From Collybia mongolica (Eukaryota > Basidiomycota > Agaricomycetes > Agaricales > Clitocybaceae), in contig JAAXNY010000002.1 of NCBI GenBank assembly GCA_013420905.1, positions 62,001 through 126,000 of the forward strand: 64,000 nt of DNA, in the 5' to 3' direction. The position numbers and the translations under genes were made by a program. The number at the start of each line of letters is the position of its first letter. Position 1 is the stretch's first letter. The notes below the pieces were generated by a model. It was not told the DNA's origin and searched no databases. It saw only the letters and a list, made by a program, of their open reading frames with translations. This document shows, in pieces, positions 1-64,000 of the stretch.

Positions 1-57
1 GCAAATTAAATAGAAGGAAAGTGGCACAATTGATGTAGATCTTGGCAATATGTGCAG

Positions 58-1872
58 TATGTATGTATCTCTATTTCTCTATATCCATGGCATCCAACTG
101 ATTTCCAGATTGATTTGTGGTGTAGTGGGTGAGTGGCTGTACTTGTCTGCATTCTTGGTGCCAACTGATTTCTGGCTTGATAAATGGTGCAGAATGTAAG
201 TGGTTGTGCTTGTCTGCATCTGTGGGCACAACTCATTTTTGGCTTGATACTGTATATGGTGCAGAATGTGAGTGCCTGTGCTGGTTTGTATTAGTGGGTT
301 GATTTCTGGCTCAATATGTGGTGCAGAATGTGAGTAGCTGGACTTGCCTGTATCTGTGGGCCCAACTCATTTCTGGCTTGATATGTGGTACAGAATGTGC
401 ATGCTGTATTTGTCTGTACCTGAAATCCAAACTCATTTCTGGCTTGATATGTGGTGCAGAATGTAAGTTGCTGTACTTGTCTGCATCTGTAGACCAAACT
501 CATTTCCAGGTTGATATGTGGTACAGGTTGTGAGTGGCTGTGCTTGTCTGCACCTGTGGATCCAACTCATTTCTGGCTTTATATATGGCATAGTTTGTGG
601 GTGGCTGTGCTTGTCTGCATTTGTGGGTCCAACTCATTCTGGCTTGATATGAGGTGTAGTTTGTGAGTAGCTGTGCTTGTCTGCATTTGTGTGCCCAACT
701 CATTTTTGGCTTGATATGTGATGTAGTTTGTAAGTGCCTGTACTTGCTTGTATCTGTGGATCCAACTCATTTCTGGCTTGATATGTGGTACAGCATGTGA
801 GTGCCTGTGCTTGTCTGTATCTGTAGCCTCAACTCATTTAGGTGTGATGTATGCTGCAGGATGTGAGTGCTTGTGCTTGTTTGCATCTGTGGGCCCAACT
901 TATTTCTGTGTTGATATGTGGTACAGTGGGTGAGTAGCTGGACTTGTCTGTATCTGTATGCACAACTCACTTCTGGGTTAATATGTGGTGCAGGATGTGA
1001 GTGCCTCTGCTTGTCTGCATCTGTGGTTCAACTCATTTATAACTTGATATGTGGTGCAGTGGGTGAGTACCTGTACTTGTCTGTATCTGTAGCTCCATTT
1101 TATTTCTGGCTTGATATGTGGTGCAGCATGTGAGTGCCTGTGCTTTTCTGTATCTGTGGGCACAACTCATTTCTGGCTTGACATGGGGTGCAGATAGTGA
1201 GTCCCTGTGCTTGTCTGCATCTGTGGTTCAACTCATTTCTGACTTAATATGTGGTACAGGATGTGAGTGCCTGTACTTGCCTGCATCTGTAGGCCAACTC
1301 ATTTCTGACTTGACATGTGGTGCAGGATGTAAGTGGCTGTGCTTGTTTGCATCTGTGGCCCCAACTCATTTTTGGTTTGGTATATGGTGCAGGATGTGAG
1401 TGCCTGTGCTTGTCTGTAGGCCAAACTCATCCAGATTGATATGTGGTGTAGTGGGTGAGTGGCTGTGCTTGTCTGCATCTGTAGGCCCAACTCATTTCTG
1501 GTGGTGCAGGTTGTAAGTGGTTGTACTTGTCTGTATCTGGGTCCAACTCACTTTGGCTTGATATGTGGTGCAGAATGTGAGTGGCTGTGCTTATCTGCAT
1601 CTCTAACTCCAACTCATTTCTAGCTTGATATATGGTGCAGTGGGTGAGTATTTGTACTTGTCTGTATCTGTGGGCATCCAATTCATTTCTGCTTGATATG
1701 TGGTGCAGAATGTAAGTTGCTGTGCTGATCTACTTCTGTAGCTCCAACTAATTTCTGGCTTGATATGTGGTGCAGGATGTGAGTGCCTGTGGTTGTCTAT
1801 ATCTGTAGGCTCAACTCATTTCTGGCTTGATATATGATGCAGAAGGTTAGTAGCTGTGCTTGTCTGCATTCT
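58..1872 (+). repeat. Tandem array of intron-like ~67-bp units separated by 3-nt 'exons'
   Basis: Degenerate tandem repeat with 28 junctions of the form YAG-NNN-GT. Between junctions lie 27 segments of 55-69 nt, mostly 63-65. Nearly every segment starts with a fungal donor (GTGAGT 18 times, GTAAGT 6, single GTATGT, GTGGGT, GTGCAT, GTTAGT). Nearly every one has a CTNAY branch-like site (mostly CTCAT) about 24 nt before the end, and all end in CAG (23) or TAG (5). The trinucleotide between acceptor and next donor is always exactly 3 nt: aat 7, gat 6, tgg 5, ttt 3, gtt 2, cat 2, tat 1, ata 1, aag 1, with no stop triplet. Positions include 58-60, 126-128, 193-195, 594-596, 1194-1196 and 1843-1845. 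Flanking exons of normal size are not recognised; the array may start before the window. Alternative: a minisatellite with chance splice signals. Confidence 0.85.
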
Positions 1873-2829
1873 GGATCTTTTTACATAACCCACCTGAGCA
1901 ACTCTATACATTGTATGTATTGTCATATCATTGCTAGTATTCTTCCCTCTGCTCAGACTATTTTCTTTCTGACTTAGAAGCTCTTTCCTTCCAATGTTGT
2001 AAAGTCTCTGGAAAACCTGGTCTGCTATTTTTCCATTTATCCAATTATTTAGTATACTTACTCTTATTCAGATACTGAGCTTTCAATCACATCAAGTCAC
2101 TACTCAAGTTGTCCTCTATTCTTGTGGTATGCAGGTCCTATCTGGTGTTTTGGTCATCACATTGATGTTTCTCTTTCCAGCACTGCCACTCATTGCAGAA
2201 CATCTTTCTGTAGTATGGAGTGCCAAATCTGTTACTACTGCTTCAATTACCTTTACTATCAATCTATATCAATGCTCTGCATCCTACCACAAGGTCAACA
2301 AGGCAGTCAGTAACCTGGTCTTTAAATATCATGGGTTAGCTTTTGGCTTGCTAATGTAAACCTTCACTCTCAATACTATTGTAAATTATTAATACTTCTA
2401 TGTCAGGAATTCAAATGCAGCTGTTGAAAAGCTTTTACCAACCATCTTTGAAAGCAGATTGGGTGAACTTGATTCATATATTTACATATTCCTAAGTACT
2501 CATTTTTTTAACTTTCCCTTTTTTTAACAGATAAGGCTGATCTGTGAGGCCTGGATTTAGGACTTCAATAGGTAGAAATAATAGATAGAAATGAGTGTTT
2601 TATTATGAAAGGTTACCTATATCTCAGCTGTTGTATTGTTGGGTTCAATTTTAGCTTCATTTTCTATATGTTAGCAATGCAATCATAGTCACTACAGAAT
2701 ATCAGAGACTAAAGAAATAGAGAGTAGAGGAGATGTAAAAGGAGCATATATGCACCCCATGTCTAGTTGCTCAGATACACCTTGCATTATTGTATAAACT
2801 CTCATATGCTGCTGTATACCTCAAGACTA
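1873..2829. other. AT-rich stretch, no gene recognised
   Basis: Follows the intron-like array. Two overlapping short ORFs at 2122-2359 have no recognisable family. A possible acceptor (YAG near 1955 or 1975) could close the last donor of the array at 1846, but no coding continuation is clear. A short piece at about 2755-2829 resembles sequence near 28710 and 50390, so this is partly repeat-derived. Confidence 0.5.
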
Positions 2830-3065
2830 CACTGTGCACCTGGTGGGGGTGGTTTTTCCTAAGTTTAGTGGATGAAATTAAGGGGTATGAAAATAGGATG
2901 AAATTTCATCTCACATATTTCATCCTTTAAGAGGGTGAAATTGTACTGTTAAAATACCATCTATTAATGGAATGAAAATCATCCCATAAAGGGTGAATTA
3001 TATGGGATGATTTTCATCTAATAAAAGGAGTGAATTTCATCCCATACAAGGGTGAGTTCTGGGGG
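2830..3065 (+). repeat. A-type CACTGTG terminus with subterminal repeats (fragment)
   Basis: Begins CACTGTGCACCTGGTGGGGG, the same terminus as at 5130, 45105 and (inverted) 44772. It is followed by repeated GGGATGAA / TTCATCCC motifs, which I read as subterminal repeats of the CACTA/Plavaka-like family described at 34-50 kb. No partner end is identified, so this is treated as a fragment. Confidence 0.6.
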
Positions 3066-3415
3066 GGGGAGGAAGGAGGCCTTTGTAGGTCATTTCACAA
3101 AGTTTAGAGCAGCTCCATGTATGTTACTCCAAAAATAATTATGCTTTGTGTATCAATAGAGCTGTCCTGCATAGGCACTACCTGGCCTTGAGAGCTATGC
3201 AGCAATCAACCTGAAGAAATGGTTCAAACATTGTCTACAGAAGAAACCAAGTAAACCATAGTAATGAGTTAACACAAACATATCCATCCTATATAAATAT
3301 ATTTCAGGTGCCTCAACTTCAACATTAAAAAAGGAAACAATGATTATTTAGGGTAGAAAAGATGTTTGTAGATGAAGGAATGTATAATATGTAGTGTATG
3401 GGATAAATGCTTATA
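3066..3415. other. Intergenic, nothing recognised
   Basis: AT-rich sequence between a transposon-end fragment and the first Tc1-type element. No ORF or repeat structure of note was seen. Confidence 0.5.
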
Positions 3416-5023
3416 CAGTGGCTCAAAAAACTGCCCCAATGTTTGTACATTTTTGAAAGATCAATATGGTATGAAGTGCTGACATAAGCAGGGGACCTGG
3501 GGTAATTATGTAAGATACTATGACATCGTGGCTTTCCAATGGACCCTGGATCATGTGATTTGGATCAAAACCCATTAAGCTATAGGCCAAACAAAATGAT
3601 TACTCATTGGGGCAGTTTTTTGACCCTCTATTAATTTTCTATCTAATACTTTGTATGACCACCTTTTGCCTTTATAACTGCTTGTATCCGCCTGGGCATA
3701 CTTTCTATCAGGTTTTGGCATACCTCTGGTGGAATTTCACCCCACTCTTCAGCCAATCTATCCCACAACTCATGTACTCCTTTGGGTGGTGTCGGATATT
3801 CTTTAAGACGGCGCTTGAGATGTTCCCAAAGGTGTTCTATTGGATTCATGTCAGGGGATTGGGCAGGCCAGCCAAGGACTTGAATGTTGTTGTCTTCAAA
3901 CCACTGTGTGGCCAGTCCAGATGTGTGTTTGGGGTCGTTATCTTGCTGAAAGTAGCGCTCGCCATCCACCATTTCCAACTTCTCAAAACTTTCCTGAACT
4001 CCACTCTCCAAAATTTCACAGTATTGAACCTTGTCCATGTTCCCCTGCACCTCTATGAGCTTTCCCACTCCATTCCACCCCATACAACCCCATACCATGA
4101 GGTTTCCTCCTCCTCCATGTTTGACAGTAGGTGATGTTGTTCTATCAGATGGTGGTTCTCCCCTTTGTTTCCAGACATAAACCTTTCCATCTGACCCAAT
4201 CCTATTGATTTTGGTCTCATCTGTCCATAGAACCCTTTTCCAGTCCTCCACAGTCCAGCTTTCATGATATTTTGCAAACTGGAGACGCCGGATGCGATGG
4301 GCTCGTTTGAGAAGAGGAGCTTTCCTCTTTGTAGCAGCATAAAATTGATTTTCCTTGAGTGCATTTCTGACTGTCTGGGGTGTGACAGGATTGGGAATGA
4401 TGCCATTGATGAATTGGGTAGCCTGAACTGCATTATCAAGCTTCCCTGACTTGATTTGACGAATAATTGACTGTTTGTCACAAACAGACAGCTTGGAGGG
4501 GCGGCCACCAAGGTTGTTTTCTTTGTTTCCATCCACATCTTTGCTGATCCTACTGATGGTACCCTTCCCTAGACCAGTTTTCTCCTTGATTTGACGCTGA
4601 GAATAGCCCTCATTGAGGAGAGAAACAACAGTATTGTGCTGAGCAGTAGAAATGGCTTTCATGATGGTGGTAAGAGGTCAAGAAGATGATTGAACCAATT
4701 CCAACATGTCAAATTGATACAAATAAAGTCACATGACATTGTTTATTCTTCCCACAGTCCATAATGTTCTTGCATTGGATCATAAATGCCAGAATAATGG
4801 AAAATAAGATAAGGGTCAAAAAACTGCCCCAATAAGTAACCATTTTGTTTGGCTTATAGCTTAATGGATATTGATCCAAATCACATGATCCAGGGTCCAT
4901 TGGAAAGCCACGATGTCATAGTATCTTACATAATTACCCCAGGTCCCCTGCTTATGTCAGCACTTCATACCATATTGATCTTTCAAAAATGTACAAACAT
5001 TGGGGCAGTTTTTTGAGCCACTG
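3416..5023 (-). mobile_element. Intact Tc1/mariner-type transposon, copy 1
   Basis: A 1,608-bp element flanked by the TA target duplication (3414-3415 and 5024-5025). It has long terminal inverted repeats of about 211 bp (3416-3626 and 4813-5023). Each TIR is itself bounded by inverted copies of a short motif: TCAAAAAACTGCCCC on the outside and GGGGCAGTTTTTTGA on the inside. It encodes one uninterrupted transposase on the minus strand. Outer ends read CAGTGGCTCAAAAAACTGCC. The same terminus starts another element at 63946, and a related family member is at 26667-28284. Confidence 0.93.
3643..4662 (-). CDS. Tc1-type DDE transposase, copy 1
   Basis: 339-aa transposase that would excise and reinsert its element at TA sites in the nucleus. 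The N-terminal part (about residues 5-120) is helix-turn-helix rich, with a first motif like SLLNEGYSQRQIKEKTGLG, a GGRPSKL hinge and a second HTH-like segment. The C-terminal catalytic domain shows LWTDETK (first Asp, about residue 149), FQQDNDPKH (second Asp) and SPDMNPIEHLW (Glu). Second Asp and Glu are separated by 34 residues, the DD34E arrangement of Tc1. Length is normal for the family and there are no breaks, so it may be active. It fills most of the space between the two TIRs and is the only gene of the element. The homologue at 27027-28046 has the same length and clearly the same fold but is diverged. Confidence 0.95.
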   Translation of the reverse strand: MKAISTAQHNTVVSLLNEGYSQRQIKEKTGLGKGTISRISKDVDGNKENNLGGRPSKLSVCDKQSIIRQIKSGKLDNAVQATQFINGIIPNPVTPQTVRNALKENQFYAATKRKAPLLKRAHRIRRLQFAKYHESWTVEDWKRVLWTDETKINRIGSDGKVYVWKQRGEPPSDRTTSPTVKHGGGGNLMVWGCMGWNGVGKLIEVQGNMDKVQYCEILESGVQESFEKLEMVDGERYFQQDNDPKHTSGLATQWFEDNNIQVLGWPAQSPDMNPIEHLWEHLKRRLKEYPTPPKGVHELWDRLAEEWGEIPPEVCQNLIESMPRRIQAVIKAKGGHTKY

Positions 5024-5129
5024 TATATATATCAATCTACATTATACACCTGAGCCATTGATTGACTTTGGTCAATAATTGCCCACTTGCTATGGTCTTT
5101 AATCTGACCAACTAAACATTGTACTTGAT
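5024..5129. other. Short spacer
   Basis: AT-rich sequence between the Tc1-type element and an A-type transposon terminus; nothing else seen. Confidence 0.4.
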
Positions 5130-5925
5130 CACTGTGCACCTGGTGGGGGAGGTTTATCCCCCACTTAATGGATGAAAGCAGCATTTCCTAAGTTTAGTGG
5201 ATGAATCTAAAGGGTATGAAATTGGGATCAAATTTCTTTCCAGATATTTCATCTCTTGAGAGGATGAATTTCTGCTCTTATAATTTCAGAAATTTTCATC
5301 CCTTAGTGGTGTGAACTTTCATCCCATTAGAGGTGAATTATATGGGACAATTTTAATCCAGTGAAAAAGAGGGGAATTTCATCCTATAAAGGGTGGGTTT
5401 TATTAGATGATTTTAATCTATTAGAGAGTGAACTTTCATCCCATAAAAGGTGGAATATGTGGGATGATTTAAGTTCAGCATAGAAGGTACACAAATAGTG
5501 GGTTTATGCTGTACTTTACACTGAGCCACATGTTTGTGGACTCACTTACTTTTCTTTACTATTATAAATTACTTACTTTGTTTCTTACTGACAATTCTAT
5601 ATAGATTGATAGTAATACTATATATTGATACTAAATACCATACATGATAGTAAATACTTAATTTAATATAGGCGGGGGCACCTGCCACCCCCATCATCCT
5701 CATCGCCATTGTTTTCGGCACCAGGTGGTGTAGGATGGGCCCCCATGGCATCATCAGTGGCCTGGGTAGCAGTGGCAGTGGCACTGGCATGGTCCAGTAC
5801 TGGCCGCTTTTTTTGCCATTGTCCCCATTGTCCTTGTTGTCCTTGTGGTGGTGCCCATGGCATTGTCAGTGGCCCGGGTAGCCTGGCTTCTTGAGCAATG
5901 TTACAAGTTCTTTAGTTTACTAAAG

Positions 5926-6809
5926 ACGAGTTCTTTATCAACCCAGTTTTCGGGCAGAAAGGTGATTCACTCATTCATTCATTCATTCATTCATTGATTA
6001 ATATTTCAACACCGTGGGAAAATATTTCCATAATGGGATTTTTCTTCTCTTATGGCTTTTTACAGCATTTCTCCACAAATACAAAGTATTGTGACATAAT
6101 TTGCATGTATTTGGGATGCTTACATAATGCCTTTGATGATGCCATCCAAATTATGCATATCTAATATTTCAAAGCATTGTGTTTCAAAATTTATTTTGTG
6201 ATTTTCTCCATAACCAGTAAAGCTATTAACTTTGTTTTTATATGTTTGGAATATACAAACATGGCTCTACAATTTCCTTGTTGAGCACATTTTTCCCACA
6301 GTCTATTTTGAGCGAAATATTAGAAATGTCCAGATTCAGCTAGTTTTGAAGGTCTGTGTATTATACCAAAGATGAACAAACATCTTATAACAACAATGAC
6401 CCTGACCAAACATGACCCTTGTGGGAAATTATCCTAAACATTGGAAAAATCAACAACTACTACTATATTTACCTGAAATACAAAGAGGATTGAATTCTCT
6501 ATTTATTGACATATGTCACATGATCTATTCCATCACATAAGCATACCAAATACATGACAACAATCTGAATGCTCATTTAGTGTCCATGATCCTGGGAAAA
6601 GTAAGTTCTGATGGTTTTTGTGCACAGGCAATGCTTGTTTGCTTGGTAACATTTTCCCATGGTCACATGACCTTTATAAACTATCATCTACATTGTTTCT
6701 AGTCATTTACAACTTCCTGAATGTGGAATGGACTTATTTCTCCTAAGAAAAGAAATAAAGAACAAGTACCTGCCACACAGTGTGTTGGCCTGGCCCACTC
6801 CACCCAAGT
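5926..6809 (+). repeat. Dispersed repeat D, copy 1
   Basis: About 880 bp, present again in inverse orientation at 29068-29938. It starts near CGAGTTCTTTATCAACC and ends near CCCACTCCACCCAAG. It includes an (ATTC)n run at about 5968-5995, where the other copy has (AATC)n. No coding capacity is seen. Ends are not inverted repeats. Confidence 0.75.
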
Positions 6810-6835
6810 CAGGTGTTGGGGTGGAGGCCTTGCCA

Positions 6836-6970
6836 GTAACTGTTGTAGTATGATATCATTAGTCTGGGGATCATCATTAATAGGAGAAGTAATTGTAAAT
6901 TTGGGACTTGCACAACCCGAGCCTAATCAGGGGCACTTGGTGTTAACTACTGGAAGAAATGGGACACCGT
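6836..6970 (+). repeat. Old gypsy LTR, left fragment
   Basis: Matches an internal part of the young gypsy LTR (its 7200-7335 region) but with substitutions, many of them CpG to TpG or CpA. It stops exactly at CACCGT, where the young element is inserted, and continues at 21196. The first ~235 bp of this old LTR are missing. Confidence 0.85.
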
Positions 6971-8186
6971 TGATAGGGCCCGAAATTGTTTGCACTTATA
7001 AAGTCGACAAGTAAGGCTATTAGTGTCATTTCTAATAACCAAGTAAGCGGTAATAAAGGATTAGAGTCGAGCTCCAAGACGGCTAATCAGAGTGAACTAG
7101 TCTAATGGATAATACACTATCAGTACAGAGGACTATGAGTACGGTCTATTATTAGTCCTATTCACCATGCCCGGTTACAACCTCGGTGTCTTAGTTCATA
7201 AGTAACCGTTGTAGTATGATATCATTAGTCCGGGGATCATCATTAATAGGAGAAGTAATTGTAAATTCGGGACTTGCACAACCCGATCCTAGTCAGGGGT
7301 ACTTGGTGTTAACTACCGGAAGCGACGGGACACCGTGAATAACAACAGGGACAATCAGGGGGAGTAAACGACAGTGCCGCGCTGTTTTAAATAACAAAGC
7401 GCGCGGTCGGGACTTGATAAGAGTTTAGCCCGCTCTTTCAATATTTGATAAGTAACCAGTAAACGACATAATTGGCACGCGTGGCGCGCGCGCCAAGCTG
7501 TAGTAGACGCGTCGGTATTGAATACAGATCCTTGGCACACGGGAGCGCGGTTCCGTGTAAAATTTACAATTCCGTATGATATTTAGTTTGTACATTATAA
7601 ATAGACTGTAGATGAGTAGTGCTAAGGTAAGGAATCTTGCCCCCACTTCGCGCGACTATAGAGTATACAAATCACATTTGTTAAAACACTATTGCGTGCC
7701 CGAATTAAGGATCAGATTGCTTCAACGTGTCTTGATTGGAATTGATTGGAGAACCACAGAATTAAAGAAACTTAGTTCACTTGGAACTTAGTACCGTATT
7801 GTCCGTTGGAATTACTAGGCACTTGGCCTTAGTGCACTTGGCACTGTATTGTTTGATAAGTCGCTTGGACTTATAGATCCGCTTGGGATCACTAATAATT
7901 GAACGTACACTTGGTACTCAGTCTATTGGATCGAGAGATATTATAAATATACCTAGCAGGTTTTTGAACCTGTGTTGAAGCTTTTGTCTAAATCGAACCC
8001 GTCGAGAGATCATTGGAAAGGGCTTTGGCTAGTACTATTCAAAGCTTAGTGCTTCTAAGCACTTGAACCCGAACTCAAAACAGGCGATTCCTACTGTTCG
8101 TGTGTTGATTGTTAGGTTTGGTGTGTGTGTGAGAGAGATTACATTTCATAGCATCAGCGCACTTATAGCCCAGGAGCCCCCTTTCA
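6971..8186 (+). repeat. 5' LTR of gypsy element
   Basis: 1,216 bp, TG...CA ends, essentially identical to the 3' LTR. It contains the TATA element at 7595-7605 and would supply the promoter for the genomic RNA. Confidence 0.95.
7595..7605 (+). promoter_or_regulatory. TATA box in 5' LTR
   Basis: TTATAAATAGA. The same sequence is kept in the 3' LTR (20604-20614), and TATAAATAGACTG is conserved in the otherwise decayed old LTR (about 21457). That conservation supports a core promoter role. Confidence 0.6.
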
Positions 8187-8188
8187 TC

Positions 8189-8206
8189 TGGAGCCCACCG
8201 CGAGGG
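8189..8206 (+). promoter_or_regulatory. Candidate primer binding site
   Basis: Begins TGG two bases after the LTR end (TGGAGCCCACCGCGAGGG). Position and first three bases fit a tRNA-primed start of minus-strand DNA synthesis. The tRNA is not identified. Confidence 0.55.
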
Positions 8207-8642
8207 TTCAGAGTTTTTGAATAGTCTAAAGAGAGCATCTTTCTTTGAAAAATATTATACCAAGACAAGTAACGTCGTCTACAAATTGAAGTAGAGCGGA
8301 GAAAGTTTAGTCAATCTGTCTCAAGAGCCACGCCCACAAGCCAGCTCGTCAAACAGACTAACTAATCAGCCACTTGCAAGACAAGTAGCTACAAAAACGC
8401 GGCAGACTAAAAATTCGCAAAACGCTGGAGTAACAGAGTCGTTACCACCTCCTAGGCGAGCGCGCACACGAGGATCTTCACAACCAGCCTTTGGATCTTC
8501 AGGACCAAGGCAAGTATTTAGAACTCCAGAGCCCTTAGGAAACATATCGACTACTAGTAAACCAGTAGCGCGCGGAAGATCGTCCGTAGTAAACCCAGTA
8601 GTAAACCCGAACTCGTTAGCTACTCAGAACCGTTCAGTAATC

Positions 8643-10154
8643 ATGACTGAACCCCCTCGTAAATATATGCCCCAACCAGGCGTCCGTGATGCACCAGTAT
8701 TCAAAGGAAAAGAGCCCACGGGTTTAATCCGGTTTCTGGAGCGAATGGAGGTCCTATGGAAGGAGTGTAACATTACAAATGATGAAGAAAAGAAGTTAAT
8801 GTTAGGAAAATACGCAGACCTACAATCAGAGAATGAGTGGAGGGCATTAGACCACTATAAGACAGGCACTTGGACGGATTTCAAGACAGAGTTGATCTCT
8901 AGTTATCCGGAAGCACTCGATCAAGTAGAAGGATCAGTGGCCAAGTTAGAAGCAGTGTGTTGCGCCAACCCACGTATTGGAGTAACCGATGAGGCCGCGC
9001 TGAAAAAGCTGAAGCGTGAATTCAAAGCAGAATCTATTAAACTCTTGGGAGTTAGGCCACCTATTATCTCTAACCGAGAATTAGTTACCAAGTTCTTGGG
9101 GTGTCTAGACGAAGTCTTCAGATCCCAAGTACAAGGAAGGCTAACCCTGCTAGGGAATAATCAGTCTAATGCTACACAGGCAGGACAAGCCATTGCTACA
9201 AACAACCGAGCAGATCCTAATACTATTGCCGAAGCCGCCGCGCTCGCGCGACGAAAAGGGGATCAGTACGATCTGGAGGAAGTTATAGCAACTGCAATCA
9301 GCATTTCTGAAGGTGTAGCCAACATGAATATTCCAGACACAAATAGATCGTTTATAACATCCGTAACAGCAACTGCAGCGCCCAAAATCAAAGTAGAGAT
9401 GGATGAAATAAAACAACAAATAGTTAATTTGTTAGACCGTCTCCAAGTAAATGAGAAGAATACGAGGAGTGGATTCGAGGATGTAATGAAAGCGCTTCAA
9501 CAAGCAACTGTTCAGAACCATGCCACGAATAGCGCACCCCAGCAGCATCAGTATCAGAATCAGTACGGAAAGCCTAAAGAAGGACAACCGCAAAGACCAA
9601 ATGCGTATAAATGTCACTACTGTTTTACACCCGGACACTTCATAATGGCCTGTCCCGAGAAACAGAAACATTTTGAGGAAGGGAAAATAAAAACCAACGC
9701 AAATGGAGGAATATGCTTACCAGACGGATCATATATTCCAAGAGAACCAGAAACGGTATCATTGAAAGATAAAGTGGAACACTTCCATTCAAAGAAGGTA
9801 GCGGCCCTTTATTACGGAGATGTCACGGAAGGACCCGCTCCAGGAGTATTGTCCGTTATGCAGTCACATAATGCAGTAGACAATAGTAATGACATTGGAA
9901 CCTTGAAAGCCATAATGGCACAAATGGCACAATTTCAAGCGCAACAAATGTTAGGACAACAGGGCGCGCAAACTGCGTTGCCAGTACCGCCTCAGATGCA
10001 GAAACAGGAATATATAAATAATAACTATAATCCTACGGCAAAGAGCGCGCCGAATCCTGACATAGTAGCCTTACAAGCACAAATGAGTACTTTATTAGGG
10101 CAGGTAGCAGAACTCAATAACCAAAACAAGGTTAAAGAGTCGGGTTTCAATTAG
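8643..10154 (+). CDS. gag: Gag polyprotein of gypsy element
   Basis: 503-aa structural protein expected to form the virus-like particle. The first ~220 residues resemble a fungal gypsy capsid region (for example VFKGKEPTGLIRFLERME near the start). A middle segment is predicted coiled coil (about residues 245-285). A single zinc knuckle, CHYCFTPGHFIMAC (CX2CX4HX4C), lies near residue 325 and would bind genomic RNA. The C-terminus is rich in Gln, Met and Ala. The frame ends with TAG at 10152-10154. Directly before it is the heptamer G GGT TTC in the gag frame, and the -1 frame is open into the next ORF, so expression of the downstream ORF by -1 frameshifting is likely. No internal stops. Confidence 0.9.
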   Translation: MTEPPRKYMPQPGVRDAPVFKGKEPTGLIRFLERMEVLWKECNITNDEEKKLMLGKYADLQSENEWRALDHYKTGTWTDFKTELISSYPEALDQVEGSVAKLEAVCCANPRIGVTDEAALKKLKREFKAESIKLLGVRPPIISNRELVTKFLGCLDEVFRSQVQGRLTLLGNNQSNATQAGQAIATNNRADPNTIAEAAALARRKGDQYDLEEVIATAISISEGVANMNIPDTNRSFITSVTATAAPKIKVEMDEIKQQIVNLLDRLQVNEKNTRSGFEDVMKALQQATVQNHATNSAPQQHQYQNQYGKPKEGQPQRPNAYKCHYCFTPGHFIMACPEKQKHFEEGKIKTNANGGICLPDGSYIPREPETVSLKDKVEHFHSKKVAALYYGDVTEGPAPGVLSVMQSHNAVDNSNDIGTLKAIMAQMAQFQAQQMLGQQGAQTALPVPPQMQKQEYINNNYNPTAKSAPNPDIVALQAQMSTLLGQVAELNNQNKVKESGFN

Positions 10155-11365
10155 GTCCGATGAAGGAGGCTAAGGAACACGCTAGACCTACGACTAGGTC
10201 GCGTTCCAAGAGACAGCCAGAGGACCGAAATAAAAACAGAAATAGTCGTCAAGAAAGTAACGATTCGGAGAGTAGTCGGGATAGTAGCGAGGAGGAGTTG
10301 GTAGCGCCGTCTCCTAGGAAAAAGAAAGTAAAATTTGTTGAACCATCAGTAAAGTCTCCAGTACGAAAAGAATTACCCTACATTGATGTGCCTGTGGTAC
10401 CCTACATACCCCGGAGAACGGAACGCAACCCTGAACCAGTTGATCCGCTACCTAATTTTAACACTAAGCGCAGTCCGACTTATGAAACTAAGTCCCCGAT
10501 AGAAGTAAAATTAAAAGGTGGCGATATAATTGCTAAAGTGTTAGACAACCCTATCACATTGACCACGGGAGAGTTTATGGGCTCGTCAAAAACCATTAGA
10601 GATGGGATAAAGAATATTGTAACTGCCAGACGTAAGTCCCTCACCCAAAGGGACGCTAACTTGCAAATAAACGGAATAGATGAGGAAGACGTCTTACCCT
10701 TTGGAGGGGACTGGGAACTTGATGATAACTACTTACGGCATGACGCGCTACCAGTAGAGTCAATCCCATTCCAGTCTTTCTTCATCTCGGAGTATGACCG
10801 CGGCGGAATACCTAAGGGATCTATAATATGCGGAGACCCAGTCCTACAGTATTTAGAATCTTTACCAGCTGGGGAAGAGCCCAAACAGTTGTATGTAGCA
10901 AAAGAATCGGCCTCTTTGCGCGCAGTATATCCAGTAATAAATGGGGCAGGAACGGAGGAATCTTTATTAGATGGGGGATCCCAAATAGTATCAATGGCTA
11001 AACAAACGGCTTTAGACTTAGATATTTCATGGGATCCGGACGTTGTCATACACATGCAGAGTGCTAATAAACAAGTTGAGAAAACAGCGGGATTAGCGCG
11101 CAATGTTCCTTTCTTGTTTAATGACATGGCCATCTACCTCCAAGTACATATCATAAATTCACCCGCATACAAAGTATTGCTCGGGAGACCATTTGATACA
11201 CTCACGGAAAGTCAGATCAAAAATGCTTGGGACGGGGGACAAGTAGTCACTATCACGGACCCTAACACGGGACGAAGGTGTACTATCCCTACCCATGCAA
11301 AGGGATCACCGCCTAAGCTGTTGAAAAGACAACCGGAGCAGGATTTTCGGCCTTCGATGAATTAA
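10136..11365 (+). CDS. Protease-like ORF of gypsy element
   Basis: About 400 aa; the first ATG is at 10160 but the frame is open from 10136 and overlaps the end of gag by 19 nt. The N-terminal part (to about residue 70) is basic and Ser/Glu rich. The C-terminal third contains [18 protein letters not shown] near residue 269, which resembles the catalytic loop of a retropepsin-like aspartic protease (usually D-S/T-G; here D-G-G-S). It is followed by a region like [10 protein letters not shown] (about residues 348-358), typical of the second half of fungal gypsy proteases. It would cleave Gag and Pol. It ends at 11365 and overlaps the pol frame (-1 relative to it, open from 11317). Confidence 0.75.
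10142..10148 (+). promoter_or_regulatory. Candidate -1 ribosomal frameshift site (GGGTTTC)
   Basis: In the gag frame the bases read G GGT TTC AAT TAG, matching the X XXY YYZ pattern. The heptamer ends 3 bases before the gag stop. The -1 frame (GGG TTT CAA TTA GGT CCG ATG) is open and runs straight into the protease-like ORF, whose frame is open only from 10136. Confidence 0.65.
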
Positions 11366-14300
11366 TCCAAAGTGATCAAGGAGAGCTAGCCGTAGAAATT
11401 GCTGAAGATGAGAACGGAAACTTTATTATAACGGGTTATAGACACCCTACTGATAAACGGAATTTTGGTCACAAAGAACTTAGAGATGTCTTTTTGTCTA
11501 GAAGTGATGTGAACATGAATAGTACAGTACCTGAACGCGAATTACTAGCCACGTACTTGGCTTCCGTAGATGAGCGCGATGGACCAGTAATAAACTACGA
11601 GCAGAACAGCAGCGACCCAGCAAGTACACCCACTAGACCTATGACATACGCTCAAGAACAGCCCATGATCGATAAAGCTTTAAGTAAATTAAAGCGGTGG
11701 CAAATTGGCACCAACGAGCGCGGTCTTGGAACTGCAACAAGTGAAAAGTGTAATATTGAGCCCATGGATCAGCTAGTAGGAAAGAAGTATAAACCAGTAC
11801 ATTTGAAAACAAAACCAACACTGGCAGACCTGCCGGATAAATTTAGAATTATCAGAGATATAAAGGGTGACCCTTTAGCGGCCCTACCCGTTCTAACGCC
11901 TAACCCACCTCCGTTTAAACCAACTGGAAGGTATACTGAGGAAAGGCGCGCGGAATTCCAAAGGGTACACGAAGAAGAGAGCTTCTTAAAACCTAAAGAG
12001 ATGGATATAATCCACGACTTTATGTGCAAACATAATGATGGTTTTGCCTGGAATGATAGTGAGCGCGGTAGCTTTAAGAAGGAATATTTTCCTCCCGTCG
12101 AGATACCAGTAGTCCCACATACGCCGTGGACAGAAAGGAACATTAGAATCCCACCAGGGATCTATGAAGATGTTTGTAAAATCATCAAAACTAAAATTGA
12201 TGCAGGAGTCTATGAGAGATCCAATTCATCATATAGGTCTAGATGGTTTACCGTATTAAAGAAAGGCCCAGGAAAGAAGCTTAGAATTGTACATAGTCTA
12301 GAACCGCTGAATGCAGTCACAATAGCGCACTCGGGCTTACCACCCGCTACCGAAGAACTAGCAGAACACTTCGCAGGGCGCGCTTGTGGCGGAATGATGG
12401 ATCTATATGTAGGATACAATGAGAGGCCTTTAGCAGAAACCTCGCGCGATCTAACCACGTTCCAAACACCGTTTGGCGCGCTGAGACTAGTAACACTTCC
12501 TATGGGATGGACGAATTCAGTTCCAATATTTCATGATGATGTCACATACATCCTACAGGATGAGGTACCACATGTCACAATACCCTACATTGATGATGTA
12601 CCCGTGCGCGGTCCAGCAACGCGCTACGAACTGCCGGACGGAACAGAAGAAGAGCTACCTGGTGCTCCAGGTGTTAGGCGCTTCTTCTGGGAACATATGC
12701 AAAATGTAAATCGCGTCGTACAGAGAATGAAGTATTCTGGAGGAACGTTTTCAGGATATAAGTCTATGTTATGCGCAAGTGAAATTCTAGTGGTAGGACA
12801 TAGATGTACCTATGAAGGACGAAAACCTACTACTGATAGAATCGGTGTAGTTGAAAGATGGGGACCATGCAAAGATGTCAGTGAAGTACGCGCTTACATG
12901 GGAACTATTGGTGTATGCAGGAATTTCATTAAAGACTTCGCCCGTATAGGCCAACCAATTCAAAAGTTAACTAGAAGTAGTGAACCTTGGATATGGGGGC
13001 CTGAGCAAGAAGAAGCGCAGCAGCTATTGTTAGACGCACTTAAAAATAGTCCCGCGCTCCGTCCAATTAATTACACCTGGAATACGCCAGTGGTATTGTC
13101 AGTAGATACGTCATGGAAAGCCGTAGGCTACTATATCTATCAGGAAGACCCTGATATACCTGGAAGAAAGCACTATGCTAGATTTGACTCGATAACTCTG
13201 AATGAGCGCAAAGCGCGCTTCTCACAACCCAAACGAGAGCTATTCGGATTGATGAGAGTTCTAATGGCATGTTATTATTGGTTTATTGGAGTACGAAATT
13301 TGGTAGTGGAAACGGATGCAAAGTACATTAAGGGGATGTTATCAAACCCAAGTCTAGGACCTAATGCAACGGTAAATAGGTGGATTGATAGGATACTTAT
13401 GTTCCACTTTACTCTGGTTCATAAAGCTGGTAAAGGCTTTGGCCCAGATGGTCTGTCAAGACGAGACGCGCGGCTAGGGGATCCTGTCTACCCGGACCCA
13501 GACAATGGTTACGACGAACCCTCAGGTCCTTTAAGGTTTATCAACCCAACGGAAGGATTGGATGACCCTTTGGAGCTGTCAGATTTTAAAGAGGAGATCG
13601 ACACGCGCGGCGGATATTTATTCCAACTTGCGAAGGAAATCTCTGATTTTGAAGTTGAAGTAAACAATGCCTGGGCTGGTGAAGCAGCATTTATTGGAGA
13701 AGTAAAACAGCACTTAGGTTTAGGACGGTTCGGTATTCAAAGAGAAGCTTATCTAAAGCAACTTGTAAATACTACTGTCATACCCGATGAAAAGTTTAAA
13801 TATGACCCTAATGTAAGGGAAGTATATGACGAGTCTAAACGAACACCTACGGCGCAGGAACAGGATAAAAACCTACCTTTAATAAAAGAATGGTTAAAAA
13901 GACCACAAAAGAGACCAAAAGGAATGACGGATCGCGCCTACCTAAAGTTTGCAAGGCAGGCGTCTAATTTCTTTTTGGATCCAGAAGGCAGGATGTATAG
14001 GAAAAATATCGATAGCGCGCACCAGCTTGTTGTTGATAAAAATCACCGGACATATATGATGAAGGCGTCTCACGATTCTGTTGGACATAGGGGTTTCTAT
14101 GCAACAAAATCCTTAATAGATAAAAGATTTTGGTGGCTAGAAATGGAACGCGATGTATCATGGTATGTGAAGTCATGTCACATCTGTCAGACAAGGCTCT
14201 TAACTTTGTTGAGAATCCCTCCTGTCATAACCCACACGCCGTCTATATTCCAAGTATTGCATGCGGACACCATGTATATGAGCCCATCGTCTAACGGTTA

Positions 14301-15360
14301 TAAATACATTGTCCAAGGAAGATGTGCGCTGTCTTCGTGGATGGAAGGCGCGCCCCTCAAATCTGAGGATGGCAAGACCTTGGGAAGGTGGCTGTTTGAA
14401 GAAGTAATTTGTAGATGGGGTTCCCTAACGGAAATTGTAACGGATAATGGTCCTGCCTTTGTCGCAGCCAAAGCGTGGCTGGAATCCAAGTATGGTATTA
14501 CAGGAATAAGTATATCACCATACAATTCCAAAGGAAATGGGATCGCCGAGCGCGCACATTGGGATGTGCGTCAAGCTGTCTTCAAAGCTACAGGTGGTGA
14601 TGTAAAGAAGTGGTACTACTTCTTCCACCATGTAATGTGGGCTGACAGAATTACTATACGGAAAGGGACGGGTTGCTCCCCCTATTTTATGATTACGGGC
14701 GCGCACCCAACCTTACCGTTAGATATTATCGAAGCCACTTGGTTAGTAAAGTTACCAGGAAAAATATTGACTACAGAGGAACTCATTGGATTTAGAGCGC
14801 AGGCTCTAGCTAAGCACGTCCAGCATGTGGCTGATATGAGGAAACGTATCAATATAGAAAAACGAAGGAGACTATTACAGTATGAGAAGGATCACAGCGC
14901 GACCATCAGAGACTATGATTTCAAACCAGGAAGTTTAGTACTAGTTAGAAATACCGAGGTCGAAAGTTCGCTCAATAAAAAGCTGAAGCCACGGTACCTG
15001 GGACCAATGATAGTCCTTAGACGAAACCGCGGGGGAGCCTATATTGTTTGCGAAATGGATGGATCGGTGTGGCAACATAAAGTGGGGGCGTTTAGGGTTA
15101 TTCCCTATTTTGCTAGGAGTACAATTGAACTGCCGGATAATCTGCAAGATCTAATAGACATCTCTAGCGAAACACTAAATGCTTTAGTGGAATCGAAAGA
15201 TCCCGCTAATAGGCAAGTTTACAAGGAGCGTGACTATACGTTTGACAGAGTCCAATTGGATCAGTCCGATTCAGAGTCAAGCTCTAGTGAGAACACTGAG
15301 GAGGGGATAGCGCCGGCGCTACCACAAACTACTATGTCACACCGGAAGTTGCATAGGTGA
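11317..15360 (+). CDS. pol: Pol polyprotein: reverse transcriptase, RNase H, integrase
   Basis: Open from 11317 in the -1 frame relative to the preceding ORF; no good ATG opens it and no clear slippery heptamer is seen at this second junction. Counting from 11494, reverse transcriptase has a first Asp in [15 protein letters not shown] (about residue 300), LPMGWTNS, and the catalytic YIDDV (about 364). RNase H has [19 protein letters not shown] (about 532) and [11 protein letters not shown]. Integrase has the zinc motif HDSVGHRGF...SCHICQTR (about 858-895) and the acidic triad in [15 protein letters not shown] and GIAERAH (about 925, 983, 1019). A GPY/F-like segment ([10 protein letters not shown]) follows near 1165. 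No chromodomain is recognised. The tail is acidic and Ser-rich. Uninterrupted, so potentially functional. Confidence 0.93.
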
Positions 15361-15506
15361 TAAATCAGTATGGAAACAGAAGCAGTAAAGACAGTATAAG
15401 CAACTAAGCGAAGTAGTAAGGACAGTGTTAAGCCGAGTAAAGACAGTAATACAAAGGAGCATGGGGAGGGACACCATAACTCAGGAGGAAGTTAATTGGA
15501 CTGTCC

Positions 15507-16889
15507 TCAAGCAGATATGAAGTCGTCTTCAACCTCGGGCAAGGGCAAGTCAGCCGGAGCTACCTCCTCCTTATCATTGTCATCCTGGTCATGGACTTCC
15601 GTAGCGCTCGCAGTGGCAGCCTCGTCAGAGCCTCCCTCCAGAGCGGCCTCGTTCATTAGACCATTGAGGCGAGTAACCTCGTCCATAGTGGCATCACGAC
15701 GCTTCAATAAGAAGGACACTGTATGACTGATCTCCTCCAACTCAGCGCGGTAGTTTAAAAGCATCCTACCGAGGGCTTGCTTGGTGTGCGACATGGGATC
15801 GCCCGCGTCTGCAATCAAGCGCGCCCGCGCTAAGACTACATTGTGCTCCTTGGAGGGACGGAAGTCAATAAAGACACGAGTATCTGATGCACAGTCGGTA
15901 TAAATTTAGGACCATCTATTATTAGAAAACGTACCCTCAGCAGATACCTTTGGATCTTCATCCGGGGTGTCTTGCCTCGTACGCTTTTTGGGACGAAGAG
16001 TGCTGCCGCAATTGAGCTCGGAACGCTTGCCGTCCTGTAGGAATAAGAAACAAAGTAATAGACAGAGCAAAAACAAGAATGGGTACCTTGATGGCAGCCT
16101 TTTCAGCCTTAGTCCTTTTGACACGGGGAACCTTAATGTTCTCCTTCTCCTTGCGGCTACGGGTGATTGGTCCTTCACTAAGGAGACGACTAGTCACTGA
16201 TCCAGAGACAGTAGCACTAGCCGTAGCGCCGGAATCAATGACCATATTCTTGAGTAAAGAAGAGACGCCATTGAGTATGTCGCGCACTGACAGCGCGGTA
16301 GCTAAAAAGAAACATACCGAGTCAGTACCAGACATTTCAATGTCACCATCATATTCACCGCCAGCAATGACCTCGCCTGGAATAGTGGTACCATCCGCTT
16401 CACCACCAGTAGCAGGGACCTAGTACCAGAAAACCATGGTTTAAAGAGCAGTACAGTACAAGATGAGGTAAAAAGCACGCACCGCGGTTTGAGACAGGTG
16501 CTCAGTGCGGACCTTTTCACGGTGACGGTGAATAGCGGCAGTCAGAGTCACAATATTACGGTAAACAGGCTCTTGAAGTAACTCGGGGTATACATGTTGT
16601 AGTCCCTGGAATGCCTTACGGACGCCAAAAATAACATTCTGCCAGGACCGCTCCGTCAAAACCAATTTGGACTCAGTCAGGAGTAGCTGTAAATTGTAAA
16701 ACCTGGTTACAAAAACGGCGTTTTAAAAAGTGTAATTGGTAAAAAGTGTACCGCGGTTTCGCCTAACTTCCGGACGCTGACCCTTTGTTCAACAAGGGTG
16801 TCCATCGATAAACGAGCTTGAAAGGTGTGCCACTGAGCTTGGACCATCTTGAAGTTCTCGATGTCTTGATAGTTGGGGGGGCTAGTCAT
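15507..16889 (-). CDS. Antisense spliced gene B carried by the gypsy element
   Basis: Five exons on the minus strand (16889-16752, 16686-16483, 16419-16087, 16034-15935, 15835-15507) keep one frame and give about 367 aa. Donors are GTACAC, GTGCGT, GTACCC and GTACGT; acceptors are TACAG, CTAG, ACAG and GTAG. The start is the ATG at 16887-16889. The middle region is basic with NLS-like patches (RKEKENIKVPRVKRTKAEK; KKRTR), and the C-terminal part is acidic (EVHDQDDNDKEEV). No known domain is recognised. A GTATGT inside exon 3 (near 16312) is read through because the frame continues. It lies tail-to-tail with pol and in the same orientation as gene A. Function unknown; a nuclear role is only suggested by composition. 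Confidence 0.7.
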
Positions 16890-17582
16890 AATAATGCAAA
16901 GGAAATTGATTCTTCGAACCAGAACGTTGTAAAGAGAGTATAATAGAGTCGGGCGATGTCTTGGGACAAAAAGCACAGCCAGTGCCCTTTTTATACCTCT
17001 ACGACTAGAGAAGCGCTACCCAGTCTCTCATTCGTTGCGCGCGTTCTATCCCCAGAAAAATCTATACATTTCAACTGAACAGGTCCGAGACGCGTGCCTA
17101 ATTGAAATGCTGGGCCCAATTGAAAAAGGAGCTCCGTAAAAATTCATGTGGAGCGCGGCAGTGTCCGCATGACAACTGGGACAGTTGTTGTCAGTGTTGA
17201 GGGGGAGATGGGTATAAGCAAAATCGATTTGGAAAAACCTACCAAGGTTACAAGGATTGAAATAGATTGTCTATAAAAAGTCAGTGATCGCACCACGGTC
17301 TTAATGATCGAGAGAATTGCACCAGAATTAAACTGTACTATTTATAACTTAAGTAGCCGGTGCAAGGGCGGAAGCTTTCTTATGAAGACAATAGAACAAC
17401 GGGTAAACCAATTGTATTGTTTATAGTCCAGGGGACTGTATGTAGAAACATGTGTTGGACTTCAATTAATAAAATTGAAGCCCAACGAAAGGCGGGGGAA
17501 TAAGTAATATGTAAGGGCACAGGGGCCCGGGAAAACACAAGTAGATAAAAAAAAAAAATATAGGGGGGGGGGCGCGGCGCGG
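16890..17582. other. Spacer between antisense genes A and B
   Basis: About 690 bp with no ORF of note. It would contain the promoter of gene B and the 3' end of gene A. It includes an A-run and a G-run at about 17548-17573. Confidence 0.5.
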
Positions 17583-19527
17583 CTACTCCTCCTCGCTGTC
17601 AGGCACGGACGAAGAGGAACTTGACGACAAAGAACCATCATCAACCTCTGCTTCTTCCTCCAAGGGCGGCCAAGGGAGGTTCTGGAAATCCGCGTAGAAG
17701 AGGAGAGCGCTCTCCGTGGCTGGCGTAGTCAGCAAGAGGTTTTGAAGGCCCTCCAGGCCTTCCTCCTCGTACAACTTACCGATGGTGCCAACTATGCGCG
17801 CCAACAAGGAGTTGCGCATTTCAAGCGCGCGGTTAGCGGCCTGAATGACCTCCGCGGCAAGAGAGTCCGCGTCGCCTAGCTGAGCATAGGCTTCAGCAAC
17901 CGCTAGTAGAATAAGTAAAATCATTAGTAAACAAAAAGACAGAAAGAAAATGGCTTACTAGAAATGCCCGCACCAAGCATCGGCCCCAGATCCTCACGAA
18001 GCCTAGCGCGCTTCTGGGGAGTGAGGCTGAAGCTGCACTTCCCCTTCTTGGCGGTGGCGCATTCAACGCACGGTTTACCCCAACCGTTGAAGGTGCACTC
18101 AATGTCACCACGGGTGGTGCACATCGTGCAAGGATAGCCCACCTAGTAAAAAAATGATCAGTAACAAGAAATAAAGTAGTAATAAACATACGGAAGAGCG
18201 CCGCGGCGCAAGGTCAGCCAGCAGGGAGGTAATAGGGGACTGTAGCGGCGTCAGCTCCCGGTTGGAACCAGCGCGTGCTTGCGGCGTGTCGCCTGAGCCC
18301 TATCCCTAGAACGGGTGGTCTTACGCGACCGACGAGGAGAAGGGGCCGCGGGAGGCAACAACTCCGCAAACCCCTCTTGAGCCAACTGGCGTGCGATCTC
18401 ATCATCGAAGAGCCAAAGCTCAGGGACTTCAACCTTCACCGGCGGCTGCCCAGAGGACTAAGGAGATAAAGATGAGTAAACGTAAATGACTTCAGAAAGA
18501 GACATACCGGGCCTGCTTCCGAGGGACGCAGCGCGGAAGCACTGCCAGTCCCCTGGGCGCGCGACATGTCAGACTAGAATTTTGAAATCAAGTCAGCAAT
18601 AATGTGAAACTCGTAAAGTAAAGGATATACCTGGGGAACCGCACGGCCTTTTCCCTTGGACCCAGCATTACGCTTCCGCTTGAGGGGCTATTAAAATAAG
18701 TCAACCACCGAAGGAAAGTAATAAAAAGCAGTGATAAACGAACCGCAGGTACCAAGACCGGGGAGCGCGCCGGCAAGGGCGCGGCGGACCAATTGTCCCG
18801 GTACTGATGGTAACGGCGCGGTGCGCCCACCATGCGAGGAGGGACGAGGAAAGTATCCTGAAAGATACTTTCACCGTTGTCGCGCTCGAAGCGCGACCCC
18901 ACCTGGTCCAGGACTTGCTCCACAGTGGGAGCCTGGCCCTAAAGTAAAAGGTAGTCAGCTTGACAAGGGCAGGCAGAGTAAAGAAGTAAACAAGTCACTT
19001 ACCAGAAGAATGGAATTGTGGCCCAGGTCAGTCGATATGACCGTGCGCCAGGAAGACCACGAAGCCTCGCGCGCGTCGACAGGGATGCGCATCACTTGAA
19101 GGTGAAGCGCGCGCAGGAGGAGGATAGCCGGATATGGCAGCGAGAAACGCGCGCCACGGACCACGCCAGTGATGGCATCCTGAGACCAGTAAATAAGTAA
19201 AAGGAGTTAACAAGTAAAAGATGGGCGTACGATGAGCATGGAGCAGTGATCGACAAAGTCGATCAAGTCATCAAGGTCAAGGGGACCTTGGTGGTCCATA
19301 CGGGGCGCGAGCTCCTCGGCCATGATAATCCACCCTTGCTCCATAGCGACGAAGACGTCGCCCTCGGCATCTTCGAGGAGGTCCGAGAAGGAAGGGATCG
19401 GCTGGTCCACATAGACCATGGTGGGGGAACGGCCCTCAGTCGGCAGAATCGCGGCAGAAAGCGAGAGGGACAGCGCGGAAGGCGAGCGCAGAGCACGAGC
19501 CATGGCGGAAGTGGAAGTGGAAGACAT
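17583..19527 (-). CDS. Antisense spliced gene A with Zn2Cys6-like motif, carried by the gypsy element
   Basis: Eight exons on the minus strand: 19527-19231, 19179-19003, 18938-18744, 18687-18631, 18573-18508, 18457-18192, 18142-17959, 17902-17583. All introns have GT...AG ends and are about 48-65 nt. The protein would be about 520 aa. Exon 7 carries CTMCTTRGDIEC...CVECATAKKGKC, spaced CX2CX7CX8CX2CX7C, close to a fungal Zn(II)2Cys6 cluster but placed in the C-terminal half. Exon 4 is a basic patch (PLKRKRNAGSKGKG). Exon 6 is 266 nt, one short of a whole number of codons: its start fits exon 5 and its end fits exon 7, but in different frames. This copy therefore appears to have a one-base deletion between about 18254 and 18330. 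A DNA-binding or Gag-accessory role is conceivable; function unknown. Confidence 0.6.
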
Positions 19528-19971
19528 TTCTGTTTGAAAAGAGTTGGAGCGTTTGAGCAATGCAGATAGCAAAGAGATTTAGAAATGGGCTATAAAGTCC
19601 AAATTGTCTAAAACTTAGCAAGGACGCGAGCTTTTTAAAACGCACAACCCTGCATTGCGAAGCTCTGAAAGACAAACAGGAGTACCGATCTCTTGCTGAA
19701 GTGTCAGAAACATAACGAGAAAAATGTCCAGATGACTGAAATATCTGTAAAGCAATGTCCGAATGTCAAGTACTCTCTCAGGAGACGTATATAGCTGTCA
19801 CGATCCTGATGGGAAGTAAAACCTCTGGGCTCGATCCCAACATCGCGCGCCTACCTGTCTAAAAGCGGAACCGTTGTAACATTGTACTGAAAGATTAGAC
19901 GCGTGCAGACCCGAAGTATTGGACCAACATGCCGGCAAAGAGAGACTGAGGACAGTCTACATTTGTGGTAT
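19528..19971. other. Region between gene A start and 3' LTR
   Basis: No supported coding sequence. It likely contains the promoter of the antisense gene A and the 3' untranslated region of the sense RNA. Confidence 0.5.
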
Positions 19972-19979
19972 GGGGGAGA
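19972..19979 (+). promoter_or_regulatory. Polypurine tract of gypsy element
   Basis: GGGGGAGA immediately precedes the 3' LTR start (TGATAG at 19980), the expected place for plus-strand priming. Confidence 0.7.
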
Positions 19980-21195
19980 TGATAGGGCCCGAAATTGTTT
20001 GCACTTATAAAGTCGACAAGTAAGGCTATTAGTGTCATTTCTAATAACCAAGTAAGCGGTAATAAAGGATTAGAGTCGAGCTCCAAGACGGCTAATCAGA
20101 GTGAACTAGTCTAATGGATAATACACTATCAGTACAGAGGACTATGAGTACGGTCTATTATTAGTCCTATTCACCATGCCCGGTTACAACCTCGGTGTCT
20201 TAGTTCATAAGTAACCGTTGTAGTATGATATCATTAGTCCGGGGATCATCATTAATAGGAGAAGTAATTGTAAATTCGGGACTTGCACAACCCGATCCTA
20301 GTCAGGGGTACTTGGTGTTAACTACCGGAAGCGACGGGACACCGTGAATAACAACAGGGACAATCAGGGGGAGTAAACGACAGTGCCGCGCTGTTTTAAA
20401 TAACAAAGCGCGCGGTCGGGACTTGATAAGAGTTTAGCCCGCTCTTTCAATATTTGATAAGTAACCAGTAAACGACATAATTGGCACGCGTGGCGCGCGC
20501 GCCAAGCTGTAGTAGACGCGTCGGTATTGAATACAGATCCTTGGCACACGGGAGCGCGGTTCCGTGTAAAATTTACAATTCCGTATGATATTTAGTTTGT
20601 ACATTATAAATAGACTGTAGATGAGTAGTGCTAAGGTAAGGAATCTTGCCCCCACTTCGCGCGACTATAGAGTATACAAATCACATTTGTTAAAACACTA
20701 TTGCGTGCCCGAATTAAGGATCAGATTGCTTCAACGTGTCTTGATTGGAATTGATTGGAGAACCACAGAATTAAAGAAACTTAGTTCACTTGGAACTTAG
20801 TACCGTATTGTCCGTTGGAATTACTAGGCACTTGGCCTTAGTGCACTTGGCACTGTATTGTTTGATAAGTCGCTTGGACTTATAGATCCGCTTGGGATCA
20901 CTAATAATTGAACGTACACTTGGTACTCAGTCTATTGGATCGAGAGATATTATAAATATACCTAGCAGGTTTTTGAACCTGTGTTGAAGCTTTTGTCTAA
21001 ATCGAACCCGTTGAGAGATCATTGGAAAGGGCTTTGGCTAGTACTATTCAAAGCTTAGTGCTTCTAAGCACTTGAACCCGAACTCAAAACAGGCGATTCC
21101 TACTGTTCGTATGTTGATTGTTAGGTTTGGTGTGTGTGTGAGAGAGATTACATTTCATAGCATCAGCGCACTTATAGCCCAGGAGCCCCCTTTCA
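19980..21195 (+). repeat. 3' LTR of gypsy element
   Basis: 1,216 bp; nearly identical to the 5' LTR, followed by the target duplication CCGT at 21196-21199. Confidence 0.95.
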
Positions 21196-22246
21196 CCGTA
21201 AATAACAACCAGAACAATCAGGAGAAGTAAAAGATGGTGCTGCGCTGTTTTAAATAACCAAGCGCACAGTCAGGCATTGATAAGAGTTTAGCCAGCTCTT
21301 TCAATATTGGCTAAGTAACAAGTAATGACATAATTGGCACGTATGGTGTGCATGCCAAGTTGTAGAGGACAAGTCAGCATTAAATACAAGACCCTTGGTG
21401 CGGGGGAGCGTTGTTCCATATAAAATTTACAATTCTTTATGATATTTAGTTTGTACACTATAAATAGACTGTAGATAAGTAGCGCAAAGGCAAGGAATCT
21501 TGCCCCCACTTCGCGCTACTATAGGATATACAAATCATATTTGTTGAAACACTATTGCATGCACAAATTAAGGATCAGATTGCTTCAGTTGTCTTGATTA
21601 GAATTGTCTCAAAGCATTTGGCTAAAGAGATCACAGAATTGAAGAGTCCAGTTCACTTGGAACTTAGTACTCACATCATCCATTGGAATTACTAGGCACT
21701 TGGCCTTTAGTACACTTGGACTTATAGATCCACTTGGGATCGTTAATAATTGAATGTACACTTTGTTAGAATTGACCTGTATATATAGCTTAGCTTGGTA
21801 TTGTTCCACTTCTTTCATTGTTCTATTGTTCCTACAGGTATATAGGTGTAGAGTAGCTTGTTCTGGAGTCCCCAGTTTCTTACTCAGGACTCCAGGTTAG
21901 TACTCACTTATATTAGTGAATATACCAGTTTCTTACTCAGGACTCCAGCTCTAGGCTTCCACCTTTAACACACTTGGTACTCAGTCTATTGGATTGAAAG
22001 ATATTATAAAAATATACCTAACAAGCCTTAAACTTGTGTTAGGGCTTTGTCCAAATCAAACCCATCAAGAGATCAGTGAGAAAGGCCTTGACTAGTACTA
22101 TTAAAAACTTAGTGCTTTCAAGCACTCGAACCTGAACTCAAACAGGTGATTCCTACCATTTGTGTGTTGATTATTAGATTTGGTGTGTGTGTAAGAGATT
22201 ACATTACATAGCATCAGCACACTTATAGCTCAGGAGCCCCCTTTCA
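21196..22246 (+). repeat. Old gypsy LTR, right fragment
   Basis: Continues the old LTR interrupted at 6970 and ends CTTTCA at 22246, as does the young LTR. CpG sites of the young copy are mostly TpG or CpA here: young CACGCGTGGCGCGCG versus old CACGTATGGTGTGCA near 21338. The old copy also contains a separate 207-bp insertion at 21764-21970. Together with 6836-6970 this is a 5'-truncated solo LTR. Confidence 0.88.
21764..21970. mobile_element. 207-bp solo-LTR-like insertion inside the old LTR
   Basis: Starts TGTTAG and ends TTTAACA. It is flanked by a perfect 5-bp duplication CACTT (21759-21763, 21971-21975) and is absent from the young LTRs. TG...CA ends and a 5-bp duplication fit a solo LTR (Copia-like in its TGTTA start). 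Internally CCAGTTTCTTACTCAGGACT occurs twice. Confidence 0.75.
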
Positions 22247-22935
22247 TTGTTGTTTGCTGTTTGTGTGTCTCTGGGTGCTTCAGGTGCTTTGGGGGCCTTG
22301 GGCTTTGGTTTTGTCTTCTTGGCTGCAGTAGTATGTTGTTAGCACTCAACAATGTGTGCTGGTGAGATTTGGACAGAGGCAATGAGCAGCATAAGCCACT
22401 GTGTGTGGTGGAGCTGGTGGAGTGTGTGGTTGTTGGTATATTGGCATTGGGCATTGGTTGGCATTGATAGCAGTGGGCAGTGTTGGGTGCATTGACGGTT
22501 TGGTGGAGGTTGTTGATGTGGTTGAAAATAATCAACAAAGGCATGGCAATGGTATTGTGACCTTGTCACATGTTTTGTAACCATGTGACCATGTTTCTAG
22601 ACTCAGGGCTACTTGTCCCCTCATTAAGAATGCCAGTCTTGCCCAGCAGTTATCCATGCCAAAGGTTTTAGTATTACATAATGATCCTCCCTGCAACCAT
22701 TTGAACCTGGTGGGTGCACATTTTTCAGCCTCCTCTTAATAATGAATAGTATACAATTTGAATAAATAAAAATAATATTTGTCAGCATCCTCAGATTTGA
22801 TCACATGGCTTTGTTGACCAAGATGCCTGATGGCTGAATATCCCAAGCTATATTATGCATTGGCAGCTGCTTTCACATGCTTTCCCTCTTGCTCTCATAC
22901 CACCACCATTGCCTGTTGGCTGCCTCCCTCCCATC
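22247..22935 (+). repeat. Internal block of deleted CACTGTG-family element E3
   Basis: Closely related to 47285-47830 of element E2, including a GTTGTTTGCTGTTTGTGTGT start. A ~105-bp segment (about 22820-22921) is also present as inverted arms at 40261-40370 and 40456-40568. No intact gene is seen. Confidence 0.7.
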
Positions 22936-23890
22936 TTTTTTTTTTTTTTGGGTCATATAATAATATTAAGCACATGTGGGTTTGACCCAGCTACATGCAG
23001 GCATAAATATGTACCTATTACCACTAAGTAATCTGTAATGGGCCATCAGGGTGGAGCTGTACACTAAGTTGCTCTCCAGGTCATATTACAGGTCTAGACT
23101 GAGGATACCTGCAGTCCAACGGTATTGTACTGTACCATGTCTGAACCTCCCAATGATTAAAGGTTTGCCTTTGCTTGTTGGGGCATGGTCCCCTCCCTTC
23201 ACATTGGTACCCCATTCCACTCCCCCCCTGGTATTTTCAGGGTGCCCTGGAAACCCATTACTCCCCCCCAGTGTCAAAGATAAATGTCCAAACTAAATGA
23301 ATGACCCATACCTCAAACCTGCTCCCCCTCTCCTGAATCCCCCCTATTACTTTCCCCCCTGTTCCACACCGCTCTCCCAAAGTGATGACTCCCCTCCAAA
23401 ATGAGGCTGCCAAATCCCACCATTGGTCGATAAACTGGCATTCTCCCCAAGAGGTGTGCTCTGTGCAGGGACAGTAGCTGATCGGGGGCCAGACCCCTTC
23501 CTCCTTTTGTGTTTGGGTGTAGTGGTTAAGCAAGTACAAATAAATTGTCAAAAATGTTGGCAGTGACACTCCCTAAGGATCTGTGCAAAGCAGAGTACTA
23601 GAGTTGTGGTGTCCTCATGTGGCCTGGTAGTTGATGAGGTGGATGTGAACAGATTAGTGAAGCCCCCAGTACAGGCAAGATGAGATGACCCTGCAGATAG
23701 TCAGGATCAGCTCTGATAAGTTAAAAATTTGGATATGGTATAGAAGGATAGTGGCCCAGGCCAAAAGAGTGGTCTGATGAAAGGCAATGTTGATTAGGGA
23801 TGAGGTGTTAGGTAGTTTAGGGATGACCTAGTGCAGGAGGGACGAATTCCCACGGTTGGATGGTGGTGGTAAAAGATCAAGAAGTGTCGT
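22936..23890 (-). mobile_element. Poly(A)-tailed ~945-bp retroposon, copy S1
   Basis: Minus orientation with the poly(T) at 22936-22950 representing its A tail. It is flanked by a 14-bp target duplication GCCTCCCTCCCATC (22922-22935 and 23891-23904); the uninterrupted site is visible at about 47814. Near-identical copies are at 31933-32876 and 33984-34928. The 5' end (minus strand, near 23885) reads CTTCTTGATCTTTTACCACC. No reverse transcriptase is encoded, so it depends on another element. Short ORFs inside are conserved only because the copies are recent. Confidence 0.85.
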
Positions 23891-23904
23891 GCCTCCCTCC
23901 CATC

Positions 23905-24290
23905 CTCCCCCTCATAGTAAGTACTCTTCTTTGATAGATTAAAGTTAGTACAATTTTATATTACAATTACTATAGTAATACTTGTAGTAGTCATTTGCAT
24001 TCCAATACAAACTATAAGGCTTCATTAAGAATATCAATAAATGCTAATAATGATCCTACAGGAAACATCATTGGCATACAGAACAAGACTATGCCTGACA
24101 ACATCCTCAACATGGTACACCACTTCATTGAACTCAAAGTGCAGGTGGACAATGAGGGGGTCTCAGTATGTCTGTGTACCCAATCTAATCCAAAATACAT
24201 TAACATTGACCCATTTTACAGATGACTTCATTACAATGAGGTCAACAAGGACAATGGGCAGTCTGGCAGTGCACAAAGACCAACAACTTC
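23905..24290 (+). pseudogene. SPT5-like 5' exon remnants
   Basis: Matches the first recognisable exons of the SPT5-like gene at 37397-40130 (there on the minus strand): an acceptor then a segment encoding MVHHFIELKVQVDNEG (24110 region), an intron ending near 24220, and DDFITMRSTRTMGSL-type decay of the DDFIDNEVNEDNGQLGS exon. Frames are broken and the rest of the gene is missing. The same remnant is in E2 at about 47842-48190. Confidence 0.65.
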
Positions 24291-24299
24291 CACCCATTA

Positions 24300-24610
24300 C
24301 TTAACTTTTTTTTATCTTTATCATGCTAATCTGGCCAGCTGAACTCACCACCTTATGTAAAGTTGCTCATGCTAAAGAAAAAGTAGGGAGTCCTATTATG
24401 TGCCCACTGTGCAGCATTGCTGGAAATGGGTTCTGTCTCCAGGTGCAGCTTCAGGATGACAAGGATTTATATGGGGCCATTTGGGTAAGTTTTCTCATTA
24501 CTAATCTCAATATATGATTCTAACAAATCACAGTGTTGCATTTGCAGTCTGGTTGGTAATGCTGGTGATCAGGAACTTTGGCATGAGGGATATGAATCAG
24601 AGGTATACTA
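24300..24610 (+). pseudogene. Gene C remnant (E3 copy)
   Basis: Contains KVAHAKEKVGSP...LQVQLQDDKDLYGAIW, an intron starting GTAAGT, then the SLVGNAG segment fused directly to the acidic tail end (GDQEL...EGYESEVY stop). The same internal deletion occurs in E2, showing common descent of the two deleted elements. Intact relative: 35446-36376. Confidence 0.7.
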
Positions 24611-24639
24611 GTTGATAGAGCATTCAAATTACAATACCT

Positions 24640-24770
24640 TAGATCTTATGGATGTTAAATCTTAACTGTACAAAATGGACAAAGTGTGTTTATTTTTTTA
24701 ATGTATTATTTCTATTATTTAAGAGGATGAAACACAGGGTTGAATCTCATCTATTCCCAGTTTCACAGTG
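24640..24770 (-). repeat. B-type CACTGTG terminus (E3 right end, shortened)
   Basis: In reverse complement begins CACTGTGAAACTGGGAATAG, like the termini ending at 49163 and 49895. It retains sequence (AATAGAAATAATACATTAAA) that also occurs at 34929, where a retroposon cut off the end of E1. Confidence 0.7.
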
Positions 24771-26340
24771 AATAGGGGAATTGTAACTACTGGGGATAGA
24801 TGAATTAACAGCTGATCCCACTAGATGAAAGATAAGATAAGATTGAAAAGATGAAAATAAGGTTTGAAATGTAATTTTCAAGATGTCATACTGTAACCCT
24901 ACCAGCACACTTATGCTGCAAAGCCTGCTACTTTTATGATTACAGAAAATACTCCCAGGCCTGTCAATAAAATCATGTCCAATGTCATTCTGCACCCCCA
25001 CCTACATCTGCACATGGATTCTGTGTCAGTGGTTCACACCACTATTCCAGCTGCAGTCCCCAGGTATGAGATAATGCATGCAAAGCAGAATGAGGATTAC
25101 AAATAGTTTCTAATGTGTAATCAACATAGTGGGGCAGCAATCAGAGAAGGGCACAAGGGTTTTGTAAACAGTCAACACAGGATAAGGTGTAACATTCAAA
25201 AAAGCAAGTGGGGTGGAGATGAAACTAAGCAAAATCCAGCAAAAGCAAAAGTGCAGGGACTCAAATTCATTGGACAATACCAGGTTAAAATGCTGGGGGG
25301 AGGGTGGCACTTGGCCTAGGCCAATATAAAACTTACCTAAATTTGAAAACCAATCAACGGCAGAAGATATTGAATTAAACATGATGAATACAGGGGCAGA
25401 GAACAGACCATCCAAGGTCTGGACAGTGGTCAAAAGGGACAGCATGAAGGTGAACAATCCTGAGGGGAGGAACAATGAAGAACAGGAGTGATTAAATAGA
25501 GGAGGGATAAAGCTGCAATTGACAGAGATTATGGTGGTGGTGGGAGAGGACAAAGTCATCTGGAGCAGAGTGCATCTGGTAGCATAGCATAAGATTGAAA
25601 AATTTCCCTTTTGGGAATTCTGAATGAAATCTGAGAAAACTGGACATTTCTCATGAAATACCCTGTAAGTTTTCCAACCTGTAAATTTTCCAGAATTGCC
25701 TGATATCCCATACAATACCCATACAATACAACCCACAATATCCACACAATACACACACTGGCAAAGGGTGGTTCAACAATAATATAATAATATAAATATT
25801 TATGGGCTTCTTTTTTGCTCAATGACATGTCAATGGATTGGCAGACAATACATACATAATGAATGCAGCTGCACAGAGCACTATCATGGCTGGACAACTT
25901 ATGGGACTACCACTCAAGCACCCTGCAGGGTGTTTCCCATCATCCACTCCATTTTCCAGTTGGCAGTCCAGTCCCACTCAACACCAACCCCTATCATTGT
26001 CAACTCTGATGGAATCTAGCTCACTATAGCCCCAACAGTAGGCAGAGGTGAAAAGGCATTGCATGCCGCTATTGCTTTGGAAATTGGAAAACTTGGTGAA
26101 TGCATTGATAGCCTTGAGTACAAGAATGCTGAGCTGAAGAAAATGGTATGGGATATGGAGGTTCAAATTTGAAAAGTCTGTGAGAAGAATGCAAAGGACC
26201 TAGACAGCTTGAAGGCACAAATGGAATTGGTAGTTACAGCAAAAGAAGATAGCACTGAGCCAGAACAACAGTGAACATGAGCTTGACCCTGATACAAGCA
26301 AAAATGGAACTTGAGATTGGTGTTTGGAAATGTGTGAAGC
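24771..26340. other. Decayed repeat DNA without intact gene
   Basis: CpG-poor. A degenerate coding remnant may lie at about 25860-26273 on the plus strand: a stretch like AVGRGEKALHAAIALEIGKL followed by a heptad-like segment (coiled coil), with an in-frame TGA near 26174. The minus-strand ORF at 25110-25754 has no recognisable family and poor composition. Confidence 0.35.
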
Positions 26341-26344
26341 ATGG

Positions 26345-26666
26345 GAATTTAGGTAGGGGAAGCTAGGAACAGCCCCCTTTATGTAAGCAGGTTAAGGTTG
26401 GGGTTACATCACGTGACACGGCCAAATCTCAAGGTGAAAATTTTGCCCAAGTCCACTGCTGGCAGAACTTGGAGATATTACAATGTAGGAGTAGAATAGC
26501 ATTAATTATGAGGTCCATTTGAGTTGCAAACAGACTTTTTTACCTCATCCATAATGTCAGGAGGGATGACGTGATGGCCGCAATATTTGTGCATCGCCCA
26601 AACTGCCTCAGCACCCGTCAAACCCTTCTGATAACCATCCATGAAGCAAACAGCACGGTTGGCATA
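26345..26666 (-). pseudogene. C-terminal remnant of a large DDE transposase, cut by Tc1 copy 2
   Basis: On the minus strand it encodes YANRAVCFMDGYQKGLTGAEAVW and KYCGHHVIPPDIMDEVKKS, matching the C-terminal exon of the DDE element at 45682-46570 (FIDAYSKGLTGTDAVW...KYHGHRTLP). A terminal-repeat-like sequence (GGAACAGCCCCCTTATGTAA) is near 26366-26385. The Tc1 element starts within this exon at a TA (26665-26666). Confidence 0.65.
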
Positions 26667-28284
26667 CAGTAGCTCAAAAAACTGTCCCAATGTTTGGTCA
26701 TTTTATAATGATTTACTTATAACAGAGTACTGGAGATTAAAATCATTCTGAGAAATATATATATGATACTACACTATATTAGCTTTGAAATGAGCCCCTA
26801 CTTTCCTCATTTGAATAAAAACTCATTTCATAACAAATTGAACAAAATAATTACTCATTGGGACAGTTTTTTGACCTATGCTTAATTTTGGCAAGATCTT
26901 TACTGCAGCAAGCTTTAACATCATGTGATGTATTGTGGGAACAATAAACAAAGTCATGTGACCATGTTGATATAAATTCAACATGTTTCCATCATTACAA
27001 TCATTCTTTCTTTCCCCCATCATCCCATGAGACCTACATCTTCTACCCAATGCCTTTCTGTGATCTCCCTTCTTCAAGAAGGCTATACCTTGCATCAGAT
27101 CCAGTCCAAAACCATTCTGGGAAAATCTACCATTGGGAGAATCAAGAAGGAACTGGATATGGACAAGGAAAACCACAGGGGGGGACGTCCTTCTAAGCTC
27201 TCTCCTGGTGACAAATGGTCAATTATTCGACAAATCACCACTGGAAGGCTTGATAATGCTGTAGAGGCCACCCATTTCATCAACCAAACTCTTCCCAACC
27301 CTGTCACACCCCAAACAGTCAGGAATGCACTCAAAAAGAATGACTTTTGTAGTGTTGTCAAGAGAAAACATCCTCTTCTCAAAAAGGCTCATCAACTGCA
27401 ACATCTTCAATGGGCAAGATACCATGAAAACTGGACAGTGGAGGATTGGAAAAGGATCTTATGGTCAGATGAGGTCAAAATCAACAGGATTGGGTCAGAT
27501 GGAAGGACTTATACTTGGAAGAAGAAGGGAGAACCACTTTCTGACAGAACCACCACTCCTACTGTCAAACATGGAGGAGGAAATAATCTTATGGTGTGGG
27601 GTTGTATGGGGTGGAATGGAGTAGGAGTGCTTACAGAGGTCCAGGGGATTATGAATGCAGACCAATACTGCCAGATTTTGGATGGGGGAGTAGTGAAAAG
27701 CTTTGAAAAGCTGGAGATGCCAGAGGGAGAGAGGATGTTTCAGCAGGACAATGACCCCAAACATGCATCCAACAAGGCAACCAAGTGGTTTGAAGACAGC
27801 AACATTGATGTTATGGTCTGGCCAGCACAATCCCCTGACATCAACCCCATTGAACATCTCTGGGTAGTGTTGAAGAAGGCACTTAAGAAATACCCAACAG
27901 CCCCCAAAGGAGTACATGAGTTGTGGGATAGGGTGGTAGTGGAATGGAATGGAATTCCACCAGAAACATGCCAGACACTTATAGAAAGCATACCTAGAAG
28001 GGTTCATGCAGTTATTAAGGCAAAAGGTGGTCATACCAAGTATTAATTGTGTAAATAGAGACTTTGGAGATGTAGGTCAAAAAACTGTCCCAATGAGTAA
28101 TTATTTTGTTCAATTTTTTATGAAATGAGTTTTTATTCAAATAAGGAAAGTAGGGGCTCATTTCAAAGCTAATATAGTGTAGTATCATATATATATTTCT
28201 CAGAATGATATTAATCTCCAGTACTCTGTTATAAGTAAATCATTATAAAATGACCAAACATTGGGACAGTTTTTTGACCTACTG
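26667..28284 (+). mobile_element. Intact Tc1/mariner-type transposon, copy 2
   Basis: 1,618 bp flanked by TA (26665-26666, 28285-28286). TIRs are about 210 bp (26667-26876 and 28075-28284). As in copy 1, each TIR is bounded outside by TCAAAAAACTGTCCC and inside by the inverse motif. One intact transposase gene on the plus strand. CpG-poor, so older or more modified than copy 1, yet without stops. Confidence 0.92.
27027..28046 (+). CDS. Tc1-type DDE transposase, copy 2
   Basis: 339 aa, co-linear with the enzyme at 3643-4662. N-terminal helix-turn-helix segment (SLLQEGYTLHQIQSKTILG), GGRPSKL hinge, second DNA-binding segment, then catalytic motifs LWSDEVK, FQQDNDPKH and SPDINPIEHLW giving a DD34E triad. 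The C-terminus is IKAKGGHTKY, as in copy 1. Conservation of an open frame in a CpG-depleted setting, where neighbouring genes have collected TGA stops, suggests it entered later or has been under selection. Confidence 0.94.
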   Translation: MRPTSSTQCLSVISLLQEGYTLHQIQSKTILGKSTIGRIKKELDMDKENHRGGRPSKLSPGDKWSIIRQITTGRLDNAVEATHFINQTLPNPVTPQTVRNALKKNDFCSVVKRKHPLLKKAHQLQHLQWARYHENWTVEDWKRILWSDEVKINRIGSDGRTYTWKKKGEPLSDRTTTPTVKHGGGNNLMVWGCMGWNGVGVLTEVQGIMNADQYCQILDGGVVKSFEKLEMPEGERMFQQDNDPKHASNKATKWFEDSNIDVMVWPAQSPDINPIEHLWVVLKKALKKYPTAPKGVHELWDRVVVEWNGIPPETCQTLIESIPRRVHAVIKAKGGHTKY

Positions 28285-29067
28285 TAGGTACTACATCACC
28301 TGTCAGCCTTGTTGTCAACCTCCACCACTACATTCCCAGCTGCCCCACCCATCACCTCCCTGCCATATGATTGTGCACAATACTGCCAAGTACAATGCCA
28401 GGTCCCACTGCCATGGATACCAACACCCTCTCTCATACCCACCCCTCTCAGTGAAAATAACAACTGAAAAATCACAACAATAAGAGCTGCAGCAAGAACT
28501 ACAGAGGCATCTGCCACATTACCAGTGACTGCCTGCCCACATCTGCTAGTGAGCAGCTAGCATGGTGGACATGGATGGTGCAGTGGTGTATTCCATATGG
28601 TAGAACCATCACCTGGTGGCTGGGTGTGCACCCCTGGATGTGCTGTCTAGACCAAGTAGTGCCAATCACCCCTGTGCCCAAACCAGATGTGTGTAAGGTG
28701 AGTGCATATGTGCCTCACATCTAGTTGCTCAGATATACCTTGTTCTATTGTATATGCACCTATATGCTGCTGTATACCTTGAGACTACCTTGGTGTAATT
28801 CTATCTACCTTGTGATATGTTCTTATTCCTTTTACAAATATTAGTTTACTTCTTACTAATACTTTACCCCTGTACTATTTGCACAGCTCTAGTAGGCTGA
28901 TATAGACTTCTGGTACACCCACAGTATTTATCCAATGTACCTATTTATAGATTGGACTACCCAATTGTGAAACTTAAACTAATTGTTTAAACTTTAAGAC
29001 AATTAATAAACAAAGAATATACCAAATAGTTAAATCACTAGGGAAGTAATATTGATCCAAATGCCTA
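28285..29067. other. Intergenic repeat-derived stretch
   Basis: No gene recognised. A piece at about 28710-28935 is related to 2755-2829 and 50390-50610 (shared CTAGTTGCTCAGATA and ATATGCTGCTGTATACC), so it belongs to another, uncharacterised dispersed repeat. Confidence 0.45.
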
Positions 29068-29873
29068 CTTGGGTGGAGTGGGCCAACACACTGTGTGGCT
29101 CCATTCCACATTCAGGAAGTTGTAAATGAGTAGAAACAATGTAGATGATAGTTTATAGAGGTCATGTGACCATGGGAAAATGTTACCAAGTAAACAAGCA
29201 ATACCTGTGCACAAAACCCAATGCCATAGCTTGCCTGGTTATGGAGAAAACACAAAAACCATCAGAACTAACTTTTCCCAGGATCATGGACACTAATAAG
29301 CATTCAGATTGTTGTCATGTATTTGGTATACTTATATGGTGGAATAGATCATGTGACATGTGCCAATAAATAGAGAAATCAATCTAATTTGTATTTCAGG
29401 TAAATATAGTAGTAGTTGTTGATTATTCCAATGTTTAGTGTAATTTCCTATAAGGGTCATGTTTGGTAAGGGTTATTGTTGTTATAAGATGTTTGTTTAC
29501 CCCTGATATAACACACAGACCTTCAAAACTAGCTGAATCTGGACATTTCTAATATTTTGCTCAAAATAGACTGTGGGAAAAATATGCTCAACAAGGAAAT
29601 TGTAGAGCCATGTTTGTACATTCCAAATATATAAAAACAAAGTTAATAGCTTTACTGGTTATGGAGAAAAACACAAAATAAATTTTCAAACATGACACTC
29701 TGAAATATTAGATATGCATAATTTTGATGGCATCATCAAAAGCATTATGTAAGCATCCCAAATACATGCAAATTATGTCACAATACATTGTGTTTGTGGA
29801 AAAATGCTGTAAAAAGCCACAAGAGAAGAAAAATCCCATTATGGAAATATTTTCCCTGCAGTGTTGAAATATG

Positions 29874-29904
<31 letters not shown>

Positions 29905-29938
29905 TTTTTGCCCAAAACCTAGGTTGATAAAGAACTCG
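29068..29938 (-). repeat. Dispersed repeat D, copy 2
   Basis: Inverse copy of 5926-6809. Its insertion point can be read by comparison with 32950-32970, where the flanks (CAAATGCCTA and TAATAG) are joined without it, so D is a mobile unit inserted at or near a TA. It contains (AATC)n at about 29873-29904. Confidence 0.75.
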
Positions 29939-31125
29939 TAATAATAGAAACAAGTTCCCATAGTATTGAAATGTATATCAACCATTCAACATTTAACATT
30001 TTATTTCTAGCCTTGCATCCTGGGTTAATCAAAAACTTATCAGATATGCTAAAGATAGAAATATCATCATCATAGACAAAGTTCAAACAAATGTACATAT
30101 GCCTGTTAAGTGTTTTTTGTTGTATTATCACATACTATATTTAACCATACTCATATAGCTAGCCATTGTCAAGATATTGAGCATTATAGATTCCAGGAGC
30201 ATCCACATTGACTTGTTTGGCTATGCTTATGGCCAAGTAATATATAAATGTGATATTAAAATAGATATAATAAGAGATTATAATCAAATTTGGAAAGGCA
30301 AACAAATATAAATATACATTTCCTGGTGTACCCCCTCCATAGGTCTAGGGGTAGTAGCAATTTCAATTGTATCCATTAGCCTTGTATTTGCTGAGATATG
30401 CATCATCTATATGTGGGAATTTCATTAATATTGTTTGTTTGGCCAGATGTTGGCAAAGTAATATACAGATGATATTCATTTGTAATATGTAGTAAAAAGG
30501 TTGTTGTTGATAATGAGATTTGGAAGGGTACAAACAACTACAAACACATATATATAAACACATCATGTATTCCTTTACAATGTCTAGTAGTAGCATGTCC
30601 ATCAACTTTGTATTTGCTGAGATAAGTATCATCTATATTGTGGGAATTTCTTTGATATTATTGTTTGTTTGGCCAGATGTGATGAAGTGATATACAGACA
30701 GTATTCATTTGTAATATGTAGCAAGAAAATTGTTGTTGATGAGGTTTATAAGAATAAAAACAGATACAAACACTTACAAACATATACATGAGGTACTACT
30801 TCACCATATCTAACACTAGCAATTTAAATTATATCCATAGGCCTTGTTGTTGTTGAGATATGCAATGATTTATATTGTGGGAACTTTGATGGTATTGTTT
30901 GTTTGGCTAGCTGTGGCAAAGTCATATACAAACTTGATATTCATTTGTAACATGCTTGTAGTGAGAGAGCTGCTTTTGATCATGATGTTTGAAGGTGAAC
31001 AAACAAATACAAATACATACAAATATACCAATTGGGTAGCCCTTCACCATATCTAGTGATAGCAATTTAAATTGCATCCATAGGTCTTGTCATTGTTGAG
31101 ATATTCAATGTTTTGTAGTGTGGGA
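29939..31125. repeat. Block F copy 1: imperfect ~220-235-bp tandem repeats
   Basis: Successive units share TTGTTTGTTTGGCCAGATG-like and CATTTGTAATATGTAG-like segments at about 30210, 30430, 30665 and 30897. The block is duplicated in direct orientation at 32962-33983. No coding function is seen. Confidence 0.7.
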
Positions 31126-31157
31126 AAAGTTTGGCCCAAAGCGGAAGAAGCCTCTTG

Positions 31158-31226
31158 TAATCGTGCTTACGTTTGTCAACTACGCTGTTAGAGCTAACAG
31201 CGTAGTTGACAAATGTAAGCATGATT
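31158..31226. repeat. Hairpin-forming inverted repeat
   Basis: Two arms of about 33 bp around a 4-base loop (GAGC at 31191-31194). Two internal arm mismatches (TCGTG/TCATG and TACGTT/TACATT when aligned) are CpG-to-TpG/CpA differences, so the palindrome was once close to perfect. Confidence 0.8.
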
Positions 31227-31932
31227 ATGCAGTGGACAGTTATTAATTAATTCTTGAGATATCCCAACATAAGACCAATTAACTCGAAATTATGGTATTG
31301 AATGCAGCTTATGTTAGCAGTTGCCTTTTTTGCTCGAAATCCGCGCGTCGGCTAATATTGATTCCCACAATTAGAAAAATATTTCCACGACTACAAAGTG
31401 TTACTGATGTACTTCAAAATGTTTACTGATCATGTTCTAATGAATTCTCGGAACACTTCAAAATTACTAACCGTGGGAAAAACAACACTGGATCTTGTTG
31501 GGTACGCTGAATTTTCCCCGCAAACCCAGGATGATGAACGAGTTACTTATGTAAACATAAGGACTCATAATAGATTAAGCTGCCCAATTATAGATAGCAC
31601 CTTTGCAATGAACTAGGCCCAGATTTCTTGCAATAAAGCCCACTTTGTCCTCTGTTGCCCCCTTCCCTGTGTAGCTTAACCCTGCTGCTCATATCAATCC
31701 CCCCTTCTAATACTCAGTGTGATGCAGCCTTTTATAGTGTGGTAGGGTGTGGGCAGTATTTCACCAATACACACCCCCAGACCATAGACAACCCCCACCC
31801 TCTTGAATACCACTGCATACAGGAGGCCACCTACTGCAGCAACATGCAAACACAACCCATCCCTTACACATCACACACCAGCAAGCACTAATGCAAAATC
31901 AAATAAGGGGGCAGTGGTAGCTGAGGACAGTA
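31227..31932. other. Intergenic, no gene recognised
   Basis: It keeps some CpGs near 31320-31540, unlike its surroundings, but shows no coding signal I recognise. Confidence 0.4.
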
Positions 31933-32876
31933 TTTTTTTTTTTTTTTTTGGTCATATAATAATATTAAGTGCATGTGGGTTTGACCCAGCTACATGTGGG
32001 CATAAACACCTATTACCACTAAGTAATCTGTAATGAGCCATCAGGGTGGAGCTGTACACTAAGTTGCTCTCCAGGTCATATTACAGGTCTAGACTGAGGA
32101 TACCTGCAGTCCAACGGTATTGTACTGTACCATGTCTGAACCTCCCAATGATTAAAGGTTTGCCTTTGCTTGTTGGGGCATGGTCCCCTCCCTTCACATT
32201 GGTACCCCATTCCACTCCCCCCCTGGTATTTTCAGGGTGCCCTGGAAACCCATTACTCCCCCCCAGTGTCAAAGATAAATGTCCAAACTAAATGAATGAC
32301 CCATACCTCAAACCTGCTCCCCCTCTCCTGAATCCCCCCTATTACTTTCCCCCCTGTTCCACACCGCTCTCCCAAAGTGATGACTCCCCTCCAAAATGAG
32401 GCTGCCAAATCCCACCATTGGTCGATAAACTGGCATTCTCCCCAAGAGGTGTGCTCTGTGCAGGGACAGTAGCTGATCGGGGGCCAGACCCCTTCCTCCT
32501 TTTGTGTTTGGGTGTAGTGGTTAAGCAAGTACAAATAAATTGTCAAAAATGTTGGCAGTGACACTCCCTAAGGATCTGTGCAAAGCAGAGTACTAGAGTT
32601 GTGGTGTCCTCATGTGGCCTGGTAGTTGATGAGGTGGATGTGAACAGATTAGTGAAGCCCCCAGTACAGGCAAGATGAGATGACCCTGCAGATAGTCAGG
32701 ATCAGCTCTGATAAGTTAAAAATTTGGATATGGTATAAAAGGATAGTGGCCCAGGCCAAAAGAGTGGTCTGATGAAAGGCAATGTCAATTAGGGATGAGG
32801 TGTTAGGTAGTTTAGGGATGACCTAGTGCAGGAGGGACAAATTCCCACGGTTGGATGGTGGTGGTAAAAGATCAAG
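31933..32876 (-). mobile_element. Poly(A)-tailed ~945-bp retroposon, copy S2
   Basis: Same element as S1, nearly identical over its whole length, A tail as poly(T) at 31933-31949. A target duplication is not obvious. With S3 it forms a ~940-bp inverted repeat around a ~1.1-kb spacer. Confidence 0.85.
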
Positions 32877-32961
32877 AGAGTGGCAGGCTTGTGTGGGGGA
32901 CAAGTTCTTGTATAGACTTATATTTTAATTGATGTAAGGAAGTAATATCAATCCAAATGCC

Positions 32962-33983
32962 TATAATAGAGACAAGTTCCCACAGTATTGAAATGTATAT
33001 CAACTATTCAACATTTAACATTTTATTTCTAGCCTTGCATCCTGGGTTAATCAAGAACTTATCAGATGTGCTAAAAATAGAAATATCATCATCAAAAACA
33101 AAGTTTAAACAAATGTACATATGCCTGTTAAGTGTTTTTTCTTGAATTATCACATACTATTTTTAACCATACTCATATACCTAGCCATTGTCAAGATCTT
33201 GAGCATTATAGACTAGGAGCATCCACATTGACTTGTTTGGCTATGCTTTTGGCCAAGTAATATATGAATGTAATATTAAAATAGATATAACAAGAGATTA
33301 TAATCAAATTTAGAAAGATACAAACAAATACAAATATACATTTCTTGATGTACCCCTCTATATGTTTAGGAGTAGTAGCAATTTCAATTGTATCCATTAG
33401 CCTTGTATTTGCTGAGATATGCATCATCTAAATTGTGGGAACTTCATTAATATTGTTTGTTTGGCCAGACATTGGCAAAGTAATATACAGATAACATTCA
33501 TTTGTAATATGTAGTAAAAAAGCTGTTGTTGATAATGAGATTTGGAAGAGTACAAACAACTACAAACACATATAAATAAACACATAATGTATTCCTTTAC
33601 AATATCTAGTAGTAGCATGTCTATTAGCTTTGTACATATTTGCTGAAATATGCATCATCTGTATTGTGGGAAATTTCTTTAGTATCATTGTTTGTTTGGC
33701 CAGATGTGTGATGAAGTGATATACAGACAGTATTCATTTGTAATATGCAGCAAGAAAAATGATGTTGATAATGTTTTGAGAAATACAAACAAATATAAAC
33801 ATATACAAACATATACATGAGGTACTACTTCACCATATCTAATACCAGCAATTTAAATTATATCCATAGGCCCTGTTATTATTGAGATATGCAATGATTT
33901 ATAGTGTGGGAACTTTGATGGTATTTTTTGTTTGGCTAGCTCTAGTAAAGTCATACACAAACTTGATATTCATTTGTAACGAC
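32962..33983. repeat. Block F copy 2
   Basis: Direct duplicate of 29939-30950, cut at CATTTGTAAC (33980) by retroposon S3. It supplies the empty-site sequence for repeat D. Confidence 0.7.
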
Positions 33984-34928
33984 GCTTCTTGATCTTTTAC
34001 CACCACCATCCAACCGTGGGAATTTGTCCCTCCTGCACTAGGTCATCCCTAAACTACCTAATACCTCATCCCTAATTGACATTGCCTTTCATCAGACCAC
34101 TCTTTTGGCCTGGGCCACTATCCTTTTATACCATATCCAAATTTTTAACTTATCAGAGCTGATCCTGACTATCTGCAGGGTCATCTCATCTTGCCTGTAC
34201 TGGGGGCTTCACTAATCTGTTCACATCCACCTCATCAACTACCAGGCCACATGAGGACACCACAACTCTAGTACTCTGCTTTGCACAGATCCTTAGGGAG
34301 TGTCACTGCCAACATTTTTGACAATTTATTTGTACTTGCTTAACCACTACACCCAAACACAAAAGGAGGAAGGGGTCTGGCCCCCGATCAGCTACTGTCC
34401 CTGCACAGAGCACACCTCTTGGGGAGAATGCCAGTTTATCGACCAATGGTGGGATTTGGCAGCCTCATTTTGGAGGGGAGTCATCACTTTGGGAGAGCGG
34501 TGTGGAACAGGGGGGAAAGTAATAGGGGGGATTCAGGAGAGGGGGAGCAGGTTTGAGGTATGGGTCATTCATTTAGTTTGGACATTTATCTTTGACACTG
34601 GGGGGGAGTAATGGGTTTCCAGGGCACCCTGAAAATACCAGGGGGGGAGTGGAATGGGGTACCAATGTGAAGGGAGGGGACCATGCCCCAACAAGCAAAG
34701 GCAAACCTTTAATCATTGGGAGGTTCAGACATGGTACAGTACAATACCGTTGGACTGCAGGTATCCTCAGTCTAGACCTGTAATATGACCTGGAGAGCAA
34801 CTTAGTGTACAGCTCCACCCTGATGGCTCATTACAGATTACTTAGTGGTAATAGGTGTTTATGCTCGCATGTAGCTGGGTCAAACCCACATGTGCTTAAT
34901 ATTATTATATGACCAAAAAAAAAAAAAA
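33984..34928 (+). mobile_element. Poly(A)-tailed ~945-bp retroposon, copy S3
   Basis: Plus orientation, 5' start CTTCTTGATCTTTTACCACC near 33985, A tail at 34915-34928. Its 3' end abuts a B-type subterminal region whose terminal ~45 bp (including CACTGTG) are missing, so it apparently replaced the left end of element E1. Confidence 0.85.
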
Positions 34929-35440
34929 TAATAATAGAAATAATACATTAAAAATATGAAATTCATTCACTTAACAATCCTAAAATGTAATGAATTTCAT
35001 CTTGAAGATGTTTGAAAACACACCCCCTGTGGGGGGAAAAATGGAGGGAAAACCCCCCTTTAAGGTATAATTTGATGGATGAATTTCATGCAAAATTTGT
35101 CCATATTCATACCCCTCATAATTCACCCTCATGGGATGAATTTCATACTAATAAGGGGTGAGAATAACACCCTTGCAAGTCTTACATGAGGGATGAATTT
35201 CATACTATTAAGGGCAAAAATACTGGCATTTTATGAGAGATGAAAATCATATGTTCGAATTCATCCCATTTTCCTCACTTAAATTCATCCTCTTTTTCAT
35301 CATTTTACTGGATTGTTTTCGGATGAAAGTAGTACTAACTTTTCATCCTTTGAAAGGTTGAAATGCACTCATTTTTATTTGGATATTTCATCTTCTTATA
35401 GATGTTTAAATTTGTGTGATTCAACATTTAACAATATTCT
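34929..35440 (+). repeat. B-type subterminal repeat region of E1
   Basis: Repeated GGGATGAATTTCAT / ATTCATCCC motifs in both orientations plus C- and G-runs, as in 48590-49163 and 49430-49895. Confidence 0.7.
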
Positions 35441-35445
35441 AATGA

Positions 35446-36376
35446 TTAGTAGGCTTCTGATTCATTCCCTTCCTCATCCTCCTGGTCCTCATCCTCCTGG
35501 TCCTCACCCTCCTGGTCCTCACCCTTCTGGTCCCCATCCTCTTCCCCCTCATCACTACTATCTACTTCATCCTCATCATGCTCATTTAAGTCAATGTCAA
35601 CATCCATTTCCTCCTCATCATCAGCATTACTGCCCCCTACCGTATTTCCAGTCTCATTTGTATACCCACATTTACGAGCATAGGCGTGTTTGTTCTTCAA
35701 ATGTGACTTGATAAATTCTTGAGTGGCCCAGCCATTATGGAATTTTTTGAGGTATGTATGCCAACTTTTGGCCTGAAATAAATTATTTAAATGAGTAACG
35801 AAGCAGCAAAGAAAAGACTTACCATGCAGATGATTTGACTAATGACTACTGTAGGTTGCCTGTGCCAAACAACCGAGTAGTTGAGGCCTGCATTACCAAC
35901 TAAACTACAAACACAGTGCTATTACTTGTAAGAAAAAAGATTGGAGCAAAGGGTTTTAAGAAGTAAAACTTACACAAATGGCCTTGTATAAATCAGAATC
36001 ATCTTGGAGTTGCATTTCAGCCTGGAGATTGAATCTGTTCCCTGCAACACCACGCGGTGGGCATGGTATGACATTCTTCTGCTGTTCTTTAGCATGGGCG
36101 GCTTTGCGAAGGGCTACAAGTTCAGCTAGTCACATTAGTATGGTATAGGAAGTATGCAAAAAAAAAAGTAATACCTTTCATTTTCTTCATTTTTGCTTCC
36201 ATTGTCATTGTCTCTGATGTATTTATCCGTGTACCTGGTGAAACAAAATGTAATAATAGGTAACATGTTTCCATTTGAAAATCACAGTATCTACCTTTAA
36301 CTCTCTGGGATGAGCCCAAAGACAATGCCACCTTGCGAGATTGCTTTGCTTTTTGAAATGCAGTAGACTTAGCCAT
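35446..36376 (-). CDS. Gene C: small protein with acidic tail, transposon cargo
   Basis: Five exons (36376-36295, 36234-36175, 36125-35974, 35918-35823, 35772-35446) keep one frame and give about 238 aa. The N-terminus is basic (MAKSTAFQKAKQSRKVALS). The middle has LVALRKAAHAKEQQKN, LQDDSDLYKAI, a V-x-SLVGNAGLNY segment and WATQEFIKSHLKNKHAYARK. The last ~55 residues are almost all Asp, Glu, Gln and Gly. The middle resembles a widespread basidiomycete protein family of unknown function that I know only by pattern. Partial copies lie at 24300-24610, 44773-45104 plus 49167-49338, and 48240-48530, always next to a B-type terminus. Unlike its neighbours it has no stop. A chromatin- or DNA-associated role is a guess from charge pattern. 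Confidence 0.75.
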
Positions 36377-36735
36377 AGTTTTATGGAAAAGGGTGTGTTG
36401 GAGAAAGAGCTGGTGGCAAAGTTGAAGAAAGGTGAGACCAAGCAAATGAGGAGATGCTGGGAGACACAGAGAAAGAGGGTTCTTTTAAATTTGAGGTGGA
36501 GCAGGTTCTGTCCCCAAGGACAACAGAACCGAGCTCAAATCAATTTGCACAGGGGATGAAAAAGAAAAAAAAATGGGTTCCGGGCTTTGGGGTGGGCAAA
36601 GGGATTTCTATAATCTGACTAGCTTTGGATTCCGGATCTTTAACTGTGCTCGGGTAGAACTGTTAGGGTTTGGGGCATGAGCACAAAATAAAACATATAA
36701 AGGACCTTGGAACTCAAAAAAATAATCACAACGTA
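36377..36735. promoter_or_regulatory. Divergent promoter region of genes C and D
   Basis: About 360 bp between oppositely transcribed start codons (36376 minus, 36736 plus). No specific motif is claimed. Confidence 0.4.
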
Positions 36736-37176
36736 ATGGCCTCTGGCCTCACACCCAACCCTCCAGACACTTCCCCTACCCACTGTGTGCTGCAGAATGA
36801 TGATGTTTCTGGTCACGTTGTGGAAAGCACAACGGAATCTGAGACTGAATCAGACTGTGGACCATCTGATCATGCTTTCTTTGGTCCTTGCTCACCAGAG
36901 AATCAACTTGGTCTATTGGAAAATAGAAACTGGTTTATGGACCTTTGCAAGTCTGAATCTTCAAGCCATGGATCCAGTGTACCCAAGGATAACAGTAAGC
37001 AATAATCTAACTCCACGTGATGCTGAAGGAAAAACTCTTACCTAGGTGATATTAAAACGGAGGCAGACATAGTCCCTGAAGAGTGTAAGGTGAATATCAG
37101 CACTATCAACCCATTGGAGGGGAAGGTATGTGAATCAACTCACATAACCAGTTTCCAACAGTATCTTATTAATTGA
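36736..37176 (+). CDS. Gene D: small Ser/Glu-rich protein, transposon cargo
   Basis: ATG at 36736. Exon 1 ends at 36994 before GTAAGC; the intron closes with CTTACCTAG at 37045; exon 2 runs to TGA at 37174-37176, giving about 129 aa. A further donor (GTATGT at about 37126) could extend the gene. The protein is rich in Ser, Glu, Asp and Pro with no recognised domain. It is divergent from gene C and points at the 3' end of the SPT5-like gene. Confidence 0.5.
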
Positions 37177-37396
37177 CAACAAAGTTTATTATTCAAATCT
37201 GTGTCAAAGGTCGCAACTTAATCAATCCAGTATTCAATTTTAACTTCCAGGAAAAAGTAAAGAGCAAAAAACAGAGACATAAATCGAGTAGAAGGGACAA
37301 TGGGCAGGGAAAACAGCAAAAATTATGATGTGTATATACATGTGACACAGTAAAGTCCCAAAAGATATATGCAAAATTGAAAGTAATGCCTGTTAC

Positions 37397-40130
37397 TTAT
37401 TTCGTGCAAGTTTTACAAGCATCCTTTCGAAGAGCAGTCATTAATCCCTCATTTTGTGCCTTTTCTTCTTTGGTTTCATGGCCAATGCAGAGTACATCAG
37501 GGCTTAGTTCCAAATGATCCCCCAAAAGTGTTTTGTGGCCTCCCTCAGTCTGGTTGATGATGGCCAATATCATAATTGGCTGGCCATTCTCGTAATGATG
37601 GTGAATTCGGCAGACATATTGGCCCGGGTGATCACCTTCAACTACAACCAACAATCCGTTATCACATGTAGGATTGGGACGTTTTGGTGTGAGGTCTCCT
37701 GGAGGCAAGGATCCCAATGTCTTGTAGTGGTTGAACCAGACTGATAATGCTCCCTCTATCTGCACTACAGAGACCACCATTTCTTTACCTTGATATTGCC
37801 CACCTGTAACCAACACCTTTAATTTAATATCAATAAGCTGTGGATCTAATAACGGGTGAGCAGGTCCCTGCTGTTGTGATATAGCTGGTGGAGGGGAGGC
37901 TTGAGAGGAGGATCCTACATCAGGCGTTCAAGATGAGGGGTTCCAGGCCGGCGTCAAGTGGTGAAAGTCAGGCATGGGCATGCTACCCCCCACTGCTGCA
38001 GTAGTGGTAGCCGCGGCAGGTTCCTGGGGAGGGGGGAATTTGGCAACATGACCTGGGAGGGGGACAAATAATTTGTTCTTGGGTGGGGCAAATTCGTTTA
38101 ATCTGAGGCAAGACCTTGGGGGAGAAATTAGCTCATAATGAATATGAAGAAGAATATAATATTTATGAAGATTCTACAACATCATCGTAGTCCAGAACTT
38201 TGCCACTGAATGGATGTGCAGGATTCAAGTGAATAAATTGAACAGTTACTTGGAGTCCACTGAGTGTAGTTTTTGAGAGTTGAACATCTTTGATTACTGC
38301 ATGAGAACCCTTCATTGCATGTCCTGTTTTGACAACCAAAACCTCAAGCCCTATCCAGGGAACTTCCTCATGTCTAATTGGGACAGTTGGTACGTTACTC
38401 AATGTTGGTGGTTGACTGTGGAGTATTATTGGAGGGTCAACTACTTTCACCCAGTTCCTATGGACTTCGAGTGGCTGTTTAAAAGTAAATTACAACGCGA
38501 CTGGCATAATATCTTGAGTTTTTACCTTGAGGGAGTTTGGACTGATGTAACTCTGCGGTCCTTGTGTTTCAAGACATTTGACAATGTAGACATATTCCTC
38601 CATCACCTCAACTACCCATCCCTTTTCCCCTTGGAGAGCCCCACTGATTACTTCTGCGAAATGGCCATAAGCGATGTACTTCCACATATTGGACCACAGG
38701 ACCATGTGTAAACCCTCCCCCATTTCTAGTTCCACCTCTGCCAAATCAATACCAATGGACTGGATGATACCCCTCTTAGAGGATTCCTTTATGACCACCT
38801 GTTCACCTTCAAAAAATTGCCATTCTGAAGGGCATGGGAATCACACACTTTTGATTTCAGGGTGAGGACAGCATAGAAACAAGTCCATCATCTTGCTTTG
38901 TAAGGAAACGGGGGCACACAATACCAAACCAAAGCCATAAGTTCTGTGTTCAAGGAAAAATTTGAATTTGTGACCGAAAGCAGCAAAATGGCCCGTAGTT
39001 TTGCTGTCGACGATAGTGACTCTGGGGTGAGTTTTGATGATTTGGTCCTGTTTTTCATTGTCAAACAAACCTGGCTTGGAGCGGAGGGTACCTCATTTCC
39101 TTTTCTTGGAGGAATCTCTGTCTTGAAGGGGAGGGAGGCGAGGTAACAGCAGGACTTCCAGTTTTCCCCAATTCTCTACTGAGGAAACATATCCTACATC
39201 CCCTTTGTAGAGCCCCCTACAAATCGTGACCAAACCTCCAGCAGAAGGGGTCTCTTCAGATTGCCTTAAATTCAACAGAAACACCCATTCCCCCAGCTTC
39301 ACCCCCATAATACCATCCCAAGGGTGAAAAATTGAGGGTGATGATTTTAGAAGGGCTAAAAGGTCAGCATTCATTGTGCCCTCAATGTAGAACCAGCCAT
39401 GTATGGAATCTTGACAAAATGCTGATCTGAGCTGATGTCAAGAGTCTATATTATTGAGGAGAAAGGAAACAGCATCTCTTTCCCTCCCCTCCTAGAATAC
39501 ATTGCATCAAGTCTCAGTCATAGTATCAGTAAGATGCAGGTACTGATGCTCACCACACAACAGACTCTCATTAATGGGCTGTCTTTGCCTGTTGGAAGTT
39601 GTTCCACATCCAGACTGGGGTGTCTTGAAAGGCCTTCATTGACTGGGGGTTGTTCCTTGTCCAGATCACAGGGTTTTGGTGTGCCTTCATCAGAAAAGTA
39701 TCCATTTGCAAGGCAATTATAGTAGTCATCTTCATTGTTCTCTTCCATATCGCTGTCCTCGTCCGACTCCTCCTCACAACTTGCCCATGATCATCTCATT
39801 ATCCCATGAATAAATTTATCAAATTTGTCATTGTTGTTGAGAGGGCTGTTGGCAGAAGTTGATGGTCTTGGTGCACTGCCCAACTGCCCGTTGTCCTCAT
39901 TGACCTCATTGTCAATGAAGTCATCTGTAAAACGGGTTAGTGTTAATGTGCTTTGAATCTGAATGGGTAGATTGACATACCGAGTCCCGGCTCCTCTCCA
40001 AAGAGATTGTCCTCCCCCTCATTGTCCACCTGCACTTCAAAGTCAATGAAGCAGTGTACCATGTTGCGGACATCATTGGGCATGGTCTTGTCCTGCATAC
40101 CGGTGATGTCCTTATGTTTCCTGTAGGATC
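37397..40130 (-). pseudogene. SPT5-like multi-KOW gene, broken
   Basis: Minus-strand gene whose pieces resemble the transcription elongation factor SPT5 family. An acidic N-terminal part (CFIDFEVQVDNEGEDNLFGEE, near 40050) leads into several KOW-type segments: GLVTICRGLYKGDVGYV followed by VLLLPRLP (about 39200), FAEVISGALQGEKGWVVEV (about 38620), WIGLEVLVVKTGHAMKGSHAVI (about 38340), and VLVTGGQYQGKEMVV near the C-terminus (about 37800). TPAWNPSS-stop-TP (about 37930) looks like an SPT5 C-terminal repeat-type motif. In-frame TGA codons at 39791-39793, 39093-39095, 38841-38843 and 37928-37930 interrupt otherwise continuous reading; at least three sit where Arg fits (CGA). One intron fits GTAAAA...AACAG (about 38474-38527). 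It lies between gene D and the transposase. Confidence 0.7.
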
Positions 40131-40260
40131 ATTATTAGCTTTTATTAATGTTCTTAATGAAGTCTTATAGTTTTGTATTGGAATTCAATTAACTACTACA
40201 AATTCTACTATACTAATTGTAATCTATCAATAAAAAGTACTTACAACAAGGGGGAGGGGG

Positions 40261-40568
40261 CCAACAGGCAATGGTTGTGGTACAAGAGCAAGAGGGAAAG
40301 CATGCAAAAGTGGGCTGCCAACACATGATACAGCTCAGAATGTTCAGCCATCAGGCATCTTGGTCAATAAGGCTATGTGATCAAATCGGGCATCTTGGTC
40401 ATATCACTCTTATACAACGTGACTTGGATTTCTCAGGTAACGATTTAGCCATAAAGGCCTGATCCCCGAGATGCCTGACGGCTGAACATTCCAAGCTGTA
40501 TCATGTGCTGGCAGCCTGCTTTCACACGCTTTCCCCTTTGCTCCTGTACCACAACCATTGCCTGCCGC
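40261..40568. promoter_or_regulatory. Inverted-repeat region between SPT5-like gene and transposase
   Basis: Arms of about 110 bp (40261-40370 and 40456-40568, roughly 85-90 percent alike) face each other around a ~85-bp spacer, upstream of two divergent genes. One arm also precedes the SPT5-like remnants in E2 (about 47710-47820) and E3 (about 22820-22921). It is probably a shared bidirectional promoter or regulator-binding region. Confidence 0.55.
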
Positions 40569-40917
40569 AACTTCTGCCCAGCCTCCTGGCCCCTTCCCCA
40601 GCCTCCCTCCTCAGTATTTTGGTAAGTAAAAGACATTTTTTAGTATATAGTATATAGTAGTTCTATACAACTGTAGTCAGTATGTTATAAGTACTCAATA
40701 TTGAATACAATATAAGATTTTGCAACCTGAGCTAAAAATAAAGAAGCTAATGATCCACTAGGACTGTTGCCACAGGCACAACGTGCACAACACCCCATGT
40801 TTCATAAGACTGAGGAGGTCATTGTGGCTTTCTAAGGGGCCTTGAGACCTGGTGCATACACATTTGCCTCCTTTACATACCAACTTATATCTTTCACTCT
40901 CCAGGTGAACGCACATT

Positions 40918-43900
40918 ATGGGCAGTAAGACAGTGCTTTGTGCATGTGGCTGCGCCAAAAGGGTCAACTACAGGACTGAGAGCTGGCACTTGAAAGGGAA
41001 AGGGCACTCTCACCTCACATTGAAAATCCTATCACAGAACCAGTCTCTTATCCAGAGCCTCAACCAGGAAGATCAGCCCCAATGGAAAATGTTGTCCTGT
41101 CCCCATCCCAAGCATAAAGTTATTGGATCCACCCCCCACCCACAAGCCTGACTAGCAAAGAAACCGGCCCCTAGTTCTACAAAGGGCAACGCCTCTTTCA
41201 GCTCTCAAAATAATGCAGAAGAAATTATTGATAATTTGACAGGCGAGGCAGGACCATCTGGATTTCATGACAGCTCTCCTGATCCACCATTGGCGCCATC
41301 CTTACCTCCATTGGAGGATTGCTCAAACAAATATGGCTTGTCCAACTTACGCCGCTCTTCTCGCATTGCAGGACATATCAATCAACTCAGCCAGCAACGG
41401 TGGGGGCTTAATTCAACACAATGATTTACTGTTGATGAGGATGATGGGGATAGCAACGATGACGAGATTGGATCTAGAGAAGACAAAGGCAACAACAATA
41501 TGGGGGGGACTTCAATGGTTCCAATGAAGACTTTGGGGAAGACAGTGATGGATTTGAAACGCCAATTGCAGAGGCAAGCCAGGCAGGAATCTCAGTATGG
41601 GATCTCCTTGGGGAGGGATTTATGAAGGAAGTCTTGCAATTAGGTATGTACATTGTTATCATTATGTGCATCATATTAACTAGTTTACAGACCAAATGCT
41701 AGATATGAGTGATATGAAGCTCATCCAGTTCTTTGCCCTGAAAGTTCAAGATGGCCTAATGGATAGAACATTCCAGAAAATCTGCTATATAACTTCAACA
41801 GAATCGCTGAAGAATACACAGAAACATATTCAGTTTCTCTCTGGTTTTCAGCCTGTACGCTATGACTGCTGTCATTCATCTTGTGTCTGCTACACTGGCC
41901 CATACAAAGCCCTCAAACAATGCCCTAAATGTAATTCCAACCACTATAAATCTGATGGGACAACACCCTATTCATATCTAGAGTATCTCCCTATTATTCC
42001 CCAACTCCGTGCAATGCTTGGAAATTTCTCATATGCTCGAAAAATGCAGTATTGATCCAATCACAAACATGACCCAAGAAAAATGACAGATATCTTTGAT
42101 GGCACCCATTATCAACTACCCCAGAAGACATTCGTTACAATTGGTGACGAAGAACTTCCAGAGTGGTTTTTTTCTGATCCTTGTGATATTGCTCTTGGGT
42201 TATCTACAGACGGCTTTGGTCCTTTCAAGTGCCATACCAAGACAGCATGGCCTATAATCATGTTTAATTATAACCTCCCTCCTGAGGAATGCTTTCTCAA
42301 GGATAACATAATTTGTCTAGGGACTATTCCAGGGCCCAAAAAGCCTGACAACGCAAATTCATTTTTTTGGCCTGTAGTTCAGGAGCTTCCGCAGCTCAAG
42401 ATTGGGGTTTCAGCCTTCGATGGAATCAGCAAAGAAATCTTCCTACTTCATGCTCACCCCATCGTTGTCTTTGGCAATATTCCTGCAATGTCAATGCTCA
42501 TGCGCATGAAGGGCCACAATGCAATATATCCATGCCAAATGTGTACTATTTGGGGAGTTCGCATTCCCTTTTCACAAACAACAACACACTATGTTCCATT
42601 GTGACAAAATGGCTTTCCAGACCCTCAACAACAATATCATGCATCCACACTTCTACTATGAGACCATGCAACATTCTTAAGACAAGCAAAGAAGGTCCAA
42701 TATGCCTCAAACACTGCAGAATCTGAATGCCTTACTACTAAATATGGTGTCAAAGGCATTCCACTACTCAGTACTTTGAGTTCCCTCTCTTTTCCAGTCT
42801 CATTTCCCTATGACTTTATGCACCTTATATGGTCCAATCTCATTCCAAATCAGATTTCCCTGTGGACTGGAAATTACAAAGATCTTTCCCATGATGGTGC
42901 AGGCTATGTGTTAGCACCAACTGTATGGGAAGCTATTGGTCAGGCCACAGCAAAGGCTGGGGATACAATTCCTGCAGCATTTGGTTCAAGGGTCCCAAAT
43001 ATTGCATCAGAAAAGGCACAGATGATTGCTGAAACCTATTCAATCTGGACTTTATATATTGCACCAACTCTCCTTAAAGGACGATTTACAAGTCCACAAT
43101 ATTATACACACTTTATTAAATTAGTTAGGTTATTAAACCTTTTCCTTCAATTTGAGATTACTCAGGATCAAGTTGATGAACTTGAAAGGGGTTTTAATAG
43201 CTGGGTTGAGAAATATGAAGAGCAAGTATTTTGATATATATTTAATTTTGAACATGATCTGATGATTTTCCAGGTTGTACTATAACCATGATCCAATGTG
43301 GGTATCTACATGTCCTCTAACCATCCATGCCCTTCTACATATTGCACCAACTATTAGGGCATATTGGGCATTTCCAATGGAACGTTATTGTGGTGACCTC
43401 CTCCACCATATTAAAAGTCGAAGGTTCCCCTATCCAAACATCAATAGCTATGTTACTTCTTGTGCTCATTTAACACAAATAACTCTCCTCTATGACTTGC
43501 ATGGAAAGCTTGACCTCCTCCCCCCTAAATCTGATGAGAGGAACATCAGTTTTCCCCTATGTATGTTTCCTGTCATAATCAAGTACTTATATACTCATTA
43601 GCTTGATTTAGACCCATTACATATTTTCACCCCACCCAAGGGACTAATATGTCTCCCCACTCCCCTGTGGAAAGTACTTACAGCAACACTAGCTACTCGA
43701 TTCAGTAAACCTGCATCACTTATCAGGAAACTTATACCTCAGGATACCAAATTTATCCAATATGGCCAGATGCATCATCTAGAAGGAGGTGATACAATAC
43801 AAGCACGTGAAATTATTCCACTTAGATCAGACAGCCAGGATATGTCATATGTCCAGGTAGGTTTCTTTCTAAAATGCTCAATGCATATTGCTAACTTATC

Positions 43901-44221
43901 TTAGTACCAGCTTGAAGTTGATAAGTTTGCTCATCAGAGACATCAAACACCTGTGTTTGAGCTTCAAGACTTCTATGGACAAGTCCTTCGCCTGCTTATA
44001 GTTACAGTTCCTGCATCTCCTAAAAATGGTATTGAAGCAGGTTCATTTGTCTATGCAAGTATCAAACAGGCCAAACTATTAGACATAGCTACTAATACCC
44101 ATCATAAAATCATCTATTACAAAGATTTGGGGGCAACAGAATTTGTTGATATTGATCAAGTACAATGTTTAATTGGTCGGATTAAAGACTGTGGCAAATG
44201 GGCACTTATTGACCAAAGTTA
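40918..44221 (+). pseudogene. Tnp2-family (CACTA/Plavaka-type) transposase, broken
   Basis: Segments in order: a Cys-rich start (MGSKTVLCACGCAKRV); Ser/Asp-rich linker; YDCCHSSCVCY...CPKCNSNHY; YLPIIPQLRAMLG; a Tnp2 core with IALGLSTDGFGPFK, YNLPPEECFLKDN and PGPKKPDNANSFFWPVVQEL; MLMRMKGHNAIYPCQMC; then FMHLIWSNLIPNQ, TVWEAIGQATAKAGDTIPAAFG and YWAFPMERYCGDLL. Introns of normal size fit at about 41643-41688 and 43858-43904, with another near 43223. In-frame TGA at 41149-41151, 41422-41424, 42053-42055, 42602-42604 and 42659-42661, and TAG at 43599-43601, break it. A G-run near 41503-41510 adds a likely frameshift. Apart from these the frame is continuous. Confidence 0.85.
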
Positions 44222-44384
44222 ATTATTGACTCAAGTACATAGTATGGACCAATAGTACTGGTCACATATATATATAGATCAATTAACACAGTCATTTTAT
44301 ACTACATATAACACTTCATTCTAATCTAACCAAAATCTCAATTTCTTCTTTTCTAAATGATTCATCTAAGGCAGTAAAGTCATC

Positions 44385-44772
44385 CCATAAACCCACTATT
44401 TGTGAGATGAAATACCTTCTGTGCTGAACTTAAATCATCCCACATATTCCACCTTTTATGGGATGAAAGTTCACTCTCTAATAGATTAAAATGATGTAAT
44501 AAAACCCACCCATTATAGGATGAAATTCCCCTCTTTTTCACTGGATTAAAATTGTCCCATATAATTCACCTCTAATGGGATGAAAGTTCACACCACTAAG
44601 GGATGAAAATTTCTGAAATTATAAGAGCAGAAATTCATCCTCTCAAGGGATGAAATATCTGGGATGAAGTTTCATCCCAATTTCATACCCTTTAGATTCA
44701 TCCACTAAACTTAGGAAATGCTGCTTTCATCCATTAAGTGGGGGAAAAACCTCCCCCACCAGGTGCACAGTG
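44385..44772 (-). repeat. A-type terminus of E1 (right end)
   Basis: Subterminal GGGATGAA / TTCATCCC repeats and a final CACCAGGTGCACAGTG. It is the inverse of the sequence beginning at 5130 and 45105. Confidence 0.75.
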
Positions 44773-45104
44773 GAATTATATGGAGCAATTTGGGTAGGTT
44801 TCTTCACTACTAATCTCAATACATGATTCTAACAAATCACAGTGCTGTGTTCGCAGTCTGGTTGGTAATGCTGGGCTCAACTATACAGTTGTTTGGCACA
44901 AACAACCTACCCCCATCATTGCTCTAATTATAAGTGTGATAAGTTTCTTTCTTTTTTCATTCCCTTGTATCTTATATGATTATTTCAGGCTCAAACTCAG
45001 CACAAATATCTCAAACAGTTCCCACATGGCTGGCCTGTCGAAGAATTCATAAAATCACATTTGAAAAATAAGTGTGCCTTTGCTCATAGATGTGGGTTCC
45101 TCAA
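44773..45104 (+). pseudogene. Gene C copy of older element E0, first part
   Basis: Encodes ELYGAIW, an intron (GTAGGT...AAATCACAG), CCVRSLVGNAGLNYTVVW, a second intron ending TTTCAG near 44989, and a segment homologous to FIKSHLKNKHAYARKCGY. It is cut on the left by the end of E1 and on the right by E2 at CAA (45102-45104). It continues at 49167. Confidence 0.75.
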
Positions 45105-45681
45105 CACTGTGCACCTGGTGGGGGTGGTTTTTCCCCCACTTAATGGATGAAAAGGGTTTTTCCTAAGTTTAGTGGATGAAATTAAGGGGTATGAAAATAG
45201 GATGAAATTTCATCCCACATATTTCATCCTTTAAGAGGGTGAAATTGTACTGTTAAAATACCATCTATTAATGGAATGAATTTTGTCCCATAAGGGGTGA
45301 AATATATGGGATGATTTTCATCTAATAAAAGGGGTGAATTTCATCCCATAAAAAGGGATGTATGGGATGATTTTCATCTAATAAAAGGAGTGAATTTCAT
45401 CCCATACAAGGGGATATATAGGATGATTTTCATCCAATAAAAGGAGATGTATAGGATAATTTTCCTGTATTTTACAGTCCCCCACATGTCCTTGTGGACT
45501 CTGCACAGACTCTGCATGGACTCCACAGAGTCTGTGCAGACTCACTTACTTTCTTTTACTATTATAAATTACTTACTTACATATAAGAGTTTACTTACTA
45601 TTTTATTTACTAATGTTCTACATACATTGATAGGATAATATCATATATTGATAGTGAACATGATACATTAATAGTAAGATA

Positions 45682-46570
45682 GCGGCAGTCAGGAACCAAC
45701 CCCCCTTATGTAAGCAACAATGACGACCATGAAGGCTTCACAACACAAAGTCTTGAGGCTATTCTGGATGCTAGGGAGAGTTGTTTTGATGTATGTGAAT
45801 AGGTCCCCAAAGTCAGAATGAGAATATTCATTATATATTATGAATAGTAAAGATTTTTTTTATCCCTTTTCCTTTTATTTCCCAAATGTGTTTTTGTGTT
45901 GATCTGAGCGTTTTATAAATTTACATCCTCTCTGATTTGGCCGCTTAGTAACACAGTCACGTGATGTCTCTGCCAAAGGAAAGTGTCCAAAAACCAACCA
46001 AAAAAACCAAAATTTCCGAGCTTGTGACATCGCAAGGGCATATCTGTGATTTTTATCCAAAATACCACTGTGAGCTAAACTTTATCGAGCAGTACTGGGG
46101 GGCTGCCAAGTTTGGCTATCGAAATTTCTGTACGCAGCCGTCAAACATTGCCGAGATGGAGACTTGGGTTCTTGAGTGTTTGGATAGTGTACCTCTTCTT
46201 CAGATCCGACAGTTAGTGTTATAGTGCAACCTCTCACACCATCTAATCATGAGCAACAGTTATGACAACCGAGCGGCACAATTTATTGATGCGTATTCAA
46301 AGGGTTTGACAGGTACCGATGCCGTCTGGACCAATCGGAAGTACCACGGACATCGCACTCTACCCACAAACATTCTGGCTGAAGTAAAAAAGTCTATTCT
46401 ACCCTCTACATAGTCCATTATAATACCTAATTGTGTTTGCTTCCCAAAAAAAATTGTCGATTGCCGCCCTTCTGCATCTCGAACTCATTTTCTTTTTTTT
46501 TGACCCTCCATTTGGCCACTACCCCTAACCCTAATATGATTACATAAGGGGGTCGGTTCCTGACTGCCGC
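45682..46570 (+). mobile_element. Internally deleted DDE transposon with TA duplication
   Basis: 889 bp flanked by TA (45680-45681, 46571-46572). Terminal inverted repeats begin GCGGCAGTCAGGAACC and extend about 35 bp to TTATGTAA. Inserted in E2; the uninterrupted homologous stretch is seen in E3 near 5650-5670. It retains only the 3' part of a transposase gene. Confidence 0.8.
45961..46413 (+). pseudogene. 3' part of a DDE transposase gene
   Basis: The first piece encodes ICDFYPKYHCELNFIEQYWGAAKFGYR, with the C-P-x-F/Y-H-C-E-L-N-x-I-E-x-x-W signature containing the last catalytic Glu of a Tc1/IS630-related fungal transposase. An intron with GTTAGT donor, CTAAT branch and AACAG acceptor (about 46213-46262) joins it to RAAQFIDAYSKGLTGTDAVW...KYHGHRTLP and a stop near 46413. 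The first two catalytic Asp regions are missing, so it cannot be active. Confidence 0.75.
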
Positions 46571-47841
46571 TATCTTAAATACATAATTTAATATGGGTGG
46601 GGGCCCCCGCCGCCCCTGTCATCCTTGTCAGCCCCCATGGTGTCATCAGTGGCCTGGGTTTCAGCAGCAGCGGCACTGGCTACTTTTCTTGTTGTTGTCC
46701 CCATTGTCATCATTGTCCTTTGTCATTATTGTCATCCTTGTGGTGGTGGTGGTTGTCTTGTCCTCGTTGTAGTTGTCGTCATCGCACCATTGTTGGTACT
46801 GCCGCTGCTGCTGCTGTTGCCGTTGTTGCCGCAGGCCTCATTGTTGCTGTTGCTGCTGCTATCTTCATCGTCATTGTCATCTTCCTCAGGTATTGTCTTG
46901 ATATCCAAGTGTTGCAGATGTCCAGTTGTCATTTGGGTGACTTCACCCTGCACTGGCAGGGTGGGCATGGTGGCTGATCACGCATGAGGTGGGGGTGCAA
47001 TGCTGGCGGTTCCTGTGTTGAGTGCACGCTCAGTCCTGGGATGGGCTATTAGCAACAGGAGTGATAAAAAAAAAAACACGCACGCCGCTGGGGCACCCTG
47101 AGCGTTGGTGGCCATGTCCTCCTTGCGGGTTCCTGAGGTTTTCCTGGGGAGGACGTGCTGCATGGTGAGTGCATAGGTGAGCAATGTTCTGGGACTCACC
47201 TCCCTCTGCCCCTCAGGGTGCCCTTTCCCCACCGTCCCCTTGGACCATGTCCTTTTCCACCGTTCCCCCCACCTCCCTTGGCCTTGTTGTTTGCTGTTTG
47301 TGTGTTTCTGGGTGCTTTGGGGGCCTATTTGCTGGCATAGTGCATTGGGCATTGGTTGGCATTGGGTGTGTTGGGTGTGTTGGGTGCATTGGCGGTTTGG
47401 TGGATGTCGTTGATGTGGTTGAAAGTAATCAACGAAGGCGTGGCAATGGTAATGTGACTGTGGCACATGCCTCAATATCATGTGACCTGTTTTTGTTGTC
47501 TTGAGGCCGTTTATCTCTCAGCTGGGAATGCCAGTCTTGCCCAGTGGTTATCCATGCCAAAAATTTTAATATTACGTAATGATCCTCCCTGTGACTGTTC
47601 GAACCTGGTGGGGTGCACATTTTTCAGCCTCCTATTAATAATGAATAATATACGATTTGAATAAATAAAATTTGTCAGCATTCCCACATTTGATCACAGG
47701 GCCCCGTTGACTGAGATGCCCGACAGCTGAACATTCCGAGCTATATCATGCATTGGCAGCCGCTTTCACACGCTTTTCCTCTTGCTCTCGTACCACCACC
47801 ATTGCATGTTGGCTGCCTCCCATCCTCCCCCTCATAGTAAG
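46571..47841 (+). repeat. Low-complexity and internal blocks of E2
   Basis: A GTTGTCATTGTC-rich stretch (about 46680-46890, simple-repeat-like) related to 5680-5890 of E3, then a block related to 22247-22930 of E3, including one arm of the promoter inverted repeat. No gene is supported; the ORFs here are products of base composition. Confidence 0.6.
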
Positions 47842-48190
47842 CACTCTTCATTGATAGATTACAATTACTATAGTAATACTTGTAGTAGTCATTTGAATTC
47901 CAATACAAACTATAAGGCTTTGTTAAGAATATTATTAAATGCTAATAATGATCCTACAGGAAACCTAAGGACGTCATTGGTATGCAGGACAAGACCATGC
48001 CTGACAATGTCCTCAACATGGTACACCACTTTGTTGACCTCAAAGTGCAGGTGGACAATGAGGGGGTCTCAGTATGTCTGTCTATCCAATCTAATCCAAA
48101 GCACATTAACATTGACCTGTTTTACAGATGACTTCATTACAATGAGGTCAACAAGGACAATGGGCAGTCTGGCAGTGCATGAACAAAGAC
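47842..48190 (+). pseudogene. SPT5-like 5' exon remnants (E2 copy)
   Basis: Parallel to 23905-24290 and to the 40130-39840 part of the full SPT5-like gene on the other strand: acceptor CTACAG, the MVHHFVDLKVQVDNEG-type exon, an intron ending TTTTACAG near 48127 and the following Asp/Asn exon. Truncated and not functional. Confidence 0.65.
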
Positions 48191-48239
48191 CAACAACTTC
48201 CACCCATTACTTAATTTTTTTTTATCTTTATTATACTAA

Positions 48240-48530
48240 TCTGACCAGCTGAATTCACCACCATAGGTAAAGTTGTTCATGCTAAAGAAAAAGTAGGGAG
48301 TCCTATTCCATACCCACTGTGTGGCATCACTGGAAATGGGTTCTGTCTCCAGGTGCAGCTTCAGGATGACAAGGATTTATATGGGGCCATTTGGGTAAGT
48401 TTTCTCATTACTAATCTCAATACATGATTCTAACAAATCACAGTGTTGTGTTTGCAGTCTGGTTGGTAATGCTGGTGATCAGGAACTTCAGAATGAGGGA
48501 TATGAATCAGTGGTATACTAGTTGATAGAG
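48240..48530 (+). pseudogene. Gene C remnant (E2 copy)
   Basis: It has the AKEKVGSP and LQDDKDLYGAIW segments, an intron, then SLVGNAG joined directly to the final GDQELQNEGYESVVY stop. It has the same internal deletion as the E3 copy. Confidence 0.7.
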
Positions 48531-48589
48531 CATTCAAATTACAATACCTTAGATCTTATGGATGTTAAACCTTAACTGTACAAAATGGA

Positions 48590-49163
48590 TGAAGTGTGTT
48601 TATTGATAACAGGGAAGAAAGAATGAATTCAAATTTAAGTGATGTAAATAGCATGAAATTAATCCCCACAAAAGCTATTATTCTCACCTGCAATGGTATG
48701 AAATTCATCTCTACAAAAGCTATTATTCTCACCTGTAATGGTATGAAATTCATCCCTACAAAGGCTATTATTTTCACCTATCATGGTATGAAATTCATCC
48801 CATAGCCTTAAAAATTTATAGTAATGTTACCCCAAAAAAACATTGCTATTTTCATTGATCAAGGTATTAAATTAATCCCATATTGGTAGGAATTACCTCC
48901 CACAATGGTTGTTTTTTCCACCTATGGTGGAATGAAATTCATCCCATAGTCTCAACAATCAGGGGTATGAATATGGACAAATTTTGTATGAAATTCATCC
49001 ACTAAATCATACCTTAAGGGGGGGTTTTTCCTCCTTTTTTTCCCTCCACAGAGGGTGTTTTTTCATACATCTTTGGGATGAAATTCATATATTGATGTGT
49101 TAAATTCATTACTTAAGGGGATGAAATATGGGTTGAATTTCATCCATTTCCAGTTTCACAGTG
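48590..49163 (-). repeat. B-type terminus of E2
   Basis: Subterminal units such as GGTATGAAATTCATCCC repeated in tandem (about 48650-48800), C/G-rich loop, and end TTTCACAGTG. Confidence 0.75.
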
Positions 49164-49166
49164 CAA

Positions 49167-49338
49167 GGAACCTAGTAATATAGTGGATGGCAGTATGGAT
49201 AGTGATGGAGTGGTGGGAGATGAAGAGGATGAGAATAATGATATGGATGAAGAGGAAGGTAGTGATGAGGAGGATGAGGACCAGGAGAATAATGATCAGG
49301 AACTCCAGAATGAGGGATATGAATCAGAGGTATTCTAG
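49167..49338 (+). pseudogene. Gene C copy of E0, acidic tail
   Basis: Continues the frame broken at 45104: a run of Asp/Glu/Asn residues ending NEGYESEVF and TAG at 49336-49338. This matches the end of intact gene C (EEGNESEAY). Confidence 0.75.
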
Positions 49339-49339
49339 T

Positions 49340-49895
49340 TAAGAGAGCTTTCAAATTACAATATCTTAGATCTTATGAATGTTAAACCTTAACTGTACAA
49401 AATGGATGAAGTATATTTATTGATAACAGGGAACAAAGAATGAATTTAAGTGATGTAAATGACATGAAATTAGTCCCCACAAAGGCTATTATCCTCACCT
49501 GTGATGGTATGAAATTAATCCCTGCAGAGGTCATTATTCTCACCTATCATGGTACAAAATTCATCCCTACCAAGGCTGTTATTCCCACCTGTGATGGTAT
49601 GAAATTCATCCCATAGCCTCAAAAATTGGCAGTAATGTTACCCCAAAAAACATTGCTATTCTCACCCATCAATGTATTAAATTAATCCCATATTGATAGG
49701 ACTTTACCTCCCACAATGGTTGTTTTTTCCACTTATGGTGGAATGAAATTCATCCCATAGCCTTGAGAATCAGGGGTATGAATATGGACAAATTTCATAT
49801 GAAATTCATCCACTAAATCATACCTTAAAGGAAGGGTTTTCCCCCTTTTTTTCCCTCCACAATGGGTGTTTTCATCCATTTCCAGTTCCACAGTG
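49340..49895 (-). repeat. B-type terminus of older element E0
   Basis: Subterminal GGTATGAAATTCATCCC-like units and end CCAGTTCCACAGTG at 49895. It closes the element into which E1 and E2 were inserted; its left end is not in evidence. Confidence 0.65.
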
Positions 49896-50054
49896 CTTGT
49901 TCTGTAGTCTTGGTCTCTACAATACAGACAGGTTTTCTCAACTCTCTATCTCTTGTGCTCTCTCTCCTCTTCTACTGTCTGATATTCTGCAGTGACTGTT
50001 ATTGTTGCATTGCTAACACAACCAGGCTCAGAGGATGGTGTTGTGGTTTGGTTT

Positions 50055-50240
50055 AGGGGAAATGAGCCTACATTAGTTGCAATGTGACTGTGCATTTGAG
50101 CTCATCAAATGCCTCCTGCTGTGCTGAGCCCCATACCCATGGTGCATCCTTTCCAGTGAGATCAAAGAGTGGGCATGCATGATGCAAGAAGTCATAGATG
50201 AACCACCAATAGAAGTTTGTAAAGCCAAGAGATGACTGTA
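50055..50240 (-). pseudogene. Ty3/gypsy pol remnant (connection/RNase H boundary)
   Basis: Minus strand encodes QSSLGFTNFYWWFIYDFLHH followed by CPLFDLTGKDAPWVWGSAQQ and EAFDELK. This is the well-known stretch after the reverse transcriptase palm in fungal gypsy elements. It is unrelated in detail to the pol at 11317-15360. No flanking LTRs are recognised. Confidence 0.8.
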
Positions 50241-50263
50241 TATGAGGCCATCAGCAATTTAGA

Positions 50264-51248
50264 TGGGTGGTAAAAGATTAAGAAGTATCAAATGTTCTGG
50301 CATCATCCAAGGCAGTTTGTGTGGGAGCACATGATGTTTACAGTCTTGCTTAGCATTTAGGCCAGTGTAGGGGGAATGCTAGTTTATTCCTAATCTAGTT
50401 GCTTGGACATTCCTTGCTCATCATAAATCTTACTCCATATGCTGCTGGCACCTCAAGACTACCTCGGCACAACCTACATACCTTGTGACACACCCCCTAC
50501 CCCCTTTTGCAGATATTACCATACCTCCTTACTGGCAGTTTACCTCTGGATCATTGCAGAACCCTAGCAGGCTCACCAGTTTCTATGATATCTCCACAGT
50601 TTATCCTACAATGTACCTATATAGATGGTGTTTCCCCTTACAGGTTGACACCTTTGTAATTACTTAGGACAGGGTACCTCTTGTGTGACTAAGCTGCCTG
50701 TGCCCCTAGTGCCCCCTTCCCTACATGGTTGATCTCACTGTGCACATTGCTCTCCATTCAGTAATACTTGTGGCAACACTGCCCCTTACAACCAGAATAT
50801 AGAATCCATTGAGCTGCACAACTGCTCTAATAACAATTACAAAAAGTAGTGAGGATTAGGGTATAATAGCATTGACCCATCAGTAACAGTCCATATAGGT
50901 TAAACTAAAGATCAAACTTAGGCCCATCCCAAGTCAATTATGAATTTATCTCAAGTTTAGCAAACTTGGGATGATCAATGTTTGTAGAATATGTAATGAA
51001 TACATGTTTGATTGGTATTCAACTTAACCATCAGCCGTCACAAGATAAACACATCAATGGTTGCCCCTGTACAAATACTAGCAAGAAGGTATCACCTGGA
51101 CTGTCATACGTAAACGCGAACCGGAAGAGCAATGTACTTAAATTTATCTCATTTGAACTACTCCAATCTGCCTACGTATAGGGTGCCGGCACCCCCATGA
51201 GAAAATAAACACCGAAGGAGTGCACGACCTTCTGCACATACCCCACAT
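50264..51248. other. Repeat-derived stretch without gene
   Basis: Begins with a retroposon 5' start motif in inverse orientation (50264-50288, CTTCTTAATCTTTTACCACC on the minus strand). A segment at 50390-50610 is related to 2755 and 28710. After about 51090 base composition changes to CpG-containing, marking the start of the host-like island. Confidence 0.45.
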
Positions 51249-51930
51249 CTATCCAGACAATTTCCGCTGGGGGCTCCCCGGCGGTGTAGGAAACCTACCC
51301 GGTAAAAAGTCACCACACGCATCCACGGGAAACATCGAATCGCCGTACATATACGCCGAAAGCGTCGGCGGCGAAGGAGACGCACGTCGAAGCTCGCTGT
51401 ACTCAAACACCGGGGAACGCCTCTCCCATGAGTATTCCCCCACCCATGTGTCCGCCAGATCGTCGTCGGGGCCTAGTACGTGGCGCCACGGCGTAGGGGA
51501 GTATGGCCAATAGGAGTCACGCGACGAGGAAATGTCCTGAGTCTGGTCGACGTGCGCCGTAGAGGCGCTTGTAGGTGACAACTGTGGGGTATCTTGGGAA
51601 TCCAAGGAGACGTCTGCCGGCAGAGCCGAAGAGCACGAGCAGCACCCACGGAGACAAGGCGTTGAGAGCCGATGCAATGGAAACGGTGTGGCTATTGAGA
51701 AGGAACGGAAGTGATCAGTAGGATTTCGAGGGTGGAGATAGAAATGACGGTATACCTGCGTGTGTCCGGTCTATTTCCCGTTCAGAATCTGGGGTGACAG
51801 GCTCCGAAGCATTATTAATAATACCCGGTGTTGTGGGTTTTTGATCCTGGAAAACGTAGGTGGCACTTGCGTGCCCACGCGGAGTGGCGCTAGCGCTAAC
51901 GGGCTCATGTGCTTGATTGTGTTCATCCAT
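51249..51930 (-). CDS. Two-exon gene of unknown function
   Basis: Exon 1 51930-51756, intron 51755-51692 (GTATAC...CAATAG), exon 2 51691-51249; together 205 aa with a continuous frame. ATG at 51928-51930 is preferred; an in-frame upstream ATG exists at about 52000. The protein is rich in Ser, Thr, Pro and Asp. It has a Cys-rich stretch just after the exon junction (CLRGCCSCSSA), several S/T-P sites (TPPGSP, QLSPTS) and no recognised domain or clear membrane segment. It is a plausible host gene because its frame is intact and its CpG content resembles the neighbouring transporter. Confidence 0.6.
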
Positions 51931-52400
51931 GGTGGTAATAAATTGTTGAGGTGGTTGGTTGGTGAACGAGAGACACGGTCGGTCGCGTCTTATGTACACC
52001 ACGTATGCTGGTCAAGGCATTGGTCGATTGTGTATTTATTGTTTCTCGAGCCCTTGGGTCACAGCGAATCCAGCGTCGCAGGGGCCAGGTGGGTCACTGA
52101 GAAGTCTTTCTTCTCTGATGGAATAAGACGTAAGCGGTGTGGTCCTCGGGGATTTACATATCTAGGAGTGATCAGGGACAATAATTACTGCGAAAACGTT
52201 AGATCACAGATGTACGATGGACAAAGCACCTTATGTCTAATTGGTCCAATCGCTCGCCTCATGACAAAAGAACAAAAAAACTGGATCGGTATCTCCAAAA
52301 GATACAGAAAGGACTTGGATGACATTGATGGACGTTAACGTTGGGTTCCAATCGTTAGGTGATAAAGAGGGCACAAACTTAAAGTGACCTTACAGCGAAA
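51931..52400. other. Upstream region of the two-exon gene
   Basis: No further gene supported. The ORF at 51760-52338 is mostly antisense to exon 1 and lacks family resemblance. Confidence 0.4.
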
Positions 52401-52948
52401 GGGTAAAACTATTCAGAAACCCCCTTTCTGGTAGAAACCCGGGGTTTCTGAGGGGGTTTCCAGAAACCCCTGGCATATGGTCAAATTGAGTTTTCGGTGA
52501 GCGGTGATGATCACGGTGATGGTCCGGCGCTGATTAGTCACATGTGGTTCACTGTCAATGAAGCTCATGGATACCCGCATTCATCCCTTCTCGACCCTCA
52601 TGACGATCCTCTACAAATGCTGGCGGGAACGAGCAAGCCGCAAAACGTGGGAGGCCACACCGATGCGGTGTCTGCCGACAGGAGGGTCCAATTGTCCATT
52701 CTTGCCTCACCAATCCTGAGTGGTTGTCGTAGAGGACATGAGCTGAAAGGGATAGCAATAAGGAATGTCTTGTAGTTGAGCTGAATGGTGAGAACGGAAG
52801 TTTGGTGTGGCAATGCGACATCACATGACATCGGCGAACCCATCAAATTCTCGGCGCAGGGTTTCTACTGGAAAGGGGGTTTCTGTATAAGCTTATGCCA
52901 GAAACGGGGGTTTCTACCAGAAAGGGGGGTTTCTGAATAGTTTTACCC
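52401..52948. mobile_element. Mutator-type MITE with 9-bp target duplication
   Basis: 548 bp. Terminal inverted repeats of about 38 bp begin GGGTAAAACTATTCAGAAAC. The perfect 9-bp direct duplication ACAGCGAAA flanks it (52392-52400 and 52949-52957). The TIR regions contain repeated GGTTTCT / AGAAACC motifs. A 9-bp duplication fits MULE-derived elements. No transposase inside. Confidence 0.85.
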
Positions 52949-52957
52949 ACAGCGAAA

Positions 52958-53790
52958 GCCCGTAACCAAAACGTCAAACGTTCAACCACCCAAGGCTCGG
53001 CTCGGCCCAATCTCTTCGGATCAGAACCTTACGTCATCCATTTTTTTTTTCTCATCAGGAACGAAGATGCAGCTGTAGGCTAAGCAACCTTTCTATGATG
53101 CAGGGCGCACATATATTTCTTAGAGGATGCCAGCATATACTAGCATATCCTTCGCATCATGGTGCATGAGTGAGTGCTCACGGTTTCTCCACCCAAACGT
53201 CAAGCATCACAACGAACCTGTTCTATCAGAGAGTCGCAAATTACAAATTCCATTTTTGTATGAAAAGAAATTTGATGGCCATACCTTGCTACCCTAGTTG
53301 GGACAACGCCAAGGAATGACATCATTCCCAAAAGTATCTTTGAACGCAACGATCAATTCTCCGGACGTTCATTATGTCTATCCCAAATAATCGTCCGTGC
53401 ACAGCGGTACGTCCACGACACTACCCAACCGGATGTGGGCCCTCCTAACCCTCGACAGGCAGAAACAAATACGAGAGAGCCCCCTGGTCTTGTGCTCCAC
53501 CACTACCACGGCGTGTGGCCAGTTGGCAGCCAACTCGAAGCAATGAATTGGTAAAAGAAAAAATCCGGTTGTGCGTTTGATCGCGTGGAAGTGGAGTCGT
53601 TTTTTCTCTACCTGCCAAGCAAGACGCAGCCGTGCCGCCAGTCACAACTGGACACACGCCGGAGCCCAAGTGCCCTTTTAGTATAAACTTACCCGCGTGC
53701 CGGATTTATCCCCCACTTACCCCCCCCACCCCCACCCTTTCTTCCCAAAATTACACCAGCTACCGCCCTGAATAGCTCAACTCTCCAGCT
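52958..53790. promoter_or_regulatory. Upstream region of the MFS transporter
   Basis: About 830 bp with no supported gene. A pyrimidine-rich stretch (about 53708-53745) lies shortly before the start codon, common in fungal promoters; no factor site is claimed. Confidence 0.4.
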
Positions 53791-56492
53791 ATGAGTATTA
53801 ACGAAAAGGAAACCTCTCGTCGTCCTTCAGATGTCGGCACGCAAGCTTCGGACTCGGAGAAGAACTTTATCGTTGAGAAGGGGATGGATCGTGCATATGC
53901 CATTAAATGTGATCTCGGTATGTATCCCAATCCACTACCTTTACATAAATGACCTCCCTCCTCCCCCTTCTCAAGTCAATAAGTGCCTCCAAGAAGAGTA
54001 AGTCTCGCTGTGGTGCTCCTCCACCCCACTGACCAGATCGTCCATTTCAGGATTGGCTTCGGACGATACCAAAAACAACTATTTCTCCTCACTGGCTTGG
54101 GATGGATGGCAGATAGTACGTCCTATCTCTACCTTCACCGGACAACCACCAACCACCACACTTCCCTAGACATCTGGCTGCAAGGGGTAGCCGTCGTTCT
54201 GCCCCAAGTGCAACAGGAGTTACTACCCGTTCGCGTCGAGTTCGCCACTTTGTCCTTGTATGTTGGGCTAATCTTAGGCGCGACAGTCTGGGGCGTCATG
54301 GCAGACTTAATTGGCCGGAAACTCTCCTTCAACGTTAGTCCCGATCCAAACCCGCGCGCGCTTATTCGCTGACATCACGGGACCTGCTTTATTCCCCAAC
54401 AGATCACTCTATTTTTGGCAGGGGTGTTCGGAATAGCATCCGGCGCGGCACATAACTTCACCACGTTTGGGGCGTTGGTCGCGTGTATGGGTTTTGGGAT
54501 CGGTGGCAAGTGAGTGCAGTATTTATCAGGACAATGTGGCTCGACGTCTAACCATCTGCTCAGTTTACCAGTCGACGGTATGTTTCGGCGCCGAGACGAC
54601 GGTCACCGTGGCTAAATTTGTTCTAGGCGCACTCTATCTTGAGCACATACCACAATCACATCAGGTCAATCGCTCTCTCTTCCAAAATTTCTTCGTCTAA
54701 CACCGTGCCTGTGCTCCTATAGTGGACATTGACCCTCCTATCTGCATGGTGGGCAATAGGCCAGCTCATCGCCTCGGTCGTGGCATGGGGCTTTATTGGC
54801 AACTTCTCCTGCGACGCCTCTACCCCCGTCGGGCAATGCCTCCAGGTAGACAACATGGGATGGAGATATACCTTGTACGTCCCGAAGCCTCCTCTCCTCT
54901 CTGTGCGCGTCCTCACGCCGCCCCTATGTTTATGTAGTTACCTGCTGTAAGCCGTCTGATTTCAGGTGTTGTGTCATACATCGGATGGGCGCCCAGTTGC
55001 TAACTCGGTTGACGACGATCCAGTGGCTCCCTGACATTCATCATGTTCATCGCTCGGTTCCTCATCTTTGACCTTCAGGAGTCGTCGAAGTACCTTATCG
55101 CGAAGGGCCGCGACGAAGAAGCCATCCGGGTACGTAGTTACTGCGGTGCGATCAAAGCAATGAGTATATTGATTGAATTTCGGTACAGGTCCTCCAACAT
55201 CTGGCTTCGCGGAATGGGCGTGCGATCACCTTGACGCTTGACCAGCTGCAGGCTGTTTCAGGCGGCGCGTCGTACTCCAAGAAATCACACTGGCAGGTTA
55301 TCAAGGGTTCCTTCTCCAAGGTCTCCTTGTACGTACCCGGGTTCTCAAAAACCCACCTCATAGCACACTAAACATCAGCCCAGATCGCACGTCAAGCCCC
55401 TTTTCGAAGGAAAGAGGCTCGCTCTCAACAGCTCAATCACCATCATGCTATGGGGTACGTCTCCCTGACACTACCGACAAGTTATTTCTCACGTCCCCGA
55501 TCACACAGGGTTAATCGGCCTGGCGTATCCGCTCTTCAACTCCTTCCTGCCTCTGTACCTGAAGGAGCGCGTCCCCGCTAACGCCGGGACGAGTGAGACC
55601 TACCGCAACTACACGATCATCTCCGTGCTTGGCATCCCAGGATCCCTGATCGCGTGCGCCGTTGTGGACTGGACACGCGGGTCGCACTCGCGCTGGTCGC
55701 TGGGTGGGCGGAAGTTGACGATGGCAGTGTCGACGGCGCTGACCGGCGTGTTCCTGTTCTTGTTCACGACCAGCCGGAGCGAGGCTGCGGTCCTGGGGTT
55801 CTCGTGTGCCTCTGGCCTCACTCAGTACGTCCCGTCGAGTGCGCGCTTCTGAGAACCGCCATCGCTAACTGCTGCTCTTCCAGGAATGCGGTATGTCTTT
55901 TTATGCGAGCGCCTTGTCGGGCTGCCTGACCCTGACGTGGGGTTGTGTCCCAATTAGATGTATGGCGTGCTCTATGCTTATACCCCCGAGGTGCGTGCGG
56001 TCGTCGCGCACGATTGATACCGCTATCACGATGACGGCCCCGACTGATTATGTTCTCTCTCTGTTTCTCTCCCAGGTCTTCCCAGCGCCCCATCGAGGGA
56101 CGGGTGATGCCATCGCGAGCAGCTTCAACAGGATCACGGGTATCCTGGCGCCTGTCATCAAGATCGCAACGACGACCGCAACCGGCGCGGCGGCGTCGGG
56201 CGCATCCGCAAACGGGTATGTCCACCGATAAATACGAGTATACTGGGACAGTGGCTGATGTATATGTCCCGCATAATCACAATCACAGATCGATATTCGT
56301 TTCTGCGTCGCTTTTCTTGGTAGCCGCGGTGCTGATGATTTTCCTGCCGATCGAGGTACGTCCAGCCCCTTCGCTCCCGCGATATTTTTGGGGGTCTCTT
56401 GGACGCGTTGCTGATGATGACGATTACCTTTTACCACCCCTCTTTCTTCTCCTCCCTCGCGCACGCAGACCGCTGGAAAGGCGGCGATGTAA
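53791..56492 (+). CDS. Major facilitator superfamily transporter (SVOP/sugar-transporter-like)
   Basis: Seventeen exons keep one frame and give about 530 aa: 53791-53917, 53976-53997, 54051-54115, 54170-54333, 54403-54509, 54564-54577, 54627-54664, 54723-54874, 55024-55129, 55189-55328, 55384-55454, 55509-55824, 55884-55890, 55958-55990, 56076-56215, 56289-56355, 56469-56492. All introns are GT-AG. An acidic cytosolic N-terminus leads into GFGRYQKQLFLLTGLGWMAD (helix 1). GVMADLIGRK is the loop 2-3 MFS signature. It continues with GFGIGGNLPVDGALYLEH, RFLIFDLQESSKYLIAKGRDEEAI (sugar-transporter PESPRYL-like), and VFPAPHRGTGDAIASSFNRI in the C-half. Several exons are tiny (7, 14, 22, 24 nt). It is a plasma-membrane solute transporter by family; substrate unknown. 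Intact and probably a host gene. Confidence 0.88.
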
Positions 56493-56768
56493 AGACGGGC
56501 GGAGCCGTTAGGCCCCCCCTTCCGACGAAAGACATTATTGTATGCCCGTATCGGTGCCTTGTGGCGACGATGAATTAAAAATATACTTGTATACACTACT
56601 AGATCTATGTTGTCCTGTTCTGTTCGTTGTGTTGTTGTGAATCAAATGATCCTTTTGATACAGGAGAGGGCTTCAATTTGTTTAGTTTGTTTGCTTGAGT
56701 GGGCGTCATGAGGAGATCGATGAGGCCGGCTTATTAAAAGTTGGGATTGGGTTATGCTTATCCTTTGT
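56493..56768. other. Downstream region of the transporter
   Basis: Contains the presumed 3' untranslated region. No other feature before the LINE target duplication. Confidence 0.4.
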
Positions 56769-56785
56769 TGAGCACTCCGTACTCT
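56769..56785. repeat. LINE target site duplication (3' side)
   Basis: TGAGCACTCCGTACTCT, identical to 63331-63347. Confidence 0.92.
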
Positions 56786-57261
56786 TTTTTTTTTTTTTTC
56801 CTTCAACGTTTTTATATACCGCAATACAAAAGTACAGAAGCGGTCACGTGTAACCGTAGTCATATCAAGTCGAGTCGTGATATGTCCATTATAGGCCGTC
56901 ATATGAGGCAGGTCTGGATTGCCCCGCCCGTTCCCGGTTGGAAGCGCTCCCTGAGTGAGCCCCCTTGTGAGGGGCCTTAAAATAGTCCCTTGTGGGAAAC
57001 GAGAGCAGGCGTCGTAGCAGGGGGGCTCGCCCCCCGCGCCTCTCAATCCGCTTGGTAAATAAGTATTAGTGCGGCCACCCCTGCCGACAGGTTCACCGGG
57101 GGGGCTCATCCCCCTGGAGACCTCCTCAAGAGGAGGTCGACTTAGTCCAGAGAGGCCGAGGCCATGCATGACCGCTCACCCTGGGCCGAAGCCCGGGACT
57201 GATGCCTCGGTATCGCGGCTACCCCTCAACAAGAACCTACTTATCGCCCGGTACACCCACC

Positions 57262-60200
57262 CTACTCTAAACAGGGCTCCCAGAAGACCCCAAAGGCCTC
57301 CGGGTTGTTGTGTAGGAAGTTGCTGACCCAGACAAGAGTCAGCGTCCTCCCGGGCCGGGTTTTCCGCTGGTATAGCGGACAGTGCCGGAATACGTGTTCT
57401 ACAGTCTCCTTTCCGAGGCTGCAGTCGCATTCGTAGGTCTCTTTCTCCTTAAGGAACCTTTGTCTGTACGTGCCAATCGGCGCGTGGCCCGTTAGGGCCC
57501 GCGCTAGCCTGACGGTATTACTGGTGTTGGTGGACACCTTTCCGATCCAAGTCCCTCCTTTCAGGTGGCTTGGCAATAGCTGCTTACTCCCTTCGTGGAG
57601 CGGCAAGAAGTGGGACCCTATGTAAGACTTTTGCTTGGCCAATTCACTCCAAGCGTCCATCATACGCAGGACCACGTCCACCCTCGCCTTAGCAAGGGAT
57701 GTGTGTTTTACTTCTCCGTGCGGAATCTCCATATTGGAGGCCACTTCATGGGCAAGTACGTGTTCGCGCACCTCGCACGCCTTTGGTGTGTGGTGCAGAG
57801 TGATACTGGCGTCTGGTTTAACTGTTAGCCAGTAAGCGAGTTTGGCCGATACGTTGGCGGCCCATTTGTGTGCCATGTGATGCGTCGGGTCAACGACCAG
57901 TTTGATTGCATTCATGGAGTCTGAGAAGACATCAATTTTCCGGATGTCTAGGTTAGGGATGCCGAGGGCCTCGTCCACCCCTTTCGAGATGGCGCAGGCC
58001 TCAGCATTGTCCGAAGTGGCATTCCCACAAGGGGCAATGCCATTATACAGTATACCGTCCGACCAGACTCTCCAGGCTGAAGTAGCCTGGAGGTCTTCGG
58101 ACCGCGGAACGGACCTGTCGCATATGATCGCGACTCGTTTTGGGTCATGCTTAGCTTCGTTGATTCGGTTAGTGAGAACTTTCCCGAAATCAGCGAAAGC
58201 CTTCTTCCTCTTCTCCTTCTCTTCTTTGGGGGGAGGGGAGGGTCTGATCTCCACCCTCTCGGCGGCCCAGTCAAGTAATTGACTGCCCGGTTGCGCGAGG
58301 GGGAACACTGGGGATGCATCATTGCTGCAATCCTTTAGTCGGGCAAATGAATCCATTATCCCGGATTTGATTCTGCGCCTCTTGGCGACAGACATGCGGC
58401 TGACTGACAGGTGTGCCTGTCCATCAATTAAGTTCCTGACCGCGTGGCTCTTGGCCAAAGTCCGGACGCGGTAATGGCTCCTCTCCACCAACTTACGGAT
58501 GTGCAAGTGGATGGGCGGAAGGCCTGCGAGGGTCTCTGGGGCCCCTTTCGGGGTGGTCCTGAAGTTGCCTGTGATCCATAGTGCAGCCTTTCGTTGCATC
58601 TTACGGAGTGCTTTGAGGTGCCCTTTGATGCGGGCCCCATCAATGTTCCATAACCGGCATCCGTACGTCGCAATTGGAAGTACACAAGACTGGTACAGAG
58701 TTCTTTTGTGCACGGGCCTTAAGCCCCGTGTCGAGTTTCCAAGCGCTAACAGGGCCCTGCTTGAGGTCAGGGCCTTGTTCACGTACATCTCCACGTGTTT
58801 CTTGAACAAAAGCGCGCGGTCAAAGTAGAAGCCTAGGTATCTCCACAGGAGCCCCGGTTTCAGAGGGGTGGCCCCTGTATAGGGGGCATGGCCGAGATCT
58901 ATGGTCGGATTGTCATCCGATTTTAGAAGGCTGAAATGGAAGCCTTCTGACTTTGCATGTTCAAGGATCAGGCCCATGGCTCTCGTCATGAGGAAGATGA
59001 TGTTGTATGCTCTCTTGAGCATATCGTTGTTGTTTTCCCACGTCTTCAACTGGGATATGATGGTCCCGTCGTCGACGTAGGAGATGAGGTCAGATTCATT
59101 CCCATTCCGTCTATAGAACTCTTTTATGAGAATGGCTAGAACGAGGGCCGACAGGATTGGGGATAGGGCGGAGCCCTGTCCCAGTCCTACGCTCAAATCA
59201 AATGGGGGGGATTCGTCATCCCCCCAAACATATCTGGTCTTGCGACCCACCAAGTACGACCGGAAGAACGCGACTATTTCGGGCGCGAACCCCTGGCCTT
59301 CCAAGATGTTGATCATCACCTCGTGGTTGATCGAGGGGAAAAATTGGGCGAGATCAAATGCGACCACGCTTGTCTTGACCCTCCTTGTCCATCCTTCGCA
59401 GACAATGTGGGTAAGGAAGACTCCGGCATCTTCGGTGGAGTTCTGACGAACACCACCGAACTGATTTGGGTGTAGTACTCCTGCCGCTTGTGCTTCAAAC
59501 TGCAAGTGGGTGGACAGCATTTTCTCAATAAGCTTGCCCAGCGTGTTTAGGAGCACGATGGGTCTATAAGACTTAGGGGTGTCGTAAGTCGCCTTCCCTG
59601 GCTTTGGGATGATGACCGTGCGCGAGGCTTTGAAGTGTTCCGGCCAGTGTCCGCATGACAAGCATGCGTTTGCCAGCCAGACTATGACAGCCTGGGCTTC
59701 GGGTCCTATGAGGAGCCGTTTCAAATGCCTCCAGGTGATGTTGTCCGGCCCAGGGGCCGAACTGTTTGAGGTGCCCTGAAGGGCATCCCTCATCTCCTTG
59801 AGGCTAAATTTAGTCCAGCCCCTGGTCGCGGGGGCCTTCCATTGGTCGCCCATTTCAGCCATGTTGGTTGGTCTGTCGTGTGCGGAGTTGAATGTACTGT
59901 GGATGGCGTCCCACAGCTCTTCGTTTGTGTTGCAAGGGTTGCCATTATGATTGATTGTGACGGCAGCAGGCATCTTGCGAGGCCCTACCCAGTTCATGAG
60001 GTCCCAGGGCCTTTTAGTGGTGTGAGACACTTCCTCTATGCGTTCATCAAAGAAGACCCTCTTGGCTTGTCTGGTGGCCCTCTTTAGAGCCCTCCAGTCG
60101 TCCCGTTCGTTAGTGAACATGGCCATCTCCTTCGCCTCCGTGCAGGTCGCATTCCACCAAGGCTTGGATCGGGCGCTTACGCGCCCGGCCTCGGCGAACT

Positions 60201-61107
60201 TGTCCCACGCGGTCTTGAAGATGGTGGCTATCCGTTCAGTAACGCGTTCTATTCCCTCAGCTGACGGCACCTCCGGCAGCTCAATGGAGTCTAGGTTAAA
60301 CCCAATCATCTCGAGAAAGTCGTTTTCCTCCTCCGATTTGGGCTTAATGCGCTTCTTCCCCTCCATGACTTCGTGTCTGATGGGGATGACCGTGGTAAGC
60401 GGCCTGTGGTCCGAGGCTCCTGCCTCTCCCACACGGACTTCTGCTTGATATGTCCTTGTGTTTTCGAGGAACACAAGGTCTAAGATAGATTCTCTGAGTT
60501 CGTTGTTGCATGGTATATGCGTGGTCACCCTAGCGGGCGGCCCAACTCTCTCGAGACCGATGTCTTGTGTCACCTCCAGTAGGGAGGTGGCTTTAGGGTT
60601 GTTGTTGACCACTTCGGGGTCCCATAACGGGGACGGGCAATTGAAATCACCACCCATATAACCCACGTCACGGAACTTGTCCCGGTGGTCAGATATGTGT
60701 CTGATGGCCGTTCCTTCGGCGTCAGAGTATACGTTGACTATCATTTTCGGGCCACCAGGGCCCTTCAGCGAAATTGCAATGATGTCTCTATGAGAGACAA
60801 TGTCTGGTCTCAATGTGGGCTTAGCGGGACGGAGCCTGTTGTGCACATATGTGAGGACACGCGGCCGGGCATCTACATCGATGCCCAGAGGGGAGAAGCA
60901 CGTCCACTCCGGGTGGGTTGGCCCCCCGATTACCAGGGCGCCTTCCTTCGCCGTGAGCGACGCAGTGTGTCTAACAACTTTCCAGGGGGGTTCCTGGATT
61001 AATAGTATGTCCCACCTAAGTTTTTTGGACTCAAGTAGCGATTCAAGCCAAAGTGTATTCTTTGCTACATTTTGACAATATATGCGCGCTCTAAACAACT
61101 TATTCAT
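57262..61107 (-). CDS. LINE ORF2: endonuclease, reverse transcriptase, RNase H
   Basis: 1,281 aa, uninterrupted. The apurinic-type endonuclease occupies the N-terminus: LLIQEPPW (about residue 36), GDFNCPSPLWDP (about 150) and SDHRPL (about 231). Reverse transcriptase motifs include YRPIVLLNTLGKLIEKML, FDLAQFFPSINHEV (about 584), GLGQGSALSPILSALVLA and YVDDGTI (about 675). RNase H carries RVWSDGILYNG (about 1014), SDNAEACAI and DVFSDSMNAI, supplying the acidic residues. A C-terminal CDCSLGKETVEHVFRHC (about 1227) is the Cys-His motif typical of these elements. It would nick the target and copy its RNA in place. Its ATG overlaps the ORF1 stop (TAATG), so translation by reinitiation is likely. 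Confidence 0.95.
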   Translation of the reverse strand: MNKLFRARIYCQNVAKNTLWLESLLESKKLRWDILLIQEPPWKVVRHTASLTAKEGALVIGGPTHPEWTCFSPLGIDVDARPRVLTYVHNRLRPAKPTLRPDIVSHRDIIAISLKGPGGPKMIVNVYSDAEGTAIRHISDHRDKFRDVGYMGGDFNCPSPLWDPEVVNNNPKATSLLEVTQDIGLERVGPPARVTTHIPCNNELRESILDLVFLENTRTYQAEVRVGEAGASDHRPLTTVIPIRHEVMEGKKRIKPKSEEENDFLEMIGFNLDSIELPEVPSAEGIERVTERIATIFKTAWDKFAEAGRVSARSKPWWNATCTEAKEMAMFTNERDDWRALKRATRQAKRVFFDERIEEVSHTTKRPWDLMNWVGPRKMPAAVTINHNGNPCNTNEELWDAIHSTFNSAHDRPTNMAEMGDQWKAPATRGWTKFSLKEMRDALQGTSNSSAPGPDNITWRHLKRLLIGPEAQAVIVWLANACLSCGHWPEHFKASRTVIIPKPGKATYDTPKSYRPIVLLNTLGKLIEKMLSTHLQFEAQAAGVLHPNQFGGVRQNSTEDAGVFLTHIVCEGWTRRVKTSVVAFDLAQFFPSINHEVMINILEGQGFAPEIVAFFRSYLVGRKTRYVWGDDESPPFDLSVGLGQGSALSPILSALVLAILIKEFYRRNGNESDLISYVDDGTIISQLKTWENNNDMLKRAYNIIFLMTRAMGLILEHAKSEGFHFSLLKSDDNPTIDLGHAPYTGATPLKPGLLWRYLGFYFDRALLFKKHVEMYVNKALTSSRALLALGNSTRGLRPVHKRTLYQSCVLPIATYGCRLWNIDGARIKGHLKALRKMQRKAALWITGNFRTTPKGAPETLAGLPPIHLHIRKLVERSHYRVRTLAKSHAVRNLIDGQAHLSVSRMSVAKRRRIKSGIMDSFARLKDCSNDASPVFPLAQPGSQLLDWAAERVEIRPSPPPKEEKEKRKKAFADFGKVLTNRINEAKHDPKRVAIICDRSVPRSEDLQATSAWRVWSDGILYNGIAPCGNATSDNAEACAISKGVDEALGIPNLDIRKIDVFSDSMNAIKLVVDPTHHMAHKWAANVSAKLAYWLTVKPDASITLHHTPKACEVREHVLAHEVASNMEIPHGEVKHTSLAKARVDVVLRMMDAWSELAKQKSYIGSHFLPLHEGSKQLLPSHLKGGTWIGKVSTNTSNTVRLARALTGHAPIGTYRQRFLKEKETYECDCSLGKETVEHVFRHCPLYQRKTRPGRTLTLVWVSNFLHNNPEAFGVFWEPCLE

Positions 61108-63218
61108 TAATGACTAGCTTGCTGAGCGTGGAGATGACGCTCTCCAGCTCGGGGACAGGGTCCTAGAGATGGGGAGGCGCCAGTGAGCTTACTAAGGGGG
61201 ACGATGATGGCGTCACCTACTTTAACGGATTTATACTTAGCCAGGATCCACCCGGCGTTGTATCTCTTCTTCCAGAAGGGGCAGTCCCTCGATTCCGACG
61301 GGTGACCGGCGGTTCGACAGTTGATGCACCTGTCTGGGTGAGGGCACGGCTCGTTACCTGGTGTAGCCGCAATGGGTGGTTTCGCGTTCGGCTGTGCTTT
61401 GCAGCACGTGGCCAATACACGATGGAAGTTCTTGGCGTGGTTGCCACCACACTTCTGACAGTGGATGCTTTTGGAAGGACAAGCCGCTGCTGTAGAGCGG
61501 TGCCCGTACCTCCAACAGTGGTTGCACAGGGGCGCCCCAACTCTGGGGGTCACCTCTGCGAAGCGGAGCCTATGGGTCCCCCACTGGAATGAGGTTCCCT
61601 TGAGCGCTTTAAGATTCAACCCGCCCCGCGAGTCGTATATCTCAAAAAAGAGGTACGTGTTAGACACGTGACCAGAAGCTTTCACTACTCTGGGTGGAAC
61701 AGAGTGGTAAAATCGGAGAGCCTTTCTCTGTTTGGGATTACACCGTTGAAGCAGGACATTGAGTGCATCTTGCCCAGAGATAGGGATTGGCTTGCCATTC
61801 TCCCCCAGTTTGGGTTTGAGGCCGTAGAAGGGGAAGTCAGCGACCATCATAGAGGATCTGGACGAGCCAGCCTCCACGTAGATCGTGGCATCCTTGACTT
61901 TGGTCTGTCCCGCGTTCCACTGGAACCAGCAGTGGATGACCTTGATGTCAGACTTGGATGGGATGTTGTTAGCTGTGATAGTAATGCTACCAAGTGATCG
62001 TTCCTCATGCAGGATCCGGAGTTTGGACTGTGCCTTTGTGAGGGCATCAGTCAGGGGAGCGCAGCATGGTTTGAGGTCCCATGGGACTGCGGGAGACGCG
62101 AACACTGTCATCGCTTTGCGTGACAGGCCGTGGGTAGTGGACTTGCGCTTGTTAGGAGCGCTCGGACCGGCTGTTTTTGGTGTGAGCAGATCGCTCGCAC
62201 CCATGACCTGATTCGTGTTTGAGTACGGGAAGGCCTGGGCCAACCTGACTAAACTCTCCTCATGCTGAGTGGTCCTGGCTTTCTTCTGGTTGGAAGGGCC
62301 TGGGGCCGGTGGGGGGGCACCTGCTACCTGCGAGTATAGCGGGGCCGGCGGCGCGTACATCCCGTTCCTAAAAGGATTGTTGTCGGGGTTACGTCATTTA
62401 GTTTGCTGGAACTTGCCGGGGCGTCGAGCGCCGGCGGGGTCCGAGCCGTGATGAGCGAAGGACCGGTGCCTTGATGGGTTAGGCAGCTGGCCGGGAGGGA
62501 TTTTAGGAGGAGGGTGCCTGGCATGGTGGGCCTGGCGTTCCTCCGCGAGGGCAGTGTGAATGGAGGTCGCGACACTTTCCATGAACGTCCATGTCGAGGA
62601 CTGGGGGTCCAAGCCACGGAGAGAGTTCCTGACAAACCCATGTTTGACTAGGCCATGGATCAGATGACCTGAGGCCTCAACGAGACCATCAGATTCTGAA
62701 GTGTTCCACATCTTCCCATTTTGTGCACCAAATTCAAGGAAAGAGGCAATCGCGCGCGCTGAGGAAGCAGTGGATTCGGTGTCGGAGGACCAAGTCTTTG
62801 GATCACGCCGGAATTGGAAGGAATATTGCAGGTCAGCGTCATTCCCTTCGGCAAATGCATCCGTGGGGATGCCTGAGACGTCAATCATCTCGGCATCGTC
62901 TGTGGGTGCGGCAGTGCGGCCTTTGCCCTTGGCGGTCCGCTTAACAGTAGAGTCCGCGTTATCGGCGGCCTCGAGTTCAGGATCTCCCTCCTCGTCACTT
63001 CCGGCGGGAGAGGGGTGGACAGATGAGAAGTTAGCCCTACTGGGCTTCATCCTCTGAATGCGTAGAGCCCGCTCCAGGGATTGTCTAGAGAAGCTAATAG
63101 CGGGGGATGGAGATTTCGACATAGGAGGTCGGAAGACGGTAGCAGGGTCGACCATCCCTGAGCCCCCAGGGGGGTCGGGAGGGTTGGGAGGTTTATCTTT
63201 AGAGCGAGAGGCAGGCAT
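61107..63218 (-). pseudogene. LINE ORF1 (Gag-like, zinc knuckles) with one in-frame TGA
   Basis: Reading from the ATG at 63216-63218 the frame is open to TGA at 62394-62396, then continues in the same frame (11 codons to an ATG at 62360) to TAA at 61107-61109, about 700 codons in total. The N-terminal half is Ser/Pro/Arg rich with acidic patches. The C-terminal part has three Cys-His knuckles between about residues 560 and 650: CNHCWRYGHRSTAAAC, CQKCGGNH... and CINCRTAGHPSESRDC, expected to bind RNA. The interruption reads AAA TGA CGT. It could be a CGA-to-TGA mutation, programmed readthrough, or evidence that the downstream ATG starts a shorter functional ORF1 (417 aa). Both halves otherwise look intact. 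Confidence 0.85.
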
Positions 63219-63330
63219 ACAGCGCAGGAAAGGGTGGGAGCGGGTGGGCTCAACCAGGGAGTAACGGCGATTTGCAACTTTACTATGTGTCAAACCTCCT
63301 ACCAGGTGGTGGTAAGAGATCAAAGAGGGA

Positions 63331-63347
63331 TGAGCACTCCGTACTCT
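63331..63347. repeat. LINE target site duplication (5' side)
   Basis: TGAGCACTCCGTACTCT, matching 56769-56785; together they define the LINE ends. Confidence 0.92.
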
Positions 63348-63945
63348 CTGCCGCAACCCATTTTGAGGGGCGTCACGTGGACCCGGGAATGAATCCCATG
63401 GGAACTCCCTCTCGACTGAGGCTTGGTCCAAAACCATTTGTCCATGCTTTACATATTATACACTATTGCTTGATCATGGGGTGGTTTTCAGGTGACTTGA
63501 AGCAGGAGGAATCTAATGTATCAACGCGCCAAGACCGCAAGAAGTGCTGGGGAAACGAGAGACATGTACTTTGAGTGCCTGGACCACACGAGGGGTTTTC
63601 AAGACAGGCGAGGAGGGGAAGGTGTGATACTGCAATGACAGATGAGAGAGTGGTCCTATCAATTGGTGTCCGGATTGGAACTGTTATCCTAGCAGGTGTG
63701 TTGGTACTTGTTTGAGGTCTTCAACAGTGGTGGTGCTTTGGGCAACTTCTGTTTGGGACACTACTCTTGAAGAAATTCAAGACTGCCTATGATTTCAGCC
63801 ATGTCATCATTTGCATACCATCCAACAGGCAAATGGTTAGAATTTGCAAATTGGTTCCTTGCCATCAAAGGTAATACTGCACCACAGATGCTTGGCCTCA
63901 CAATGGGACATCAAGCAGTGTACAATCTTCAAGTCCAAAACACTA
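63348..63945. other. Intergenic, no gene recognised
   Basis: Pre-insertion flank of the LINE, becoming CpG-poor after about 63640. Short ORFs (63272-63574, 63789-63986) are not supported. Confidence 0.45.
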
Positions 63946-64000
63946 CAGTGGCTCAAAAAACTGCCCCAATGTTTGTACATTTTTGAAAGATCAATATGGT
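63946..64000. mobile_element. Start of a third Tc1-type element (partial)
   Basis: Preceded by TA (63944-63945). The 55 bases to the window end are the same as the TIR of copy 1 starting at 3416 (CAGTGGCTCAAAAAACTGCC and onward). The rest lies outside the window. Confidence 0.88.

Follow-up and report, generated by a model that had tools for sequence, protein, structure and literature searches.

The window, a 64,000-nt stretch of the Collybia mongolica genome, contains near its 5' end an array of 28 triplets, each placed directly between an intron-type acceptor and an intron-type donor. Judged from the DNA sequence, these triplets are very probably true single-codon microexons that are spliced and translated into a hypervariable linker. 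In the mechanism we propose, the array would form the middle of a GTPase gene, and each unit would consist of a normal-sized fungal spliceosomal intron (~60–70 nt) and a 3-nt phase-0 exon. The introns would be recognised by intron definition and taken out one by one, giving an mRNA in which the last GTPase exon (..YFPHYV) is followed by ~20–40 single codons and then by the C-terminal exons. In the product, a linker would then connect the G domain to a helical C-terminal domain. Additionally, the array would probably change in size by whole units, each worth one residue with the frame kept.

The window array and its host gene

The features of the window gene are as follows.

Upstream of the window (6345–6443 of the 10-kb region L009, which covers the window locus): exon F, the last GTPase-domain exon, ending TATGTG/GCAAGT in phase 0 (exon anchoring)
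1..57, + strand: 3' part of the intron linking exon F to the array (exon anchoring)
58..1845, + strand: array of 28 one-codon exons with 27 introns of 55–69 nt between them (junction scan, free-length segmentation, chain test)
58..60, + strand: first one-codon exon, TAT (Tyr) (junction scan)
1843..1845, + strand: last one-codon exon, AAG (Lys) (junction scan)
1846..1977, + strand: last array intron, GTTAGT...CTTAG, 132 nt (alignment of flanking exons)
1978..2019, + strand: exon G, KLFPSNVVKSLENL, phase 0 at both ends, donor GTCTGC (translation, alignment)
2072..2126, + strand: exon G2, ILSFQSHQVTTQVVLYSC plus one base, with a phase 1 end before the conserved GTG/GTWTRY donor (alignment)
2181..2335, + strand: exon H, (A)LPLIAEHLSVVWSAKSVTTASITFTINLYQC..., C-terminal domain of the GTPase family, 3' limit tentative (translation, alignment)
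Triplet starts: 58, 126, 193, 265, 327, 394, 460, 527, 594, 660, 727, 794, 860, 927, 994, 1060, 1127, 1194, 1260, 1326, 1393, 1452, 1510, 1574, 1641, 1709, 1776, 1843
Array codons in order: Y W N N N N N V F F F H D W D W H I D D D W V N W N D K

A regular-expression scan of the first 2 kb returned 30 YAG-NNN-GT sites, two of which (292 and 1195) fall within units and were discarded. The remaining 28 junctions, with 27 introns between them, agree with an earlier note on this DNA, which had claimed exactly three bases between YAG and the next GT at 28 junctions. The junction scan also confirmed its count of nine kinds of triplet (TAT, TGG, AAT, GTT, TTT, CAT, GAT, ATA, and AAG) and its finding of no stop among them. 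Of the span 58..1872 given in that note the start holds; the end does not, since the last triplet occupies 1843–1845 and the last intron runs to 1977. One donor of the array is weak, GTGCAT at 397. The longest junction chain in the array region contains 28 junctions. No chain exceeded 5 when that region was dinucleotide-shuffled 300 times, and the maximum is 2 on the + strand of the remaining window and 3 on the whole − strand. Tandem Repeats Finder reports the same region as a 67-nt repeat at 94–1869. That the array is not an ordinary minisatellite, as had been proposed, is borne out by constraint tied to codons and splice sites, namely the junction geometry, the chains, the absence of stops, and the use of TGG and TAT described below. 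A repeat at the protein level (63 nt = 21 codons) was rejected on the sense-strand stops present in each unit (TGA in GTGAGT, TAG) and the varying unit length; the long open frames found in the arrays are antisense.

On translation, the array flanks show a GTPase with a G domain (GRFRVLIIGRANAGKTT, HDSRGFEAGG, VFTKCEAL). Among named proteins, its nearest homologs are annotated ones from Collybia nuda and other agaricomycetes. The host genes are ordered as exons A to F, the array, G, G2, and H, with a G domain at the N-terminus. When six homologs were scanned with Pfam MMR_HSR1 (PF01926, cut-off 21.9), P0002 (24.8) and P0045 (22.5) passed, P0022 (20.8), P0020 (19.6), and P0078 (19.0) scored just under the cut-off, and P0041 gave no match. 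The host family thus corresponds to the agaricomycete G-domain or Era-like GTPases, in which a G domain precedes a C-terminal domain; the array-bearing genes differ from ordinary members in having the array within the linker.

The exons on both sides of the array are phased. In all 14 anchored loci, exon F runs up to a donor in phase 0, its last bases being ..TATGTG or ..CATGTG, and exon G begins directly after AG in 13 of the 14; at the fourteenth, L019, only exon H was found and the G anchor is a guess. The alignment from exon G to exon H spans 15 loci. The boundaries of exon G2 were set by hand from this alignment, after which its coordinates and the open G+G2+H frame were checked; the three exons of the window gene, when joined, read open. 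These phased exons support the first option of the earlier note, that the array is spliced and contributes one variable codon per unit. They also leave room for a different reading, in which the whole array is one long intron between exons F and G, an intron-like tandem repeat with untranslated triplets: exons F and G would be joined in phase 0, so that skipping the array would also preserve the frame. The arrays are tandem repeats as well, in line with this reading, which we nevertheless consider very improbable for the reasons given in the following sections.

The exon F donor is GC in the window gene and in its copy on contig C18 (L010), which is 99.3% identical and carries the same 28 codons. 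Exon D of the window gene, which lies upstream of the window, has a one-base deletion at L009 5974 relative to that copy. The GC donor, the weak GTGCAT donor, and the exon D deletion may mean that the window's own copy is dead, or an allele, or affected by assembly error. Over 3.7 kb, the window's copy on C2 and the copy on C18 differ at 22 places; 6 of these fall within array introns and 0 within triplets, roughly what the lengths of these parts would predict.

Arrays and introns across the genome

The earlier note had also called for other arrays to be sought genome-wide. In the genome of the window (46 Mb, 26 contigs), 72 scored DNA matches to the window array were found on ten contigs including its own. 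We examined 20 regions of 10 kb and then eight smaller ones, one of which (L035) merely extends another (L032), so that 27 loci were covered. An array was defined as at least six chained junctions, by a chain finder that scores acceptor and donor only and never the triplet. Arrays are present at 23 of the 27 loci, L010 among them, and L012 has two. This gave 23 arrays with 6–41 triplets each and 524 triplets in total, all belonging to one GTPase family, with L010 excluded here and from all other counts except the 14 anchored loci. Seventeen of the 23 hold 21–41 three-nucleotide exons each, some with one or more unclear junctions between; such junctions are skipped by the chain finder and lie outside the 524 triplets. 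Joined in order, the codons of one array (L026) read TWDLEYLDDPYLLEYEHELLDPLDRE.

At least one exon of the GTPase family lies beside each of the 23 arrays; for L012a, L014, and L021, only the C-terminal ones are present in the stretches examined. Some copies are short or decayed (L011, L021, L027), and no intact array was found in the stretches examined of L011, L029, L030, and L036. Specifically, L011 has stops in its exons and retains 4–5 units, too few for a measurement of decay. L012 (C6:382001-392000) carries two arrays on opposite strands: its minus-strand half comprises GTPase exons and 8 one-codon exons, and its plus-strand half 19 one-codon exons and C-terminal exons. It looks like a gene broken by inversion.

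The three-base spacing holds throughout this family. Measured from YAG to GTRDGT in the array regions of 13 loci, the spacing equals 3 bases 312 times, whereas each other spacing between 0 and 40 occurs 41 times at most; the flanks contain 8 cases at distance 3. A segmentation of the interval between exons F and G that allowed any exon length from 1 to 40 nt yielded 336 exons of 3 nt and at most 7 of each other length. The exons of other lengths were placed in the interrupted locus L023, at the margins of arrays, within long first introns, and where junctions inside arrays are weak or lost (L009, L017, L019, L020, L025); the 1-nt 'A' exons are, we think, an artefact of the length limit acting on a long first intron. 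Two junctions are lost in L019 and one in L033, and L017 has one GAG acceptor in place of YAG. Where a junction is lost, the two introns around it would usually fuse, and one codon would be missing from an unchanged frame. In its 3' part, the L032 array contains two weak donors and one place where AG and GT are four bases apart; use of that junction would break the reading frame:

L032/L035 joined, ~2935 (C9): four-base junction of the 75-nt array

The introns themselves differ widely. L034 contains 34 consecutive one-codon exons with intact junctions, and similarity among its 33 introns is just 66% (57% in a shuffled control). The L032/L035 array uses a different intron of ~75 nt, its main part has mostly G-ended codons, and a genome search found no further copy of this intron. 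Such a design, kept through divergence and repeated with a second intron type at the same place of the gene family, is hardly expected of an unspliced tandem repeat, and these observations speak against the single long intron.

Searching the genome with a 21-place signature of the unit start, at up to one mismatch, gave 203 matches, and 0 with the reversed control. All 100 of the matches listed lie at loci of the one GTPase family, so among these 100 of 203 there is no sign that the array intron has spread over unrelated genes, near-identical introns in many unrelated genes being the mark of introner-like elements. The fallback option of the earlier note, an unspliced introner-like expansion, does not agree with this distribution. 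Introner-like invasion could also be an origin compatible with spliced one-codon exons, through repeated insertion of a mobile intron into a coding stretch. In ten arrays with 63-nt units, introns are nearly as alike between arrays (0.776) as within them (0.80), and identical introns adjoin different codons, both as such an invasion would predict. It would, however, have needed insertions every 3 nt and in phase 0, all the listed signature places are confined to one gene family, and the paralog peptides, compared by eye, share no stretch past the first five codons. We regard this origin as quite improbable; units were more likely gained and lost as codon and intron together.

Within-array identity hardly exceeds between-array identity, and array-specific homogenisation is thus hardly visible. 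Block duplications are likewise weak, with 2 of 18 arrays at P < 0.05 without correction (L013, 0.031; L009, 0.041). In the matches listed for L015 (C13:2259001-2269000), ATT is always followed by a GTAAGT donor and the other codons by GTGAGT, so that codon and intron variant travel together there.

Codon signature and hypervariability

The triplets behave as codons. None of the 524 is a stop, compared with 27.7 ± 4.0 stops and a minimum of 13 over 5000 shuffles of the bases within each column of each array. In the joined frames of the first 21 arrays, stops number 0 of 457 in frame 0, 2 of 436 in frame 1, and 105 of 436 in frame 2; given the 2 of 436, stop counts alone cannot favour frame 0 over frame 1. 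The codons next to the stops are more telling. TAT occurs 56 times and TAA 0 times, compared with 120 NAT and 104 NAA for N = C, A, or G (Fisher 1e-13), and TGG occurs 18 times and TGA 0 times, compared with 6 NGG and 32 NGA (Fisher 6e-10); these tests assume independent triplets, which repeats are not. Apart from TGG, G is rare in the third place of the array triplets. Avoidance of stops through splicing alone was considered and is unlikely: with the G of the acceptor, TAT and TGG form GTATGT and GTGGGT, so the same argument would exclude them equally, yet both are common. As a separate observation, NTA triplets number 3 and NTT triplets 99 over all counted loci, and an NTA before GT would create a rival TAG acceptor.

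Third positions follow a codon-like wobble. Two-fold NNY codons end in T or C at a ratio of 188:0 in 21 arrays, compared with 479:319 in the ordinary exons of 10 of these genes; the splice donor may also constrain this third base. The start x-W-N/D-L-E is shared by ten arrays and encoded by TGG in 10 of 10, CTT in 10 of 10, and GAA in 9 with the synonymous GAG in 1, while the introns between these codons are just 64–78% identical. Because the arrays were picked by this start, its conservation in part reflects how they were chosen; the synonymous GAG and the low intron identity fit a coding constraint. L023, one of these arrays, has its five codons split between two distant pieces. The residue composition of the array codons is skewed and rich in E, Y, D, L, R, N, H, and W.

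Linkers of a like composition occur in proteins outside this genome. The JGI proteins P0020 (458 aa, contig of 1727 nt) and P0022 (399 aa, contig of 2583 nt) carry an uninterrupted linker at the same place, following ..WFPH (e.g. LLYHLEYHHREEEEYHHHHHYLEYEEYL in P0020), and their uninterrupted frames on short contigs suggest that both come from RNA. The full-length homologs P0041, P0045, and P0078 have a linker without such low complexity. Five of six annotated Collybia nuda proteins end within ~35 residues after an FPY motif, which precedes the array in the genes of the window genome, and the sixth ends before it. In searches of the protein collection, the linker plus C-terminus of P0020 matched only itself, and the array plus C-terminus of L026 gave zero matches. 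The AlphaFold2 model of P0020 shows a confident G domain, with nearly all of residues 300–371, the linker, below pLDDT 50. A fold search with this model returned GTPases of many kinds (mitofusin, G-alpha, IRG, dynamin-like) with query-normalised TM-scores of at most 0.34 among the best 50 rows; from the model, one would say 'G domain plus helices' and nothing more specific.

The codon evidence bears directly on the single long intron between F and G. Untranslated triplets do not account for 0 stops in 524, for TGG in place of TGA and TAT in place of TAA, or for the P0020 and P0022 linkers. On the side of the spliced one-codon exons favoured in the earlier note, the absence of stops, the wobble, the TGG signature, and the intact junctions of the diverged L034 all agree.

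The codons are also hypervariable. Mismatch profiles were computed for 16 arrays, leaving aside those of fewer than 8 units and L023. In 15 of the 16, mismatch is 0.47–0.79 at codon position 1 and 0.28–0.71 at position 2, compared with an intron mean of 0.09–0.33; that is, the introns are 67–91% alike and the codons vary more. These 15 arrays therefore consist of repeats alike save at a few residues, as in the HNWD-type repeats discussed below. The exception is L025, with an intron mismatch of 0.49, where the triplets vary no more than many intron sites; variability is just moderate for the codons of L012a and for position 2 of L017 and L028. Specifically, L024 has 20 units of equal length with an invariant donor and introns 90% alike, and 70% of pairs differ at codon position 1 and 62% at position 2. 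Among 19 units of L013, the third codon base is constant. Among 52 unit pairs with identical introns, 43 of which stem from L015 and L013, the 5' triplet differs in 29 (56%) and the 3' codon in 37%.

We lean towards selection for diverse residues, as described for fungal NLR repeats (PMC4986451), as the reason why codons outpace introns; a special mutational process or homogenisation of the introns may be the cause instead. A related question is whether the exons, though real and spliced, are now neutral, forming a runaway array under relaxed constraint. The low pLDDT of nearly the whole P0020 linker in the predicted structure, the skewed composition, and the short or decayed copies L011, L021, and L027 all suit such an array. 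Neutrality would, however, predict about equal rates for codons and introns unless the introns are themselves constrained or homogenised, and position 1, and mostly position 2, exceed the intron average in 15 of the 16 profiled arrays; stops, moreover, remain absent. Overall we find neutrality somewhat unlikely.

Relation to known systems and other features of the window

Micro-exon genes (MEGs) of Schistosoma have small exons of mixed sizes and encode secreted products. The arrays resemble them in their many consecutive tiny symmetric exons per gene and their predicted variable product, and the exon lengths and phases agree with a micro-exon gene in the general sense, namely a run of consecutive tiny exons divisible by 3. 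They differ from them in that the exons are 3 nt long, the units are tandem repeats, and the host is a GTPase.

Exons of one codon have been described elsewhere, fungi included, and microexons can adjoin one another. Drosophila hth reportedly has a 3-nt microexon (PMC7392893), the lipS genes of Dactylellina haptotyla have two 3-nt exons (PMC5639578), and human RPS24 reportedly has three neighbouring microexons (PMC12686416, PMC11162997). In these cases there are one to three per gene, in contrast to runs of 20–40 in the arrays. According to one report, hardly any earlier descriptions existed of functional microexons in filamentous fungi (PMC11121469). In the open-access literature searched, we found no report of a comparably long run of 3-nt exons.

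Two fungal systems share single aspects of the arrays. The HNWD repeats of the fungal NLR proteins HET-D and HET-E are highly alike, with a few hypervariable residues under diversifying selection (PMC4986451). They are like the arrays in combining similar tandem units with hypervariable residues; in HNWD proteins, however, the repeat unit is coding, whereas the arrays repeat an intron, and each exon as a whole is hypervariable. Introner-like elements are families of near-identical fungal introns (PMC4457414), as are the array introns; the array units differ in lying head to tail, 3 nt apart, at one gene family in the 100 signature matches listed of 203. With some reserve, we rate the organisation, as it appears in the DNA, as a kind of its own.

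By analogy with such systems, we tentatively consider a recognition role for the linker, in self/non-self discrimination or in the binding of a partner or target. A more specific and less probable version, which we put forward as speculation, is a writable recognition segment in which each residue sits on its own intron-borne unit and can be singly added, lost, or altered with the frame kept, any of the 3-nt exons can be skipped to give many peptide variants from one gene, and the GTPase acts as a self/non-self or target sensor.

Three nucleotides is the smallest in-frame exon, and here such exons come in runs of 20–40. If they are spliced as the sequence suggests, the arrays pose a hard test for the spliceosome, the exons being seemingly too short for simultaneous 5' and 3' splice-site complexes. 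If true, this organisation may also explain why gene predictors miss such segments, as in the Collybia nuda proteins that end soon after FPY, and it would be a new route to protein diversity through an intron-based array whose codons, rather than its repeats, change rapidly. With so many arrays of different ages, old as well as young, in a single genome, the idea can be tested.

Beyond the array gene, the window contains several transposon proteins. It also contains two dispersed tandem-repeat families with ATTTCATCC- or ATTCATCC-like motifs and periods of ~56 and 45 nt.

3646–4677, − strand: DDE_3 transposase with HTH_Tnp_Tc3_2, Tc1-like
11317–15357, + strand: retroelement polyprotein with RNase H and integrase domains
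26976–28043, + strand: DDE_3 transposase with HTH_Tnp_Tc3_2, Tc1-like
42056–42601, + strand: tnp2 transposase
57262–61110, − strand: reverse transcriptase with endonuclease, LINE-like
5311–5470 and 45301–45464; 48653–48801 and 49464–49612: dispersed tandem repeats (Tandem Repeats Finder)
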